From contig NZ_CP025572.1 of the NCBI RefSeq assembly GCF_018336975.1, forward strand, positions 1,645,910 to 1,709,909: 64,000 nt of DNA, given 5' to 3'. Both the position numbers and the translations under genes were made by a program. This document shows positions 1 through 64,000 of the stretch, in pieces. The stretch's first letter is position 1; each line of letters starts with the position of its first letter. The DNA comes from Marinomonas sp. CT5. Lineage in GTDB: Bacteria; Pseudomonadota; Gammaproteobacteria; Pseudomonadales; Marinomonadaceae. Under the pieces are notes generated by a model. That model did no database searches and was not told the origin of the DNA. It saw only the letters and a program-made list of their open reading frames with translations.

Positions 1-1
1 A

Positions 2-94
2 GATTGGTTCCGTGTATTCCTTGGAGCCATGTTGTTAATCGCAGTTTTGTTTAATAACTATATTCGTAAAAAGGTAACAGAGGCCCGACATTAG
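2..94 (+). CDS. ABC sugar/inositol transporter permease, C-terminal fragment
   Basis: Only the last 30 residues and the stop codon lie in the window. They form one hydrophobic segment followed by a basic tail ([13 protein letters not shown]), the usual end of RbsC/IatP-type inner-membrane permeases. The gene lies 53 bp before a single-domain sugar ABC ATPase on the same strand, followed by inositol catabolism genes, so it is most likely the membrane subunit of an inositol-type importer. Family assignment rests on the tail and context only; the 5' part is outside the window. Confidence 0.7.
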
Positions 95-147
95 TGGCGT
101 GTCTGCATTTGACTTTACTTTTTGGAAAATGAATTTAGGAGAACAAA

Positions 148-945
148 ATGAGCGAATTTATTATTGAATTGAAAAAAGTGAGCCGTTATTTCGGGTCTGT
201 TATTGCCATTAAAGATATTGATATGAAGGTGAAGCTGGGTGAGGTTCACTGTTTGCTGGGAGATAACGGCGCAGGTAAATCTACCTTGATCAAAACACTC
301 GCAGGTGTTCATGCTCCTAGCGATGGAGAATATTTGTTGGATGGCAAGCCTGTGGTGTTTAAGTCACCAGTCGAAGCACTTGATTCTGGTATCGCGACCG
401 TTTATCAAGATCTTGCTTTAGTGCCTTTAATGAGTGTGACTCGTAACTTTTTTATGGGTCGTGAGATTACTAAAGGATCTGGGATCTTTAAGCGTTTTGA
501 TATTGAAACGGCCAACCAAATTGCTCAAAAAGGTATGGCTGAAATGGGCATTAATGTCAGAGATCCTTCTCAAGCTATTGGCACCATGTCGGGTGGTGAG
601 AGACAGTGTTTGGCAATTGCACGTGCCATTCATTTTGGTGCCAAGGTGTTAATTCTCGATGAACCTACTGCCGCACTTGGTGTGAAGCAATCGGCCAATG
701 TCTTGAAGGTGGTTGCAAAAGCCAAAGCCAGAGGTTTAGCCGTTATTTTGATTACCCATAACGTTCATCATGCTTACCCAATTGCTGATCGTTTCACTTT
801 GTTGAATCGTGGGCAAAGTTTAGGTTCTTTCTTGAAATCAGAAGTTAGCCGTGAAGACGTTTTGGAAATGATGGCGGGTGGTCAAGAGCTGGATGAGCTT
901 ACGGCTGAACTAGAAGAATTCAGCCGCTTAGATGCGACCGCATGA
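148..945 (+). CDS. Sugar (probably inositol) ABC transporter ATP-binding protein
   Basis: This 265-residue protein has a single ABC domain of the FrcA type rather than the tandem RbsA/IatA type. Walker A (GDNGAGKST) is at about residues 38-46, the Q-loop YQDLALV at about 86-92, the signature SGGERQ at 148-153 and Walker B VLILDEPT at 167-174, so it should be a working ATPase powering uptake by the upstream permease. The start has a good ribosome site (AGGAG, 7-8 bp upstream). The downstream dehydrogenase, iolB and iolG suggest an inositol-like substrate, but the ATPase sequence itself does not determine the sugar. Confidence 0.88.
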
Positions 946-956
946 GGAACGACCAG

Positions 957-2120
957 ATGACAACGAAACAAATGCGTGTTGGTTTAGTTGGCTCGGGATA
1001 CATGGGAAAAGCCCATGCGATTGCCTATCGAAATGCAATGGCGGCTTTTGCCATTCCTCAAGATCAGCTGCATTGTGAAATGTTGGCTGATGCGACCCCT
1101 GAACTGGCTGAATCGAAAGCACTGGAGTTAGGCTTTAATCGCTCGACTGGGGATTGGAAAAATTTAATTAACGATTCGAATATTGATGTAGTTGATATCT
1201 GCGCTCCGAACTTTTTGCATAAAGAAATTGCACTTGCCGCTATTGCCGCAGGAAAACATGTTTACAGTGAAAAGCCCTTAGCGCTTAACGCTGCTGATGC
1301 AAAAGAAATGACGGAAGCGGCTGAGCGAGCTGGGGTGAAAACTTTAGTTGGTTTTAATTACATAAAGAATCCAACGGTACAATTTGTTAAGCAATTAGTT
1401 GCTCGTGGTGATATTGGAGAGGTGGTACATTTTCGTGGCATTTTCAATGAAGACTACCTTGCCGATGAAAATTTACCTTTCAGCTGGCGTTTGCAAAAGC
1501 AGTTTGCTGGGACGGGAGCACTGAATGATTTAGCTTCACATCTTGTGCAGTTAGCAGCACATTTGGTTGCGCCAATTACTTCCTTGTGTGCTGATCTAAA
1601 AGTTGTGCACCAACAACGCCCATTGTCTCAAACGTCAGACGATACTGAGGCTGGGGTAGGCGAGGTCGAAAACGATGATCAAGCTCATATGATGGTGCGA
1701 TTTGCTAATGGTGCTCAAGGTACCTTGGAAGCGTCACGTATCGCATGGGGGAGAAAAAATGGTCTGTCATTCGAAATTACAGGCACCAAAGGAAGTGTCA
1801 TCTTCGACCAAGAAACCTTGTCAGAATTGTCTTTATATGTTGCAGAAGGTAACACTCAGACCCAAGGGTTTAAACGTATTTTAGTGGGACCAGAGCACCC
1901 TGATTATCAAGCTTTTTGTGTGTCGGCAGGGCACGGATTGGGTTTCAATGATATGAAAGCAGTCGAAATTCGAGATTTATTTCAGGGGGTGGTTAATGAT
2001 GCTCCTTTGTGGCCAAATTTTAGAGCAGCAACACAGGTAAACATCATTCTCGACAGCGTGGTTGAGTCTTACGAAAAAGGCGCTTGGGTTCAGGTTGAGC
2101 AATATGATGTTGGTAAATAA
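957..2120 (+). CDS. Gfo/Idh/MocA family oxidoreductase (inositol-type dehydrogenase)
   Basis: About 387 residues. An N-terminal Rossmann fold with GSGYMGKAHA binds NAD(P), the EKPLALNAADA segment carries the catalytic lysine, and the C-terminal part is the family beta-sheet substrate domain. An ATG at 942 overlaps the ATPase stop (ATGA), but it has no ribosome site. The ATG at 957 has AGGA about 9 bp upstream and gives MTTKQMRVG, so 957 is preferred. It lies between an importer ATPase and iolB/iolG, so a role in oxidising or interconverting an inositol isomer (for example scyllo-inositol) is likely but inferred. The substrate cannot be read from sequence. Confidence 0.82.
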   Translation: MTTKQMRVGLVGSGYMGKAHAIAYRNAMAAFAIPQDQLHCEMLADATPELAESKALELGFNRSTGDWKNLINDSNIDVVDICAPNFLHKEIALAAIAAGKHVYSEKPLALNAADAKEMTEAAERAGVKTLVGFNYIKNPTVQFVKQLVARGDIGEVVHFRGIFNEDYLADENLPFSWRLQKQFAGTGALNDLASHLVQLAAHLVAPITSLCADLKVVHQQRPLSQTSDDTEAGVGEVENDDQAHMMVRFANGAQGTLEASRIAWGRKNGLSFEITGTKGSVIFDQETLSELSLYVAEGNTQTQGFKRILVGPEHPDYQAFCVSAGHGLGFNDMKAVEIRDLFQGVVNDAPLWPNFRAATQVNIILDSVVESYEKGAWVQVEQYDVGK

Positions 2121-2183
2121 GTTTTTTTATACAACTGAACCTGTTATTCGAATAGGTAAACATTAAGTACTGGGGTTTTGACT

Positions 2184-2999
2184 ATGTCATATTTATTAAG
2201 CAAAAAACGTCAATTAGATGGCGAGACTCAAACGCAATTGGTAACGCCAGAAAGTGCTAATTGGCGTTATGTTGGGTTTGAAGCACATCAGTTGAAAGCC
2301 GGTGAATCTGTAACCGTGCAAACCGGAACAGATGAAGTGTGTGCTGTCATTTTGTCTGGTAAAGCGAATGCGAGTACCCAACATGAGGCTTGGCAAAACC
2401 TAGGTGATCGCATGAGTGTGTTCGAGCAAAAGGCACCTTATTCTGTGTATTCGCCAGCGCAAGATGAAATCTGTATCGAGGCTATTACTGATGTTGAAGT
2501 GGCATTTTGTAAAGCTCCTGGCAAAGGTGGTTTTAAAGCGAAATTGATAAGCCCTGAACAGTGCCAATACGAAACGCGAGGTGTTACCAGTAATACTCGC
2601 CATGTGTGCAATATCTTATTTGGTAATGAACCAGCCGACAGTTTGCTCGTTTGTGAAGTCATCACGCCAAGTGGCGGCTGGTCTAGCTATCCACCTCATA
2701 AACACGATACTGATGCTGCTCCAGCAGAAACACAGTTGGAAGAAACTTATTATCACAAGATTGATCCGCCACAAGGATTTGCTTTCCAGCGTGTGTATAC
2801 CGATGACCGAAGCATTGATGAAACCATGGCCGTGGAAGACGGTGATCTGGTCATGGTGCCGGAGGGGTATCACCCAGTTGGAGTACCTCATGGTTATCAG
2901 TCTTATTATTTAAACGTCATGGCGGGGCCAAGTCGTCATTGGATTTTTCATAATGATCCGGATCATGAATGGATTATTGAACGAGATAAACAGCTCTAA
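2184..2999 (+). CDS. iolB: 5-deoxy-glucuronate isomerase IolB
   Basis: About 271 residues, the normal IolB length. IolB converts 5-deoxy-glucuronate to 2-deoxy-5-keto-gluconate in myo-inositol catabolism. The cupin core shows the metal-ligand pattern of the family: PPHKHD near residue 174, EETYYHKI shortly after, and a late histidine in PEGYHPVGVPHGYQSYYLNVMAG. A TTG six bases upstream (2178) also opens the frame, but the ATG at 2184 with TGGGG at about 2171 is the better start. It sits with the dehydrogenases as part of an iol block; other iol genes (iolC, D, E) are not in the window. Confidence 0.93.
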   Translation: MSYLLSKKRQLDGETQTQLVTPESANWRYVGFEAHQLKAGESVTVQTGTDEVCAVILSGKANASTQHEAWQNLGDRMSVFEQKAPYSVYSPAQDEICIEAITDVEVAFCKAPGKGGFKAKLISPEQCQYETRGVTSNTRHVCNILFGNEPADSLLVCEVITPSGGWSSYPPHKHDTDAAPAETQLEETYYHKIDPPQGFAFQRVYTDDRSIDETMAVEDGDLVMVPEGYHPVGVPHGYQSYYLNVMAGPSRHWIFHNDPDHEWIIERDKQL

Positions 3000-3010
3000 A
3001 CCTTAATAAC

Positions 3011-3135
3011 TGTTGCGACGTTACAAGCGAAATAAAGACAAGGCAAAAACGAACGAGAAAACGGAGTTTATAGAGGTATAAATGAGTATTTCGAGTTCGT
3101 TTTTAACACAGTATTTACAAGCACTGTAGTCGCCT
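3011..3135. repeat. Palindromic intergenic repeat (REP/MITE-like)
   Basis: This non-coding block fills the iolB-iolG gap. AAAAACGAAC at 3045-3054 is exactly complementary to GTTCGTTTTT at 3095-3104, and the matching extends imperfectly inward. The outer ends (GCGACGTTACAAG near 3016 and ACAAGCACTGTAGTCGC near 3118) are rough inverted repeats of each other. The shape is that of a small mobile palindromic element or a long mRNA hairpin. I recall similar sequence types as dispersed repeats in marine gammaproteobacteria, but only one copy is in this window. Confidence 0.55.
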
Positions 3136-3157
3136 TAAATATACCTAAGGAAATATC

Positions 3158-4156
3158 ATGCTTAATTTTGCGCTATTTGGTGCTGGTCGAATCGGAAAAA
3201 TGCACGCCCAAAATATTCAGGCGTTTGCTCAATCGAATTTAAAATATGTCTATGATGTTTATGCGCCTGCGGCCCAAGAGGTTGCAAAAGCCACTGGTGC
3301 TCAAGTAGCAGAAAGTGTGGACCTTGCCTTGGCTGATCCTGAGGTAGATGCGGTATTGATTGCAACCAGTACTGATACTCATGTGGACCTTATTATTAAA
3401 GCCGCGAAAGCGGGTAAAGCCATTTTATGTGAGAAGCCTATTGATTTAGATACGGCCACTGTAAATGAGTGCCTAGAGCAAATTAAAGATTGTCATGTAC
3501 CTATTCAGATTGGCTTTAATCGTCGCTATGATCCGAGCCATTCAGCTGTCGTGAAAGCGGCACAAGATGGCAGCATAGGTAAATTAGAGCAGGTCATTAT
3601 TACGAGCCGTGATCCGGGCATGGCGCCCGTGGAGTATCTGAAATCGTCTGGCGGTATTTTCCGCGATATGGTTATTCATGATTTCGATATGGCGCGTTTT
3701 GTATTGGGCGAAGAAATTGTGGAGCTGCAAGCTTTTGGTAGCGCTATGGTCGATGAAAAGATTACCGACATTGGCGATGTTGACAGTGTCATGGTAATTA
3801 TGAAAAGCCAATCAGGTCGTCTTATTCACATTAACGGCTCTCGTCGTGCCATTTACGGTTACGATCAACGTGTGGAGGCATTTGGCTCGGAAGGCATGGT
3901 TATCTCTAATAACCAAACGCCAACTTCTGTAACGCGTTTTAGCAAAGATACGACGCAAGTAAAAGATCCACTTTATAACTTCTTTATCGATCGTTATGTA
4001 GACGCTTATAACTTGCAACTCACGTCTTTTATCGAGAATGTTTTAGCAAAAAGGCCTGTTTCTCCTAGCTTCGAAGATGGCCGTCGCGCCCAAATGCTCG
4101 CTGATGCCGCACAGCAGTCTTTAGAAACAGGACAAAAAGTATCATTGAGCTGGTAA
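3158..4156 (+). CDS. iolG: Inositol 2-dehydrogenase IolG
   Basis: 332 residues. IolG oxidises myo-inositol to 2-keto-myo-inositol with NAD, the first step of the pathway. The Rossmann motif GAGRIGKMHA opens the protein, CEKPIDLD carries the catalytic lysine, and DMVIHDFDMARFVLGEEI contains the catalytic Asp/His pair in the typical IolG context. AAGGAA precedes the ATG. It follows iolB after a 158-bp gap occupied by a palindromic repeat and is closed by a hairpin terminator at about 4170. It could act on another inositol isomer, but the motif set fits IolG well. Confidence 0.88.
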   Translation: MLNFALFGAGRIGKMHAQNIQAFAQSNLKYVYDVYAPAAQEVAKATGAQVAESVDLALADPEVDAVLIATSTDTHVDLIIKAAKAGKAILCEKPIDLDTATVNECLEQIKDCHVPIQIGFNRRYDPSHSAVVKAAQDGSIGKLEQVIITSRDPGMAPVEYLKSSGGIFRDMVIHDFDMARFVLGEEIVELQAFGSAMVDEKITDIGDVDSVMVIMKSQSGRLIHINGSRRAIYGYDQRVEAFGSEGMVISNNQTPTSVTRFSKDTTQVKDPLYNFFIDRYVDAYNLQLTSFIENVLAKRPVSPSFEDGRRAQMLADAAQQSLETGQKVSLSW

Positions 4157-4169
4157 CGGTTTAGATAAA

Positions 4170-4198
4170 TAAAAAAGGGCGAATAGCCCTTTTTTATT
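4170..4198. terminator. Bidirectional rho-independent terminator
   Basis: A stem AAAAAAGGGC / GCCCTTTTTT with a short GAATA loop, flanked by A and T runs. It lies between convergent iolG (+) and the AsmA-like gene (-), so it can serve both. Confidence 0.85.
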
Positions 4199-4223
4199 GT
4201 TTGAGAACTAAGAAGCTATCAAA

Positions 4224-5291
4224 CTATTCTTTTCCTTTTAATCCCTCAAATTTATTGTCGAATGCTTCTATAAAAGCATTCTTTAGTGCGGCTAAAATGG
4301 CATCAAACGTACTGATTTCAGGGTCGTTTAGGGAACCGTCTATTTCAATAATAGTCGCGGCTTTGTCCGTTTTGCTGTTGGTAAATAAGGCGGAGAGACC
4401 GCCGCTTAATCCCTCCCAAGATAGTTGAAATACACCATCATTATCTTCAACTGCATCTTGTTGCCAATCCAGAATATCGACTTTCTTGAACAAAGGTTTT
4501 ACGTAACCATTTAGTTTGCCATTTGTCGCTTTTAGCTCGCTGACTACTTCGCCTGTGCCTCCTCGGAAGTCAAAACCAGCGTACGCTTGGGCAAAGTCAT
4601 TGAGTAAGGGAAGTGAAACCGATTCTGTTTTTAAAGCAATGCCGAAGTCATTTGAGACAAAAGGGTCGAACTGGGCGTTCATTTCCAAATGTGCAGAATT
4701 TAATAGCTTGGCGTCTAATGTTAGCGTTGCGACACGTTTACCATCCTGCCCAGATATATTGGTGAGATTGGAAATGACGGCATTAATTTCAGTAAGTTGA
4801 ATATTAACGGGTGGTTTGGATTCAAAATTGCGAAAGGCGATGATGCCATTGTGTAAATTGATTTTGCTGATGGTAATAGGGATAAGTCCTTCGACAACAC
4901 TTTGCCAATCGCCACCTTTACCTGATTGAGTGTTATCTGCTTTTTCACTGTCGACAAAGTTAACTTGCGGTGAATGTAGAGAAATATCTGTTAAAACTTT
5001 TCCTTTAAATAGTGCACGCCAGCTTAAGGCTATATCTATGTCATCAATTCGAATAAAAGGTACCTTGTGTGTGCCTTTTATTTTTGAAATGGATAATTTC
5101 TGTAGCTGATAGGCGCCTCGGTAAAGATCTATGTCAATGTCTTCTATATGTCCAGAATACTCACCCATATCGGATAGCTTCTGATTGATTGTATAAAGTG
5201 CCCAAGAAGGTAAGTACAGTCTCAATATGATGAGGATACTTAATACCAAGATCAGAAAAGTAATCGTATTTTTTAGGCGTTCTGCTTTCAT
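4224..5291 (-). CDS. AsmA-like/DUF748-type envelope protein
   Basis: 355 residues. The N-terminus has one membrane anchor (about residues 8-30, TFLILVLSILIILRLYL) followed by a large periplasmic region of beta-rich repeats. The early segment GHIEDIDIDLYRGAYQLQKLSISK is typical of AsmA/DUF748 bridge-like proteins thought to act in lipid or outer-membrane homeostasis. It is short for AsmA (usually above 600 residues) and nearer to compact DUF748 proteins. It is transcribed alone, convergent with iolG. Function is family-level inference only. Confidence 0.6.
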   Translation of the reverse strand: MKAERLKNTITFLILVLSILIILRLYLPSWALYTINQKLSDMGEYSGHIEDIDIDLYRGAYQLQKLSISKIKGTHKVPFIRIDDIDIALSWRALFKGKVLTDISLHSPQVNFVDSEKADNTQSGKGGDWQSVVEGLIPITISKINLHNGIIAFRNFESKPPVNIQLTEINAVISNLTNISGQDGKRVATLTLDAKLLNSAHLEMNAQFDPFVSNDFGIALKTESVSLPLLNDFAQAYAGFDFRGGTGEVVSELKATNGKLNGYVKPLFKKVDILDWQQDAVEDNDGVFQLSWEGLSGGLSALFTNSKTDKAATIIEIDGSLNDPEISTFDAILAALKNAFIEAFDNKFEGLKGKE

Positions 5292-5428
5292 GCTAATTTC
5301 TCCTTATTAGCTTTAAGGTTAAGGTGCAGAGCGACTTTTCTCAATAAAAATCAAGGGTTTTCATAATCTGTACATGCTGTTGGCGTATTACCAACAGTTC
5401 ACAGGTAAAAGCATAGTTGTTAAGAAGG

Positions 5429-5848
5429 TTAAGATTGTGTAGCGGATGTAATCGCCAACTCGACTTTCTTTCTTATTTCGTCAGGAAAAGGAATGGCAGC
5501 TTTTGCCGATTTGGAGAAGCACACATAAGTGACATCTGCATCAACGACGATCTCGTTGGTTGGCACTTTGATGATAGTCTGCCTCATGGTGATGCTGCGA
5601 TTGCCAATTTTAGTGTAGCAAGTTTGCACTTCAAGTAGATCGCCAAAGTTGGCTTCTGATTTGAAGTTAATGTTTATGTTGACAACAGGCCAGACAAAAT
5701 CGTCTTGCATCCAGTTATCGCGTTCGAAAAACTCATCAAAAAATGCCCAGCGTCCTTCTTCTATAAACTCTAAATAACGGGCGTTGTTAACGTGTTGAAA
5801 AAGGTCTAAGTGATAGCCGCGTACTTTTATCTGTGTTTTGTTGAGCAT
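5429..5848 (-). CDS. Acyl-CoA thioesterase, YbgC/4HBT hot-dog family
   Basis: 139 residues, the usual length of a single hot-dog domain. The N-terminal DLFQHVNNARYLEFIEEGR carries the family catalytic Asp and the HVNNARY signature of 4-hydroxybenzoyl-CoA-thioesterase-like enzymes, which hydrolyse acyl-CoA thioesters in the cytoplasm. The substrate cannot be determined. It is probably monocistronic; the flanking gaps on both sides exceed 100 bp. Confidence 0.85.
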   Translation of the reverse strand: MLNKTQIKVRGYHLDLFQHVNNARYLEFIEEGRWAFFDEFFERDNWMQDDFVWPVVNININFKSEANFGDLLEVQTCYTKIGNRSITMRQTIIKVPTNEIVVDADVTYVCFSKSAKAAIPFPDEIRKKVELAITSATQS

Positions 5849-5956
5849 GTCATCTTTTCCGCATAAAAATTCAAGCGAAGAAGAATACGATGCTTTAATC
5901 GAGAAAAAAATAACAAAATCGCTCGACTTTTATAACAGAGAAAAGGGGCGATGTGG

Positions 5957-6973
5957 TTAGCTTGGTCGAACCGAGTGTCTCCAAATGGGGGGGGCATGGA
6001 AGGTTAAATGCTGCTTTTTACGCGCTTTGTCAGAGGCGTTTTCCAAGAGTTCTGAAATGGCATCGACCATAGCGCCTAATGGTTGTGAAAAAGTGGTGAG
6101 CTGGTAGCCAAGCCAACCGGCCTGCTCAATATCATCAAATCCGACAATGCAGATGTCTTCCGGAATTCTTAAACCAAACTCATTTTTGGCCACATCTATA
6201 AAACCACAGGCGATCAGATCCGTAACGCAAAAGACACCGTCAGGTCTATCACGTGAGGCTAATAAACGTCGTGCTGCGTCTACGCCAGTTTGGTAACTGG
6301 TTGGTCCTGCTCGCAGCAGAATACAAGTTTGCTGCGCGTCTTTGGCGGCTTGAAGAAAGAGTTTTTCACGAGTCAGTAAACTGGGTGATTGAATGGTCGA
6401 CGAGACAACGGCAAGGTTTGTGCAGCCGGCTCTTAAAAGCATATGGTGAGCGTCGGCCATGGCGGACTGATAGTCGATACTGATGTGGTCTGTGCCTTCA
6501 AATTGACCGGCACGGTTCACAAGGATGACTTGCTGGCCGCTCTTGACGCAGGTTTCGATTAAGGTAGTTTGTGGTGTGCCGGATAAAACGATAGTTGCCG
6601 ATGCGCGATAATTTAACGTTTGTCTTAATGCCGCATCAGCACTGGCTTCGCCGCCAGACGTATTGATCACCATCACAGCCCGGCCAGCCAATTGTAAACG
6701 CTGGGTGAGGGCATCGAGCAAGCTAGCTTGATAAGGGGCATTTAGGTTAGCACCAAGAATACAAACAGGTCGGCTTTTCTCGTTAGATAAGCCACGGGCA
6801 AGATGGTTGACGTGATAATTTAGCTCTGCCGCAGCAGCCAGTACACGCTCTCGAGTGTCTTTGGAAACACTCGCACCTTGGGTAAAGGTGCGAGAAACAG
6901 CAGACCGAGAAACGCCAGCGAGTTTGGCTACTTCTGCGGCGCTGGCGATATTTTTCGGTTGCTGGTTTTTCAT
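5957..6973 (-). CDS. LacI-family transcriptional regulator
   Basis: 338 residues. An N-terminal LacI helix-turn-helix (SAAEVAKLAGVSRSAVSRTF at about residues 11-30, hinge helix to about 60) is followed by a periplasmic-binding-protein-like effector domain. Its ATG overlaps the stop of the upstream phosphatase gene by 4 bp (6970-6973), so it is the last gene of the operon that runs down from the ABC permease at 12730. It probably senses the transported compound or its product and represses the operon. A perfect 20-bp palindrome in front of the operon (12798-12817) is a candidate operator. Effector unknown. Confidence 0.88.
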   Translation of the reverse strand: MKNQQPKNIASAAEVAKLAGVSRSAVSRTFTQGASVSKDTRERVLAAAAELNYHVNHLARGLSNEKSRPVCILGANLNAPYQASLLDALTQRLQLAGRAVMVINTSGGEASADAALRQTLNYRASATIVLSGTPQTTLIETCVKSGQQVILVNRAGQFEGTDHISIDYQSAMADAHHMLLRAGCTNLAVVSSTIQSPSLLTREKLFLQAAKDAQQTCILLRAGPTSYQTGVDAARRLLASRDRPDGVFCVTDLIACGFIDVAKNEFGLRIPEDICIVGFDDIEQAGWLGYQLTTFSQPLGAMVDAISELLENASDKARKKQHLTFHAPPIWRHSVRPS

Positions 6974-7620
6974 GCTTTTCTTATATCCTGACCAAAGCCC
7001 GCCTCGCGTAGTACCTTTTCCATGCTGGCGGCACGTTCTGCTAGGTGAATTAAGGCGGGTTTTGGGGTTTCATACCATTCATCTGGGTGAAGCTCTCGTT
7101 TTTCCCGAATATGTGCAATGGCAGAATCCAGAGTTGGGTAACGATCTGGATATTCTAAATGCAAAAATAGGGCAACTATAGTGACTGAGCGACTGCGTCC
7201 ACCTCGACAATTCACTAAAATATTGCCTTTTTCACGAACCTTATAGGAGGCTTTTTCAGGCAGTACCTGATCTAGAGCTGAGCGCATTAAGTGATAACCA
7301 GCTAAGACCATGGACTCTGGGTTTCCTGGGCCATCGATCATGCCAATTTTGTAATACCGAACAGGAGCCCAACCATGTTTTAGTAAGTGTTCTGGTGGGT
7401 TAGGTTCTTGCAAATTAACAAGGTCAATATCTAGGTTTATCGCGCAGTTAAGCACCACTTTTATATTATGTTTTTTAAGTAGCTCTGCGTCTGTCACACT
7501 GGTAGAACCGCCAATGTAGATATCCACGCCCCAGCCAGGAATATTGCTCTCAATTAGGCTCATTGGTGGGCGAGGGTAGCGTTTTTTTACTTTTTCGGTG
7601 GTCATAATTGTCTCTTTCAT
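6970..7620 (-). CDS. Dual-specificity/tyrosine-type phosphatase-like protein
   Basis: 216 residues with the Cys-x5-Arg phosphatase loop in VNCRGGRSRSV, followed by the usual helix VTIVALFLHLEYPDRYPTLDSAIAHIRE. This is the cysteine phosphatase fold of DSP/PTP enzymes. The annotated ATG (7620) has no clear ribosome site. An in-frame ATG at 7605 has AAAGAGAC just upstream and may be the true start. It sits between an inositol-monophosphatase-family gene and a LacI regulator in a transporter operon, so a small phosphorylated metabolite is a more likely substrate than a protein; this is inference. Confidence 0.72.
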   Translation of the reverse strand: MKETIMTTEKVKKRYPRPPMSLIESNIPGWGVDIYIGGSTSVTDAELLKKHNIKVVLNCAINLDIDLVNLQEPNPPEHLLKHGWAPVRYYKIGMIDGPGNPESMVLAGYHLMRSALDQVLPEKASYKVREKGNILVNCRGGRSRSVTIVALFLHLEYPDRYPTLDSAIAHIREKRELHPDEWYETPKPALIHLAERAASMEKVLREAGFGQDIRKA

Positions 7621-7637
7621 TGTATGGAGTCAACAGA

Positions 7638-8492
7638 TTAGGCTGTCAGTCCAAACTGATTTTCTTTTCGGTTATGTGTTTCTGTGGACAGAGATATCAT
7701 GGTGTCATTGGAAAATTGTTCTGCGACACCGGGGGCTACGGCTAGAATGGCTCCGCCATGCGCTATCTCTTCGTGGGTCTGAGGGTAAACGCCTGTTCGC
7801 CCGCCCGCTTCACGCACCATGAGTAATCCTGCTAAGCAGTCCCATGCATTCATATGCGATTCAGCATAGCCGTCAGTGCGACCTTCAGCTACCCAAGCCA
7901 ATGCTAATGCGCCAGATGCGCCACGACGAATATTGGTGCCACTTGCCAATAATGAAGAAACGATTGCTAAGTAGATTTCTTGGGGAACCCGTGTAGACCA
8001 TCCTAATTCAAAGGAGGAGCTATGGGTATCCGTTATATTGGAAACATGCAGCGCCTGACCATTTTTGCTGACGTAATGGCCTTTACGCGCTAAATACATT
8101 TCGTTTGTCGCAGGATTGTAGATTGCACCAAGTAGTGTTTCGCCGTTATGAACAAAAGCAATGGAAATACAGAAATGATCGATGCCACGGGCGAAGTTGG
8201 CTGTACCATCAATCGGATCAACGACCCAAAGGGATGGGTTGGTGACTGAGCCTCCTGTTTCTTCCCCAAGTAATCCATCGTCAGGAAAAAGTCGATGAAT
8301 AGCCTGACGAATGTGTTCTTCCACTAATGCATCGGCTTCTGTTAAAAAGTCTTGTTGGCCTTTCATGGTAAAGTCGCCTGGTTTTCTGGTGCGATAACGT
8401 TCCAGTGCTAATGCTCCTGCGCTGAGAGTAATGTCATGCAGAGCGGTTTCACGCTTTTCTAATTCACTTTCTTTGATGTCGTGGAGGGTCAA
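7638..8492 (-). CDS. Inositol monophosphatase family phosphatase
   Basis: 284 residues. All IMPase metal-binding motifs are present: LLGEETGG, WVVDPIDGTANFARG and AWDCLAGLLMVREAGG. Members hydrolyse inositol phosphates, sugar phosphates, histidinol phosphate or PAP using Mg2+. It is the fourth gene of an operon after an Fbp/Afu-type importer, which points to dephosphorylation of an imported phosphorylated polyol or sugar. The nearby iol genes make inositol phosphate an attractive but unproven candidate. Confidence 0.86.
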   Translation of the reverse strand: MTLHDIKESELEKRETALHDITLSAGALALERYRTRKPGDFTMKGQQDFLTEADALVEEHIRQAIHRLFPDDGLLGEETGGSVTNPSLWVVDPIDGTANFARGIDHFCISIAFVHNGETLLGAIYNPATNEMYLARKGHYVSKNGQALHVSNITDTHSSSFELGWSTRVPQEIYLAIVSSLLASGTNIRRGASGALALAWVAEGRTDGYAESHMNAWDCLAGLLMVREAGGRTGVYPQTHEEIAHGGAILAVAPGVAEQFSNDTMISLSTETHNRKENQFGLTA

Positions 8493-8521
8493 GGAGGGAT
8501 CCTTTTCTATTTGTTATATAT

Positions 8522-8555
8522 AAATCAGTTGGGAAAAATTCGTCCCAACTGATTT
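8522..8555 (-). promoter_or_regulatory. Intercistronic hairpin behind the binding-protein gene
   Basis: A perfect 13-bp stem (AAATCAGTTGGGA at 8522-8534 and its complement at 8543-8555) with an 8-nt loop lies between the binding-protein gene and the phosphatase gene. No strong U-run follows on the minus strand. It more likely limits read-through or protects the 3' end of the abundant binding-protein mRNA than fully terminates. Confidence 0.6.
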
Positions 8556-8587
8556 CATTCTTAGTAATAGCTAGAGCCTTTTACTGC

Positions 8588-9706
8588 TTAATTTTTGAAG
8601 CTTAGGCTCCACAGGTCTTGCCAATCTTGACGGCTTTCCCAGTCCGATTTGGCTGTGGATGCGTCATACCCCATGATTTGATCGCGCACTTTATCAATGC
8701 CTGAAGGCTCGTTAGCAGGCAGTTTAACGGTCTGATTGGTGGACATTTTACCATCAACACCCTGTGGCGCTATGCCTTCAGCTGTCATCATGTAATGAAT
8801 AAAGAGTTTCGCGGCGTTAGGACTCTTAGTACCTGTGGTGATAAAACCTAAGCCTGGGTAGCTCCAGCCACTAAATGGCACCATGTCGGCACAAAGGCCA
8901 AGCTTCATGCCATTTTTATTGTTTCTGAACTTAGCGGCACTGACCATGCCGACAAAGCTGTCTTTGACATCTGGTGCGCCAACGGCGTTGGCGGCTTCGG
9001 TGTCTGAACTGGTGACTAATGGGTGGTTTTCAGCGAGGGCTTTTACGAACGCCGCCGTTGCGCTGCTTTCGTTGGTTTTTAATGGTTTGCCGAATTCGGC
9101 TTGATAGGCATCAGCCATGGCTTTGTCGTGGTGTGTGGCTAGCTGGTTAAACCAATCCGTGTAAGACGGTTTACCAAGTGGATCCTGCATGGCGACTTTG
9201 CCTTGCCACTTTGGTAGGGTCAGTTGCCAAATATTGGTGATTGGGCAGGAGTCATAAAGGCCTGTGTTATAAGCCCAAATGTTGGGGGCTAAAACCACAG
9301 TAAGCGGCTTTTGGTAGGTTGCTGGAATGTGTTCAGCTAGATCGCTTGGCACCCAGCTGGTGACATAACCTTTTGATAAAAGCTGCTCCATGCCTGCAGG
9401 CGCATCGGCCAGAATGGCAACGTCGGCTTTCACATTGCCGGCTTTCGCTTCACGGCTGACAATTTCGAGAATTTGCGAAGCTTTGGCTTTAATCCCTGTT
9501 GCTTGGATGCCGTACTTTTTGCTGAAGGATTTCGCCTGTTTAACAATTTTTCCTGTGGAATCATACACAGTTAGCGGCGCTTCTTGTTTTGCGGCTGCGA
9601 TTAATGCTTGAAGATCAAATGTGTCGGCAGCGAAAGTCGAAGCCGTACCAAAAGTGGTTAGGCTAACAGTCAGTGCAAGAAGGCTCTTTTTCATCGGGAA
9701 GTTCAT
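8588..9706 (-). CDS. ABC transporter substrate-binding protein (Fbp/AfuA type)
   Basis: 372 residues with a Sec signal peptide cleaved after about residue 27 (FGTASTFAADT). The mature part is a type-2 periplasmic binding protein of the iron/AfuA-like family (QALIAAAKQEAPLTVYDSTGK, then a C-terminal lobe ending DLWSLSFKN). Such proteins are often labelled iron(III)-binding, but AfuA was shown to bind hexose phosphates. Two phosphatases downstream in the same operon favour a phosphorylated organic ligand here. The protein starts MNFPMKK; the second Met (position 5) is an alternative start. Confidence 0.8.
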   Translation of the reverse strand: MNFPMKKSLLALTVSLTTFGTASTFAADTFDLQALIAAAKQEAPLTVYDSTGKIVKQAKSFSKKYGIQATGIKAKASQILEIVSREAKAGNVKADVAILADAPAGMEQLLSKGYVTSWVPSDLAEHIPATYQKPLTVVLAPNIWAYNTGLYDSCPITNIWQLTLPKWQGKVAMQDPLGKPSYTDWFNQLATHHDKAMADAYQAEFGKPLKTNESSATAAFVKALAENHPLVTSSDTEAANAVGAPDVKDSFVGMVSAAKFRNNKNGMKLGLCADMVPFSGWSYPGLGFITTGTKSPNAAKLFIHYMMTAEGIAPQGVDGKMSTNQTVKLPANEPSGIDKVRDQIMGYDASTAKSDWESRQDWQDLWSLSFKN

Positions 9707-9729
9707 AACGGTTTCCTTTGTTGATTAGC

Positions 9730-10899
9730 TTAGGCTTGTTTAGCGAGTGGTTGATTGGTGTGCTTCTGATTGATTGACGCCGAGTTGAGCAGTAAATGGC
9801 TGTCATCGAAACCTGTTTCTGGAAGAACAAGGCGATTGCTTGCTTGATCAAAAAAGTGCAGTGACGACGTTGGCAAATAAGCATTTACTTGCTCTCCTTC
9901 TCTCCACTTAGGACGAGACTGAGTAGAGTGGAATAATTTGTCATCACCAAAGCTTAGTTCAATCACCCAGCTGCCACCCGTTGGCATGATGTTTTCAATG
10001 CTCATTGGCAGCGTATTGGCGTTTGCCGTATCGGTCAGAATGATGTCTTCAGGACGGATCGCGCAGACGCTGGTGAATTCGTTGGTGGCGATTCTGCTTC
10101 GAATATGATTAGCAAGGCTGATTTGCTCTGCGGCAGAGGCTTTTAAATCAACAATATTTATTTTCGGGTTACCAATAAATTCCGCCACAAAGCGATTGCT
10201 CGGCTCGGCGTAAATTTCATCTGGCGTACCGATTTGTTGTAGCTGCCCTTTGTTCATGACTGCAATGGTGTTGGCCAGCGTCATGGCTTCCCATTGGTCG
10301 TGACTGACAAAAATAATGGTCGTGCCAAAGGTTTGATGTAAGCGACGTAGCTCGGCGCGCATTTCTAGTCGCAAAGTCGCATCTAGGTTCGATAAAGGCT
10401 CGTCTAGTAGCAGAATACCAGGATTTACCGCCAGCATACGTGCCAAGGCAACACGTTGTTGCTGACCGCCAGACAATTGAGACGGATAACGATCGGCGTA
10501 TTCAAGAATGCGTAACTTGCTCATCACATCCAAACAACGTTCTTTGCGTTCTTGGGCTGGTACTTTTTGTAAACGCAAACCAAAGTCCACATTGCGTTCC
10601 ACTGTCATGTGGGGCCAAAGGGCATAGTTTTGAAATACAAAACCAATACGGCGCTGTTCCGGTGGAATAAAACAGGATTGGTGAACCGAATCGACCACTA
10701 AATCGTCTACGGCAATTTCGCCGCTGGTGGAATGTTCGATACCGGCAATCATGCGTAAAATCGTCGTTTTGCCACAGCCTGATGGACCGAGCAAACACAT
10801 GAATTCGCCGTCTTCCACTGTCAGTGATACTTGATCAACGGAAGGTTCAGTATTGCCGTCGTAGCATTTCGTTAGATTAGTTAATGAGATTGTAGGCAT
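9730..10899 (-). CDS. ABC transporter ATP-binding protein (Fbp/AfuC type)
   Basis: 389 residues: an ABC domain with Walker A GPSGCGKTT, signature LSGGQQQR, Walker B ILLLDEP and the D-loop SNLDATLRLEMRAEL, then a C-terminal TOBE-like regulatory domain (about residues 280-370). It sits one base from the upstream permease stop and 23 bp before the binding-protein gene, which fixes it as the motor of this importer. Family members power import of ferric iron, phosphonates, polyamines or sugar phosphates. Confidence 0.88.
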   Translation of the reverse strand: MPTISLTNLTKCYDGNTEPSVDQVSLTVEDGEFMCLLGPSGCGKTTILRMIAGIEHSTSGEIAVDDLVVDSVHQSCFIPPEQRRIGFVFQNYALWPHMTVERNVDFGLRLQKVPAQERKERCLDVMSKLRILEYADRYPSQLSGGQQQRVALARMLAVNPGILLLDEPLSNLDATLRLEMRAELRRLHQTFGTTIIFVSHDQWEAMTLANTIAVMNKGQLQQIGTPDEIYAEPSNRFVAEFIGNPKINIVDLKASAAEQISLANHIRSRIATNEFTSVCAIRPEDIILTDTANANTLPMSIENIMPTGGSWVIELSFGDDKLFHSTQSRPKWREGEQVNAYLPTSSLHFFDQASNRLVLPETGFDDSHLLLNSASINQKHTNQPLAKQA

Positions 10900-10900
10900 A

Positions 10901-12730
10901 TTAATTCTCCAGACCTTGAGCCAAACCAGTACCAGAGATCTTTTGGATCAAGACGGTGCCAAGCCAAGCGATAAGTGCAATCATCAAGACCACCGCATTG
11001 GCGGCTTGGTCGTAGTTGTAATCGAGTAAACGCAGTGAATAGGTGGTGAGAACATCTGTGGATGGAATCGCCAAGATAATGAACAGGCTGACGCCTTTAA
11101 TACCGGAAATGAAAGGCAATAGAATCCCCGTTGCTAATGGCCCTGCTTGTATGGGGATAATGATTTTAGTCATGCGGCTAAACCAGTTGGCGCCAGCAAT
11201 ACGTGCCGCTTCTTCTGGTTCTTTGCCCAGCTGTGTCATGGCGGCGATACCAGATCGGCTGGCAAACGGCATTTTGGAAGCCACTAGAGCAATGATCAAA
11301 ATGGCAGGTGTGCCGTATAACGCTGGAATCGGGCCGCGAGCCACGGCGAATAAAGATAAAAACGCCGCCGCAAAGGCAATGCCGGGAACCAAATAAGGTA
11401 AGAAGGTAATCTGACGCAAGAAAGCGCCAACGCCTTTGAATGAACAGCGTAATACCGCATAACCCACTAGTAAACCTAGTACCCCAGAGATCATTGAAGA
11501 TGAGCCGACAATGACAATAGTGTTCCACGCGGCTTGCCAGAATTCAGGTGTTAGCAAGATGCCATTGCGTAGGGCGACCGTGTCTAAATTACTGCCAATC
11601 CAATAGTCAAAGGTGAAGTTCTCCAGTGTAAAACGGCCGGGTAAAATCATGATGGTGGATAAGAACAAGGTCAATAATGGCAGAACTACTCCGATCAATA
11701 CAAAAGCCCCCGCAAAGCCAGATGCTGGTAAACGCATACGACCCAGTTTGCGAAGTCTGTCCATATTGCCTTTACCGCCAACAGTGACGAAGCGGCGAGC
11801 TTCTTTCATCATGCGCACATCAATCAGTAAGGTGATCACACCGATGATCATAATTACGCCAGCAATGACCGCTGCCACGCCGTTTTGGCGGGTGTCTAGT
11901 GCCCGATACAATCCAGTTGCCAAGGTGTCATAGCGCACAGGTAAACCTAAAATATAAGGCACTGCGAACTCGCCTATACAATCGGCAAAAATCAATAAAG
12001 CGGCAGACATTAAGGCCGGGCGAATTAATGGCAGGACAATAGAAAAAGCGATGGTTCGTGATGGTGCACCAAGTACTCGAGCGCTGTCTTCCATTTGTGA
12101 ATCAAGGCGACGTAACGCATTGCCGACAATCAAGACGACCAAGGGCGTGTAATGCAAAACCAAGATAAAAACGATGGGGAAATAGCCGTACGCCACACTG
12201 TTTGAAGTTGTGATGCCTAAAGATTCTAGCCAGCCAGGTTGTCCGCCAACAGTACGGTTTTTAAAAATCGTCGTCCAAGCGAGAGCGAAGGTCCAAGTTG
12301 GTAACATAAAAGGCACAATCAGCGCCGTAGCGAACCAAGCTCGTCCCGTCATGTTGGTGCGATTTACCAACCAGGCTAGCACTACTCCAATACTCATAGA
12401 AAACACCACCGTACTGGCCGCAATGGCTAAGGTGTTATAGAGAGGTTGCCATAAGAGGATTTCAGAAATGCGTGAGTACAGAGTGCGAACAATATAGTAA
12501 AGAGTGAAGTGGCCTTCGTCATGGTGGGTTCTGGCTTCGTCTCCTGATTGCACGATAAAGGAATCCACAAGAATGGAGAGCACGGGTGCAAGAATCAAAT
12601 AAGCAAAGAAAATAGCCAGAACAAGACCAATCAAATTGGCAGGCTCGTGTCGGGCAACAGCAAATGAATGCCTTGCGCGTCGCCAAATATTTGGTTTCTT
12701 TTGCTCTGCTGCGGTGAGCAAGGTGGTCAT
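10901..12730 (-). CDS. Fused two-domain ABC permease (AfuB/FbpB type)
   Basis: 609 residues with about 12 membrane segments in two homologous halves. Each half has an EAA coupling loop: EDSARVLGAPSRTIAFSIVLPL in the first and EPEEAARIAGANWFSRMTKIII in the second. Fused permeases of this type occur in Fbp (iron), AfuB (hexose phosphate) and 2-aminoethylphosphonate systems. It is the first gene of a six-gene operon, so its upstream gap should hold the promoter and operator. Confidence 0.87.
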   Translation of the reverse strand: MTTLLTAAEQKKPNIWRRARHSFAVARHEPANLIGLVLAIFFAYLILAPVLSILVDSFIVQSGDEARTHHDEGHFTLYYIVRTLYSRISEILLWQPLYNTLAIAASTVVFSMSIGVVLAWLVNRTNMTGRAWFATALIVPFMLPTWTFALAWTTIFKNRTVGGQPGWLESLGITTSNSVAYGYFPIVFILVLHYTPLVVLIVGNALRRLDSQMEDSARVLGAPSRTIAFSIVLPLIRPALMSAALLIFADCIGEFAVPYILGLPVRYDTLATGLYRALDTRQNGVAAVIAGVIMIIGVITLLIDVRMMKEARRFVTVGGKGNMDRLRKLGRMRLPASGFAGAFVLIGVVLPLLTLFLSTIMILPGRFTLENFTFDYWIGSNLDTVALRNGILLTPEFWQAAWNTIVIVGSSSMISGVLGLLVGYAVLRCSFKGVGAFLRQITFLPYLVPGIAFAAAFLSLFAVARGPIPALYGTPAILIIALVASKMPFASRSGIAAMTQLGKEPEEAARIAGANWFSRMTKIIIPIQAGPLATGILLPFISGIKGVSLFIILAIPSTDVLTTYSLRLLDYNYDQAANAVVLMIALIAWLGTVLIQKISGTGLAQGLEN

Positions 12731-12797
12731 AGGTTATTCCTTAGAAAAACATGTAATTTTCTAAACAATAATCTTCCTCTATGACAAACCGATGACA

Positions 12798-12817
12798 TTT
12801 TGCACATATGTGCAAAA
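12798..12817. promoter_or_regulatory. Perfect 20-bp palindrome, candidate LacI-type operator
   Basis: TTTTGCACATATGTGCAAAA is a perfect inverted repeat about 70 bp upstream of the permease start and about 100 bp upstream of the divergent pentapeptide gene. Its size and symmetry suit a dimeric repressor. The LacI-family protein encoded at the end of the same operon is the natural candidate. No footprint evidence exists; it could equally be a Crp-like or other site. Confidence 0.5.
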
Positions 12818-12915
12818 AAGTTTTTGCGAACGGTTTTTCAAGCTAAATAACCTTATTAGATTGAGCACGCTGACATCTCTTGTTACTTTAGTTTTTCTAG
12901 TGAAGGGAGAATGTA

Positions 12916-13515
12916 ATGGAACATGTATTGCCGAACGATGAGGCTTTTTATGGCAAGACCTTTATGGATTTGTCGATGGATCAGGGCAAGGTGAGTCGTA
13001 AGGTGTTTGAGTCTTGCGTATTTGAATCTTGTGATTTTACCGAAGCGTTTTTTGATGCTTGCACCTTTAAAGACTGTCAGTTCCGTCAGTGCAAATTAAC
13101 GGCAATGAATGTGAGAAACAGCAAGTTCTCCGACGTGAAGTTTTATGAATCTAGAGTGCTGGGTGTGGATTGGACCAAAGCTTATTGGCGAGGCTTGGAG
13201 TTAGGTGAGCCGTTATTTTTTAAAGAATGTCTGGTGAATGCTTCATCGTTTTATGGCTTGAAATTATCAGGTGTCGTGTTTGAAGATTGCCGAGCGCATG
13301 ACGTGGATTTTCGAGAAGCAAGGATTTCCCGTGCGCGTTTTACTGGCACCGATTTAACCAACAGTTTGTTTGTGAACACCAATCTTACAGGCGCCGATTT
13401 TAATGGTGCGACCAATTACGATATTGATGTGAAGAAAAATACCATTAAAAACGCCATCTTTTGTCGATATGAAGCGGTGAGCTTGCTGACGTCACTGGGT
13501 ATCAAATTGGTTTAA
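12916..13515 (+). CDS. Pentapeptide-repeat protein (Qnr/McbG-like fold)
   Basis: 199 residues made mostly of pentapeptide repeats A(D/N)LXX or CXFXX (FESCVFESCDFTEAFFDACTFKDCQF, later ISRARFTGTDLTNSLFVNTNLTGADF), which form a right-handed quadrilateral beta-helix. The C-terminus FCRYEAVSLLTSLGIKLV resembles the C-terminal cap of Qnr proteins, DNA mimics that protect gyrase. However, the overall length and repeats are not close enough for a qnr call. A good ribosome site (AAGGGAGA) precedes the ATG. Cytoplasmic; function unknown. Confidence 0.82.
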   Translation: MEHVLPNDEAFYGKTFMDLSMDQGKVSRKVFESCVFESCDFTEAFFDACTFKDCQFRQCKLTAMNVRNSKFSDVKFYESRVLGVDWTKAYWRGLELGEPLFFKECLVNASSFYGLKLSGVVFEDCRAHDVDFREARISRARFTGTDLTNSLFVNTNLTGADFNGATNYDIDVKKNTIKNAIFCRYEAVSLLTSLGIKLV

Positions 13516-13547
13516 AGGCAGCGTGAAAAAATAAAAAGGAAAGCAGC

Positions 13548-14087
13548 ATGTTAAGAAAAGACAAAACGGGTTTGGTGGTGATCGATGTACAAGGAAAGCT
13601 AGCGACGATCGTTCATGACAGCGAGGCGTTTATCGCTAATTTGGTTAAGCTAGTAAAAGCCGCCAAGCTACTTGGAATGCCTATTCTGTGGTTAGAGCAA
13701 AACCCTGAAAAACTGGGCGCAACCGTACCGGAATTGCGTGAAGTGTTAGACATGGTTGAACCTATTGCTAAGTATTCTTTTAGCGCCTGTGGTGAGCCCA
13801 TTTTTGTCGAGGCGATTAAAAAGGCCAAGATGAACACATGGCTTATTACCGGAATCGAAGCACATATTTGTGTTTATCAAACGGCATTAGGTTTGTTGGA
13901 CTTAGGTTATGACGTGGAATTGGTTAGCGATTGTGTGTCATCTCGAACGATAGAGAATAAAGACATGGCGCTTGCCAAGTTAGCTCGCAAAGGTGCGGAA
14001 GTGACCAGTCTTGAAATGTGTTTGTTTGAATTGATTGGTGATTGTCGAGCGAATGAATTTAGAGCGGCGCTTAGCTTAATTAAGTAA
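13548..14087 (+). CDS. Isochorismatase-like cysteine hydrolase (YcaC/ISOC type)
   Basis: 179 residues. The N-terminal strand GLVVIDVQGKL supplies the catalytic Asp, a conserved Lys follows in the middle, and the Cys nucleophile is in TGIEAHICVYQTALGLL. This is the cysteine-hydrolase superfamily (nicotinamidase, YcaC, ISOC1). The preserved nucleophilic Cys separates it from the true isochorismatase at 46102. It lies 32 bp after the pentapeptide gene, probably co-transcribed. Substrate unknown. Confidence 0.83.
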   Translation: MLRKDKTGLVVIDVQGKLATIVHDSEAFIANLVKLVKAAKLLGMPILWLEQNPEKLGATVPELREVLDMVEPIAKYSFSACGEPIFVEAIKKAKMNTWLITGIEAHICVYQTALGLLDLGYDVELVSDCVSSRTIENKDMALAKLARKGAEVTSLEMCLFELIGDCRANEFRAALSLIK

Positions 14088-14175
14088 GTTAATTTATCTT
14101 GAAGCATCTGCTTTGTGGTTTAATTCAGTAATGGCTTTTATAGAGACTCAATACTTTTCCCTTTAGGCAGGCAGC

Positions 14176-14466
14176 ATGAACATAGATAAATCTAAAAAAC
14201 GTATCGCGAAGAAAGTAAAAATGGGTTTCAAAGGTTATCCGCAGCTTTCCATTGCCTATTTTGGCGATACAAAGGACATCGCCACAGAAGTGGTTGTGAC
14301 TTTTACGGCTGAAGAAGGCGCCGAGCCACAAGATCAGCGTTTTGCGGGCCAAAGTGATGTTCGTGAAGACGAAGTGATTCAATCCGCCCTGGTGAAAATC
14401 ATGGAACGTACCGATGCGAAAACAGTATTAGAAGTAGAAGGTGTGAGTTTCTTAAATCAAAAATGA
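14176..14466 (+). CDS. Small conserved-looking cytoplasmic protein, function unknown
   Basis: 96 residues with no signal peptide or membrane segment. The N-terminus is strongly basic (MNIDKSKKRIAKKVKMGFKGYP) and the rest is acidic and beta-rich, with a patch AEEGAEPQDQRFAGQSDVREDE. It reads like a single compact alpha/beta domain. I do not recognise the family. The next gene (YciI-like) follows 21 bp later, so the two are probably co-transcribed. Confidence 0.65.
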   Translation: MNIDKSKKRIAKKVKMGFKGYPQLSIAYFGDTKDIATEVVVTFTAEEGAEPQDQRFAGQSDVREDEVIQSALVKIMERTDAKTVLEVEGVSFLNQK

Positions 14467-14487
14467 ATGATGTAGAGAGGATTACTG

Positions 14488-14778
14488 ATGCGGTTGATTG
14501 TTATATTTAAAGATAAGCCTGCGATGATGGCTCATCGAGCCATCTATGAAGAGCAACATTTGGCTTACTTGGAATCGAATCATACAGAAATTTCTATTGG
14601 TGGTGGGCTCCGCGAAGAAGTGGGTGGTATATTCGTTGGTGGTCTTTGGGTGCTTGAAGTGGACTCTTTTGAGCGAGCCAATGAGCTTGTTATGAATGAT
14701 CCATATTATGATCCGGCTTTACGGGAATTTGATATTTTAGTTTGGGGGAAAGCAGGTAATCGAGCAGCTGTGCTTTAA
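14488..14778 (+). CDS. YciI-like (YCII) domain protein
   Basis: 96 residues. A ferredoxin-like alpha/beta fold of the YCII family is suggested by MRLIVIFKDKPAMMAHRAIYEEQHLAYLE, the GG(L)REEVGGIFVGGLWVLEVDS strand pair and FERANELVMNDPYYDPALREFDILVW. The closing A-xx-L-xx-DPY motif is characteristic. Members have a putative His/Asp active site but mostly unknown substrates. Cytoplasmic. Confidence 0.85.
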   Translation: MRLIVIFKDKPAMMAHRAIYEEQHLAYLESNHTEISIGGGLREEVGGIFVGGLWVLEVDSFERANELVMNDPYYDPALREFDILVWGKAGNRAAVL

Positions 14779-14847
14779 TAATAGAACACATATTCTCAGC
14801 GACTATTACTGTCTTGTTTTAAGTTTATATAAATGTACTTCATTTGC

Positions 14848-14879
14848 TTGACCTTGGAGTATACTCCAAGGTCTACACT
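14848..14879 (+). promoter_or_regulatory. MerR-family-controlled promoter
   Basis: A -35 TTGACC (14848-14853) and a -10 TACACT (14874-14879) are separated by 20 bp instead of 17, the hallmark of MerR-type promoters that need activator-induced DNA twisting. The spacer holds a perfect 22-bp palindrome (14851-14872; half-site ACCTTGGAGT). The transcript leads straight into the metal ATPase gene. No merR-like gene is in the window, so the activator (ZntR/CadR/PbrR type) must be elsewhere. Confidence 0.88.
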
Positions 14880-14909
14880 CCTGTTATAGACTCATAACAG
14901 GAGAGATTT

Positions 14910-17330
14910 ATGCATCACTCATCAGGTAAACATAAAGAAAACTGCCAATCTCATTCTTCATGTCAGTGTCACCCTTCTAGTCAATCTCAAGCTCATGTTC
15001 ATCAAGCTCATTATCATCAAGAGACATGCGGATCTTGTTGTTCGACGGCAAGCGACGTTTCCTCTTGCTGTGTAAGCGATGATAGCGGGAAAAAAGAAAG
15101 CCAGTGCTGTTCTTCTGATGACGAAGACGACGCCAGTTGCGGCACATTCGCTGATTCCAGTGACTATGCCTATATAGGGCAAGAAACAGGTAAGCAGAAT
15201 TATAGTTGGCGAGTTAGCGGAATGGATTGCGCCAGTTGTGCGCGTTCCATTGAGAAGGCGGTTACTTCTGTTGAAGGTGTATTAAGTGTCAATGTGGTTT
15301 TCTCTACTGAAAAACTTCGAGTGTCGGCGAATGCTGATGTGTCTGACAAAATTCAAAACGCTGTAAAAGGCATTGGCTTTGACTTAGTTTCTTTTGATGC
15401 CAGTGCTTCCAAGCAGCAGAGCCAAAAGCCTACCCACTCTGAACAACAAACGGCTTCATGGTTTTCTCGCCAGCAATTAACGGAATACGGTCCGATTGTT
15501 GGATTGGCCTTCTTGATGTTATTAAGCTGGGGAATAACGCAATTTAATCCTGTCTTTGGTGAAGCGGCTTTTATTGTGACTACCTTTATTGGTTTAGTAC
15601 CCATCATGAAAAAGTCATGGCGCATGATGCGCAGTGGTTCACCTTTTGCCATTGAAACTCTAATGAGCGTCGCAGCGATTGGCGCATTATTTATCGGTGC
15701 CACCGCAGAAGCCGCCATGGTGTTGCTGCTGTTTATGATTGGTGAGTGCCTAGAGTCTTATGCGGCGAATCGCGCGCGCAAGGGCGTCAGCGCCTTGATG
15801 GCCTTGCTGCCAGAAGAAGCCTTGATTATCAAAGACGGAGTACGCCAAAAAATCGCTATTGCGGATTTACGCCCAGGGGATGAGATTGAAGTGTCACCGG
15901 GTGAACGCTTGCCTGCGGATGCGGAACTCTTGTCTGAAATGGCAAGTTTTGATGAAAGCGCTTTGACTGGGGAATCTGTTCCTGTTGAACGTTCATCTGG
16001 TGAAAAAGTTCCCGCTGGCAGCTTGCTGGCCGATAGAGTGGTGAGGTTAAAAGTTGTATCCCAGCCTGGTAAGAACGCCATAGATCGAATTTTGCAGCTT
16101 ATTGAAGAGGCGGAAGAGCGCCGAGCCCCCCTTGAGCGCTTCTTAGATACATTCAGTCGCATCTACACGCCTGTGATTATGCTGATTTCTGTCTTGGTGA
16201 TCTTGATTCCACCCTTGGCTTTCGCTCAACCTTGGGATACCTGGATTTATCGCGGCTTGGCTTTGTTATTGATTGGTTGTCCTTGTGCTTTGGTGATTTC
16301 AACGCCTGCGGCGATTACTTCTGGTCTAGCGGCGGCCACTCGTCGAGGCACTTTGATTAAGGGCGGATTGGCGTTAGAGCAACTAGGCCGAATCAAAACC
16401 ATTGCGCTTGATAAAACTGGCACGCTCACCGAAGGCAAACCAAGCGTGACAGATGTGGTGTCTTTTAATAATGCAAATGTGCATCACGTATTGGCGGCGG
16501 CTGCGTCGGTTGAAATGGGTTCCCATCATCCATTGGCGAAGGCTATTGTGGATTACACCGAGCAACAAGGCGTTGCTCTCGTTCATGCCGATAATCGCAA
16601 GACCGTGGCGGGTGTGGGGGTAGAAGGAAATTTTGCCGGTAAGAAAATCAGCATAAGCGCACCCAGTAAATTAGCGCGAACGTTAGACGATAGTATTCAG
16701 CAGCAAGTCATTCATCTTGAAGAAGAAGGTAAAACGGTCGTTGTGGTACTGCAAGACGGCGAGTCGATCGGTCTGATTTCATTACGAGATAGATTACGTG
16801 ACGATGCTAAAGTAGCGTTGAAAAACCTCGCCGATTTGGGCATTAATGGTGTGATGCTAACGGGGGATAATGCCCGAGCTGCGGCAGCGATTGCTGCAGA
16901 ACTGAACATAGATTTCCGCGCGAGCTTGTTACCAGAGGATAAGGTGATTGCGGTCACACAATTGAATCAGCAGCAAGCCACGGCCATGGTCGGTGATGGC
17001 ATTAATGATGCGCCAGCAATGAAAGCCTCCACTATTGGCATTGCTATGGGAAGCGGCACGGATGTGGCTTTAGAAACGGCCGATGCGGCGTTAACTCATA
17101 ATCGCTTGCAGGGCTTGGCCGAGATGATTCGTTTGTCTCGTGCGACCAATGCCAATATTCGCCAAAATATCACCTTGGCGTTAGGGTTAAAGGCGGTCTT
17201 TTTGGTCACTACGTTACTGGGTATAACTGGGTTGTGGTTGGCCGTATTAGCGGACTCTGGCGCAACCGCATTGGTCACTGCAAACGCGTTGCGATTACTG
17301 CGGAAAAATACACTTAACAAGAATGATTAG
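14910..17330 (+). CDS. zntA: Zn/Cd/Pb-exporting P1B-type ATPase (ZntA/CadA)
   Basis: 806 residues. A Cys- and His-rich N-terminal tail (residues 1-78, many H and CC pairs) precedes one HMA domain with GMDCASC (C107, C110). Next come membrane segments, the metal-site CPC at about 457-459, the phosphorylated Asp in DKTGT at about 501, the SHHPLAKA motif, and VGDGINDAPAM. The last helix ADSGATALVTANALRLL carries the Asp typical of ZntA, which favours Zn2+/Cd2+/Pb2+ over Cu+. It exports toxic divalent metal from the cytoplasm and is driven by the MerR-type promoter just upstream. Confidence 0.93.
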   Translation: MHHSSGKHKENCQSHSSCQCHPSSQSQAHVHQAHYHQETCGSCCSTASDVSSCCVSDDSGKKESQCCSSDDEDDASCGTFADSSDYAYIGQETGKQNYSWRVSGMDCASCARSIEKAVTSVEGVLSVNVVFSTEKLRVSANADVSDKIQNAVKGIGFDLVSFDASASKQQSQKPTHSEQQTASWFSRQQLTEYGPIVGLAFLMLLSWGITQFNPVFGEAAFIVTTFIGLVPIMKKSWRMMRSGSPFAIETLMSVAAIGALFIGATAEAAMVLLLFMIGECLESYAANRARKGVSALMALLPEEALIIKDGVRQKIAIADLRPGDEIEVSPGERLPADAELLSEMASFDESALTGESVPVERSSGEKVPAGSLLADRVVRLKVVSQPGKNAIDRILQLIEEAEERRAPLERFLDTFSRIYTPVIMLISVLVILIPPLAFAQPWDTWIYRGLALLLIGCPCALVISTPAAITSGLAAATRRGTLIKGGLALEQLGRIKTIALDKTGTLTEGKPSVTDVVSFNNANVHHVLAAAASVEMGSHHPLAKAIVDYTEQQGVALVHADNRKTVAGVGVEGNFAGKKISISAPSKLARTLDDSIQQQVIHLEEEGKTVVVVLQDGESIGLISLRDRLRDDAKVALKNLADLGINGVMLTGDNARAAAAIAAELNIDFRASLLPEDKVIAVTQLNQQQATAMVGDGINDAPAMKASTIGIAMGSGTDVALETADAALTHNRLQGLAEMIRLSRATNANIRQNITLALGLKAVFLVTTLLGITGLWLAVLADSGATALVTANALRLLRKNTLNKND

Positions 17331-17681
17331 TACGAGTTAGGGAGGTTTTAGAGAAAGTGAAAATGAACTTTGAGTCATGAATATTTCATTTATGTTAATG
17401 AAATGGGTAAAAAAAAGTTAATCCAATTGCAAAGCGCTAAGTTTTATTTTGCAAGCACATTTTTATGGGAAGTTGATGGTAGGATCTCGCACCTTGTGTT
17501 TGATGTTGGTCGTAAAAAGGGCATTTTTTGAGTGGTTATAGATCCATCAAAATAATGTCCCAAGCTGCGGTTAGCCTATATCAATGTCTGATGGTGTTGA
17601 GGTGTTTTTAGTCTGTCTTTTGGGGATAGATATGAAACACGTCTTATCATCCAACTATAAATAATAGATGTTGTTTGCTTT
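17331..17681. other. 351-bp intergenic region before the sugar transporter
   Basis: No credible gene. It is AT-rich and contains AAAGCGCTAA near 17431, which resembles the core of LacI-family operators (symmetrical AGCGCT), within TTGCAAAGCGCTAAG. No clear terminator behind the ATPase gene was found. It presumably holds the promoter of the FucP-like gene. Confidence 0.4.
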
Positions 17682-18986
17682 ATGAAAAATCAAAATACAG
17701 CTCCTGAAAATTCCCTTTCGGCTCCGTTCGTTTACCCGAACATGAAAGTCGCATTTATTCTATTGATTACTTGCTTCGCGGCATGGGGCGTCGCTGCCAA
17801 CATGACTGACCCATTGGTAAAGGTCTTTAGCAAAATTTTTACCATGAGTACACTTGAATCGGCTTTAGTACAGTTCGCTTATTACGGTGCGTATTTCTGT
17901 TTGGCGATTCCAGCGGCATTTATCAATGCGCGTTACTCATACAAGGCCGGTGTTTTGACTGGTTTGGGCTTGGCGATCTTAGGGGCTCTGGCCTTTTATC
18001 CAGCCAGTGTTTCTATGACTTATGGCTTCTTTTTGGCTGCTTTATTTATTCTAGCGGCGGGCTTGTCTATCTTAGAAACTTCGGCAAACCCATTTGTGAT
18101 GACAATGGGACCAGAAGGCAGCGCAGCGCGTCGTTTAAATTTGGCTCAAGCTTTTAACCCAGTAGGCACTAATATCGGTGTTTTTCTGGCTGCGACATTG
18201 ATTCTTCCTAATCTAAACACGGCCACGGCAGAAGAAAGAGCAACGATGGCGCCAGAAGCCTTGCTGAGTATTCGTGCTGATGAGTTAAACAGTGTGATGA
18301 CGCCTTATGTCGGTATGGCGTTTGTGCTGATGATTATCTGGGTATTGATCTACTTTATGCGTGTGCCTAAATCGGCTAACAAGGTCAATGTTGATGAAGT
18401 ACAGACTATTGATTTTGTTGCCACGTTAGGTCGATTGATGGCTCGAAAACAGTACCGTTGGGGCGTCGTTGCGCAGTTTTTTAATGTGGCGGCACAAACC
18501 TGCACTTGGACTTTTACTATTCAATATGTTCAAGCAACACTGGGTGGTACGGAGGCAAGCGCTTCCGATTACCTACAGTATAGTTTGATCATTTTCTTAA
18601 TCTCGCGTTTTGTGATGACTTGGTTAATGGGCTTCTTCCGTCCGGCTGTATTGCTAAGTATTTTGGCTTTATTAGGAACCACTTTGTGCTTGTATGCCGT
18701 AATGGTGCCTGATGTAACGGGTGTTTGGGCCATCGTGTCTATTTCTGCGTGTTTGTCTTTGATGTTCCCAACCATATACAGCATCGCATTGGATGGACTG
18801 GGAAGTGATACGAAATTTGGCTCTGCGGGTTTGGTTATGGCCATCTTAGGTGGTGCGGTGATGCCGCTGGTGCAAGGTGCTACCATTGATGAATACGGCG
18901 CGATTTTTTCTTACGTCGTGCCAGCCGCTTGCTTTTTGGTGGTGGCTGGTTTCGGCATGTTCTCGGTGAAAAACACCAGCGTTTAA
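17682..18986 (+). CDS. MFS sugar permease, FucP family
   Basis: 434 residues with about 12 membrane helices. The first helix region FILLITCFAAWGVAANMTDPLVKVFSKIF and the conserved LETSANPFVMTMGPEGSAARRLNLAQAFNPVGTNIGVFLA are signatures of the L-fucose:H+/glucose-galactose symporter family. It imports a hexose or deoxyhexose by proton symport at the inner membrane. It stands alone with its own terminator, so the substrate cannot be inferred from neighbours. Confidence 0.87.
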   Translation: MKNQNTAPENSLSAPFVYPNMKVAFILLITCFAAWGVAANMTDPLVKVFSKIFTMSTLESALVQFAYYGAYFCLAIPAAFINARYSYKAGVLTGLGLAILGALAFYPASVSMTYGFFLAALFILAAGLSILETSANPFVMTMGPEGSAARRLNLAQAFNPVGTNIGVFLAATLILPNLNTATAEERATMAPEALLSIRADELNSVMTPYVGMAFVLMIIWVLIYFMRVPKSANKVNVDEVQTIDFVATLGRLMARKQYRWGVVAQFFNVAAQTCTWTFTIQYVQATLGGTEASASDYLQYSLIIFLISRFVMTWLMGFFRPAVLLSILALLGTTLCLYAVMVPDVTGVWAIVSISACLSLMFPTIYSIALDGLGSDTKFGSAGLVMAILGGAVMPLVQGATIDEYGAIFSYVVPAACFLVVAGFGMFSVKNTSV

Positions 18987-19009
18987 CTTCTACAAGAGTC
19001 GAACATCAA

Positions 19010-19038
19010 AGAGCCTCGCGAAATGCGGGGCTTTTTTA
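19010..19038 (+). terminator. Rho-independent terminator
   Basis: A stem AGCCTCGC / GCGGGGCT (one G-U pair) followed by TTTTTT, 25 bp after the FucP-like gene. Confidence 0.85.
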
Positions 19039-19142
19039 TCTGTGACATTGTGAACTTACTTCTTTAAGATTCGGTTCTTTAAAATAAGCTTTAGAATGGC
19101 TTATTTCGAATTAGGGTGAATCAATAGGGATGTAAGCTTGTT

Positions 19143-20042
19143 ATGTACTTGTCTAATCGATCTGAAATATTGGAAGAGGAAACCAGTATATTTGCTCATT
19201 GCGTCACTCAATGTGAATTGCATCACCATGATGCTCATGAGTGTTTATGGGTAGTGAAAGGTCGTATTCGTGTTCAAGTAATGGATGAAATACTGCTATT
19301 ACAAGAAGGCGACGTTTTGTTTATTGATAAAGCATTGCCTCACGCAACTCAATCCACCGAAGAGGATAATTTAGTGTTGTGTTTGCAGCACAATTTTGCG
19401 GGGGTGACTTTGGATACTCGTCCTATGAAAGCGTGGAGTTTGGTGCAAAAAAATATGTTGCCAACGATTAAACGACTGATAGCGCACTTATGGTGGGAAC
19501 AGCATTACAAGGGCGATCATTGGCAACAAGCTCAATCCTGTTTACTTGGCCAGCTTGGCTTGTTGTTTGCCCGCTACTTTCCTTCAACTAATACGATTAA
19601 AGCTGACTCTCTTGAATCCACTCTATTGATGAATGATTTGCTGCGTCAGATTACATCGCGTTATCAAGAACATATTTCTTTATCCTTGCTTGCTGAAGAG
19701 CGGGGATTATCAGAAGCGTATTTGAGTCGTTATTTTAAGGCTAAAGTAGGTGAGACTTTTTTGCGTTATCTGACACATTATCGGTTAGAAAAAAGCTTGT
19801 CAGATTTGGCTCAGAAACCCAAAAAAGCGATATCGGACATTGCGTTGGAGCATGGTTTTCCTTCCGTGAAAGCCTTTAATTCAGCCTTTCGCCGTGAATA
19901 CGATTGTACGCCAACGGAGTTTCGACTTAAGCGTGGGACGGTGAATTTAGTCAGTATTGGTCAAGCTTACGCGGGGGTTGATCTGGTTATTTTAAAAAAG
20001 AAAATCATGCCTTGGCTAGATAAGCAATTTTTGTATCTCTAG
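19143..20042 (+). CDS. AraC-family transcriptional regulator
   Basis: 299 residues. An N-terminal cupin-like effector domain (HHHDAHECLWVVKGRIRVQVM, about residues 25-90) is joined to a C-terminal pair of AraC helix-turn-helices (LSLLAEERGLSEAYLSRYFKAKVG and ISDIALEHGFPSVKAFNSAFRREYDCTPTEFR). It precedes a GPH symporter and a GH3 glycosidase on the same strand and probably activates them in response to an oligosaccharide or its product. The start has only a weak ribosome site. Confidence 0.86.
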   Translation: MYLSNRSEILEEETSIFAHCVTQCELHHHDAHECLWVVKGRIRVQVMDEILLLQEGDVLFIDKALPHATQSTEEDNLVLCLQHNFAGVTLDTRPMKAWSLVQKNMLPTIKRLIAHLWWEQHYKGDHWQQAQSCLLGQLGLLFARYFPSTNTIKADSLESTLLMNDLLRQITSRYQEHISLSLLAEERGLSEAYLSRYFKAKVGETFLRYLTHYRLEKSLSDLAQKPKKAISDIALEHGFPSVKAFNSAFRREYDCTPTEFRLKRGTVNLVSIGQAYAGVDLVILKKKIMPWLDKQFLYL

Positions 20043-20170
20043 AAGATTATTGTTTAAGTGTATTTTATATAGGTCAAAAAAAGGCTAATAATTAGATCAA
20101 AAATCGGATAGCTCCAAGCAGATTAATTCCCATAATGAAGCCCAACAATAAATAAAAATAAGGTTACATT

Positions 20171-21517
20171 ATGAAGAAGTTGTCGTTTTTCGATAAGGTT
20201 AGTTATGGCTTTGGTGACTTAGCTAGCAATGTGGTGTTTACTGCGGTGGGCACCTATCTGATGTTTTTCTATACCGATGTATTTGGGATTTCTGCTGCAC
20301 TGGTTGGGACATTATTCTTTGTTACACGAATGTGGGATGCCATTTCAGATCCTCTAATGGGGATGATAGGCGATAGAACTCAATCTCGATTTGGTAAATT
20401 TCGTCCCTATTTACTCTATGTTCCTATTCCCCTTGCTATTGTCGCTACACTTACTTTTACCACGCCTGATTTAGATGAATCGGGAAAAATCATTTGGGCA
20501 TTTGTGACCTATATTTTGCTGATGACACTGTACACTGCCATCAACATTCCATACTCCTCTTTACCTGCGACCATATCGGATAGTCCTGTTGAGCGTGGTC
20601 AGATGGCATCATTTCGAATGGTTTTAGCCTTTACTGGGGCATTACTGGTAAATGCGAGTACCTTGCCGCTTGTTGAATTCTTTGGTGATGGTAATAAACA
20701 GCAAGGCTTTCAATACACCATGATGTTGCTCAGTGTCATTATGGTCGTGACGTTTTGGCTATGTTTTTCCCGTGTCAAAGAACGTGTCCCAATGATAAAA
20801 CAGCGTTCCTCTTTGAAAGACGATTTTGCGGTGGTTATAAAAAATCGTGCTTGGTGGGTGACGATTTTAATGGGTATTCCATTGTTTACCTTTACTATTA
20901 TGCCGTTTGCTGTAGGTATGTATTATTTTACTTATATCGTAGGTGATACCAGTAAAGCTGGAATGTTCTTTACTATGGCTAGTCTAGGAATGATCGCAGG
21001 CTCGGCGTTGATGTCTCAGTTAGTGAAGAGCTATTCAAAAAGGAGTTTGGTAATTACGGGTGCCTTGTTGAGTATGTGTTGTATTAGCAATCTGTATTGG
21101 GTAGACCCATCTAATATGTTTGTGATCTACGCCATTATCTTTTTTAACCAGCTGTCTAAAGGTATTGCCGCTTCTTCCCTATGGGGGCTGGTGGCTGATA
21201 CTGCAGATTATGTTGAGTGGAAATCTGGTCGACGAGTGGTTGGGTTATCGACGAGTTCTGCCACTTTTTCTCATAAATTTGGTATGGGCTTAAGTGGTGC
21301 TTTGGTTGGTATCGGATTAAGTGTTGCGGGTTATCAAGCGGGCGTTGAGCAAACGGCTGAGTCTGTTCAAATGATTTTACTTTTCATGAGTTTGATTCCT
21401 GCTTTTGGTGCTGGTTGTGTTGCATTTATCGCTTATTTTTATCCGATTACGCAAGAAATCGAAGAGACTATGCAGGCTGAATTACGCGTGGCTCGTGAGG
21501 CGAATCAAGTTAATTAA
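20171..21517 (+). CDS. GPH-family sugar:cation symporter (MelB/XynP-like)
   Basis: 448 residues with about 12 membrane helices. The N-terminal motif DAISDPLMGMIGDRTQSRFGKFRPYLL is diagnostic of the glycoside-pentoside-hexuronide family. It imports a glycoside by Na+ or H+ symport. A cytoplasmic-looking GH3 enzyme starts 20 bp downstream, so the likely scheme is uptake of an intact disaccharide or glycoside and cleavage inside the cell. Confidence 0.88.
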   Translation: MKKLSFFDKVSYGFGDLASNVVFTAVGTYLMFFYTDVFGISAALVGTLFFVTRMWDAISDPLMGMIGDRTQSRFGKFRPYLLYVPIPLAIVATLTFTTPDLDESGKIIWAFVTYILLMTLYTAINIPYSSLPATISDSPVERGQMASFRMVLAFTGALLVNASTLPLVEFFGDGNKQQGFQYTMMLLSVIMVVTFWLCFSRVKERVPMIKQRSSLKDDFAVVIKNRAWWVTILMGIPLFTFTIMPFAVGMYYFTYIVGDTSKAGMFFTMASLGMIAGSALMSQLVKSYSKRSLVITGALLSMCCISNLYWVDPSNMFVIYAIIFFNQLSKGIAASSLWGLVADTADYVEWKSGRRVVGLSTSSATFSHKFGMGLSGALVGIGLSVAGYQAGVEQTAESVQMILLFMSLIPAFGAGCVAFIAYFYPITQEIEETMQAELRVAREANQVN

Positions 21518-21536
21518 AGAATACAGAGATTTTAAT

Positions 21537-23198
21537 ATGAATGAATCATTTCGTAAGGCGCCATTTTTTCTAGGTGATGATGAACTGGCATGGGTAAATG
21601 AAACCTATTTAGGGTTATCGTTAGAACAAAAAGTAGGGCAGCTGTTTAATCTTATTGTTAGGGCAAATTCTGAGGAGGAATTGTCTCTTATTAAGACGAT
21701 TCAACCTGGGGCTGTGACGAAGTTTGTCGGACAAGACCTTACAACAGAAGTTAAGACGATGAATCAACTTCGCCATCATTCTGTCATTCCTCTTTTAGTG
21801 AGTGGTGACCTTGAGGGAGGCGGTATGAGCTTTCCTTTTGGTGCCCAAGTGCCAAATCAGCTCGGCCTTGCGGGTTTAAAAGATGAAGAAGCGGTAGAGT
21901 ACTGCACTCAAGTTATTGCTCAAGAAGCGAAGTTGCTTGGCATAAATTGGTCATTTACCCCAGTTATCGATATTAATGCTAAATTTCGCAGCGCAGTGGT
22001 TGGGACACGATCCTACGGCAGTGATCTTGATATCATCGAGACTATGAGTCGCTCGAATATTTCTACTTTCCAAAAAAATGGCATTGCGGCAACAGCCAAG
22101 CATTGGCCGGGAGAGGGTTTTGATGATAGAGATCAGCATTTAGTTACGACGGTTAATCCACTCACTATGCCTGAATGGGAAGAGCATTATGGACGACTTT
22201 ACCGTGGTGCGATTGATAATAATGTGATGGCAATTATGTCAGCCCACATTGCTTTACCTGAATATGTAAAGCAGCACGACACCAACCCTGAAGAGTGGTG
22301 GCGTCCTGCCAGTGTAAGCAAATTACTGAATGAACAGTTACTACGTGAGGAACTAGGGTTTAATGGCTTAATTGTATCGGACGCTACTGTTATGGCCGGT
22401 GTGAGTAGCTGGGCGAAGCGTGAAGAGGTGGTTGCGCAAACCATAGAAAATGGTTGTGACATGCTACTGTTTTGCAAAGATCCGGTGGAAGATTATGCCT
22501 ATTTGCTCAAGGCGGTACGTGAGGGGCGTGTATCTGAGGCGCGCTTGGAGCAAGCCGTGTTGCGTATTTTAGCGATGAAAGCGGCCTTGGGTTTGTATAA
22601 AAAACAAGATGAGATTAGTGTCAGTAAATTTAATGATCTGTTGGCTTCAGATTACGCGGATCATATTGCCGAATTGAATCGTCGAACCGTTCATTTAGTG
22701 AAAAATCGTGATGAGATTTTACCAATTAGTGTAGAACAACATCCACGAATATTGATTATTTCTACTGGCATTCGGCATGTATTCATGCCCGAACCTACGC
22801 CATTAAGTGTGGCTAATATGCTAAAAGAAGAAGGCTTTGAGGTAACTGAGTTCCAAGCAGGGATGGCCCTAGAGGTGGGTAACTATGATTTGTTGCTCTA
22901 TCTAAATGCCGATGAATCTATGTTGGTGAAGTCACATATTTATATCGATTGGATGGCATTGCATGATGGTTTTGGAAATGCCATGTATCGTCCTTGGGTG
23001 GATATACCAACAGTGATGGTGTCTTTCGGTCACCCATATCTTTTGTATGATGCTCCAAAAGTGCCTGTTTACATCAACGCCTATAGTCCATTATTAGAGG
23101 TTCAGAAGGCTGTGGTGGATGGATTGCTAGGGCGATTGGAATTTAATAGTGATGCTGCTATTGACCCTTTCTGTGGATTAGAGCAACTCCGCTACTGA
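21537..23198 (+). CDS. Glycoside hydrolase family 3 enzyme, N-acetylhexosaminidase-like
   Basis: 553 residues from the ATG at 21537; the open frame runs further upstream, but only inside the symporter gene. The GH3 TIM barrel shows GDLEGGG, FTPVIDINAKFRSAVVGTRSYG, the KHWPGEG motif followed by DDRDQH, and the nucleophile Asp in GLIVSDATVMAG. The D-x-H loop after KHWPGEG resembles the NagZ-type His/Asp acid-base dyad, so N-acetylhexosaminidase is more likely than beta-glucosidase. No signal peptide, so it acts in the cytoplasm on what the preceding symporter imports. Confidence 0.83.
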   Translation: MNESFRKAPFFLGDDELAWVNETYLGLSLEQKVGQLFNLIVRANSEEELSLIKTIQPGAVTKFVGQDLTTEVKTMNQLRHHSVIPLLVSGDLEGGGMSFPFGAQVPNQLGLAGLKDEEAVEYCTQVIAQEAKLLGINWSFTPVIDINAKFRSAVVGTRSYGSDLDIIETMSRSNISTFQKNGIAATAKHWPGEGFDDRDQHLVTTVNPLTMPEWEEHYGRLYRGAIDNNVMAIMSAHIALPEYVKQHDTNPEEWWRPASVSKLLNEQLLREELGFNGLIVSDATVMAGVSSWAKREEVVAQTIENGCDMLLFCKDPVEDYAYLLKAVREGRVSEARLEQAVLRILAMKAALGLYKKQDEISVSKFNDLLASDYADHIAELNRRTVHLVKNRDEILPISVEQHPRILIISTGIRHVFMPEPTPLSVANMLKEEGFEVTEFQAGMALEVGNYDLLLYLNADESMLVKSHIYIDWMALHDGFGNAMYRPWVDIPTVMVSFGHPYLLYDAPKVPVYINAYSPLLEVQKAVVDGLLGRLEFNSDAAIDPFCGLEQLRY

Positions 23199-23218
23199 TT
23201 TTCTTTTGCTCAATAAAA

Positions 23219-23253
23219 AGGAGCCTGTATGAATCATGCAGGCTCTTTTTGTT
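23219..23253 (+). terminator. Rho-independent terminator of the GH3 operon
   Basis: Stem GAGCCTG (23221-23227) / CAGGCTC (23239-23245) followed by TTTTT, 20 bp after the GH3 stop. Confidence 0.88.
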
Positions 23254-23410
23254 TGCTGACTTTGTCTTCTGACTCGACTATGATGTTCCATTGTGGTGCA
23301 AAGGCCACCTCTCGAAAAGGAACGAGTGTGTTATATAACAAGGAAGGTTTTTTGCCAGCATAAAATTACCCTTCCGCCATACTTTTACACACCCATAAAA
23401 TTTCTGAATA

Positions 23411-23446
23411 AAGTCGCAGGTAACAAGTTTATTTGCGGCTTTTTTC
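23411..23446 (+). terminator. Hairpin terminator upstream of rnk
   Basis: A 13-bp stem with G-U pairs (23411-23423 with 23429-23441) and a 5-nt loop CAAGT, followed by TTTTT. No gene ends just upstream, so it closes either an unannotated small RNA or an attenuated leader of rnk, which starts 40 bp later. Confidence 0.65.
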
Positions 23447-23485
23447 TATTTTAAGCAACGAGTTAGATAAAAAGAAAGGTAGATT

Positions 23486-23899
23486 ATGATGCTAAGACCG
23501 TCCATAACCATTTCATCATTAGACGCCGTGAGGCTTGAGAAAATACTGGATTCGTTAAGTTATTCTCAATTCCCAAACAAGGATGATTTGCAGGAGGAGA
23601 TTAATCGCGCCGACATTGTTGAGCCACGAGAGATGCCGGATAATATTGTGACAATGAATTCGTCAGTGACATTCAAAGTGGCATCATCGGGCAAAGAGTT
23701 TTCCAAAACCTTGGTGTACCCTAAAAATGCTAATGGTGCAGAAGATGTTGTATCTGTTTTGGCGCCAGTTGGTAGTGCCTTACTTGGTCTTAAAGAAGGT
23801 GATCAAATAGATTGGCCAAAACCAAACGGCGATGTACTTTCGGTGACCATTGTTAAGGTAGATTATCAGCCTGAGCGTGCTGGTGAATTTCAGTTATAG
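23486..23899 (+). CDS. rnk: Nucleoside diphosphate kinase regulator Rnk
   Basis: 137 residues, normal Rnk length. The N-terminal coiled segment (RPSITISSLDAVRLEKIL) is followed by a GreA/GreB C-terminal-like FKBP domain (VTMNSSVTFKV, EDVVSVLAPVGSALLGLKEGDQIDWP). Rnk binds RNA polymerase in competition with Gre factors and affects nucleoside diphosphate kinase levels. AAAGG lies about 6 bp before the first ATG; a second ATG follows immediately and may be used. Confidence 0.9.
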   Translation: MMLRPSITISSLDAVRLEKILDSLSYSQFPNKDDLQEEINRADIVEPREMPDNIVTMNSSVTFKVASSGKEFSKTLVYPKNANGAEDVVSVLAPVGSALLGLKEGDQIDWPKPNGDVLSVTIVKVDYQPERAGEFQL

Positions 23900-23929
23900 A
23901 AATATTATCCATTACTCGCTTTGTTAATA

Positions 23930-23964
23930 AAAAAATAACCCCAATTGCTTGGGGTTATTTTTTG
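23930..23964. terminator. Bidirectional terminator between rnk and the NRPS gene
   Basis: AAAAAATAACCCC / GGGGTTATTTTTT stem with a short AATTGCTT loop between convergent rnk (+) and the synthetase gene (-). Confidence 0.9.
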
Positions 23965-23973
23965 TGGCGTGCA

Positions 23974-26900
23974 TTAATGTGCTTTGCTTTGTTCTGCTTC
24001 TATCTCTTGTTGAAGGCGCTCTTTGATAATTGGTGCAATAGCGTTAAGAGGTTCAGAGTCCAGCATATCTTGATGTCGACAGGGAATGCTGTGGGTTTCG
24101 ATTTTGCCTGTAATTCTTGAGGCCCAAGCATTGGATTGATGTTCCAAAATATTGCCCATTGAACCGTTAACGCTTTCTTCAGCAATAAAAAATAATAAAT
24201 CTGTATCAACTTTGCCTGGTTTAAAGCGCCCTGCAAGCGCTAAGTTATTTTCGATAATAGTTTGCACTCTATCCATGATATCCGCTTGGCTTTTCTGAAT
24301 ATCTTGGACCACAGACATAGAAGAGTCATCGTAGTCTCGCCATAGTAACGAGGCTAATTCTTCTTTGTTAATAGGCAGTTTTTCCAGTGTGCTGAGGTCG
24401 TAGCCAAGGAAAAGTAGGGCGGAGCGCACAATATCCGCTTCATTAGTGGGTTGTTCGAAACCAAGTTTGTATGGGTAGCTGTCTAGCATACATAAAAACG
24501 AAATTTCCTCATTTTGCGACTGTAATTTTTCAGCGATAGCATGAGCCACTAGTCCACCGAATGACCAGCCTAATAGACGATATGGTCCTTCAGGTTGAAC
24601 TCGTTTTATCTGCGATAAATATTCTTCGGCCATTTCTTCTATGGATTCAGGTAGTCGTGCCGCATGACGTAATCCTGTTGCTTGTAGGCCATATACTGGA
24701 GTGGACTTTGGCAGGTGGCGTAATAACCCAGCATAGCCCCAAGATAACCCTAATGCTGGATGAATACAGAATAATGGAGGCTCCGAACCACTGGATTTAA
24801 TTGGCAGCATGCTAATTAAAGGGTCCCAATCTTCACTTTTGCTTAGGTAATCAGAAAGGTCAGCAATAGTGGATGCTTTAAATAAAACACCCAATGGCAC
24901 TTCAATTGATAAGTTTTTCTGGATGTGATTCAAAATCCGTGTTGCCGAGATTGAGTCACCACCAATTTCAAAAAAGTTATCACGTATACCTACGAGGGTA
25001 AGACCTAGCGTTTCTGCCCATAAGCTTGTGAGCATTTCTTCTAGCTTATTCCTTGGTGGCTCATAAGTATTGGAAGCCTGCCACGTAGGCATAGGTAAGG
25101 CTTTACGATCGACTTTTCCATTTGGTGTTAATGGCATCTCATCCAGCAGCATAAAGTGAGCTGGCACCATATAGTCAGGTAAGACATTGATTAGCTGACG
25201 ACGAAGCTCGCTGGTATCTAGATTACTATCAACAGGTATGACATAAGCAACGAGTTGTTTGTCTTCATTTGGAGAGGTTTGCGCCACAACGATGGCTTGC
25301 ACCACTTCACGACAAGCTAATAATGCAGACTCTATGTCACCGATCTCAATGCGGAAGCCGCGAATTTTAATTTGATGGTCGTCACGCCCTTGGTATTCCA
25401 ATAAACCGTCAGGTCGCCAGCGGGCTTTGTCACCAGTAATGTACAGCCGGCTGCCTTCCTTACCATATGGGTTAGGAATAAAACGCTCATTAGTTAAGTC
25501 TGGACGTTTATAATAACCTAATGCTAAACCGTCACCAGCAATGTATAAATCGCCTGTTACGCCAACAGGAACGGGTTCCATTGCATGGTCTAAAACATAG
25601 AGCTGGGTATTCAGTAGAGGTCTTCCTATTGGCGGGTTACGCAAATCGGTAGGTTTAACCAGAGGCATAATGCTAGACCAAATGGTGGTTTCTGTTGGGC
25701 CGTAAAGGTTCACAACTGGGTGTCCTAGATTAGACATAGTTTGAGCCAGTTGACCGGGTAGTGCCTCGCCCCCAACAAGTGGTCGAATCCCTTTTAACTC
25801 ATTGCTGTAGGTTGGTAAGAGTGCTTGCCAAAGGGATGGTGTCGCCTGAAGTAAAGTAACGCCTTCTTTTACGGCTAACTCTGTTAATGCTTGAGGATCG
25901 CGAACGGTTTTTCTATCCGCAATAACAACGCAAGCACCAACAGTAATAGGCAAAAATAGTTCTAAGATGGAGATATCGAAAGAAATCGTAGTCACTGCCA
26001 AGAACTTATCTTTATTTGAAAGGTTAAGTTCTTTTTGCATGGAATATAAGAAATTCATCAAGGCATTATGAGGTATTTCTACGCCTTTAGGTCGCCCTGT
26101 TGAGCCAGATGTGTAGATGACATAAGCAGGGCTTCTTGCCTCAATGAGAACGCCACAAGGGGAGCTAACACTTTTATCTAAGGATATGTCCGAATGTTGA
26201 TCATCAATCAGTAGGATCTTTGTATCGACTGCGGGAAGCTGGCTAACCGCACCGTGACAGCTAAGGATAAGCTTTGGATTAGCGTCTTCAACTATGCTAC
26301 GAAGGCGCTCTTCTGGAAAGTCCGGATCCAGTGGTAAATAGGCTGCTCCCGCTTTCAGCGTGCCCAGTAAAGCCACTAGCATGTCGGCATTTCGAGTGAG
26401 TGCAATGGCGATTAAATCCCCAGGTGTTACTTGTTCATTTATTAGTTTATTTGCCCAAGCATTAGAAAGCGCATTTAGCTCGAAATAACTTAAAGAACTG
26501 TCCTCTGAAGAGACAGCGATGGCATGAGGTGTGTTCACGGCCTGTGCTTTAAATGCTTCAATCACTGACTGTTGCGGAATGAGGCAAGCCGTATCATTCC
26601 AAGTGTGTAGGATTTTATGGCGTTCACTAGGGCTTAACAAAGTGGCTTTGCTGATAGGGTTGCTTGGTGTGATGATCATTTCATCTACTAAGCGTTCGAA
26701 TTGCATTAGATGCTTTTCAATTTCTTGCTCTGTGTAGCGTGTCGGGTTGGCATCAAACTCGACTTTCAAACCATTGTTGTCATGTCTGTCGAAAATGAAG
26801 ACTGTGAGGTCTTCGATCAGTGCATTACTCAAGTTATGAAGAGTAGTTGAGCAATCACCGAATGTTAAGTCGTAATCAAAAGGCTCTATATTGATGCCCA

Positions 26901-28032
26901 ATGACGCAATTTGTTGTCCGGCAGACATTAAACCAAGCTCACGTTTAAGGTCTTCATAACGATATTGTTGATGACGTAGTGCTTTAAGAACCGTTTTAGA
27001 AACTTGTTTTATCAATTCATTCAGAGAGATTTCAGTTGATAAACTTAAGCGAATAGGTACAGCATTGGCCATCATGCTTGGTGTGCTGCGTTGTGAGCGT
27101 TGAGTTCTTGCTGTGACCGGCATAGCAAAAACTAAATCGTCTGCACCTGTCATACGATAAAAGTAGGCGGCAACCAAAGCGATTAAGGTTTGCGGTAGGC
27201 TTGCGTTTACTTCTTGGCCGATGGCGGAGAGTTTATCCGTTAAGTCTTGAGATAATTTTAGAGCCTTACGTAACTGCTGCTGATTCTGCGTTAGGTCGAT
27301 TCTTTGAGATAGGGAAGTGGTTTCGGGTAAGTTAATTAGGTTTCCTAACCAATACTGACGATCTTTTTTATAGCGATTAGACGATTTATATTCTTGCTCG
27401 CCTTCTACAAGGGAAGCGACGGAGCCAAATGGGTTCGGTCCTGCGTCTTCATTATTTAGGAGCGCATTGTATATTTCTGCAAGCCTGAGGGTAAGTAAGT
27501 TTCCGCTAAAGCCATCGAGGACAACATGATGGCAGCGGTGATACCAATAGTAATGATCTTCGTCGATTTTCAATAAAGCACTGCGCCATAATTTATCATC
27601 AGGTTTATTGAGGGGCTGCATCATGTCCCCAGTCATCCATTTGATGGCGGTTTGATGAGGAGTGGCATCCAAACTCAAATCTAATAGAGAGAAATAGTCT
27701 TCGTCTGATGTGTGGATGACTTGAATTATGTCATCGTTTTCTTCAAGGATTCGGCTACGAATGCAGTCTGCTTCATTAATTAATTGCTTGATTGCGGAAG
27801 TAAAGTGAACAACATCAATGCTTCCTCTCATTTCAATGTATTCTGCAATGTTAAAAGCCGTGTCTTTTGGCGCTAATTTTTGCGAGATCCATTGTCCGCG
27901 TTGCGCGGTGGTAAGGGGTAATGCAAATGATTGCTGTGAAAGAGGCTCTTTTAAACCATAAGAGTTTATATGACTTATAATCATTTGTTTGCTCCCTGCA
28001 AGAATGTCATCCATTTGAAGCGCGTTATCCAT
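23974..28032 (-). CDS. Siderophore NRPS, C-A-T-TE (EntF-like) with predicted glycine specificity
   Basis: 1352 residues, close to EntF (about 1290) in length and layout. Condensation domain about 30-460 with HHVVLDG at 168-174; adenylation domain about 485-985 (A3 YTSGSTGRPKG near 640, A5 NLYGPTETT at 775-783, Lys973); carrier with GGDS, Ser1027; thioesterase with GWSFGG, Ser1157, Asp1184 and a C-terminal His in CRHQD. My hand-read specificity residues D686 I687 L690 Q729 L752 G754 L776 I784 W785 K973 match the glycine code (as in DhbF), not the serine code of EntF. It probably condenses DHB with Gly and releases or oligomerises the product. It follows an MFS gene with a 129-bp gap and no obvious Fur box of its own. 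Confidence 0.88.
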   Translation of the reverse strand: MDNALQMDDILAGSKQMIISHINSYGLKEPLSQQSFALPLTTAQRGQWISQKLAPKDTAFNIAEYIEMRGSIDVVHFTSAIKQLINEADCIRSRILEENDDIIQVIHTSDEDYFSLLDLSLDATPHQTAIKWMTGDMMQPLNKPDDKLWRSALLKIDEDHYYWYHRCHHVVLDGFSGNLLTLRLAEIYNALLNNEDAGPNPFGSVASLVEGEQEYKSSNRYKKDRQYWLGNLINLPETTSLSQRIDLTQNQQQLRKALKLSQDLTDKLSAIGQEVNASLPQTLIALVAAYFYRMTGADDLVFAMPVTARTQRSQRSTPSMMANAVPIRLSLSTEISLNELIKQVSKTVLKALRHQQYRYEDLKRELGLMSAGQQIASLGINIEPFDYDLTFGDCSTTLHNLSNALIEDLTVFIFDRHDNNGLKVEFDANPTRYTEQEIEKHLMQFERLVDEMIITPSNPISKATLLSPSERHKILHTWNDTACLIPQQSVIEAFKAQAVNTPHAIAVSSEDSSLSYFELNALSNAWANKLINEQVTPGDLIAIALTRNADMLVALLGTLKAGAAYLPLDPDFPEERLRSIVEDANPKLILSCHGAVSQLPAVDTKILLIDDQHSDISLDKSVSSPCGVLIEARSPAYVIYTSGSTGRPKGVEIPHNALMNFLYSMQKELNLSNKDKFLAVTTISFDISILELFLPITVGACVVIADRKTVRDPQALTELAVKEGVTLLQATPSLWQALLPTYSNELKGIRPLVGGEALPGQLAQTMSNLGHPVVNLYGPTETTIWSSIMPLVKPTDLRNPPIGRPLLNTQLYVLDHAMEPVPVGVTGDLYIAGDGLALGYYKRPDLTNERFIPNPYGKEGSRLYITGDKARWRPDGLLEYQGRDDHQIKIRGFRIEIGDIESALLACREVVQAIVVAQTSPNEDKQLVAYVIPVDSNLDTSELRRQLINVLPDYMVPAHFMLLDEMPLTPNGKVDRKALPMPTWQASNTYEPPRNKLEEMLTSLWAETLGLTLVGIRDNFFEIGGDSISATRILNHIQKNLSIEVPLGVLFKASTIADLSDYLSKSEDWDPLISMLPIKSSGSEPPLFCIHPALGLSWGYAGLLRHLPKSTPVYGLQATGLRHAARLPESIEEMAEEYLSQIKRVQPEGPYRLLGWSFGGLVAHAIAEKLQSQNEEISFLCMLDSYPYKLGFEQPTNEADIVRSALLFLGYDLSTLEKLPINKEELASLLWRDYDDSSMSVVQDIQKSQADIMDRVQTIIENNLALAGRFKPGKVDTDLLFFIAEESVNGSMGNILEHQSNAWASRITGKIETHSIPCRHQDMLDSEPLNAIAPIIKERLQQEIEAEQSKAH

Positions 28033-28161
28033 TAGCGCTTAATTATTACTTAAAATAGCATGCTTTTATGTTGTGATTAAGTTTAGCTACAATAAATTAC
28101 ATTTATATGACTAGATCACTGATGGCATAAGTCTCAGATGGCTGAGGATATCTTTCTAATG

Positions 28162-29406
28162 TTAGAGAGGCCGAAAAAGCAGCGTACTTTGATGTTTTGT
28201 ATGGCTTGAGACTTGCTTATACAAAAGGATTCCTGATATTAGACCAAAGCCAGCTAGCCCAGACCAAATCCAAATGTGATCGATGTTGGTAGAAGATAAC
28301 AACCATCCTGTACTGATGTTGCCGATAAAAGCATATACTCCACCTACGCAAGAGTACAAACCATAATAGCTGCCTAACTCTTTTGGCTCGCAAAATTTTG
28401 GTATATAAGCACCTAACAACGGGAAAACCAACATGGATCCTAGACTAAAAAAAACAGCACATAGTATGAATGGAAGTGCTGGAAACCATGGTAAGTTAAT
28501 GTTTATCCATAGATAGCATGAGCCCATAATGGCCATTCCGAAACCGATACCGCGAGCTGTCCCCAAGTTGGACTCTACAAATCGGCTTACAGGCATTTGC
28601 ATTAGAACTCCCATAATGGAAGACGTTGCAAACACCCATGTAATGATAGTGACATCTTGTGTGACTAAACGAATTTCATGGGGAACAGCAATGTAGAGCT
28701 GGTGGAAGAGTAAGTGATAAACAGAGGAACACATGACAAATTGAATAAAGGTTTTGTGTCTGAGCATCTGGCCCCACTGTCTCCAAAACTGCGAGTGAGT
28801 GTGTATAGTACTTTTTTGTGATTCGAGCTCAGGCAAATAACGCCACTGAATAACAAATAGAACAGAAAATAATCCAGCAGAAATAATTCCCACTAAAGCG
28901 AAGTCAAAGTAAAGTAGCGTTAAGCCTACCAATGGCCCTAGCAGCATCCCCGCCCCAGAAGTTAAGTTTTGCAACGCAAACACTCTGTCTCGTGCTCTTT
29001 GCTCTGGGTATTCAGAGGCTAAGTAGGCTTGACTGCTGGGAGTAAAAAGAGCGCCCGCGAAACCAGAACAAAATGCCCCTAATAATAATATGGGAACTGT
29101 TTGACCAATACCTAGTAGGGTAAATCCGACAATACGAATGGCACATCCTAATAAAATAAGGCGTTTGTAACCTAATCTGTCTCCTAGCGTACCACCTACT
29201 AAATACATACCTTGCTGACTTAATACTCTAAGTCCGATGATTACGCCAACGTACCAACCACTTATCCCTAAATTATGTTGCAAGTGATCTGCTAAATAGG
29301 GGAGGAGCATGTAAAAGCCAAGATTGAATGTGAAACCGTTTATCACTAAAACTCGTCCAGCAGGAGAGAGTAACGCCCAATCTTTTAGGATGTGTCTAGA
29401 AAACAT
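28162..29406 (-). CDS. MFS transporter, probable siderophore exporter
   Basis: 414 residues with about 12 membrane helices. The MFS loop motif GTLGDRLGYKRLILLG lies between helices 2 and 3. It lies between an iron-siderophore ABC ATPase and the glycine-type NRPS on the same strand. In catechol clusters a gene in this position (EntS, AlcS-type) usually exports the finished siderophore across the inner membrane. Sequence alone does not exclude a multidrug efflux role. Confidence 0.8.
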   Translation of the reverse strand: MFSRHILKDWALLSPAGRVLVINGFTFNLGFYMLLPYLADHLQHNLGISGWYVGVIIGLRVLSQQGMYLVGGTLGDRLGYKRLILLGCAIRIVGFTLLGIGQTVPILLLGAFCSGFAGALFTPSSQAYLASEYPEQRARDRVFALQNLTSGAGMLLGPLVGLTLLYFDFALVGIISAGLFSVLFVIQWRYLPELESQKSTIHTHSQFWRQWGQMLRHKTFIQFVMCSSVYHLLFHQLYIAVPHEIRLVTQDVTIITWVFATSSIMGVLMQMPVSRFVESNLGTARGIGFGMAIMGSCYLWININLPWFPALPFILCAVFFSLGSMLVFPLLGAYIPKFCEPKELGSYYGLYSCVGGVYAFIGNISTGWLLSSTNIDHIWIWSGLAGFGLISGILLYKQVSSHTKHQSTLLFRPL

Positions 29407-29470
29407 GATGTTGTTAATGTAAGCCTTAATAAAACAATGTTATGAAGTGTTTAGGTATTATTTGTTATGG

Positions 29471-30313
29471 CTAGGATGCTTGGTAAACACTTTCTTTGAC
29501 GTTCATAGTTTGTTCTTTTGGGGAGATACTTTTAGTCGTCACTGATCGGCTTTTGCGGATAGTTCGTACAAAGGGAACACCTGCAGTATCTCTTGTGACT
29601 TCAGCTTTAACCTTATAAACGCTTTCTACTAGCGACGGGGTGAGTATGTCGCTGGGATGTCCGCTAGCAACTAGCTTTCCATCTTTTAGAACCAACAAAT
29701 TATCAGCGTATTGAGCGGCAAGGTTTAAATCATGAAGTACCATTATTGTAACCCAATTTTGCTCTTTTGTTTGCGCATCCAAATGATCTAAAAGAACATG
29801 CTGAAAATGCAAATCTAAGGCGCTAACGGGTTCGTCTAACATGAGTATTTTGGGTTTTCTCATTAATGCTTGAGCAAACAATATCATTTGGCACTGACCG
29901 CCACTGAGTTTATTGACCTGTTTATCAGCAAGATGTAATAGACCAATTTTATCTAGGGCGGATAAGGCTTCTTTTATTACGCTATCGTCTAAACGTAAGC
30001 CTAAAGAATCTAACTGCCCAAGTAATACGACTTCTAAAGCACTTAACTCTACATCGAGGCGAATATCTTGTGGCATATAGCCAAATTGTTTGCGCCAATG
30101 TGATAGCTGTTTTCGTTGTAATGTTTGATTGGCGAAGGAAATTTCGCCAGATTCTGTCTGGATATCGCCAAATAATGTCTTTAATAAGGTGCTTTTGCCA
30201 GTGCCATTTGGACCTATAATCACGTTGACCTTTCCAGGTTTAAGGTGAAAACTCATATCCTTGGCTAGAATTAGATCATCCAGAGCGATGTTTAGATTGG
30301 TTACCTGCAACAT
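29471..30313 (-). CDS. Iron-siderophore ABC transporter ATP-binding protein (FecE/FepC type)
   Basis: 280 residues. Walker A GPNGTGKST, signature LSGGQCQMILFAQAL, Walker B ILMLDEPVSALD. A C-terminal extension of about 40 residues after the ABC domain (TRDTAGVPFVRTIRKSRS) resembles that of vitamin B12/iron ATPases. It is 3 bp from the upstream FecCD permease stop. This pair has no binding-protein gene beside it and may borrow the one at 36228 or one elsewhere. Confidence 0.88.
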   Translation of the reverse strand: MLQVTNLNIALDDLILAKDMSFHLKPGKVNVIIGPNGTGKSTLLKTLFGDIQTESGEISFANQTLQRKQLSHWRKQFGYMPQDIRLDVELSALEVVLLGQLDSLGLRLDDSVIKEALSALDKIGLLHLADKQVNKLSGGQCQMILFAQALMRKPKILMLDEPVSALDLHFQHVLLDHLDAQTKEQNWVTIMVLHDLNLAAQYADNLLVLKDGKLVASGHPSDILTPSLVESVYKVKAEVTRDTAGVPFVRTIRKSRSVTTKSISPKEQTMNVKESVYQAS

Positions 30314-30316
30314 AAG

Positions 30317-31369
30317 TTAGCGCCTTTTACCTAAAATCAGCCAAAAAAAGAAAGGGACCCCTATGATGGCTGTCACTATACCAATTGGGAAAAGTGCACC
30401 GGGAACAATAACTTTTGACATGACAGATGCACTAGATAGTAAGAACGCGCCAATAACAAAAGAAAGTGGTAAGAAAAAACGTTGGTCTTCACCCACTAAA
30501 ATTTTAGCGATGTTTGGTGCCACAATACCAACAAATCCAATAATGCCAACAAAACTGGTCACTGTCGCTGTCATAACGGCAACTATGAGCAGGGTACGCA
30601 AGCGGAGTTGAGTTATATTGATTCCGAGACTTTTTGCTCTTTCTTCTCCTAAGCGTAATGCCGTTAGTTTCCATGCATCACGGATTAAAAAGAACATGCA
30701 AACAACGGTCACACCAATGATAATAGACAGATTAGACCAAGAGGCTTTTGACAAGCTACCAAAGAGCCAAAATAGAATTTGTTGGCTGAGTTCTGGTGAA
30801 GAAATAAATTGTACTAGAGATAGTAAGGATTGAAATAAGAATAGCAGTGCAATTCCTGCCAATATAAGTTGGCCAGAACTGATGTGTCTCATAGTTGCAA
30901 GTGCAAATAAAAATGTCGCTGCTAGCATGCAGCAAACAAAGGCTCCTAGTGGTACTGCAATATAGGTGCTTATACCCAATGAACCAAGATACAGCATCAT
31001 AGCGGCACCAAAGCCAGCAGCTGCGGCCATGCCTAGTGTATATGGACTTGCCATTGAGTTGTTAAGTAAGGTTTGCATTTCCGCACCACCAACACCTAAC
31101 ACGCCACCAACAACAACCGCCATGATGGCAATAGGAAGACGTAAACTTGAAACAATGACTTGTGTTGTTGGGTCAACCTCGACTGGCAATCCAACAAGAT
31201 TTAGTAGGGCATTAGCAACCTCTTTTACATTGAGCAAAGAGGGTCCTGTTGCAATATCTAATACAAATGAAAAGATAAGAATAATGAGCAGAATGCTGAT
31301 AACAGTCCAACGGCGCTTTTCACTACGTCGTTGACTTGCAATAGCATCAGAAATTATGGCTGATTGCAT
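30317..31369 (-). CDS. FecCD-family iron-siderophore permease
   Basis: 350 residues with 9-10 membrane helices. The signatures of FecCD/BtuC permeases are present: SLRLPIAIMAVVVGGVLGVGGAEMQTLLNNSMASPYTLG near residue 75-110 and FVGIIGFVGIVAPNIAKILVGED near 275-297. It is the only permease of its operon, so it should form a homodimer like BtuC. First gene of a minus-strand run permease-ATPase-MFS-NRPS; promoter in the 521-bp gap upstream. Confidence 0.88.
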   Translation of the reverse strand: MQSAIISDAIASQRRSEKRRWTVISILLIILIFSFVLDIATGPSLLNVKEVANALLNLVGLPVEVDPTTQVIVSSLRLPIAIMAVVVGGVLGVGGAEMQTLLNNSMASPYTLGMAAAAGFGAAMMLYLGSLGISTYIAVPLGAFVCCMLAATFLFALATMRHISSGQLILAGIALLFLFQSLLSLVQFISSPELSQQILFWLFGSLSKASWSNLSIIIGVTVVCMFFLIRDAWKLTALRLGEERAKSLGINITQLRLRTLLIVAVMTATVTSFVGIIGFVGIVAPNIAKILVGEDQRFFLPLSFVIGAFLLSSASVMSKVIVPGALFPIGIVTAIIGVPFFFWLILGKRR

Positions 31370-31598
31370 TATTATATTACCAATATTTTAAGGGCGTTTG
31401 ATGTGCTGCTACAATTGGGCTGTTTAATTGATAGTTGCATATGAAATAACGATATTTTTAGATGTTTAACACCTTTACCAAATGTTCTCACCAGACAATC
31501 GACCAACAGTGACTTCCTAATTTTTACTTAAACATATCCTGCAAAATAGAGACGCCTATTGCTAAAACCAACAGTATGCGTAGATCCATTAATATGTT

Positions 31599-31617
31599 TT
31601 TATTGAGAATTATTTCC
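31599..31617. promoter_or_regulatory. Weak Fur-box-like site
   Basis: The core TGAGAATTATT matches 9 of 11 central Fur positions, but the full 19-mer matches only about 12. It lies 230 bp from the FecCD start. It could regulate that operon but is weak evidence. Confidence 0.3.
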
Positions 31618-31828
31618 GTTTGGAATCTTACGGATAGATGAGAATTAATCAAGGGCTTTGTTAAGATTTAAAGCGCATTTAAGAGTCATTACTATTAAAA
31701 AATAAAAAATAGCCCTCTCCACTATCCTTTAGCTCCACTAGCGATTCTTGTATCACTCATTTTTTAGCCACTTTCTGCTTTGATCGTCTTACACATAATT
31801 TACGAGTAAATTGCTCGTCATATTAATT

Positions 31829-31847
31829 GCAAGTGATTATCATTGTC
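31829..31847. promoter_or_regulatory. Fur box upstream of entC (distal)
   Basis: GCAAGTGATTATCATTGTC matches the 19-bp Fur consensus GATAATGATAATCATTATC at 14 positions by hand count. Together with the proximal box it predicts iron-repressed transcription of entC-entA. Confidence 0.72.
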
Positions 31848-31859
31848 TTTATATTATTT

Positions 31860-31878
31860 GATAATGATTATCATTAAA
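31860..31878. promoter_or_regulatory. Fur box upstream of entC (proximal)
   Basis: GATAATGATTATCATTAAA matches the Fur consensus at 16 of 19 positions and ends just before the entC ribosome site (AAGGAG). Iron-loaded Fur here would block transcription directly. Confidence 0.82.
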
Positions 31879-31890
31879 AGGAGTTTTTTT

Positions 31891-33066
31891 ATGGACATTA
31901 CCTCTCCAAGCTATGCTCGGCCTTTCGCTCTGAATCCCTCTCAAGATGATTTGTTTTTATTTAATTCTAGCTTCAATCTTGTACGAACAAATGGGATTAG
32001 CCAGCGGCTTAATATTCCCGTTCTCGATCATACCTTCTCTCAAGAGGTCGACGCGCTTTTTAGCAAAGAAAAATCACAAGGAAAGGTTAATCCTATTCTC
32101 GTGGGGGCGATTCCTTTTGATATGAGTCAGCCTGCGCATCTGGTGGTGCCTGAATGGTATGAAAAAGTGACGCCTATGGATCGCACAATGACACCTTTTG
32201 TCGATCCTGATTTTGTCCACTATGTGCATGAGTCTGGATTTGCTCCAAGCCACGTCGATTTTATAGGCATGATAGAAGACGTATTATCCCGTTTTGCGAG
32301 TGATTCTTTAAAAAAAGTGGTGCTGTCAAAAATATTGAAGCTCACTTTAGATAAAAAAGTAGATATTCCTCGGCTATTGGCGAATATCATGGCACAAAAT
32401 CCTAGTGCCTATCATTTTAGCGTTCCGCTTGATAATAGCGTTCTGATAGGCGCAAGCCCTGAATTACTTATCAGAAAGCAGGGTAACAAGATATTTTCAA
32501 ATCCCTTAGCTGGGTCTTCGAAACGCTCGAATGATATAGACGCCGATAAACAGGCAGCAATTACACTTTCCAATTCTTCTAAGGATCGTTATGAGCATCA
32601 GCTAGTTGTTGATGCAATTCGCTCTGCTTTACAGCCTATTGTTAAAAATCTTAAAGCGCGGGAAGAGCCTAGCCTGATTAGCACACCCACTATGTGGCAT
32701 TTATCGACGCATATTGAAGCAACACTATCTAGCGTATACACGCCTTCCATATTTGATCTTATAAAGTGCATTCACCCAACTCCTGCTATGTGTGGCACCC
32801 CCACGCTACAAGCAAAGAGCCATATTGAGTCTTTAGAACCGCATCAAAGAGGGTTTTTTAGTGGTTTGGTTGGATGGTGCGATGCACAAGGTAATGGTGA
32901 ATGGGCGATTGCTATCCGGTGCGCGCAAGTGTCAGGAGAAAAAGTGACGCTGTTCGCTGGCGCTGGGGTTGTGCCTGATTCAGATCCAGAGAGTGAGTGG
33001 TTAGAAACCAGCGCTAAAATGCGCACTATGCTGAATGCATTCGGAATTAAGGATGATGTTATATGA
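31891..33066 (+). CDS. entC: Isochorismate synthase (EntC/DhbC)
   Basis: 391 residues from the ATG at 31891, which has AAAAGGAG 8 bp upstream; the longer in-frame ATG at 31843 lies within the Fur-box region and is rejected. It belongs to the chorismate-binding family: SALKKVVLSKILKL-like segment, FSVPLDNSVLIGASPELLIRK, PLAGSSKRSNDIDAD, HPTPAMCGTP and GFFSGLVGWCD. It isomerises chorismate to isochorismate, the first committed step to 2,3-dihydroxybenzoate. Its stop overlaps the entA start (ATGA). Confidence 0.93.
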   Translation: MDITSPSYARPFALNPSQDDLFLFNSSFNLVRTNGISQRLNIPVLDHTFSQEVDALFSKEKSQGKVNPILVGAIPFDMSQPAHLVVPEWYEKVTPMDRTMTPFVDPDFVHYVHESGFAPSHVDFIGMIEDVLSRFASDSLKKVVLSKILKLTLDKKVDIPRLLANIMAQNPSAYHFSVPLDNSVLIGASPELLIRKQGNKIFSNPLAGSSKRSNDIDADKQAAITLSNSSKDRYEHQLVVDAIRSALQPIVKNLKAREEPSLISTPTMWHLSTHIEATLSSVYTPSIFDLIKCIHPTPAMCGTPTLQAKSHIESLEPHQRGFFSGLVGWCDAQGNGEWAIAIRCAQVSGEKVTLFAGAGVVPDSDPESEWLETSAKMRTMLNAFGIKDDVI

Positions 33067-33821
33067 TTAACTCGCTAGACTTTTCAGGTAAGACGGTTTG
33101 GGTGACAGGAGCAGGAAGAGGAATAGGGTTAGAGGTTGCTAATCAATTTGTTTCTCTGGGGGCCAAGGTTATTGGCTTTGATTTGTCGTTTGATCATGAA
33201 TTTTATGGCTTTGATTATGTAACATTAGACATTAGTAATGAAGAAGCAGTTTCTCGTATTGTGCCTGAGGTACTGAGTGACTTTCCACGATTAGATGTAT
33301 TAGTAAATGGGGCTGGGATATTACGGCTGGGAAGCCTAGAAGAGACAAGCTTTGAGGATTTCAAACACTGCTTTAACGTCAATGCTGGCGGTGCATTTTT
33401 AATGATTAAGCATACGACTCCGACGTTTAAGGGGCAAAAAAGTGGGGCGATAGTCACTATTAGTTCGAACGCTGCAAAAGTCCCTCGTCAGAATATGGCG
33501 GCTTATTGTGCCTCAAAAGCCGCATTATCAGCACTTAGTCATACTGCAGGATTAGAGCTAGCGCCTTATGGCATTCGGTGTAATCTGGTGTGTCCGGGTT
33601 CTACTGATACGCCTATGCAACGTATGTTGTGGACAAATGATGACGCCGAGCAAAACACTATCAAAGGCTTTCCTGAGGAATATAAACTTGGTATACCATT
33701 AGGGAAAATAGCTAAGCCAAGTGATATTGCTCAAGTCGTTTTATTTTTTGCTTCCGATATGTCGAACCATATCACTATGCAAGATGTTGTCGTTGATGGT
33801 GGTGCGACATTAAACGTTTAA
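33063..33821 (+). CDS. entA: 2,3-dihydro-2,3-dihydroxybenzoate dehydrogenase (EntA)
   Basis: 252 residues, a short-chain dehydrogenase. NAD-binding TGAGRGIG is at about residues 14-21, NGAG near 80, and the catalytic Ser/Tyr/Lys in SSNAAKVPRQNMAAYCASKAAL; the text around YxxxK is EntA-like. It oxidises 2,3-dihydro-DHB to 2,3-dihydroxybenzoate. The 4-bp overlap with entC indicates translational coupling. It is followed by a terminator. Confidence 0.93.
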   Translation: MINSLDFSGKTVWVTGAGRGIGLEVANQFVSLGAKVIGFDLSFDHEFYGFDYVTLDISNEEAVSRIVPEVLSDFPRLDVLVNGAGILRLGSLEETSFEDFKHCFNVNAGGAFLMIKHTTPTFKGQKSGAIVTISSNAAKVPRQNMAAYCASKAALSALSHTAGLELAPYGIRCNLVCPGSTDTPMQRMLWTNDDAEQNTIKGFPEEYKLGIPLGKIAKPSDIAQVVLFFASDMSNHITMQDVVVDGGATLNV

Positions 33822-33835
33822 ATAAGTCGTAATGA

Positions 33836-33870
33836 AAAACGCCTATCAATTTCTGATAGGCGTTTTTTTA
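33836..33870. terminator. Bidirectional terminator between entA and the receptor gene
   Basis: AAAAACGCCTATCA / TGATAGGCGTTTTTTT stem with ATTTC-type loop between convergent genes. Confidence 0.9.
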
Positions 33871-33892
33871 TGCTTTGTCACAAAGGGTATGT

Positions 33893-36142
33893 TTAGAAAT
33901 CCATTGATGCAGATAGCGTTAATGATCGACCTTCAACCAGCCCCAAAGCATTATAGCTTGCCGTTGTCCAAGTATCTTTGTCCGTTAGGTTATTGATATT
34001 GGCTCTAATTGTGATAGGTAATTGGTTCACCGAGGTCGCATACCGAGCCCCTAACCCAAATAGAGTGTAGCCTGGAATCGAACGTTTATTATCACTTTCC
34101 AAATACTGTTTGGATAGGCTATTTGCGTTAACGATTAAGGTTAGATTCTCGATATACGGAGTATCCCATTCGGCTCCCAATTTGGCTTGCCATTTTGCAA
34201 CTCCTGCAGATTGATTACCATCATTGGTTCCACCTTTTGTGGATGTGAGTTCAGCGTCAATATGAGTCAGACCGCCCATTAGACGAATATTATCAACTGG
34301 TGTACCAAAGAAGCTCCATTCCACACCACGGTTATGCTGTTCACCATAGATACCATATACATTGGTGTCTGGATCTGTGTAACCACTAGGTCGTTCAATT
34401 TCGTAGAGACTAACTGTATGTGTAAAGCGGCCTTGATCAAGTTTCAAACCAACTTCTTTTTGCTTGGTTTTATAGGGAGAAAATAGTTCCCCTGCATTGT
34501 TTGCACTTGTTGGCGCCGTGGCACCCTTACTTAACCCTTCAATGTAGTTTGCATAAGCAGAAACTTGATCGGTTAATTTTACGACGAGCGCTGCTGAAGG
34601 GCTAACTGCACTTTTATCATACTTTGCTCCAGTAGATATCATCCCTCCTGTTTCTTCAGTTTTAACTTGCTGGTGGCGTGCACCTAGTGTTAATTGATAT
34701 TTGTCATCAGCAAAAGACAATGTATCCGCTACTCCCAAACTGGTTAGTGTTGTTTCTGTGGTCGTCAAAAGCGGATAATTTAAGTCTAGATTCGGTCTTG
34801 TGCCCCATACCGGGTTGTAAAGGTTAGAATCAATTGTCACACCACGAAATCTTGCAGCGAAGAGATTGTATTCTTCCTCATAGCGGGTAATGTTTGTGGC
34901 TACTTGGTGACCCACATCCCCGGTATGGAAACGACCATTTAGCCCCATTTCTAGTGATGTTCTTTGATTATCGTCACCAACACCGCCAAGAGTTGTCTTC
35001 ATATCGCCATTCGTATTATATACTTCAGCTTTGTCAGCACTGAGGCCGTGATAATTCCACTTGGTTATTCCGGCGGAAGCGTAAGCGGTCAGTTGGTCAT
35101 TAATATCAAATTCGCCACGCACCATCGCCCCTTTGGTTTCGCTTTCATAAAAATTCCAGCTTGGGTTCAATAGCGTATCGTTAGAGGGGGCGCTTGGAAT
35201 ACTAAGACCCGAAGCTATGCTTATTCCCCTTGTTGGCGCATCAACATTTTCTTTGGTGTGGTAAAGGTCGGCGGATAAGCGGACTCGATCACCTCGCCAA
35301 TCCAATGCGATAGCCCCTAATTGAGATTCATTTTCTTGGTGATCAATGGTTCCATCGCCTGATAAGTAGGCTGCATTCACTCGAACGCCAAATTGTTTGT
35401 CTTGGCCAAAGCGGCGACTTACATCGACACTAGCGCCAAGTTGTGAGTCGGATAGGTATTTCGTTGTTAAGCGAGTTAAAGGTTCATCACCTGCGCGTTT
35501 GGTGACTAAATTAACGGATCCACCTATAGAACCACCTGGAGGCATACCATTAAGCATGGCAGAAGGGCCTTTTTGCACATCCACGCTTTCATACATTTCT
35601 GTGGCGCTGCGGTAGTATGGTGCCATGCCAGCTAAACCGTTAACCGTTGCATCATTACTATTGAAACTGAAACCTCGAATTGAATAGCTTTCTCGACTTT
35701 CACCGCTGGTGTTAGTGTTATGAACAGAAGGGTCCGTGGCACTAATAACATCAGAAATATCATTCGATTGTTGGTCTTGAATATATTTGTCTGTATAGCT
35801 GATGGCATTGAATGGGTTATCTAAAGTGTCTTTATCTCCTAAAAAACCTGTGTGGCTTGTTTCTAAAACTTGTCCATTACTGCCAGAGTACACTGGTTTT
35901 TTTTCACGGGAATCTTCGACTGTGATTTCTGGAAGAGCAACCGCTGAAACTGCGTTGTTTTCTTTTGTCGTTGTTTGAGTTTCTGCATAAGCAGATTGGC
36001 TATACAAAAAAACGGTTCCAGCTGCGATACCTGCATAGAGGGCATTTTTTGCGGCGTGATGTTTTAAAAAAAGCGTTTCTTGGTTGCTTTTTTTAGTCTT
36101 TTTTTCATTTCCCGCATATTGAGAGGAGTACATATAAAACAT
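33893..36142 (-). CDS. TonB-dependent ferric-siderophore receptor (BauA/FatA position)
   Basis: About 749 residues. A long leader ends in a signal segment (AAKNALYAGIAAGTVFLYSQSAYAE); a TonB-box-like ITV lies in ALPEITVEDSR. The plug domain has RESYSIRGFSF and GPSAMLNGMPPGGSIGGSVNLVTKRA, then the 22-strand barrel, and the last residues LTLSASMDF end in the required aromatic. The ATG at 36133 (fourth residue) has AGG about 9 bp upstream and may be the true start. A strong Fur box (36200-36218) lies 60 bp upstream. It follows the importer operon, as bauA follows bauDCEB, so it is the likely receptor of the hydroxyhistamine-type siderophore. Confidence 0.92.
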   Translation of the reverse strand: MFYMYSSQYAGNEKKTKKSNQETLFLKHHAAKNALYAGIAAGTVFLYSQSAYAETQTTTKENNAVSAVALPEITVEDSREKKPVYSGSNGQVLETSHTGFLGDKDTLDNPFNAISYTDKYIQDQQSNDISDVISATDPSVHNTNTSGESRESYSIRGFSFNSNDATVNGLAGMAPYYRSATEMYESVDVQKGPSAMLNGMPPGGSIGGSVNLVTKRAGDEPLTRLTTKYLSDSQLGASVDVSRRFGQDKQFGVRVNAAYLSGDGTIDHQENESQLGAIALDWRGDRVRLSADLYHTKENVDAPTRGISIASGLSIPSAPSNDTLLNPSWNFYESETKGAMVRGEFDINDQLTAYASAGITKWNYHGLSADKAEVYNTNGDMKTTLGGVGDDNQRTSLEMGLNGRFHTGDVGHQVATNITRYEEEYNLFAARFRGVTIDSNLYNPVWGTRPNLDLNYPLLTTTETTLTSLGVADTLSFADDKYQLTLGARHQQVKTEETGGMISTGAKYDKSAVSPSAALVVKLTDQVSAYANYIEGLSKGATAPTSANNAGELFSPYKTKQKEVGLKLDQGRFTHTVSLYEIERPSGYTDPDTNVYGIYGEQHNRGVEWSFFGTPVDNIRLMGGLTHIDAELTSTKGGTNDGNQSAGVAKWQAKLGAEWDTPYIENLTLIVNANSLSKQYLESDNKRSIPGYTLFGLGARYATSVNQLPITIRANINNLTDKDTWTTASYNALGLVEGRSLTLSASMDF

Positions 36143-36199
36143 CCTATTGTTTTAGTAGAAGAGTTGATAAGAGTAATGTATAGAATTGATATTAATATC

Positions 36200-36218
36200 A
36201 CTAATGATAATCATTATC
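36200..36218. promoter_or_regulatory. Fur box upstream of the receptor gene
   Basis: ACTAATGATAATCATTATC matches the Fur consensus at 17 of 19 positions, the best site in the window. It lies between the receptor start and the end of the binding-protein gene, giving the receptor its own iron-controlled promoter. Confidence 0.88.
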
Positions 36219-36227
36219 AATAAAATA

Positions 36228-37196
36228 TTATTCTTTGGCCTTTTTATATCCTTCGGCGATATCGTTAAGCATAATTTTAATGGCGGTAGGGCTTGCCGCT
36301 GCAATATACCAAGCATCTGCATCGGCAAAAATGACACGCCCATTTTTCCAAGCTTTGGTTTGACGAAGTAGTGGATTACTTATCTCATCAGGTTTGATTA
36401 CGTCACGGCGTTCCATAACGGCTGTTCGATCGACTATATAGATGATGTCTGGATCTGCTTGTTTTATAAACTCGCTCGAAATGGGTTGGCCGTGAAGCCC
36501 TGTTTCTTTGTCGCTGTTTGCTGGTTGAACACCTAACTCATTAAATACGAAGCCATAACGTGACTGTTTGCCAAAGCTACTAAATGAGCCGTTGTTGTGG
36601 AGGACAACGAGTGCTTTTTCTGGTCGGTTTTGTGTTAGCTGTTGTATTTCTTTGACTTTATTGTCTAGTTCGAGAGATTTTTCCTTTGCCAATTGCTCTT
36701 TACCGAAAATACTTCCTAAAATAAGTAGGTGCTCTTTGATACTAGCAATGTGATGATTTGTCATTGTGTTGAAATACAGTGTTGGAGCAAATCTAGATAG
36801 CTCTTCATAATTGCTTGTATGCAATGGCGTCATAAGGATTAAATCAGGTTTTAAAGCATGCACACGTTCCATATTTGGCTGAACAATCGCGCCTAAGTCC
36901 TCAATGCTCGAATCGTTTTTATAAGAGGCAAGGTAATGAGGTATAAAATCTTTTGCCATTCCGGCAACGGGAATGTTGAGTTGATCTAAAAAGTCGACTT
37001 CATTCATATCAAGAGCCGCCACTCGCTCTGGTCTTTGGTTTAAGACGGTTGTACCAAGGTCATGTTGAATGGTTAGTGGGGGATCAAACTTGTGTGACAC
37101 CTGCTCTGATTCAACGGGCTTCTTTTCGCATCCTTGTAATGAGATAAGTAGCATTGCACTAAGACCAAAAATCCATTTTCGTTTATTCATCTTCAT
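36228..37196 (-). CDS. Siderophore-binding lipoprotein (CeuE/FatB/BauB type)
   Basis: About 322 residues from the ATG at 37196, which has AAGGAG upstream and yields a lipoprotein signal (MKMNKRKWIFGLSAMLLISLQGC, acylated Cys in LQGC). The frame is open further upstream, but that part overlaps the ATPase gene and lacks a signal. The mature part is a type-III (FecB/FhuD-like) binding protein: RPERVAALDMNEVDFLDQL, VHALKPDLILMTP, QADPDIIYIVDRTA. It captures the ferric siderophore in the periplasm for the permease pair encoded upstream. It starts 10 bp after the ATPase stop. Confidence 0.9.
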   Translation of the reverse strand: MKMNKRKWIFGLSAMLLISLQGCEKKPVESEQVSHKFDPPLTIQHDLGTTVLNQRPERVAALDMNEVDFLDQLNIPVAGMAKDFIPHYLASYKNDSSIEDLGAIVQPNMERVHALKPDLILMTPLHTSNYEELSRFAPTLYFNTMTNHHIASIKEHLLILGSIFGKEQLAKEKSLELDNKVKEIQQLTQNRPEKALVVLHNNGSFSSFGKQSRYGFVFNELGVQPANSDKETGLHGQPISSEFIKQADPDIIYIVDRTAVMERRDVIKPDEISNPLLRQTKAWKNGRVIFADADAWYIAAASPTAIKIMLNDIAEGYKKAKE

Positions 37197-37206
37197 ATTT
37201 TTCTCC

Positions 37207-37968
37207 TTACAGATTGAAGTAGTTGCATAGGCAACCACGCTTATTTCGAATGACCTCAAAATCCAGGTCGTACAAAGCTTTTAGATTGTTTTCTGTTATT
37301 ACTTGCTCAGAACTACCATTAAATTTCAGCGTGCCATTTTTTAAAGCGACAATATGGTCTGAGTAGTTTGCAGCGAAGTTGATATCGTGAATGACTAGAA
37401 GCACGGTACGCCCTTGCTCATCACATAGGCGGCGAAGGGCTTGCATTATCTGTACTGCATGCTTCATATCTAGGTTATTTAGGGGTTCATCCAGCAGTAA
37501 AATATCTGTCTTTTGGGCTACCGTCATCGCCAAGAAAGCCATTTGTCGTTGTCCGCCACTTAATTCATCTAAATAAGCGTTTCGTATAGCTTCCAGCTCT
37601 AAAAATTCGATTGATTCTTCAATAATGTCTCTATCTTCTTGAGTTAGGTGTCCTCTGCTGTAAGGGAAGCGCCCAAATGAAATGAGCTCTTCTACTGTTA
37701 GCCGTAGATTAAAACCTGGAGACTGACGAAGTGTGGCAACTCGGTGAGCGTATTCCGCTGTTTTTATATTGTTTACTTTCTGGCCATTTAAAGCGATGTG
37801 ACCACTACTTGGCTCGAGTAGTTTGGCTATCATCATTAGAAGCGTTGATTTACCTGCACCATTCGGTCCAATCAAAGAGGTGATGCCAGCCGTTGGAAAT
37901 TCCAGGCTGATGTCGGTGACTACCGGCTTTGTGCCATAGGTTTTATGGAGGTTGTGAACAGTTATCAT
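37207..37968 (-). CDS. Ferric-siderophore ABC ATPase (CeuD/FatE/BauE type)
   Basis: 253 residues. Walker A GPNGAGKST, signature LSGGQRQM, Walker B ILLLDEPLNNLD (the NNLD form is typical of the catechol-siderophore CeuD/YclP/VctC group). The start overlaps the upstream permease stop by 4 bp (37965-37968). It powers ferric-siderophore import. Confidence 0.9.
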   Translation of the reverse strand: MITVHNLHKTYGTKPVVTDISLEFPTAGITSLIGPNGAGKSTLLMMIAKLLEPSSGHIALNGQKVNNIKTAEYAHRVATLRQSPGFNLRLTVEELISFGRFPYSRGHLTQEDRDIIEESIEFLELEAIRNAYLDELSGGQRQMAFLAMTVAQKTDILLLDEPLNNLDMKHAVQIMQALRRLCDEQGRTVLLVIHDINFAANYSDHIVALKNGTLKFNGSSEQVITENNLKALYDLDFEVIRNKRGCLCNYFNL

Positions 37969-38915
37969 GTGGTTCCTCTAGTACGGACAATCAGTGCAAG
38001 GAAGTAGACCCCACAAACAAGATTGATAAGAATGCTGACGCTAGTTTTATAGTTAAATACATGCTCAACGAAGAGTTGAGCCACTAAAAATATAATCAGG
38101 GAAACCGTAAAAGCGATGGGAATGACAGTTCTGTGTTTATGACTGCCTGCGAGTACATAAGCTATATTGGCAATGAAGATTCCCATGAAACCGGTGGGGC
38201 CAATTAAGCTCGTTGATACTGCAACCAGTACAGCAATGAGAGCCAAATATAAACTGATGTATTTAGCGTGATCGACTCCAAGAGAGATGGATTGCTCTCT
38301 ACCAAGTGACATGACATCTAATATGGGGAGCGTCTTTCTGCCCATCCACAAGCAAACGGCTACTATAAAAGCGCCGTAGAACAGAGTGTCAGGTTTTGAG
38401 CGATTAAAAGAGGTGTAGCTTAAACCTTGAAAAATAGAAAATTCACCTGGGCTAATGCTAAGTTGAATAAACTGAGTAATCGTGGCGATCACGGTTGTTA
38501 GGACTAGGCCAAATAGCAGCAACATATAAATGTTATTTTTACATCTAGGTAAAAGCCAATAATGCAGAGCCCATGAGTAAAGCAACATGATCGCGATTGA
38601 TATGGCAAAATTACCACTAACACTTAAGATGGTTAGCCCATGAGCACCTAATATGAAGAGCAATACGGCCTGCCATAATAAATAAACGGACTCATACCCC
38701 ATTATTGATGGCGATAGAATTCGATTACCAACAATGGTTTGGAATAAAACCGCAGATACGGCAAGGCAAATACTGCCAAGAATAATGGTTGATAGACGCA
38801 ATAAACGCTTAGGAATGATGTAATCAAAGTCGAGATCTGACCCAATAAAAATAAAAAAGCACATCAACAATAAGGTGAAAAGCAATGTCCCCCAAATTTT
38901 CATACTTGTACTCAT
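37965..38915 (-). CDS. Ferric-siderophore permease subunit (CeuC/FatC/BauC type)
   Basis: 316 residues with about 9 membrane helices and the FecCD motifs RLLRLSTIILGSICLAVSAVLFQTIVGNRILSPSIMG and STSLIGPTGFMGIFIANIAYVLAG. It should pair with the second permease encoded just upstream, as in CeuBC, YclNO and BauDC. Four-base overlaps join both neighbours (38912-38915 and 37965-37968). Confidence 0.9.
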   Translation of the reverse strand: MSTSMKIWGTLLFTLLLMCFFIFIGSDLDFDYIIPKRLLRLSTIILGSICLAVSAVLFQTIVGNRILSPSIMGYESVYLLWQAVLLFILGAHGLTILSVSGNFAISIAIMLLYSWALHYWLLPRCKNNIYMLLLFGLVLTTVIATITQFIQLSISPGEFSIFQGLSYTSFNRSKPDTLFYGAFIVAVCLWMGRKTLPILDVMSLGREQSISLGVDHAKYISLYLALIAVLVAVSTSLIGPTGFMGIFIANIAYVLAGSHKHRTVIPIAFTVSLIIFLVAQLFVEHVFNYKTSVSILINLVCGVYFLALIVRTRGTT

Positions 38916-39859
38916 TTGATCCCCCTCAATATTAAGATGAGGAACATCACTCCACCTATGCCTCCAGCTGTTAAGCCAATAGGGACTTCAAATGGGTAAA
39001 TGATTAAGCGTCCCAAAATATCGCAAAGGATAAGCAAGCATGCACCACCTAACGCGACGATAGGCAGTGTTCGCGATAATTTTTCTCCGTACTTTAGAGC
39101 AACCAAATTTGGAATAACCAGACCCACAAATGGAATACTGCCAACCGTAATAACAGTGGCAGCTACGGTAACCGCCACAAGTATTAGACCGATGGCTGCG
39201 GTGCTGGCGTAGCCAAGACCTAAGCTGGAAGCCATCTCTTCCCCCATGCCTAGTACGGTAAAACGGTGGGCGTAAAGGTAAGCCAAGATGATGACGGGTA
39301 AGATGATATAAATGAGCTCATAATGCTCTTGAACGACTTTCGAGAAATCGCCTAATAACCAGCCCTGCATACTTTGTAACATATTATTTTTATAGGCATA
39401 AAACTCCGCTATTGAGCTCAATACGCTGCCATACATTAGCCCCAACACTGGGATAAGTACGGTGTTTTTGAATTCAATCCGATTAATGATGAAAATAAAT
39501 AAGAGGCTTGCGGCTAAACAAAAGAGCATAGCAAAGAGCATTTTAGAGCTTGTGCTAGCCCCAGGAAGCATGGTCAGCGAGATCAGTAGCCCAAGTTTGG
39601 CGGCATCTAAACCTCCAGAGGTGGCTGGCTCAACAAATTTGTTACGCACTATATGCTGCAAGATGACACCGCTAATGGCTAATCCTATACCTGTCAGTAT
39701 TAAGGCAATTAGTCTTGGTAGACGGCTGGCGGTAAGAGTTAGCCAAGCATCTTTAGAACCATTTAAGACATCGATCCAAACCAGCTGTTGTGCGCCAATG
39801 GTTAGCGAAACGATGCAAAGCGTTACAAGTAAAATGGATAACCGTAATATCATTAGCAA
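38912..39859 (-). CDS. Ferric-siderophore permease subunit (CeuB/FatD/BauD type)
   Basis: 315 residues with about 9 membrane helices. FecCD signatures SRLPRLIALILTGIGLAISGVILQHIVRNKFVEPATSGG and VGSIPFVGLVIPNLVALKYG are present. First gene of the importer block, 111 bp after the N-monooxygenase gene; that gap holds a hairpin but no clear Fur box, so transcription may run on from upstream. Confidence 0.9.
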   Translation of the reverse strand: MLMILRLSILLVTLCIVSLTIGAQQLVWIDVLNGSKDAWLTLTASRLPRLIALILTGIGLAISGVILQHIVRNKFVEPATSGGLDAAKLGLLISLTMLPGASTSSKMLFAMLFCLAASLLFIFIINRIEFKNTVLIPVLGLMYGSVLSSIAEFYAYKNNMLQSMQGWLLGDFSKVVQEHYELIYIILPVIILAYLYAHRFTVLGMGEEMASSLGLGYASTAAIGLILVAVTVAATVITVGSIPFVGLVIPNLVALKYGEKLSRTLPIVALGGACLLILCDILGRLIIYPFEVPIGLTAGGIGGVMFLILILRGIK

Positions 39860-39887
39860 TAGGCTTCACTTGAAATGATTAAACATA

Positions 39888-39929
39888 ATTAGACAAGCCA
39901 CTGTTTTGTATAGAAGTGGCTTGCCTAAT
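39888..39929. promoter_or_regulatory. Large hairpin between monooxygenase and importer genes
   Basis: A 15-bp near-perfect stem (ATTAGACAAGCCACT 39888-39902 with AGTGGCTTGCCTAAT 39915-39929, one mismatch). A T-run follows on the plus strand (TCGTTTTT), but on the minus strand only TATGTTT follows. For the minus-strand genes it is a partial terminator or mRNA processing element separating biosynthesis from transport expression. Confidence 0.6.
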
Positions 39930-39970
39930 GTCGTTTTTGATTAACTAGTTTGCGTAAGCAAGTTTAGTTT

Positions 39971-41308
39971 TTATGAATCAAGGATGGCTCCTTCGGGAAT
40001 TCCATACTGCTGAAAGGAAGTGTTTTTGTGAGGTCGATATACCTCGCGTTGAGCCAGTTGGTTAATAATGACTGAATTACGGCAAGCCCCCACACCTAAG
40101 TCTGGAGAGGCAACACTTTGCTGGAATATTTCGGCGTTTTGGATGAAAATCTTGCCTAAACCTTTGTCGCATCGTTGGGCGGTAAAGTTCTTTTCAACAA
40201 TAAAATCGTTGTTGTCATCGACAGCCAGAACAGAACCTTTCAGGTGTTCTAGCCATGTTGGCCATTCATGAACATACCCAACCCCGGCAATAACGGCATC
40301 GGCTTCTAGAGAAAACGTTTTCCCTAGCTGGGTGTGTTTACATTTTATTGTGACTTTACTCGACAGGTCGGTTTCCTCAATTGAATTGACTTGGCAATTT
40401 GGGTTTAAAGAAAGACCAGGGTATTGGCCGCCAGTAGAGCGTTCGTATAGCAGGTCATATATCTCGGCAATAGTCGAGCAACTGATGCCTTTAAACAATA
40501 AGCCTTGTCCTGCTGCAATTTTACGTCGCTGCTCTCTTGATAGATCTTGGAAATAATTCATGTAGGAAGGTGTAAAGCATTCCTGTCCTAGCTTTGAATA
40601 CTCCATGGGGTGATAACCAGCGGATTGTGTTATCCAACGGATAGAAGCTCCATTCTTTATTTGTTCAGGAGTGAGTGATCTAAATAAAGCTAAGACACAT
40701 TCAGCGGCACTTTGTCCTGATCCGATAACGGTGACATTTTGGCATTGCGTGAGCTTTTCTTGTAAGTAGAAAAATTCCGAGGCGTGTTTTACTAAGGGAT
40801 GACGACACTCTGCCAGCCATTTAGGAATATTAGGCTTGGTTCCAATACCGATCGCGATATTTGGGCTGGTATACTGCTTTTTTTGTCCTGAGGCTGTCAG
40901 TTCACTATAAATAGTAAAGGTGTCATCTTGCTGATTGTAACTGACCTCAGTGACATTTTCGCCAAAATTGCAGTTAGGTAGCTGATTGGCAGCCCATCGG
41001 CAATAGTGATTGTACTCAACCCTAGGAATTTGGAAGTTTTCATAGTAGTAAAACTGATACAAACGATCATGCTGAGACAAATAGTTTAAATAACTCAGTT
41101 TATGACTAGGGTCTGCCATAGTGACTAAATCTGCAAAGAACGGCACTTGTAGGGTGGTTCCAGGTAATAAAAGACCGGGGTGCCAATGAAACTCTGAATT
41201 TCGTTCTAAGAAAACTGATGTTAGATCGTCATGTGTTGAAAGTAAGGCCGCTAACCCTAAGTTGAATGGTCCAATGCCAATACCGATTATGTTTGTTTTG
41301 CTTTCCAT
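39971..41308 (-). CDS. Amine N-monooxygenase (IucD/BasC/AngU family)
   Basis: 445 residues, a flavin-dependent N-hydroxylase. FAD motif GIGIGPFNLGLAALL near the N-terminus, then FLERNSEFHWHPGLLLPG and TLQVPFFADLVT, the NADPH motif VIGSGQSAAECVLALF near 190-205, and AVIAGVGYVHEWP in the C-terminal part. The family hydroxylates lysine, ornithine, putrescine or histamine. A histidine decarboxylase in the cluster and the position between the Cy-Cy gene and the importer (as basC between basD and bauD) make histamine the likely substrate, giving N-hydroxyhistamine. Motifs alone would also allow lysine. Confidence 0.88.
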   Translation of the reverse strand: MESKTNIIGIGIGPFNLGLAALLSTHDDLTSVFLERNSEFHWHPGLLLPGTTLQVPFFADLVTMADPSHKLSYLNYLSQHDRLYQFYYYENFQIPRVEYNHYCRWAANQLPNCNFGENVTEVSYNQQDDTFTIYSELTASGQKKQYTSPNIAIGIGTKPNIPKWLAECRHPLVKHASEFFYLQEKLTQCQNVTVIGSGQSAAECVLALFRSLTPEQIKNGASIRWITQSAGYHPMEYSKLGQECFTPSYMNYFQDLSREQRRKIAAGQGLLFKGISCSTIAEIYDLLYERSTGGQYPGLSLNPNCQVNSIEETDLSSKVTIKCKHTQLGKTFSLEADAVIAGVGYVHEWPTWLEHLKGSVLAVDDNNDFIVEKNFTAQRCDKGLGKIFIQNAEIFQQSVASPDLGVGACRNSVIINQLAQREVYRPHKNTSFQQYGIPEGAILDS

Positions 41309-41341
41309 ATTAAATAAACCTCCAGAATAGAATGTATGCCA

Positions 41342-44278
41342 TTAAATAGAATGGGTTGGCTGTGGATGTTGGACGGTAGCGTTATCAGATGTATTAATTA
41401 GATTTAATAACTGTTCCACATCTTGGATGTTGCGACATTGAAAAACGTCTTTGGCTGAAAGCGAGATTGAGAATGTCTCTTGTAGACGTTTTAAGATGAT
41501 CTTTAGGTGATTGGGACGAAGTCCCATATTGATAAAACTGGTTTCTTTCGTAATGTAGTCTTTTGATTCAACGCCAATGGTCTCGGTATAAATAGCGAGT
41601 AATTCTTGATGCAGAGAAGGTCGAGTATCTTCGGCTTGAAAAGAATAGGTGTGATCACTGTCTTTGGTATTTTGAATAAAGCATTGTTCAGTATCAAAAG
41701 AGAATTTGTTTGTATTGATAATTTGTTGGATCGCTTTTTCTACCGCAAGCAGAAAGTCATGTATTGCTGTGCTTTTAATGGCGTTATTAGCGTAGTCGAT
41801 GCTTAAAATGAGCGCACCGTCTTGTTGGGTTGAGAAACGAATATCCATGGCAACTTGTGGTGTTTGCGTTAAACCATCTTTCAGTTGCATCGGATGCGCT
41901 TTTGAAAGAGTGGGCCACGATAAGCCATTGGTGATGACAATAGGGAGTACAGGCCCTGTGCCACACTGTTCAAATAGCATACGAGCCAGATCTACTCCCG
42001 AGAATGAAAGATGTTGAAGGCCTTCGAGAATATCAGATTGAAGCGTTTTAGCTTGCTGACTTAAGTTGCCGGAGCCAACTTGCCAGGCAACCGCAATGAA
42101 GGTTGAGCGGTTAGATAGTGCGCCTGAATACATGGGTAATACAGGCACCGCCACATGGGTTGAGTGGTTTTTAGACCAGTAAGCGAGTAGCTCTAATATA
42201 ATCGACATGATTGCTGAGTTTTTAAACAAACCGTGTTTGGCTGCAATCTTAACGAGTGGACGAAATTCGCTATGTTTGATGGTGATGTTGTTTCGCTCAT
42301 ACGTTGCAACGCCTAATTTATCGAGTGGCATCCGCCAAGGAATTTGAGGCGTTGTATTAATCGAAGAAAGCTTATTCTTCCAATATGTCATGTCTGACTT
42401 ACGTTGCTCAGCGTCATTATGATTTACGTCATCGGGTACTTCTGGCTGAAGAGAGGGAAGTGGTTCTGGCTTACTTTGCTCCATGTTAAATAACTCAACC
42501 ATTAATGAAGCAATGGACCGGCCATCTAAAATTAATGCATCAAAGCGCGTAAAGACGGTTAATAGTTCGTCCTTTAAGTAAAAAATTGTGATATCCCAAG
42601 GTGAGAAATCAAGATTAAATAGGGCGTGACTGTATGTATCTCGATAGTTTTCAATATAAGTGGCAGCTATCTGAGCTGGTTGTTCGCTTAAGTCGATTTC
42701 TTTTAGATTGACTACCGCTTTATCAGTAACAACTTGAGTTAATTTGTTGGTGTCGATATAGGTACGAAGACTTTCATGGCGTTGAACCATGTCCACAAGT
42801 CGATTTTTAAGTAATGAGGCATCAAAGCGGCCGTGATACTCGCGAAACTCTTGCATGGCAACGCCACCTAAAGGGAGTTGTGTCGTGCGGCCTAGTAAAT
42901 ACGCTTTTTGTATGGCGGATAAAGGCGATGTTTTGCGTGTGTCAGACTCATCTTTTTTGAAAGAAAACCCTTCTAAACTGCCAAGATCTTTATCTAAAAG
43001 CTCGGGTTCCTTACTAATCTTTTTGAGTAGATAAGTAAATTTTTCAAAGAGCTTGTTAACCCAATCTAAGGGCAATGCATCTAAACGAACATCCCAATTT
43101 ATTAGCAAGCTTCCTTCAGTGCGAACAATCTGAGCATCCAGTGCCACTTGTGGGCCTTGTGATACGCTCCAAACCATTGAACCAAAAGTCTTTTGTACAG
43201 AATTTGAAAACAGTTCACCCTCAGGCATATCTAATGCAGCGGTAAAAACAATGGGGGCAATTTGTGCTGTGCCGTGATGGCGAGAAAGGTCGCGCATGAT
43301 ATTGACACCAGGATAATGTGAGTGCTCCAGTAACTCGATCATTTGTTCTGCAATGCTCTGAACTAATGAGGTTAAGTTTAGTTGTGGAGCAATATCTACA
43401 TTGAGTAAGACGAAATTAGCAAAGTCACCAACACATCGGTTTATCTCTGGTAATACGGGTTCTCTCCAAAAAGTAGGGACATTAAGTCTGAAGTATTTCT
43501 CGTTTATTGATTGGCTCAAGCAGAATGCAAATAGACCTAATGTAAGGTTTGACAATGTGACTTTATTGTATCGAGCAAGTTGCTGTAGGCATTCTGATTC
43601 TTCTGGTGTGAGAGTCGCTCGTAAGCAATGGCTTTTCACTTGCTGTGAGTTGGCGTTATTGGTAGGCAGTGAGGGCGAAGGAGCAATATCGAGAAGACGA
43701 GATTGCCACCACTTACGGTCTCTTTGAACGAACTTCTTTAAATCAGTATTGGACCTGATCGCATTGTGCCATTCAAAGAAAGAAGGTGCTGGTGTAAAGC
43801 TGGTCTCATTGTCTAAATAAAATAAAGTTAGGTCCTCCATAAGTCGACGAAAACTCGAAGGATCTACCGCAATCATATCCGTATCAATATGCAGGCGAAA
43901 ACCATTGTTGCTAAGTAAGCTAACAGAAAATCTTGCCGTTTGTCCGTTCGCAAGATCTAGCCGTTGATGCGTCCATTGCTCTCTTTTATTTAATAAGTAT
44001 TTCTCTTGTTCTGTGATGGATAGGTCGGTTAGATCATCGATTTCTAAAAGAGGAGATTCTGCTCTTGGTTTTATTTCTGCGGTGCCATCTGAGCTTAAGG
44101 TAAGTCGTAATAGCGAGTGTTCCAAATAGACACGTTGCAATGCCGCTTCCAATTTGTTTAGGTCAATTATTTGACCATCAAATTCCGTGTAAAGGTGGGC
44201 GGCAACACCGCCTAAAAAATCAGAGTCGGTTAAGCGTCCAAACCAGCATGCGGCTTGCATCGAGGTTAATTCATTCAT
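41342..44278 (-). CDS. NRPS with two cyclisation domains and a degenerate carrier (AngN/BasD type)
   Basis: 978 residues. Two heterocyclisation domains carry intact DxxxxDxxS motifs, D134/D139/S142 and D580/D585/S588; both halves also show the xPQVxxDxQ-like segment (GPQVALDAQ, TPQVAMDIR). Cy domains condense and cyclise Cys, Ser or Thr to thiazoline or oxazoline. The last 80 residues look like a carrier domain, but the GGDS site reads MGLRPNH, with Pro (about 922) replacing the phosphopantetheine Ser. Length and layout match AngN of anguibactin and BasD of acinetobactin. It has no adenylation domain, so it must work with the separate proteins at 47071 and 53794. Confidence 0.9.
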   Translation of the reverse strand: MNELTSMQAACWFGRLTDSDFLGGVAAHLYTEFDGQIIDLNKLEAALQRVYLEHSLLRLTLSSDGTAEIKPRAESPLLEIDDLTDLSITEQEKYLLNKREQWTHQRLDLANGQTARFSVSLLSNNGFRLHIDTDMIAVDPSSFRRLMEDLTLFYLDNETSFTPAPSFFEWHNAIRSNTDLKKFVQRDRKWWQSRLLDIAPSPSLPTNNANSQQVKSHCLRATLTPEESECLQQLARYNKVTLSNLTLGLFAFCLSQSINEKYFRLNVPTFWREPVLPEINRCVGDFANFVLLNVDIAPQLNLTSLVQSIAEQMIELLEHSHYPGVNIMRDLSRHHGTAQIAPIVFTAALDMPEGELFSNSVQKTFGSMVWSVSQGPQVALDAQIVRTEGSLLINWDVRLDALPLDWVNKLFEKFTYLLKKISKEPELLDKDLGSLEGFSFKKDESDTRKTSPLSAIQKAYLLGRTTQLPLGGVAMQEFREYHGRFDASLLKNRLVDMVQRHESLRTYIDTNKLTQVVTDKAVVNLKEIDLSEQPAQIAATYIENYRDTYSHALFNLDFSPWDITIFYLKDELLTVFTRFDALILDGRSIASLMVELFNMEQSKPEPLPSLQPEVPDDVNHNDAEQRKSDMTYWKNKLSSINTTPQIPWRMPLDKLGVATYERNNITIKHSEFRPLVKIAAKHGLFKNSAIMSIILELLAYWSKNHSTHVAVPVLPMYSGALSNRSTFIAVAWQVGSGNLSQQAKTLQSDILEGLQHLSFSGVDLARMLFEQCGTGPVLPIVITNGLSWPTLSKAHPMQLKDGLTQTPQVAMDIRFSTQQDGALILSIDYANNAIKSTAIHDFLLAVEKAIQQIINTNKFSFDTEQCFIQNTKDSDHTYSFQAEDTRPSLHQELLAIYTETIGVESKDYITKETSFINMGLRPNHLKIILKRLQETFSISLSAKDVFQCRNIQDVEQLLNLINTSDNATVQHPQPTHSI

Positions 44279-44326
44279 TATGCGCCTACTCAGTTGACAA
44301 AATAAAACAGATACGTAATCTTACAT

Positions 44327-44345
44327 TTAAATGATAATGATTCCT
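44327..44345. promoter_or_regulatory. Fur-box-like site (Cy-Cy side)
   Basis: The central TGATAATGATT matches 10 of 11 core Fur positions; the whole 19-mer matches about 12. It lies 50 bp upstream of the minus-strand Cy-Cy gene in a divergent promoter region. Confidence 0.6.
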
Positions 44346-44349
44346 AGTA

Positions 44350-44368
44350 AGTTTTGATAATTATTATT
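44350..44368. promoter_or_regulatory. Fur-box-like site (entE side)
   Basis: AGTTTTGATAATTATTATT matches the Fur consensus at about 13 of 19 positions. With the adjacent site it forms an extended iron-control region for the Cy-Cy gene (-) and the entE-entB run (+). Confidence 0.6.
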
Positions 44369-44462
44369 GTTTGTAATGTTCTTAGTCAATGAAAAGTGCC
44401 TAAGGTTGGTTGTTGTGTGTACTTTTGGATTACTTAACTGATGTTTCAGAGGATTGAAATAT

Positions 44463-46070
44463 ATGGCCAAAAAACTTATTGAATATCATCGTTGGCCTGA
44501 AGAGAGGGCTAAGCAGTATCGTGAAAAAGGTTACTGGATTGATAAACCTTTAACGGAGATTTTAGCTAAGCAATGTGAGATAAATCCGAATGCGATTGCG
44601 GTAGTGAGCGGCCATCGCCAAATTCGTTATGCTGAGTTGGATCGCTTATCTTCTAATCTTGCGTTTCGTATTGCCCAGCAAGGTATTGGGAAAGGAGATA
44701 CCGCCTTAGTACAACTGCCAAATATTGCAGAATTTTATATTGTGTTTTTTGCTTTATTGAAAGCGGGAGTGGTGCCGCTTAATGCACTTTATTCACATCG
44801 ACAATATGAGCTACAAAGTTTTTGTCGACAAATCACACCTAAGTTATTAATCGTCTCAAGCGATCATGATGTATTTGCTGATGACGCTTTTATAGAGTCT
44901 CTTCAAGCTTCTGGAATTGGGCCGCAAGTTATTTTGAAGCTGGATGATAAACCGGGTCTCTTTAGCCTATCTTCATGGATTGAGCAGGAAAATGAAGGCT
45001 CGATAGACTTTTCTCCTACCCCGGCTGATGAAGTCGCCTTTTTTCAGTTGTCTGGAGGGAGTACGGGGACACCTAAACTCATTCCACGAACGCATAATGA
45101 TTACTACTATAGTGTCAGGGCGAGTGCGGATATTTGTTGTTTAGATACAGACACTCGGCTGCTTTGCTCCTTACCTGCCGCTCATAATTTTATGTTGAGT
45201 TCTCCCGGTGCGCTTGGTGTTTTTTATGCGGGAGGTTGTGTCGTGATGGCGCCTGATCCAGAGCCATTGAATTGTTTTGCATTAATTAAGCAGTACCAAG
45301 TCAATATGGCTTCTTTAGTTCCAAGTGCTGTAGTCGCATGGGTTGAACAAGCCGCCGATTATTCTCAAGATTTGCAAACATTGCAGCTTATTCAAGTGGG
45401 TGGGGCAAATTTCTCTGAGTCATTGGCGCGACAAGTTCCTGACGTTCTGGGATGTCGATTGCAGCAGGTTTTTGGTATGGCTGAAGGCTTGGTTAATTAT
45501 ACGCGTCTCGATGATCCAGACGAGCAAGTGTTTACGAGTCAAGGGCGACCGATCAGCCCTGATGATGAAATCATTATTCTCGACGAACAAGGCAGTCAGG
45601 TTCCTGATGGTGAGGCTGGGGTGTTGATGACTCGTGGCCCTTATACCTTTTGTGGTTATTACCAAAGTCCTGATCATAATGCTAAAGCGTTCGATGCAGA
45701 GGGCTATTATTGCTCCGGAGACTTAGTGCTAAGAACTCAGGAAGGGAATATCAAAGTCGTTGGACGAGTGAAAGATCAAATTAATCGTGCCGGAGAAAAA
45801 ATTGCTTCTGAAGAAATAGAAAACCTTATCCTTGCCCATCCAGATATTCTTCATGTCGCCCTGGTTGCCATTGATGACTCGCGTCTTGGTGAAAAAAGTT
45901 GTGCATTCATTGTGGCTCGAACTTCTACTTTTAAACCGTCTGCCCTAAGGCGGTATTTGCTCGATCTAGGGATTGCTCAATACAAGATTCCTGATCGTGT
46001 TCGATTGATTGAATCTATGCCTTTAACGGCCGTAGGGAAAATTGATAAGAAAGTATTACGCAGCCTATAA
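44463..46070 (+). CDS. entE: 2,3-dihydroxybenzoate-AMP ligase (EntE/BasE)
   Basis: About 535 residues from the ATG at 44463 (AGAGGA 9-10 bp upstream); a TTG 9 bases earlier also opens the frame. A free-standing adenylation enzyme of the aryl-acid type: LSGGSTGTPKLIPRTHNDY (A3), the aryl-specific Asn in AAHNFMLSSPG in place of the amino-acid-binding Asp, GMAEGLVNYTRLDDP, YCSGDLV, and TAVGKIDKKVL (A10 Lys). It activates DHB with ATP and loads it on the carrier domain of the next gene. Starts a plus-strand run entE-entB-A domain. Confidence 0.93.
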   Translation: MAKKLIEYHRWPEERAKQYREKGYWIDKPLTEILAKQCEINPNAIAVVSGHRQIRYAELDRLSSNLAFRIAQQGIGKGDTALVQLPNIAEFYIVFFALLKAGVVPLNALYSHRQYELQSFCRQITPKLLIVSSDHDVFADDAFIESLQASGIGPQVILKLDDKPGLFSLSSWIEQENEGSIDFSPTPADEVAFFQLSGGSTGTPKLIPRTHNDYYYSVRASADICCLDTDTRLLCSLPAAHNFMLSSPGALGVFYAGGCVVMAPDPEPLNCFALIKQYQVNMASLVPSAVVAWVEQAADYSQDLQTLQLIQVGGANFSESLARQVPDVLGCRLQQVFGMAEGLVNYTRLDDPDEQVFTSQGRPISPDDEIIILDEQGSQVPDGEAGVLMTRGPYTFCGYYQSPDHNAKAFDAEGYYCSGDLVLRTQEGNIKVVGRVKDQINRAGEKIASEEIENLILAHPDILHVALVAIDDSRLGEKSCAFIVARTSTFKPSALRRYLLDLGIAQYKIPDRVRLIESMPLTAVGKIDKKVLRSL

Positions 46071-46101
46071 ACACATTAAATCTATTTAAAATATTAAGTG
46101 A

Positions 46102-47007
46102 GTGCACGTGACTATTAAAAAAATTTCTGACTACCCAATGCCTAACTCCGCTGATTACCCTGCTAATAAAGTTGATTGGGAAATTGACCCAAAGCGGGCC
46201 GTGTTGCTTATTCATGATATGCAGCGTTATTTTGTGAATTTTTATGATACGCAAGGACCATTGATCACTAGCCTAATACAAAACCTAGTGCGATTACGTG
46301 AATGGGCTTACGCAAATAATGTTCCGGTGGTTTATACCGCTCAACCGTATGAGCAGCCAGATGTTGATAGGGCGTTACTTAATGCAATGTGGGGGCCTGG
46401 ATTGCCCGCATCAACGAAAGATCAGCAGCTTATCATTGATCAATTGACGCCAAATGAACATGACGTTGTTTTGACGAAATGGCGATATAGCGCATTTGCT
46501 CGCTCCGATTTACGTGAGCGCCTACAGAAGTGGGGGAGAGATCAACTTATTGTGGGCGGTGTGTATGCACATATTGGATGCATGGTTACTTGTGTCGATG
46601 CTTTTATGGGCGATGTACAACCTTTTTTAGTTGGTAACGCGGTGGCAGATTTTTCTGAAGATGAGCATTTCTTGGCTTTAAAGTATGTCTCATCCCGCTG
46701 TGGCAAAGTAATCGATGTCGAATCCTTAAGCCAATCCAGTACGAAGGCTCTCACTCAAGAATGGCTTTATGCACGAGTGCAACAACTGATAGAAGAAGAT
46801 GAGGAGCTGGACCCAGATGAAAACCTAATTGTATATGGTTTAGATTCACTCAAAATCATGCAATTTGCCTCTGACCTCAAAGCTTACAATATTGCTATTA
46901 GCTTTGAAGAAATTGCTCGTAATCCTACCTTATCAAATTGGTGGGCTTTGATTCAGGAACGTCAAATAAACGTACCAGACACCAATGAAACACCTGAGCC
47001 GGCATGA
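46102..47007 (+). CDS. entB: Isochorismatase / aryl carrier protein (EntB/BasF)
   Basis: 301 residues. N-terminal isochorismatase: LLIHDMQRYFVNFYD with the catalytic Asp, YTAQPYEQPDVDRALLNAMWGPGL, and GVYAHIGCM as in EntB. C-terminal aryl carrier domain (about residues 215-290) with the phosphopantetheine Ser in YGLDSLKIM. It makes 2,3-dihydro-DHB from isochorismate and carries activated DHB. Start is GTG; both 46102 and 46108 are possible, with AAGTGAG upstream. Confidence 0.93.
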   Translation: MHVTIKKISDYPMPNSADYPANKVDWEIDPKRAVLLIHDMQRYFVNFYDTQGPLITSLIQNLVRLREWAYANNVPVVYTAQPYEQPDVDRALLNAMWGPGLPASTKDQQLIIDQLTPNEHDVVLTKWRYSAFARSDLRERLQKWGRDQLIVGGVYAHIGCMVTCVDAFMGDVQPFLVGNAVADFSEDEHFLALKYVSSRCGKVIDVESLSQSSTKALTQEWLYARVQQLIEEDEELDPDENLIVYGLDSLKIMQFASDLKAYNIAISFEEIARNPTLSNWWALIQERQINVPDTNETPEPA

Positions 47008-47070
47008 ACTTATAACACTTAAGATTACGTTATATGGATGAATGTACCGAATATAGGTGGAGTAAAGTAT

Positions 47071-48936
47071 ATGAAAGAAGCTGAGTGCGAATTGGCAGAA
47101 TGCGGGTGTAATAATGCAACGATGATGGCGGATTATCTATATAGAATTCAACGTAACCTATTTGTAGATTGCTCTAATAAAAGCGCGTTGGTATTTGATA
47201 AAGAACACATTAGTTATCGTGATCTTGGTGCCAATGTAGCGAAAATGATTGGAGCATTTAAACAAGAAGGACTGGTCGCAGGCTCGGTCGTGGCAATTTG
47301 CTTACGAAAGAGCCCTGAATACATTTATACCGTGTTGGCTTGTGCTTTGACTGGTGTTATTTGGCTTCCTATAGACGCAGATTCGCCATTAGCAAGACAA
47401 AACTATTTGTTATCAAATAGCCATGCCGATAGAAGAGTAAGCGACGGGGATGCGGTATTAGAGTCGACGCTTAATGTTCGCTCTATCCTTGAAGAGGATT
47501 ATGAACCAGAAATTGGCGAAGGTTGTTTCGAATACAAGCTAGATAATTCACCTGCTTACTACCTCTACACATCAGGAAGTACTGGGACGCCTAAGTGTGT
47601 TGTGTTGAACAATCAAGCGACGGCAAATGTTTTACAGCAAACCATAGAACGCTGGCACATTAGTGCCAGTGATACTTTTATGGCCGTTACCCCTTTTCAT
47701 CATGATATGTCGGTCTTTGATATTTTTGCTGCTATTTCTGTTGGTGCCACGTTAGTGGTTCCAACCTTTGAGCAGCAAAAGAATGCTTTAGATTGGGCTA
47801 AATTAGTGGCTGAAAATCGCATCACTATTTGGGTGAGTGTGCCTGCTATTGTCGATATGTTGTTTACTGTTGCGAAAAAAGAGCAGTTGTTATCTTTGCG
47901 TCTGATTGCTCAAGGTGGGGATTATATTAAGCCTTCACTAATCTCTCGGATTAGAATGCAGTTGCCTGATGTCGTTTTGTTTTCCTTAGGAGGACCAACT
48001 GAAACGACTATCTGGAGTATTTGGCATGAGATAAGTGAGGTTGATCAAGAAGCTATTCCCTATGGTAAGCCGTTGCTGAATAACCAATATTTTATTCTGA
48101 ATGAACTGCATCAAGCTTGTGCTGTGGGTGAAGTTGGTAGGATGTATATGTCAGGTATGAACTTATCGAATGGTTATTTACTCGACGGAAAAATAATACC
48201 AAAAGACTTCATTCAAATTCAGACTTCAAAGAATAAGATTGAAACGGTTTTTCAAATGAGTGATTTAGGTTACTTCAGAGAAGATCAGACTATTATCTTT
48301 GCAGGAAGAGAAGAAGGATACTTAAAAGTTCAGGGGGTCAGGATAGCCGCCGCTGAGGTCGAAAACGCTATGTCTCAGCATCCGCAAGTTCATGATGCCG
48401 TTGTCGTTTGCTGTACTCATCCTGAAGCTGATGTTATTGAGCTGGTGGCTATTTATACCCAGGAGTTTAAAGCGCTGGATAAACCGTTAGAGTTTGTGAA
48501 TCTAAGGGGTTATTTGCAGGATTATTTGCCAAGTTCACATATTCCCACTAGAGGTTTGTTGGTTGAGGCGTTGCCATTAACCGCAAACGGTAAAATTGAC
48601 CGTAAAGCACTATTAAATATGGCGCAAAAGCAGCTGTATCATCGGTTGTCTTATTCACCGTCTAGTCAATCGAAAGATCTTAAAGGCCTTAGAGATGAAG
48701 GGATAAATGAGGTGGTTTTTGAGGCTTTTGAGCATGTTGTAAAAGACCATGGAGTTCAAACTATTTCAGCGAATACTCAATTGTCCTCATTTAATATTCG
48801 GCCTAAGCAGTTGATGGTAATTGCCAAATATTTGACGGAGCGGGGTGGTGTCGAAATCGATTTTTATGCATTAGCAAGATGTCGGACCGTTGGGGAGGTT
48901 ATCCGTCTCATGCAGGGGTCAATAAACGCAGCCTAG
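47071..48936 (+). CDS. Free-standing NRPS adenylation protein with degenerate carrier (AngR/BasA type)
   Basis: 621 residues from the ATG at 47071 (GGTGGAG upstream); an earlier in-frame ATG at 47038 lacks a ribosome site. The adenylation core is intact at key points (TSGSTGTPK near 167-175, GGPTETT near 307, Lys508 in TANGKIDRKAL), but A8 reads GREEGYLKVQG, which is unusual. Hand-read specificity residues D212 M213 F216 V255 A280 G282 L306 I314 W315 fit no code I know; the LIW end is shared by Cys and Gly codes. A carrier-like C-terminus has FNIRPKQ, with Pro578 in place of Ser. AngR is longer because it has a Cy domain; BasA is similar in size. It probably supplies Cys or Thr in trans. Confidence 0.85.
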   Translation: MKEAECELAECGCNNATMMADYLYRIQRNLFVDCSNKSALVFDKEHISYRDLGANVAKMIGAFKQEGLVAGSVVAICLRKSPEYIYTVLACALTGVIWLPIDADSPLARQNYLLSNSHADRRVSDGDAVLESTLNVRSILEEDYEPEIGEGCFEYKLDNSPAYYLYTSGSTGTPKCVVLNNQATANVLQQTIERWHISASDTFMAVTPFHHDMSVFDIFAAISVGATLVVPTFEQQKNALDWAKLVAENRITIWVSVPAIVDMLFTVAKKEQLLSLRLIAQGGDYIKPSLISRIRMQLPDVVLFSLGGPTETTIWSIWHEISEVDQEAIPYGKPLLNNQYFILNELHQACAVGEVGRMYMSGMNLSNGYLLDGKIIPKDFIQIQTSKNKIETVFQMSDLGYFREDQTIIFAGREEGYLKVQGVRIAAAEVENAMSQHPQVHDAVVVCCTHPEADVIELVAIYTQEFKALDKPLEFVNLRGYLQDYLPSSHIPTRGLLVEALPLTANGKIDRKALLNMAQKQLYHRLSYSPSSQSKDLKGLRDEGINEVVFEAFEHVVKDHGVQTISANTQLSSFNIRPKQLMVIAKYLTERGGVEIDFYALARCRTVGEVIRLMQGSINAA

Positions 48937-48952
48937 GTTACATTGAAGAGGA

Positions 48953-48989
48953 ACAAAAAACAGGGAGATCTCATTCTCCCTGTTTTTTT
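48953..48989. terminator. Bidirectional terminator
   Basis: AAAAAACAGGGAGA / TCTCCCTGTTTTTTT stem between the convergent adenylation-protein gene and the ABC exporter gene. Confidence 0.92.
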
Positions 48990-49006
48990 GTTACTAAGAA
49001 AAAGTG

Positions 49007-50599
49007 CTAGTTTGTTAAATCAATTGTTTGGCTAGGGTGCCAAGGTGTCGCGTCTCTATGGGTGACAAAAATGATGGTCGTATCAATAGAATCAAGAGCT
49101 GCAACAATATCATGCTCTGTCTTTTCATCTAATGCTGAAGTGGCTTCATCTAAAATTAAAATGGGCGCTTGTTTTATCAATGCGCGAGCGATGGTGACGC
49201 GTTGGCGCTCACCACCAGATAATGCGTTACCTTGCTGACCAACTGACTGGTGTATGCCTTCTGGAGAGCGATCAATAATGCTATCTAATGACGCTAGCCT
49301 TGCTGCTCTTTCTATTTCTTGGTCGTTGGCCTTGGGTTTACCAATACGTATGTTATCTGCAAGGGAACCAGTAAAAACGATGGGGTCTTGAGGTACATAG
49401 GCAATAAGGTGAGCTAGTTCTTCATAAGACATTTCTTTGAGTTTTATGTTACCAACTGAAATCGTGCCCTCATCAGGATCATCAAAGCGCATCAGTAGCT
49501 CTAGTAAGGTGCTTTTTCCGCTGCCGCTTGGGCCCGAAATATTCACTCGACTGCCTGAAGGGATGATGGCATTTATATTTTCTAATACGGGTGATTGACT
49601 GACTTGATCGATGCAAATATCAAATGTTGTAGGCGCGGCTTTGGGTGTGCTGGGTTCAGCCAGCTGCGGCGCTTCGGTTGTTTGCTGGAAGTTACGTAAA
49701 GAGGCTTTTAGGTCGTTAACGCCTAATCCAGCGGTTGCTAATTCGCCCAATGGCGCTGATGCACGTCCCATTAAGACCAGTACCGCTAATAGCGTGGGGG
49801 AGGAGTGGTCGTTTCCAGATAGCATCATAAAGACAGCAATACCTGCCATAGGTAAAACACTAGCAAGGGTCGAGATGAATATAGCTGAAGCGGAGGCTAA
49901 ATTGGTTTTTGTTAAGGCTCGTTCTTGCTTTTGCCAACGTTGCTCAAGGCGTTCTATCGCTCGTACGGGACCGGCGGCAGTACGCAAAAGCTCAAGGTGA
50001 TCAACAAATTCCAGGGTAGCGGCAGAGGTATTGCTTTGTGCAGAACTGCGTTGGGCGTCAGCCCGCTTTAAGGCGCGCTGCGATAGAAATTGTACGACCA
50101 ATGATAAGGTTAATAACATGCAAGCAATCAGCGCAATGTTTAATCCCGCGACCGCCCCTATGCCGAAGACTAGACAGAGCGGCAAGAAAGGAGCATGAAG
50201 AAAACTTTGCAATTGGTGAGCGGGGATGCTCATAAACCCAGGAATGCCCTGACCGGCCATGCTGGCTATTTTTGAACGATGATCATTAGTAAACCAAGAC
50301 AGTTTGGTTCTCGCTAGGGCATGGCCTAATGCGGCATATAAGTCTCCTGCGAGTCGTACGCCAGTTAAGTATCCAGAACGATTGACGAAAACCGTGACCA
50401 AAATGGCGACACCAGCACTGGTTAAGATCCATTGGGGCGACCAATTATTAACGATACCAAGCGCTATCATAGTGTAGGCAAAGGCTTCTAATCCTGCGAC
50501 AAGGATCCAACCTAAGCTTACATTCATTAAGCGTTGGCGTGCCGCAGCGGGTAGGGCGGAAAGAGGCGAGTTGTTGGCTTGTTCCATATTGTGTTTCAT
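49007..50599 (-). CDS. ABC half-exporter, siderophore export (BarB/YbtQ-like)
   Basis: 530 residues: six membrane helices (about 1-290) fused to an ABC domain with Walker A GPSGSGKST, Q-loop YVPQDP, signature LSGGERQR and Walker B ILILDEATSALD. It overlaps the preceding half-exporter by 4 bp, so the two probably form a heterodimer. In acinetobactin clusters barA and barB sit next to the histidine decarboxylase gene basG, as here. CydDC-type fused exporters look similar, but context favours siderophore or intermediate export. Confidence 0.86.
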   Translation of the reverse strand: MKHNMEQANNSPLSALPAAARQRLMNVSLGWILVAGLEAFAYTMIALGIVNNWSPQWILTSAGVAILVTVFVNRSGYLTGVRLAGDLYAALGHALARTKLSWFTNDHRSKIASMAGQGIPGFMSIPAHQLQSFLHAPFLPLCLVFGIGAVAGLNIALIACMLLTLSLVVQFLSQRALKRADAQRSSAQSNTSAATLEFVDHLELLRTAAGPVRAIERLEQRWQKQERALTKTNLASASAIFISTLASVLPMAGIAVFMMLSGNDHSSPTLLAVLVLMGRASAPLGELATAGLGVNDLKASLRNFQQTTEAPQLAEPSTPKAAPTTFDICIDQVSQSPVLENINAIIPSGSRVNISGPSGSGKSTLLELLMRFDDPDEGTISVGNIKLKEMSYEELAHLIAYVPQDPIVFTGSLADNIRIGKPKANDQEIERAARLASLDSIIDRSPEGIHQSVGQQGNALSGGERQRVTIARALIKQAPILILDEATSALDEKTEHDIVAALDSIDTTIIFVTHRDATPWHPSQTIDLTN

Positions 50600-52206
50600 A
50601 ACTGGTCCTCCGTTGTATTTGCTTGTGTTAATTCGAGTTGGGCTGCGGCATTTGCGGCTAAAGCTTTATCGTGAGTGACCATCACAATGGTTTTTTCTTG
50701 TTCGCGAGCAAAGCGTTCTAGTTCCACCATTAATTGCTTTGCCTTCCTACTATCTAGAGCACTGGTAGGTTCATCTAGCAATATAACGCTAGCGTTTGAT
50801 AGAAATACCCTAGCGATACCTAGTCGTTGACGTTCACCGCCAGAGAGTGTTTGAGCTTGGGTTTCTAGATCGACTTTTAATTGGGCGCAAAGAAGAGCGG
50901 CATTGAGTTGTTCAATGCTGGCTTCAGGCGCAATTAAACGTAAATTTTCCGCTACGGTAGCAGGCAGAGCATCGCCACCTTGGGGGATCAGCAAAATAGA
51001 TTGGTAGCATGTTAGTTCACTCAATTGAGTTATATCCATTTGCTCTAAAAGAACCTGTCCAACTTGCAGCCTCTCTAATCCAGCCAAGATGCGAAGTAAG
51101 GTCGTTTTTCCTATTCCACTTGGCCCAGTGATGGCATTTAGTGCTTTGGGTTGGAAGGTATAATTTAAGTTATTCAACAGTTGGGAGTCATCGATAGAGA
51201 AATGGGCGTTTTTCAGTGTGAGAGTGGCGGCGTGTTTTTGTTGTGTGATTGGCCCTGTCGACAATGACGGAAGCTCTAATAATGTAATGATTCTGCCCAA
51301 TGCCGCCTTACCAGAGCTGACATAATCAAGCCCATGACCAAGGCGTAGCGCGGGAGTCACGATAGCTAGACTAAAGAATAGTGTGGCTGCCAGCGTTGTC
51401 ATGTTGGCGTCATAAGCAATTAAATACGCGATGGCAAACGTGGCCACGGCCTGTAGCAGAGCCACGGCCATACCCGCTAAGGTTGCCACTTTACTGACCC
51501 ACATAACCATGCTGTTAGTAAAGCGTTGGGTTGAATTGTCATATGCTGCTAGGGCGCCAGATTGCTGTCCATATATCCGATTGACTCGAATGCCACGACT
51601 GTAATCGTCGACTGCTGAGATGATTTCTCCCATAACTTTCATACGTGCTTCGCCATCTCTAGCATTGATGTATGGCACGACAACCAAATAGTATGAAGAG
51701 GCGAGAATGCCGGGTAATAGCACCCATAAGGCCGAGAGCCCCACTATATTGATTAAGAGCAAGATAGCGGCAATAGGTAAAACAACGAAGTTGGTGATTT
51801 CTGATGGCAGGTGAGCCACCATATGGTGCAGTTTTTCAATGTCGCTGGAGACTAGGTTTCGTAGGCTCTGATCGTTTTGCTTGGTAAGTGTTGTTGATGG
51901 TAATCGCACTAAATGATTGGCAACTTGACGTCTTAATCTAGCAGAAAAATCGGCTTCGCCATCGTGGGCTAACCACGAAGCGGCCGCAGCGAAAATAGCG
52001 CCGAGTAACCAGCATAAAACGGCTGAACTTACCCAGCTGAATGATAAGTTACCAACCAATTGAATCAAGCACCACAACGCGGCAAGCATGGCCAAACCTG
52101 ATATTGAAGCGAAGAGTGCGCCAGCTACAAGTTTGGGGAGAGCGGGTCGTAGAGCATCGGCAGTGTCTTTGTTTGTTAAGAGACTGCGTAAAGTGGGCTT
52201 ATTCAT
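50596..52206 (-). CDS. ABC half-exporter, siderophore export (BarA/YbtP-like)
   Basis: About 536 residues from the ATG at 52206, which has GGAGG 8 bp upstream. The open frame extends to 52293, overlapping the decarboxylase gene end, without a ribosome site. Six membrane helices are followed by an ABC domain with GPSGIGKTT, YQSILLIPQGG, LSGGERQR and VILLDEPTSALD. It sits 64 bp after the histidine decarboxylase gene and overlaps its partner by ATGA. Likely one half of a siderophore exporter. Confidence 0.86.
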   Translation of the reverse strand: MNKPTLRSLLTNKDTADALRPALPKLVAGALFASISGLAMLAALWCLIQLVGNLSFSWVSSAVLCWLLGAIFAAAASWLAHDGEADFSARLRRQVANHLVRLPSTTLTKQNDQSLRNLVSSDIEKLHHMVAHLPSEITNFVVLPIAAILLLINIVGLSALWVLLPGILASSYYLVVVPYINARDGEARMKVMGEIISAVDDYSRGIRVNRIYGQQSGALAAYDNSTQRFTNSMVMWVSKVATLAGMAVALLQAVATFAIAYLIAYDANMTTLAATLFFSLAIVTPALRLGHGLDYVSSGKAALGRIITLLELPSLSTGPITQQKHAATLTLKNAHFSIDDSQLLNNLNYTFQPKALNAITGPSGIGKTTLLRILAGLERLQVGQVLLEQMDITQLSELTCYQSILLIPQGGDALPATVAENLRLIAPEASIEQLNAALLCAQLKVDLETQAQTLSGGERQRLGIARVFLSNASVILLDEPTSALDSRKAKQLMVELERFAREQEKTIVMVTHDKALAANAAAQLELTQANTTEDQL

Positions 52207-52270
52207 ATGACTCGCCTCCATTGTCCGTAATTTAGTCTTTTCATAATAATTCCAATCGTTTTTTGTGCCT

Positions 52271-53422
52271 TTATGAGTAGGCAGAGTGCTCAAGAAGTTC
52301 TTGCTGATCTATAATGATCGCCTGGATAAGCTCATCGATTTTCTGGGTGGTTTTATGGTGAGGCATTGTTATTAAATGCGCTAAAGGCCCTGATACTGCT
52401 AGGTGATAGTGCCTTGATACTTTTTCTGAAGGGCTAGGGAAAACCACGGTAATGGAGTTAGGGTTACGCCACGCTCTTATTCCGGCTGCTTGAAACTTAT
52501 TCACGGCGTACTGTGCCATGTTTAAGCAATGTTCTATGCGCTGTCTCCATTCTAGAGGTGAGTATGAATGGATCGCACTCCACATCATTAATACTGAATG
52601 AGCGTTGCGTGATCCGCTAATCGTTTGATCTCGGGCTGAAATATAGTCGACATCGACCGAAATTAGATCGACATTTTTACATTTGGCAACGACAACCCCA
52701 CATGGAATTGGGCTTCCTATCATTTTGTGACCAGACACGCTAATGGAGTCTATGCCATCAGCAAATGTGAAGGGTTGAGGGTTATTTACAAAGGGAAGAA
52801 TCATCCCGCTTAATGCCGCATCTGCATGTAAGTAGTAGTTGGGTCGATCGATATGAATTTGCTTGAGTTGCAATTGGATATTGGCAATATTATCCACTGC
52901 TCCAGACATGGTTGTGCCGATATTGGCAAATATAATTGGCTGTTTGTCCTTGTTGAATAGGATCTTTTGTATCAGGTCATCTGTATTTATTTCACCATTA
53001 TCTAGCGTGTCGACAAGGCAGGATTTCATCCGTAATAATTTGGCTATTTTAGCCACGGAATAGTGTGTCTCTTTGGAATAATACAAAGTCGAATTTGGAA
53101 ACAGCTCCCTTGCTAGGTAGCAACCAAACATGTTTCCTTCAGTGCCGCCATTCGTTACATACCCCCAACTCTCTTGAAAAGATATTTTGAATAACTCGGC
53201 GAAGTACTGCATGACGTCTTTCTCAAACTCGAAAGAGTTCAGTGCGTAATTGCTCAGTTCCCGCCAGTCACCACAATTGTTCAAAGAAAAATTGAAAAAA
53301 CGATATAAAGAGGAGTAATCAAAATCTGCAGACTCTGGATAGCCGATATTAAAGTACTGATGCTGTAAACAGTAGCTCCAAAAGGAGTCTAAACGTTCTT
53401 TATTTGCAGTAGATAGATTCAT
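52271..53422 (-). CDS. hdc: PLP-dependent histidine decarboxylase (AngH/BasG type)
   Basis: 383 residues, the usual length. Very similar along its whole length to the Morganella-type enzyme as I recall it: [12 protein letters not shown] near 25-36, [15 protein letters not shown] at 86-100, [31 protein letters not shown], and the PLP lysine K233 in [13 protein letters not shown]. It converts histidine to histamine, the precursor of the N-hydroxyhistamine end of anguibactin and acinetobactin. First gene of a minus-strand run with two exporter halves, behind a Fur box. Confidence 0.93.
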
Positions 53423-53793
53423 AATAACTCCGTTTATTTGATTAACAACACTAAGGTAAGAAAGCGTTAGATTTCAGGGTTACGCCGCTCGTTACCTTTA
53501 TAACCCTATGTTTTATATTTACTTTTTAATTTTGATCCTGCTTGGGAGTTCTCTTAAAGATACGGTGCTTGACAACGGATTTTATGGTATCGATAATGAG
53601 AATGATAATCAACTGTATATTTTGTAGGGTTTTACCATTGCTTCAATTCATTCGTTTGATTGGGCAAATAGTCTGATCGTATGGGTTGTATGAGGAAAGA
53701 AAGGGTTTGTAAAAACGACGGTTAAGTAGCGCTAGTAAGTAACAGGGCGTTGATGTTTATTTAATTTTATTAAGGTTTGAGCAGAGGGATACT
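53423..53793. other. 371-bp divergent regulatory region with Fur box
   Basis: No gene. It separates the decarboxylase gene (-) from the PCP-C gene (+). A strong Fur box lies at 53592-53610. AGGGTTA near 53476 and TAACCCT near 53500 could form a small hairpin in the decarboxylase 5' leader. The rest is AT-rich. Confidence 0.7.
53592..53610. promoter_or_regulatory. Fur box between decarboxylase and PCP-C genes
   Basis: GATAATGAGAATGATAATC matches the Fur consensus at 16 of 19 positions. It can repress both divergent transcripts under iron-replete conditions. Confidence 0.82.
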
Positions 53794-55953
53794 ATGTTTA
53801 CACAGGCTTTTAATTCTAGTGATACAGGGACATTTCAGGTTAGTGAGTATGAAGAAGAAATCTGGATGTTACAGTTGCAACAACCCGAACGTGTTCCTAG
53901 AAATATATACGCTTGGAAGATGGGTAATAGTGTTGATCTCTCGTTGTTGAGAAAAGCCATATTAAACGTTATCAAAGAACTCCCAAACCTAAATGCTCGA
54001 TATAGCTTTAGTGATGAAGGTGAGATCATCAAATATTATTCGCAAGAATATGATGCATGTTTAACTGATTCTACATTGCAAGGTGATGTTGCCAGCTATT
54101 TAGAAACGCGTCGAAATTTAGCATGGGATGCTGCTACAAATCCTCCTTTTAGTAGCGTTATTGTACAGACTCAGCAAGAGAGTCTTTTGGTTATCGATTT
54201 ACATCCTATGCTGGATCAAAGTCATACATTAGAAGAGTTGTTGGCCGCTATAAAACATCATTATTTACTGCTCTCTTCATCAGGTCTGGCGCTCTTATTG
54301 ACACCACTTGAAGGATTCTCTATGGAACAAGGACATGGCCTAGAGCAGGCTATGCCATCCAGTACAGAACAGTCAAGTAAGAACCAAGTAGCAAACATCA
54401 TACTAAATGAATTTCGTCTCGCTTTAGTTGACCCTGAGATGGCTTTGGACGATGACTTTTTTGATCATGGCGGCCACTCTCTACTGGCGACTCGTGTGAT
54501 TGGTAAACTTATGCAGTCTCATGGTATTGAGGTGAGTTTTAATGATTTTTTTAAAGCTTCTACCGCATTATCATTGGCTGAACGTGCGGTTGCCAATGGG
54601 CACGTTGAGCAGAAGGTTATTACAACTCTGTCGCAAGAAAGTGCGGCGCCACTTACATTTGCGCAAGATTTTTTATGGCAAGCCTATTCTGCTTATGAGT
54701 TTAGCCCAATCTATAATTTACCTTTTGTTATATCCTTCGTTAATCGCGTTGACGAAGGGGTATTTCTTGAGGCGTTCACTGATATTTTAGTGCGCCATAC
54801 AGGTCTACGAACAAAGTTTCATACGCAAGACGATGAGGTTACTCAGCATATCATTCCAGTTACGGAATTGAGCCGTTATAAATGGTTTTGGCGCGGAGAT
54901 GAAAGTGTAGATAGGACACTTTCTTATGAAGCTGGGTATAAATTCGACCTTACACGCGAACTGCCTTTAAGAGTGCGTTTCATGAATGTTTCTGAAGGCG
55001 AATCCCAAGTGTTATCTTTGTTAATTCATCACATGGTAATTGATGAATGGTCTTTGAATACCTTGATGTCAGACTTATCTCATGCCTATATGGCTCGTGC
55101 AAATAACCAAGAGCCAATTTGGGGGGCGCCTGCACGTAATATCAATGATTTTTCTCTGCTGCAATCTGAACAGGGTTTAAATCAGCAGCATGTTGATTAT
55201 TGGGTGAGCAAATTACATGGCGCGAAGAAAGGCTTAAGTCTTCCAGGGACAAACAATCCAGTTAATATATCGACCAAGGCTCAATGGGCGGAGCTTGATC
55301 TTGGAAAAGACGCATTTCAAACATTATCGGCCTTAGCTAAGCAGCAGGAATCGTCTCTTTTTAATATTTTGTACACTGCGATTGCCTTATCCCTGCATCT
55401 AGAAGGGAAACTAGATGACATTGTCATAGGTACTTCTGCATCAGGACGAACCAATGCTGATTTCTTTGATACGATTGGGTATTTCACCACTATGGTTGCT
55501 CATCGAGTGCAGTTTGATCGCCAGCAAACTGTTTATGAGTTACTGCAAAGTATCACCCAGCAAATTAATGAATCGCTGAGTTATGCTGATATTCCGATTA
55601 ACTTGATTCAGCAAGAATTGGGTATGCCAATTAGTGAAGGTCTACTGTTTGATGTTTATATACATATCCATTCTAATAATGCGTTAAATGGCTCACTAAA
55701 ATCGCCAACAGGCGACATATTTTACCAACAAGTTCCCCCAGAAAAGAATGACTCCATGTTTGGCTTACACTTTGAGGTTATGGATGATGTTTCGCCTGAT
55801 GGTCATCATGACTTACGAATCGTGACTACGTTTCAAGAAGCGCGTTTCTCGTTGGAGCAGGTCAATAGCATTCTTGCAAAAGTGAGTAAGGTATTAACCA
55901 TGCTACATGTTGAAAGTGGAGGTTCGAAAACGCTGGATCAAGTGCAACTATGA
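53794..55953 (+). CDS. NRPS carrier-condensation protein (AngM/BasB type)
   Basis: 719 residues, almost the length of AngM (about 715). Residues 1-170 are a shortened condensation-like region whose active-site motif is decayed to LHPMLDQ (about 136-142). A working carrier domain follows, DDDFFDHGGHSLL with Ser229, then a full condensation domain (about 285-710) with HHMVIDEWS at 412-420. In the anguibactin scheme this protein carries the Cys (or Thr) residue and its C domain transfers the acyl chain to N-hydroxyhistamine, releasing product without a thioesterase. Alone on the plus strand behind a Fur box. Confidence 0.9.
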   Translation: MFTQAFNSSDTGTFQVSEYEEEIWMLQLQQPERVPRNIYAWKMGNSVDLSLLRKAILNVIKELPNLNARYSFSDEGEIIKYYSQEYDACLTDSTLQGDVASYLETRRNLAWDAATNPPFSSVIVQTQQESLLVIDLHPMLDQSHTLEELLAAIKHHYLLLSSSGLALLLTPLEGFSMEQGHGLEQAMPSSTEQSSKNQVANIILNEFRLALVDPEMALDDDFFDHGGHSLLATRVIGKLMQSHGIEVSFNDFFKASTALSLAERAVANGHVEQKVITTLSQESAAPLTFAQDFLWQAYSAYEFSPIYNLPFVISFVNRVDEGVFLEAFTDILVRHTGLRTKFHTQDDEVTQHIIPVTELSRYKWFWRGDESVDRTLSYEAGYKFDLTRELPLRVRFMNVSEGESQVLSLLIHHMVIDEWSLNTLMSDLSHAYMARANNQEPIWGAPARNINDFSLLQSEQGLNQQHVDYWVSKLHGAKKGLSLPGTNNPVNISTKAQWAELDLGKDAFQTLSALAKQQESSLFNILYTAIALSLHLEGKLDDIVIGTSASGRTNADFFDTIGYFTTMVAHRVQFDRQQTVYELLQSITQQINESLSYADIPINLIQQELGMPISEGLLFDVYIHIHSNNALNGSLKSPTGDIFYQQVPPEKNDSMFGLHFEVMDDVSPDGHHDLRIVTTFQEARFSLEQVNSILAKVSKVLTMLHVESGGSKTLDQVQL

Positions 55954-56066
55954 CGCTTTATTGCTTTCAGTTTCGCTTTTAAAGACTGTTAGACGTTGTT
56001 TTTTTAAAAGCTTTTCATTACCGAAAATAGGTAGTGGGAAGCTTCTTTCAACTATGTATTGGCATT

Positions 56067-57608
56067 TTATAAGGTAAAGCACCAAAAATTGATGCTGTAC
56101 GGGCTGACAAGATTAAGTTTAGAAAGCTTTGGAAAATCGCGGAGTTTAACTTTGCCATTTTTAAACTCGGGTTTGATGCCGTTGATAAGGATTTTCTTTG
56201 ATGTAAGCGAGTCTGCCGTGATTTCAAAACGTTTTTTCTTTGACCCAAACCCATTGCAGTGAAGAATTTTTGGGGAGGCGGACATGTTGATGATGAGTAG
56301 GGTACATTTGCCTTGTTTTTTTGCACTGTGGCAATAAATTTGTACATATGGATCATTGCTTTGAACATCAAATACCAACTCACCCATGAGCTTTCCCCAA
56401 AGCCAACTAACCCAATAGTCTGGGTTGGGTTTCAAGGTTTTTCGGTTTATAAGCGCGTAATCTCCACCAATTAAGCTTTGTCTTATCATGACCTTTTGAC
56501 CTATTTTGGCACCTCGGCCAAGTTGGTCGGCCCACCAAAAACAAGATACAAAACGGTCTGAAAGCTTAGCTTGGCCTCCACATTGGGCCGAACCAGTTTC
56601 TCCAGTCCAGAGTTGAGCATTTGGTTGAGAGAGGTCGCGCATTCTCTCTAGTTGCTTTGAGTAGCGTTCATAATCCTTAAGGGAATTCGGGGAGAGGATA
56701 TTCTTAATTGTGGCAGAGCGGGTTCTGACTGGGGAACGGCTGCTTTGAAAAGGGTAATAATGCCAATCAACGATGTCGAGCGGTTCTTCTAAATAGCCTA
56801 AGAATGGGGCGGATAAGTTGCTAAGTGGCTTGATGGTTTCCCCCAGTCTTGGCCAGAAAGCACTGCCGGGGCCGGCAATTTTACTGTTGGGAGAATATTG
56901 ACGAACACAGCGAATAAAAGCGTCGTAGTCTTTGGCGAGTTTTTTCGCACTAGGCTGAGATGTTAAACCATGGAATGCCCAATAGGCATTCAGTTCATTC
57001 CCTAGTTCACAAATATCGATTTTTTGTCCATGGGCTTGGCTGTATTGTAATAAGTTCTTAACCTCAATATCTTGCCAGAAGCCTTGTTTTCGTCGCTCAA
57101 ATAGGCCGTATTTCATGGTGAACATGAGTGCTAACTCATTGCGTTGGCAAAAATCGTGAAGCCGATGCCACATGCTCTGTGTGATGAGAAGAGTGCTGGA
57201 AGACGGGAACGATGATATGGGGCTTGTAAAGTAGTGCACTTTATCGGCTTCTGAGCCACCAACGCGGACATAAGCAGGACCAAGGGCTTTTACAAATGAG
57301 TCAAGCTTGTCTTGCTGAAGGTTGAGTGGTTCTACTCGCTGCGTACCCAGTCCACGCTGTGTACCTTTACTGCCTTCCCACCAAAACCCACCTGCTAATA
57401 CTGAAATATCAATAGAAAAAGATAAGTACCTTGGGTCTATCGCTGTAATAGGTGTTGCACTATTCAGGTTAACAATTAGCGATTTGTTCTGGCGAATATT
57501 GGGTTGTCTTTGTAATCGAGTCTCAAACAAAAGGCGGCTTCCGTCACAAAAGGTTTTGCTAGACTGCAATAAAAATGTGACATTTGTATGATGCCTTAAA
57601 GAAGTCAT
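56067..57608 (-). CDS. GH79-family glycosidase (heparanase/beta-glucuronidase-like)
   Basis: Up to 513 residues. GPAYVRVGGSEAD, the acid/base Glu in CELGNELNAYW, DIVDWHYYPF and the probable nucleophile Glu in LWTGETGSAQCGG are the pattern of GH79 heparanase-like retaining hydrolases, which cleave beta-glucuronides in glycosaminoglycans or similar polymers. No signal peptide is visible. The annotated ATG has no good ribosome site and lies only 20 bp from the start of the divergent lipocalin gene, so the true start may be further in (a TTG after GGAAGCCGCC is one option). The C-terminal beta-sandwich is short. Confidence 0.8.
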   Translation of the reverse strand: MTSLRHHTNVTFLLQSSKTFCDGSRLLFETRLQRQPNIRQNKSLIVNLNSATPITAIDPRYLSFSIDISVLAGGFWWEGSKGTQRGLGTQRVEPLNLQQDKLDSFVKALGPAYVRVGGSEADKVHYFTSPISSFPSSSTLLITQSMWHRLHDFCQRNELALMFTMKYGLFERRKQGFWQDIEVKNLLQYSQAHGQKIDICELGNELNAYWAFHGLTSQPSAKKLAKDYDAFIRCVRQYSPNSKIAGPGSAFWPRLGETIKPLSNLSAPFLGYLEEPLDIVDWHYYPFQSSRSPVRTRSATIKNILSPNSLKDYERYSKQLERMRDLSQPNAQLWTGETGSAQCGGQAKLSDRFVSCFWWADQLGRGAKIGQKVMIRQSLIGGDYALINRKTLKPNPDYWVSWLWGKLMGELVFDVQSNDPYVQIYCHSAKKQGKCTLLIINMSASPKILHCNGFGSKKKRFEITADSLTSKKILINGIKPEFKNGKVKLRDFPKLSKLNLVSPYSINFWCFTL

Positions 57609-57628
57609 TTTTTATAAAGGGGAATTCA

Positions 57629-58171
57629 ATGAAATTTATTGTTTGGACAATGGCGATTTTGTTGGCTGGCTGTACGAGTGCTCCTAAAAATATTAATCCA
57701 GTAACTCAGTTTCAAGTGGAGCGTTATTTGGGCACTTGGTATGAAATTGTGCGCCAAGACCATGCTTTTGAAGAAGGTTTGTCGAACGTTACAGCAACTT
57801 ATTCTATGAGAGATGACGGCGGTATTGATGTATTAAATCGAGGCTACTCTGCAGAAGATAAGGCGTGGCGAGAAGCAGAAGGTCGGGCTTATTTTGTTAA
57901 TTCCTCTGATGTTGGGCATTTAAAAGTGTCTTTCTTTGGGCCTTTCTATGGTGCTTATGTGATCTTTGAGCTGGACAAAAAAGATTATCAGTATGCCATG
58001 ATCTCAGGTCCAAGTCGGGACTACTTCTGGTTATTATCACGAACTCCAACAATGCCGAATACGGTAAAGCGCCGATTGCTAGCTAAAGCAGAGAGCTTAG
58101 GATTTCCGATGGATAAGTTGGTTAATGTGGTGCAAAGGCAAAATGTTCAACAAGTCGATAGCGCCCAGTAA
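57629..58171 (+). CDS. blc: Outer-membrane lipocalin Blc
   Basis: 180 residues from the ATG at 57629 (AAAGGGGA upstream); the frame is open 45 bp further, but that gives no signal. The lipoprotein signal MKFIVWTMAILLAGC ends in a lipobox Cys. Lipocalin signatures follow: VERYLGTWYEIVRQDHAFEEGLSNVTATYS (GxW), YAMISGPSRDYFWLLSRTP, and a C-terminal helix. Bacterial Blc binds lysophospholipids or other lipids at the outer membrane during envelope stress. Confidence 0.92.
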   Translation: MKFIVWTMAILLAGCTSAPKNINPVTQFQVERYLGTWYEIVRQDHAFEEGLSNVTATYSMRDDGGIDVLNRGYSAEDKAWREAEGRAYFVNSSDVGHLKVSFFGPFYGAYVIFELDKKDYQYAMISGPSRDYFWLLSRTPTMPNTVKRRLLAKAESLGFPMDKLVNVVQRQNVQQVDSAQ

Positions 58172-58194
58172 TTTAGGGCTTACAGCTAGCGTTA

Positions 58195-58743
58195 CTAGAA
58201 AAAAGAGCAGGTGATAGAGTTTTTGGCTGCATCGTTTGAGCAAACAGCGGAATAAGCATTAGGACTTTGGATAAACGCATAATGAGCATTTGAGTCTCTG
58301 CACAAGGCCAAAAAGTTTTCATATTCTTGCTTAAAGACGGCTTTTTCGTATTCAAAATCTATGATGCTTTCATCTGGGGCAATGTCTTTATCAAGTGCAT
58401 CGGCCTCAGCTCGGGTAATACGGTAATTTAATGCATTGTATTGTCGACGTATTTGGTGACAGTAAGCACTATTTGGTGTGGTTTCATTGCATTCTGTCAT
58501 TGATGTTTCGAGTTTTTCTTTTTCTGCTTTGTAACGCTTTAAGTCATCTACGGCTTGATTATTTTTGATTTGCCCTTGCTCAGCTCTGATAGAGGCAAGA
58601 TTTAATTTTATTCTCGTTTGATTCAAGCGTTCTTCTTTTTTCAAACATGATTTTCCAAAATTGATTAACTCATTGCTATGAGCTGTACCCATGACGCTAA
58701 AGCTAAATAAAATAATGCCAGTTTTAATGAGTGAAATAGTCAT
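58195..58743 (-). CDS. Small exported helical protein, function unknown
   Basis: 182 residues. Signal peptide (about residues 1-24, ending GTAHSNE). The mature part is mostly helical and charged (NQTRIKLNLASIRAEQGQIKNNQAVDDLKRYKAEKEKLETSMTE, probably coiled coil) with six cysteines spaced along it (SCLKK, ECNE, YCHQ, LCRD, VCSND, TCSFF), which could form disulfides in the periplasm. No family recognised. It is convergent with blc and divergent from the aspartic protease gene. Confidence 0.65.
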   Translation of the reverse strand: MTISLIKTGIILFSFSVMGTAHSNELINFGKSCLKKEERLNQTRIKLNLASIRAEQGQIKNNQAVDDLKRYKAEKEKLETSMTECNETTPNSAYCHQIRRQYNALNYRITRAEADALDKDIAPDESIIDFEYEKAVFKQEYENFLALCRDSNAHYAFIQSPNAYSAVCSNDAAKNSITCSFF

Positions 58744-58905
58744 AAAACGATTGATTCCGTTGTCCTTTGAGATAGCTTTTGAAAGCTAAGTATAAATGAG
58801 AATGCGTTATTGTTAGCCCTGTTTATTGTCACAATCTGATTTTAATCTTAGGGGTTAGCTGTTAGTTATATTTGAGCATGTACTGTGATCTTCAAGGAGT
58901 AAAGT

Positions 58906-60126
58906 ATGAAAAAAAACCTATCAATGAATGGTGAAGCAACCGGAATTTCTATTACGCTTGATCGTGGCCCTTATCAAAATAATGGCGCATCGCCTTGGTA
59001 TGCTTGCGTTGGTTTGGGAACCTCACCTCAGCCATTAAAATTTTCCTTTGATACTGGTAGTAACTTTATTTGGGTTACTTCTAGTTTATGCAAACCAAAT
59101 ACTTGTGAGCACTATGGAGATAAACAGTTCGTCTATCAACTATCGTCAAGCTTCACTTGGGTTGATGAGCAGGTAATGGCGGTTAGCTTCGGTCCTTGGG
59201 GAAGCATGGAAGTTCAAACGGGTCGTGATGTATTTACCTTAACGCCTCATCTAAACCAATCTGACATCGGATCTGTGTCTGTATTATCGGATATTTACCT
59301 TGCGAAATCTTATGAAGGCCCTCAGTTTAGTGAATTGGACTGGGATGGTGGAATTGGTGTTCCAAGTATGACGGACGTAACTGAGACAGCGGCCTATTCA
59401 CCTTATCGATATCAGTCTTTTGCTAACCAAGCAGAAGCCGCCTCTTTTCATTTTTTTCAAAGCTTGATTGAGCAAAGAATTGTGAGTCCTCAATGTCCTT
59501 ATGTAGGGTTTTTGACGGATATTGACAGCAAAGCAGGCCAGGTTCAATTTGGGCAGCTTGATGATGATTATAGGAACAGTCGAGAATATTTGTTTTTACC
59601 TTGGGATCAATACGCAGCACCGTATTTATGGACGAGTAAGATTTTCTCCCTTTCTATTGGTCATAAACAGGTTATTTCCCCTGAGTCTTTGCAGCAAGAG
59701 CCTTATTTTTTTGCTTTAGATTCTGGCTCCTCGGCTTTTAAAGGTGATGTTACTTTGATGAATACTCTTTACAACATCGCGTCTCAAACAAAAGAGGATG
59801 TTGTGATTGAGATTGGCCGTACCGATGCTGGAGATGTGGGGAAACTAGTCGTTACTGCGGATATGTACAATGTTTTTATTGAAGAAGGAGAGGATAAGGG
59901 AAAGGTCATAACTCAGTTTCAACCTCTTGAAGGGGGAGATTATATTGCCTTGGTAGGCTCTGTCATGATGGATTATCTGTATACCGTGTACGAATATTCA
60001 ATTCATTACATTGATGGTAAGCCAAATCTTTTGCCTGTCGGTATGTGGGTTTTTAATAAACCCTCGGGGCCTAGAGTCATTACAACCCTCCAAGAGCTTC
60101 CAGCGCGAATTTTTGATGTTAACTGA
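58906..60126 (+). CDS. Pepsin-family (A1) aspartic protease homologue
   Basis: 406 residues with two catalytic-type Asp motifs in a bilobed arrangement: FDTGSNFIWV (Asp49) and FALDSGSSAF (Asp272). DWDGGIGVP corresponds to the DGILGLG segment of pepsins. The second motif is DSG rather than DTG, as in some members. The usual flap Tyr-Gly-Thr/Ser-Gly is not evident (FGPWGSMEV is in its place). No signal or propeptide is visible, so like the shewasins it is probably cytoplasmic or exported by another route. AAGGAG precedes the ATG. Followed 27 bp later by the avidin-like gene, probably co-transcribed. Confidence 0.85.
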   Translation: MKKNLSMNGEATGISITLDRGPYQNNGASPWYACVGLGTSPQPLKFSFDTGSNFIWVTSSLCKPNTCEHYGDKQFVYQLSSSFTWVDEQVMAVSFGPWGSMEVQTGRDVFTLTPHLNQSDIGSVSVLSDIYLAKSYEGPQFSELDWDGGIGVPSMTDVTETAAYSPYRYQSFANQAEAASFHFFQSLIEQRIVSPQCPYVGFLTDIDSKAGQVQFGQLDDDYRNSREYLFLPWDQYAAPYLWTSKIFSLSIGHKQVISPESLQQEPYFFALDSGSSAFKGDVTLMNTLYNIASQTKEDVVIEIGRTDAGDVGKLVVTADMYNVFIEEGEDKGKVITQFQPLEGGDYIALVGSVMMDYLYTVYEYSIHYIDGKPNLLPVGMWVFNKPSGPRVITTLQELPARIFDVN

Positions 60127-60153
60127 TTTCTCTAATAATTTAAGGGGTAAGGT

Positions 60154-60930
60154 ATGTCTTTGATTTTAAATGGTACTTGGGAAAATAGTTACGGCTCTAC
60201 GATGACATTAGAAGTGGGCAGCGATGGCTTGATTTTAGGTGAATATGGTTCACATACTGGATCAACTGGAACTTATATCGTTGTTGGCTATTGTCGACCG
60301 ATCAATCCAGTTCAAGATGCTTCGCAACCATTAGTGCTGTCTATTTATTGGCGTTCAACTGGCGATGAAGAGCCCGATGAAGGTTCGCATTGGGTATCAA
60401 CATATTGTGGTCAGTTAGACAGTACTGGACAAATGACGGTGATGAACTCCTTAGTAACGACAACTCAGTATCAGAATTTTGAGCCTGGTGATTACATCGA
60501 TAAGCTGGTTTTCACTAAATCCTCTTCAGCGTTACCTACTAACCATATTAAACATCTGACCCAGCAAGACACTGAAGTGGCTAACCCCATAAATGGGATC
60601 TGGCAGAGTACAGAGCAACGCGTTGAACTGGCTTTGGCTTTACAGGATCAGCGGTACGGCTTTGTGTCTGGTTGGCTAAGCTATAATCATGAGCGAGTAA
60701 AGGTATATGGTTTTACTGACACCTTGCCTCAACAACATAACAATATATTACAAAGTGTCAGTTTGAGTGGTTATATGATGAACACAGGCCAGCCTATTTC
60801 GCTTGTTGGCCGTATTGACCAAGATGCTGATGTGTTAGCGGTTTCTAGGTGGCTAGCTAACTCGACTTCCGCTGATGATGCTTTCTTTCAAGCGAGTTCG
60901 ATGAATTGGCAGCTGGTTAAGCAATCCTAG
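60154..60930 (+). CDS. Protein with tandem avidin-like domains
   Basis: 258 residues, two beta-barrel repeats. The first (about 5-123) follows streptavidin: NGTWENSYGSTMTLEV, LGEYGSHTGSTGTYIVVG, IYWRS, TYCGQL and KLVFTKS. The ligand-site Asn, Ser, Tyr, Ser and one Trp equivalents are kept (N11, S15, Y31, S33, W66), while the residues matching streptavidin Trp108, Trp120 and Asp128 appear to be replaced. The second (about 146-256, NGIWQSTEQRVELALALQ to SMNWQLVK) is more diverged. No signal peptide. Strong ribosome site (AAGGGGTAAGG). Biotin binding cannot be assumed; pairing with the protease gene suggests a joint role. Confidence 0.75.
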   Translation: MSLILNGTWENSYGSTMTLEVGSDGLILGEYGSHTGSTGTYIVVGYCRPINPVQDASQPLVLSIYWRSTGDEEPDEGSHWVSTYCGQLDSTGQMTVMNSLVTTTQYQNFEPGDYIDKLVFTKSSSALPTNHIKHLTQQDTEVANPINGIWQSTEQRVELALALQDQRYGFVSGWLSYNHERVKVYGFTDTLPQQHNNILQSVSLSGYMMNTGQPISLVGRIDQDADVLAVSRWLANSTSADDAFFQASSMNWQLVKQS

Positions 60931-60959
60931 ATGGGGCGTAATATTGTGAGGGAAAACAA

Positions 60960-63308
60960 ATGAACCTAAGTGACGTTTTTAACCAACAAGAACATGATCA
61001 AACCATCATTGATTGTTTTATAGAAATGTGGCGTTATTCCGCTGACCTGATGTTTATTATGGCAGTGGAAAAAAACGGTGAGTTTTCCCTTTATGATAAC
61101 AACCCGGCATCTCGGGCTGTTATGGGGTTAGAGCAAGGAGCAGAAATACATCGACTCAATTTAAGGGTTCAGTTTGGGGATGAGATGGCAGAGCAGGTCT
61201 ATAAGACCTATGAGCAAGTCATAGAAAGTGGCAAGCCTACTTCGATTGAACAGACAGGGATTCGTGGTGATGGTAGTCGTATTTATTTTGATACTTTGTT
61301 TGTGCCTATATTTAATTCTGCTGGGGATCCTGTCTTTGTTTGTGGGGTAAGTCGTGATATCACAAAAATCAAAGATGCTGAAAATGTGGCATTGCAAGCC
61401 AATGAAAAGTTACTGGAATACAGCGCTGCTTTAGAAAGTGTTAATCAAGATTTAGACCGTAAGGTTCAAGAACGAACTTCTGAACTGGAAACGGCGAAGC
61501 GAATAGTGGAAGAAGCGCTTGAGGCAAAATCTTCTTTTGTGGCTCGTATGAGTCATGAAATACGAACGCCAATTAATGCTGTTATTGGTTTAAGTCATCT
61601 GACGCTTAAGACGCCATTAAGCTCATCACAGAAAGATCACCTGCATAAAATATTAGCCTCTGGAGAAGTGTTACTTCGTCTGGTAAATGATGTCTTGGAT
61701 TTTTCGAAGATTGAAGCAGGAAAAATGGCTTTAGAAGTGGTGCCATTCTCTCTTGATTCTATCGTTCAATATGCCATTGATATGAATAGTCTCAAAGCTA
61801 AAGAAAAAAACTTATCGCTTAATGTCGATATTTCTAAGTCTCTTCCTAAAATGCTGTTAGGTGATCCATTACGCATTCAACAAGTTTTGGTTAACTTGGT
61901 TACTAATGCTGTTAAATTTACGGAATACGGTGGTGTTAGTATACGTGTTTATTCTGAAACGAATATCGATAACGAGATGTTATTCAGATGTGATGTTATT
62001 GATACTGGAATCGGTATCTCAAAAGCATATTCAGATAAATTATTTAAAGCATTTCAGCAGGCAGATGACAGTATTACCCGCGAATTTGGCGGTACAGGCT
62101 TAGGACTCACTATTTCCAGACAGCTTTGTGAGTTAATGGGAGGTGATATTTGGGTTAAAAGTGAGATAGGCCAAGGCTCAACTTTTAGTTTTACTTTTCC
62201 TCTTAATACTCCTGATTCATTGTTAAATATCGAAAATCATATAGAGAATGAAGAAAAAAACATTCCTGATTTATCTGCTTTTTCAGTGCTACTAGCGGAA
62301 GATAATATAATTAACCAAAAAGTTATTTTAGGTTATTTAGAGGATACTTTTATAAAAGTAGATGTTGTCGAAAATGGTCAAGAAGCTATCAATAAGTTGA
62401 ATGAGCAAGAGTATGATCTGGTTCTGATGGACATACAGATGCCTGTAATGGATGGTTTAACGGCGACAAGAAAAATTAGACAGTCTAGTGTTTATGGTGA
62501 TATTCCAATTATTGCGATGACCGCCCATGTCTCAGAAGAGGCAAAAGAACAATCTGCCAAAGCCGGAATGAATACTCACCTTGATAAGCCTATTAAAAAG
62601 CCTGAGTTATACAAAAATTTACAAAATTATCTTACTAATCAAGAGTATTATAATACTTCACATAAAGCTGGCATAGCTTCTGATAGTGATGCGTTAACAA
62701 ATATTCAGGCATTATCAGAGCTTGTAAAAATAGAGACATTAGATACAGCTAAGGCGATAAAAAAACTTAGTGGAAAAGAAAAACTATATATCAACATAAT
62801 ACAAGCCTTTTATAAAAAGTATGTTGATTTTCCTTTGGAGAATTTTTTTGGTGATAATATGGTAAGGACGATTCATACATTAAAGTCTAATTTAGCCTAT
62901 ATTGGAGCCTATGAGTTGTCCTCATATTGCTTGATCATTGAAGATCAATTAAAGGAAAATATGTTAAACGAAGCGTCTGTTGAAAATCTAATAATTGCCT
63001 TGAAGAAGCTAGTGACTGATATCGGTGAGGCGATAGCGCCTTTCGTATCTAGTATTAATAAGAGTAGTACGCCTTCTTATAATGAAAAAGAAATTGTTTC
63101 TAATATTGAAGATATTCTCGTTTTATTAAATTCGTCAGATTTTTCGGTAGAAGATAGACTTAATAGGCTGCGTCAAATGGTGCATGGAAGCAAATATGCC
63201 TTGGATATTGAAAGTTTAATTAATGATGTAGAGAAAGTTGAGTTTGAGTTGGCTGCGATTAAAGCAAAAGAACTTATTTTAGCCATTCAAGGTAATTTAC
63301 GGCTATGA
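60960..63308 (+). CDS. Hybrid sensor histidine kinase (PAS-HisKA-HATPase-REC-Hpt)
   Basis: 782 residues, no membrane segment. PAS domain about 20-140, coiled coil 140-190, HisKA with His199 in ARMSHEIRTP, HATPase with NLVTNAVKF, DTGIGIS and GGTGLGLTIS, receiver with Asp491 in LVLMDIQMPVMDG and Lys543, and a C-terminal Hpt domain with His639 in HTLKSN. A BarA/ArcB-like phosphorelay in one chain. Its stop overlaps the next start (ATGA), so its partner is the REC-GGDEF protein. It starts 29 bp after the avidin-like gene, possibly the same transcript. Confidence 0.92.
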   Translation: MNLSDVFNQQEHDQTIIDCFIEMWRYSADLMFIMAVEKNGEFSLYDNNPASRAVMGLEQGAEIHRLNLRVQFGDEMAEQVYKTYEQVIESGKPTSIEQTGIRGDGSRIYFDTLFVPIFNSAGDPVFVCGVSRDITKIKDAENVALQANEKLLEYSAALESVNQDLDRKVQERTSELETAKRIVEEALEAKSSFVARMSHEIRTPINAVIGLSHLTLKTPLSSSQKDHLHKILASGEVLLRLVNDVLDFSKIEAGKMALEVVPFSLDSIVQYAIDMNSLKAKEKNLSLNVDISKSLPKMLLGDPLRIQQVLVNLVTNAVKFTEYGGVSIRVYSETNIDNEMLFRCDVIDTGIGISKAYSDKLFKAFQQADDSITREFGGTGLGLTISRQLCELMGGDIWVKSEIGQGSTFSFTFPLNTPDSLLNIENHIENEEKNIPDLSAFSVLLAEDNIINQKVILGYLEDTFIKVDVVENGQEAINKLNEQEYDLVLMDIQMPVMDGLTATRKIRQSSVYGDIPIIAMTAHVSEEAKEQSAKAGMNTHLDKPIKKPELYKNLQNYLTNQEYYNTSHKAGIASDSDALTNIQALSELVKIETLDTAKAIKKLSGKEKLYINIIQAFYKKYVDFPLENFFGDNMVRTIHTLKSNLAYIGAYELSSYCLIIEDQLKENMLNEASVENLIIALKKLVTDIGEAIAPFVSSINKSSTPSYNEKEIVSNIEDILVLLNSSDFSVEDRLNRLRQMVHGSKYALDIESLINDVEKVEFELAAIKAKELILAIQGNLRL

Positions 63309-64000
63309 CAGAAAAGCAGAGTGTTCTAGTCATTGATGATGAAAAAATCAACTTAAAACTTATCCGCGAGATGCTGAATGATGATGTCGATATTATGCTT
63401 GCCCAGAGTGGAGAGCAGGGCATTCGTAAAGCGGTTGAATACCAGCCGGATCTTATTTTATTGGATGTTTTGATGCCACAAATGGATGGCTTTGAAACGA
63501 TGAACCACCTTCGACATGATGCACGAACCAGCGCTATTCCTGTGATTTTCATTACGGCTTTAAACGATTCAAGTCATGAAGAAAAAGCACTCTTAATGGG
63601 AGCCAGTGATTATATTCAGAAACCATTGCACACTAATATTGTACAAGCCCGTGTGCGTTTGCATTTGCAATTGGTTAAGCAACGTAAAATGCTTGAGCTG
63701 CTCGCTAATATTGATCCTTTGACCTCTCTTGCAAATCGTCGAAAATATCAAGATGTATTTGATCGTGAATGGAAGGATTGTGTCGATAAGAAAAGCTGCA
63801 TGTCTTTGTTGGTTATTGATATCGATAATTTTAAACAATATAACGATTGTTATGGTCACGCCACTGGCGATAAAGTATTAAAGCAGGTAGCGAGTGTATT
63901 GGCGTTGCAAGTTTTGGAAAAGGGCACAGTCGCTCGTTATGGTGGAGAAGAATTTGTTGTTTTGTTGCCTAGCCATTCTCAGGCAGACTCTATGGAGATC
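63305..64000 (+). CDS. Response regulator with GGDEF domain (diguanylate cyclase), truncated by window end
   Basis: The first 232 residues are visible. A receiver domain (VLVIDDEKINLKLI, phospho-Asp in LILLDVLMPQMDG, Lys in YIQKPL) is followed by a GGDEF domain (IDPLTSLANRRKYQDVF, IDIDNFKQYNDCYGHATGDK and the active-site ARYGGEEFVVLLP). It should make c-di-GMP when phosphorylated by the upstream kinase through its Hpt domain. The 4-bp overlap supports the pairing. The 3' end lies outside the window. Confidence 0.92.
   Translation, partial: MTEKQSVLVIDDEKINLKLIREMLNDDVDIMLAQSGEQGIRKAVEYQPDLILLDVLMPQMDGFETMNHLRHDARTSAIPVIFITALNDSSHEEKALLMGASDYIQKPLHTNIVQARVRLHLQLVKQRKMLELLANIDPLTSLANRRKYQDVFDREWKDCVDKKSCMSLLVIDIDNFKQYNDCYGHATGDKVLKQVASVLALQVLEKGTVARYGGEEFVVLLPSHSQADSMEI

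Follow-up and report, generated by a model that had tools for sequence, protein, structure and literature searches.

The locus described here occupies the end of the analysed window, a stretch of 64,000 nucleotides from the genome of Marinomonas sp. CT5, and comprises a pepsin-type protease gene, the gene of a tandem avidin-like protein and two signalling genes:

58906..60126, forward strand: A1 (pepsin-family) aspartic protease gene, 406 amino acids, without obvious signal peptide, catalytic residues Asp49 and Asp272
59050..59052, forward strand: first catalytic aspartate, D49 in FDTGS, unchanged in all 43 sequences of the alignment
59188..59202, forward strand: flap motif FGPWG, aligned to the chymosin flap, with F95 in the place of pepsin Tyr75; F95, G96, P97, W98 and G99 invariant (43/43)
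59719..59721, forward strand: second catalytic aspartate, D272 in LDSGS, likewise unchanged in all 43 sequences
60154..60930, forward strand: tandem avidin-like protein gene, 258 amino acids, a natural single-chain pseudo-dimer
60166..60525, forward strand: avidin barrel 1 (residues 5-124), which keeps the pocket residues N11, S15, Y31, S33 and W66
60592..60924, forward strand: avidin barrel 2 (residues 147-257), without the pocket residues
60960..63308, forward strand: PAS-HisKA-HATPase-REC-Hpt hybrid histidine kinase, separated from the avidin gene by 29 bp
63305..64000, forward strand: response regulator with a GGDEF (diguanylate cyclase) domain, running off the window, 79% identical to L057:13338-14261, which is REC plus GGDEF

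The protease and avidin genes are two separate genes, divided by a gap of 27 bp that is in frame and closed by stop codons, and the stop codon of the kinase overlaps the start codon of the GGDEF regulator (ATGA, 63305-63308). Upstream of the pair, the window encodes a GH79-type glycoside hydrolase N-terminal domain (PF03662; 56067-57608), a relative of which lies near the pair in 12 of the 15 Marinomonas loci, and, between this hydrolase and the pair (57584-58743), a bacterial lipocalin (PF08212; near the pair in 9/15 loci) and a small protein without family (12/15 loci). Further upstream, the region 44454-55953 encodes proteins of adenylation type, two that resemble ABC exporters, one that resembles a PLP enzyme and, as its last product and the only one scanned (PF00550, PF00668), a carrier-condensation protein; judged by its sequence, the region resembles a small non-ribosomal peptide, perhaps siderophore, cluster.

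The product of the first gene has the bilobed A1 fold with one catalytic aspartate motif per lobe that distinguishes peptidase family A1, and the first-pass annotation of a pepsin homologue in a bacterium was thereby borne out. The flap tyrosine of the family, Tyr75, is replaced by Phe95 throughout the subfamily (43/43), and the assignment to family A1, as read from the sequence, stands despite this replacement. When compared with the hydrophobic-hydrophobic-Gly pattern, the second psi-loop (L349-V350-G351) fits and the first (G149-I150-G151) is one residue off. We predict that the protease is probably enzymatically active. Rawlings and Bateman 2009 (PMC2761423) described Phe as a common replacement of Tyr75 and considered the Marinomonas homologue much more likely to be inactive, in view of the Phe at position 75 and of the psi-loop motif. 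Mmwyl1_1642 of Marinomonas sp. MWYL1 (PMC2761423) resembles the protease of the window in family, length (406 amino acids), D49, F95 and the lack of a signal peptide, the second catalytic aspartate being D274 there and D272 here. Shewasin D (2016, PMC4814920), also a member of family A1 without signal peptide, was found mainly in the cytoplasm, and the shewasins were characterised as active (PMC4814920), in contrast to the probable inactivity assigned to the Marinomonas homologue in 2009 (PMC2761423). The dN/dS values of about 0.13-0.23 obtained in three usable ortholog pairs fit purifying selection on these coding sequences; three other pairs were left out, namely G000-G033 and G037-G028, which include minus-strand loci in the wrong orientation, and G035-G018 (protease dN 0.206, dS 2.483; avidin dS infinite). 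Four avidin-less relatives (P0110, P0127, P0144 and P0117) start with segments that by eye look like Tat or lipoprotein leaders, and exported forms of this protease branch may therefore exist.

The product of the second gene was found by structure prediction to contain, as had been proposed from the sequence, two avidin-like barrels, with the eight-stranded streptavidin fold that characterizes the avidin family. In streptavidin, biotin is contacted by N23, S27, Y43, S45, W79, W92, W108 and D128. The residues N11, S15, Y31, S33 and W66 of barrel 1 are the equivalents of the first five, and these positions are kept in all ungapped distinct rows of the pocket alignment (N23 and S27 in 72/72, Y43, S45 and W79 in 73/73). 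The position of W92 is occupied by Y, L, F or other residues, that of W108, whose register is uncertain by one, by N or H in 72 of 73 rows, and that of D128 by Leu in 72 of 73 rows; a conserved D116 situated two residues from the D128 position is lost in G383, G447 and P0113. The count left out three rows, M_L023 because it was not in the orientation of the gene and M_L028 and M_L030 because they were empty, and included a fragment, P0029, without the N23 region. Since the residues that hold the ureido ring are kept but the aromatic cage is rebuilt, barrel 1 is expected either to have a weak affinity for biotin or to take up a different cyclic urea or a lactam. A first comparison between barrels was weak (probability 6.6-12%) and was followed by a deeper one; the avidin portion of one fusion, used as a protein query, matched nothing besides itself.

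The protease is present in 15 of the 48 Marinomonas genomes searched, the same 48 being covered by the family-level search, and each of these 15 has the avidin gene as its immediate neighbour in the same orientation, truncated in G006 where the contig ends. The other 33 genomes gave no protease match, and avidin matches only as fragments in two of them (G005 and G029). The gap between the two genes measures 3-55 bp in most loci, and because its length and frame differ among genomes, a programmed read-through joining the two genes was ruled out. A chance adjacency was rejected on the strength of the 15 Marinomonas loci and of the fusions found elsewhere. The protease, the avidin protein and two fusions matched none of the PADLOC models, the weak matches of the kinase lying over its receiver domain; phage records gave no match to protease or avidin, and plasmid records gave one tandem avidin and no protease. 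On these grounds, a mobile or defence element was ruled out.

Outside the genus, protease matches were found in 2 genomes of a sample of 369 from the class and in 3 of 398 from the phylum, and order-level searches gave 1/78 around G447 (G447 itself) and 2/20 around G383 (one further case); G458 was left out as a weak match (E 1.6e-4). Among the eight protease-bearing genomes that the class, phylum and follow-up searches brought together, seven (G383, G447, G632, G738, G849, G857 and G947) carry a fusion in which the avidin part is C-terminal of the protease, and one (G050) has a protease without neighbouring avidin. The co-occurrence noticed in a single genome is thus upheld by the neighbourhood search, both within and beyond Marinomonas. 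The protease comes first in 22 of 22 aligned fusions and also in that of G947 (L083:9301-10785), which joins a divergent protease to a single avidin barrel; this lone barrel keeps the pocket residues, and barrel 1 would therefore be the essential one of the tandem protein. In the case of G857, one TGA lies inside the match, and the aligned reading frame (L076, 662 amino acids) is open through both parts. Signal-like hydrophobic segments were seen by eye at the start of the divergent fusions L043 and L049, and a protein with a T6SS Tle1-like phospholipase domain (PF09994; L072:2517-4313) is encoded a few kb before the G447 fusion. On the other hand, G806 contains a tandem avidin without neighbouring protease.

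Among 120 protease relatives listed of 228 database matches, 16 unite the two Pfam domains in a single chain, the named carriers including Vibrio tapetis and V. vulnificus; the chains of the other 104 lack an avidin domain, a count that concerns the chain and leaves its neighbours apart. Celerinatantimonas yamalensis and Aliagarivorans marinus possess separate protease and avidin genes from contigs of equal size (81862 and 62350, respectively), which suggests that the two genes are neighbours there. A quick tree of 128 proteases, uncertain in the placement of its most divergent rows, does not unite the fusions in a single group; the fusion label changes three times by the count of the tool, and two changes are forced by well-supported branches.

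In all 14 readable Marinomonas loci, the kinase is the next gene after the pair, and the GGDEF regulator follows it directly in 11 of these 14, after one extra ORF in L068, and not in L058 and L066. In the loci L066 to L068, the order protease-avidin-kinase is kept though nearly all other flanking genes differ, with the regulator in two of the three. In L070 (G029) and L078 (G005), the kinase and GGDEF genes remain and the protease and avidin genes are gone except for avidin fragments, which is a loss of the pair alone. Elsewhere, the G947 fusion is preceded at a distance of 30 bp by a gene in which PAS and GGDEF motifs were recognised by eye, and a hybrid kinase adjoins the G383 fusion on the other strand. 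From this neighbourhood, a signalling output of the pair through the kinase and the GGDEF regulator is plausible in Marinomonas.

A different neighbourhood was observed in other lineages. In the genus g273, which is probably Pseudomonas because fusions of P. fluorescens and P. veronii are reported in the available part of PMC8033661, the hydantoinase/oxoprolinase proteins HyuA and HyuB are encoded upstream of the module on the same strand in five of five loci (Pfam names from one locus), with an Asp/Glu/hydantoin racemase gene in four of them. In G050, HyuA and HyuB adjoin the lone protease on the other strand, and on a Novosphingobium plasmid the tandem avidin gene heads a row encoding a LuxR regulator, a TonB receptor, a racemase, HyuA and HyuB. 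At L077:9460-10236, a tandem avidin gene standing alone directly follows the transporter gene of a hydantoinase operon, with no space for a protease between. The HyuA proteins of g273, G050 and the Novosphingobium plasmid are 46-55% identical to one another, against 32-33% for six full-length Marinomonas HyuA matches; the best named model of the scanned HyuA was caprolactamase, below the cut-off. Within the 15 pair-bearing Marinomonas genomes, no HyuA exceeded 25% identity, one partial match reaching 25% (G023), and the genes seen near the G383 and G447 fusions included neither HyuA nor HyuB; the hydantoinase link would therefore be at most lineage-specific. Hydantoin catabolism as a universal function was ruled out by the pair-bearing Marinomonas genomes without such a HyuA, and a regulator common to the G447 and Novosphingobium loci by the dissimilarity of the two large proteins concerned (E 1.7).

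From the folds, the conserved pairing, the fusions, the pocket residues and the gene order, we propose, tentatively and with somewhat less than even confidence, that the two genes encode a split, probably cytosolic, protease-avidin enzyme in which the avidin protein is a ligand-binding companion that steers the protease. The first gene would provide a probably active and probably cytosolic A1 aspartic protease, and the second a natural single-chain avidin pseudo-dimer, whose barrel 1 would hold the ligand, either biotin, weakly, or another cyclic urea or lactam, and whose barrel 2, deprived of its pocket, would be a structural partner. The avidin protein would act with the protease in trans, as it would in cis in the fused relatives, and the binding of the ligand would either bring the protease to ligand-bearing substrates, for example biotinylated ones, or switch its activity. 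This state would be relayed, in Marinomonas, by the histidine kinase and the GGDEF regulator encoded in the same row. The model of the paired proteins has a pTM of 0.69 and does not fix their mutual placement; its VIA list contains pepsin-type chains only, because the protease domain fills the list.

The first-pass annotation had considered the avidin-like protein as inhibitor, immunity factor or specificity partner of the protease, or as sharing a ligand with it. By analogy with the staphostatins and the AprI/Inh-type inhibitors, a co-expressed inhibitor would restrain the cytosolic protease; a downstream avidin gene at 3-55 bp in most Marinomonas loci would suit this role, and a protease that lacks a signal peptide and any evident propeptide has to be kept under control. 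We nevertheless regard it as rather unlikely, since in G806 and on the Novosphingobium plasmid the tandem avidin has no protease beside it (the plasmid collection gave no protease match, the Novosphingobium chromosome lying outside its scope), the protease occurs without neighbouring avidin in G050, and an inhibitor has no need of invariant ureido-pocket residues. The inhibitor and immunity roles are thereby weakened, and a specificity partner or the binding of a shared ligand is preferred. The repeated fusion in one order, the strict adjacency when split, the purifying selection and the invariant pocket in one barrel make the ligand-binding companion fit better than a dedicated inhibitor; its ligand may recruit a substrate, gate the activity or simply be carried.

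What the ligand would be is a matter on which two other explanations differ. The module could handle biotin itself, barrel 1 catching biotin or biotinyl-peptides and the protease freeing biotin from biotinylated protein, for scavenging or turnover. The ureido contacts and W79 are kept, the extended avidins look like potent biotin binders according to the available part of Laitinen et al. (PMC8033661), and the signal-like segments seen by eye in L043 and L049 would suit scavenging, but the replacement of W92 and W108 and the Leu at the D128 position leave this explanation doubtful. Among the minority of neighbouring genes that were scanned, none was recognised as a biotin gene. Alternatively, the avidin would carry or sense a hydantoin, lactam or other cyclic amide opened by HyuA/HyuB in a catabolic pathway. 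A cyclic ureide resembles the ring held in streptavidin by the kept residues, the two genes stand beside the module in all five g273 loci, in G050 and on the Novosphingobium plasmid (with the racemase too), and their HyuA proteins are closer to one another than to the Marinomonas matches; this role appears improbable all the same, the link being absent from 15/15 Marinomonas pairs and unseen at G383 and G447, and the protease having so far no place in such a pathway. A bolder form of the ligand-binding companion, which we offer as speculative and on balance unlikely, is a ligand-gated switch, in which an asymmetric avidin dimer with one live pocket would sense a cyclic ureide or biotin-like metabolite and turn the cytosolic pepsin on or off, the result being conveyed to the histidine kinase and the cyclic-di-GMP pathway in Marinomonas and tied to ring-breaking operons in other lineages.

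The pairing, initially thought to be undescribed, has precedents, as protease-avidin fusions are published in the part of Laitinen et al. (PMC8033661) available. The same part lists Marinomonas avidins in the extended clade, as avidins with an extension of about 150 residues in which no domain was recognised; no separate adjoining protease gene, second barrel, kinase/GGDEF genes or hydantoinase was found in it, and "hydantoin" has no occurrence in the main text of the paper. In the open-licence literature, PMC8033661 was the only source found for an A1 or pepsin-like peptidase with avidin and for Marinomonas with avidin, the only match for avidin, aspartic protease and operon concerned hens, and nothing was found for avidin with hydantoinase (subscription papers and preprints were outside the scope). 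The word avidin is absent from the main texts of PMC2761423, on bacterial pepsin homologues, and PMC4814920, on shewasin D. Within this open-licence scope, and for PMC8033661 within its available part, no description was thus found of the Marinomonas pair as a split operon, of its second barrel, of the kinase/GGDEF genes or of a hydantoinase neighbourhood.

What purpose do bacterial avidins serve, and what purpose intracellular pepsins? Gene order and repeated fusion tie these two questions together here, and the single kept pocket, the natural single-chain dimer and the kinase and hydantoinase neighbours offer concrete ligands and readouts to try.

Staphostatins are small beta-barrels encoded beside their protease, and the AprI/Inh-type inhibitors have a streptavidin-like fold; like the Marinomonas avidin, both are small beta-barrel proteins encoded beside a protease. 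Unlike them, the avidin forms one chain with the protease in relatives, possesses a small-molecule pocket that is conserved, and is also encoded in places where no protease adjoins it. In comparison with the engineered single-chain dimeric streptavidin (PDB 6s4q and 6s50), to which it is 18-19% identical, the tandem avidin is natural, and only one of its two barrels keeps the ureido-binding residues. Finally, in the fusions of the "Extended" and beta-6 avidin clades in the available part of Laitinen et al. 2021 (PMC8033661), the A1 peptidase is N-terminal of the avidin domain; the one reverse-order fusion reported there, from Flexibacter roseolus, has no avidin-first counterpart among the fusions analysed here, and the Marinomonas pair departs from these one-chain proteins in that its two domains are encoded by separate genes, its relatives being fused.
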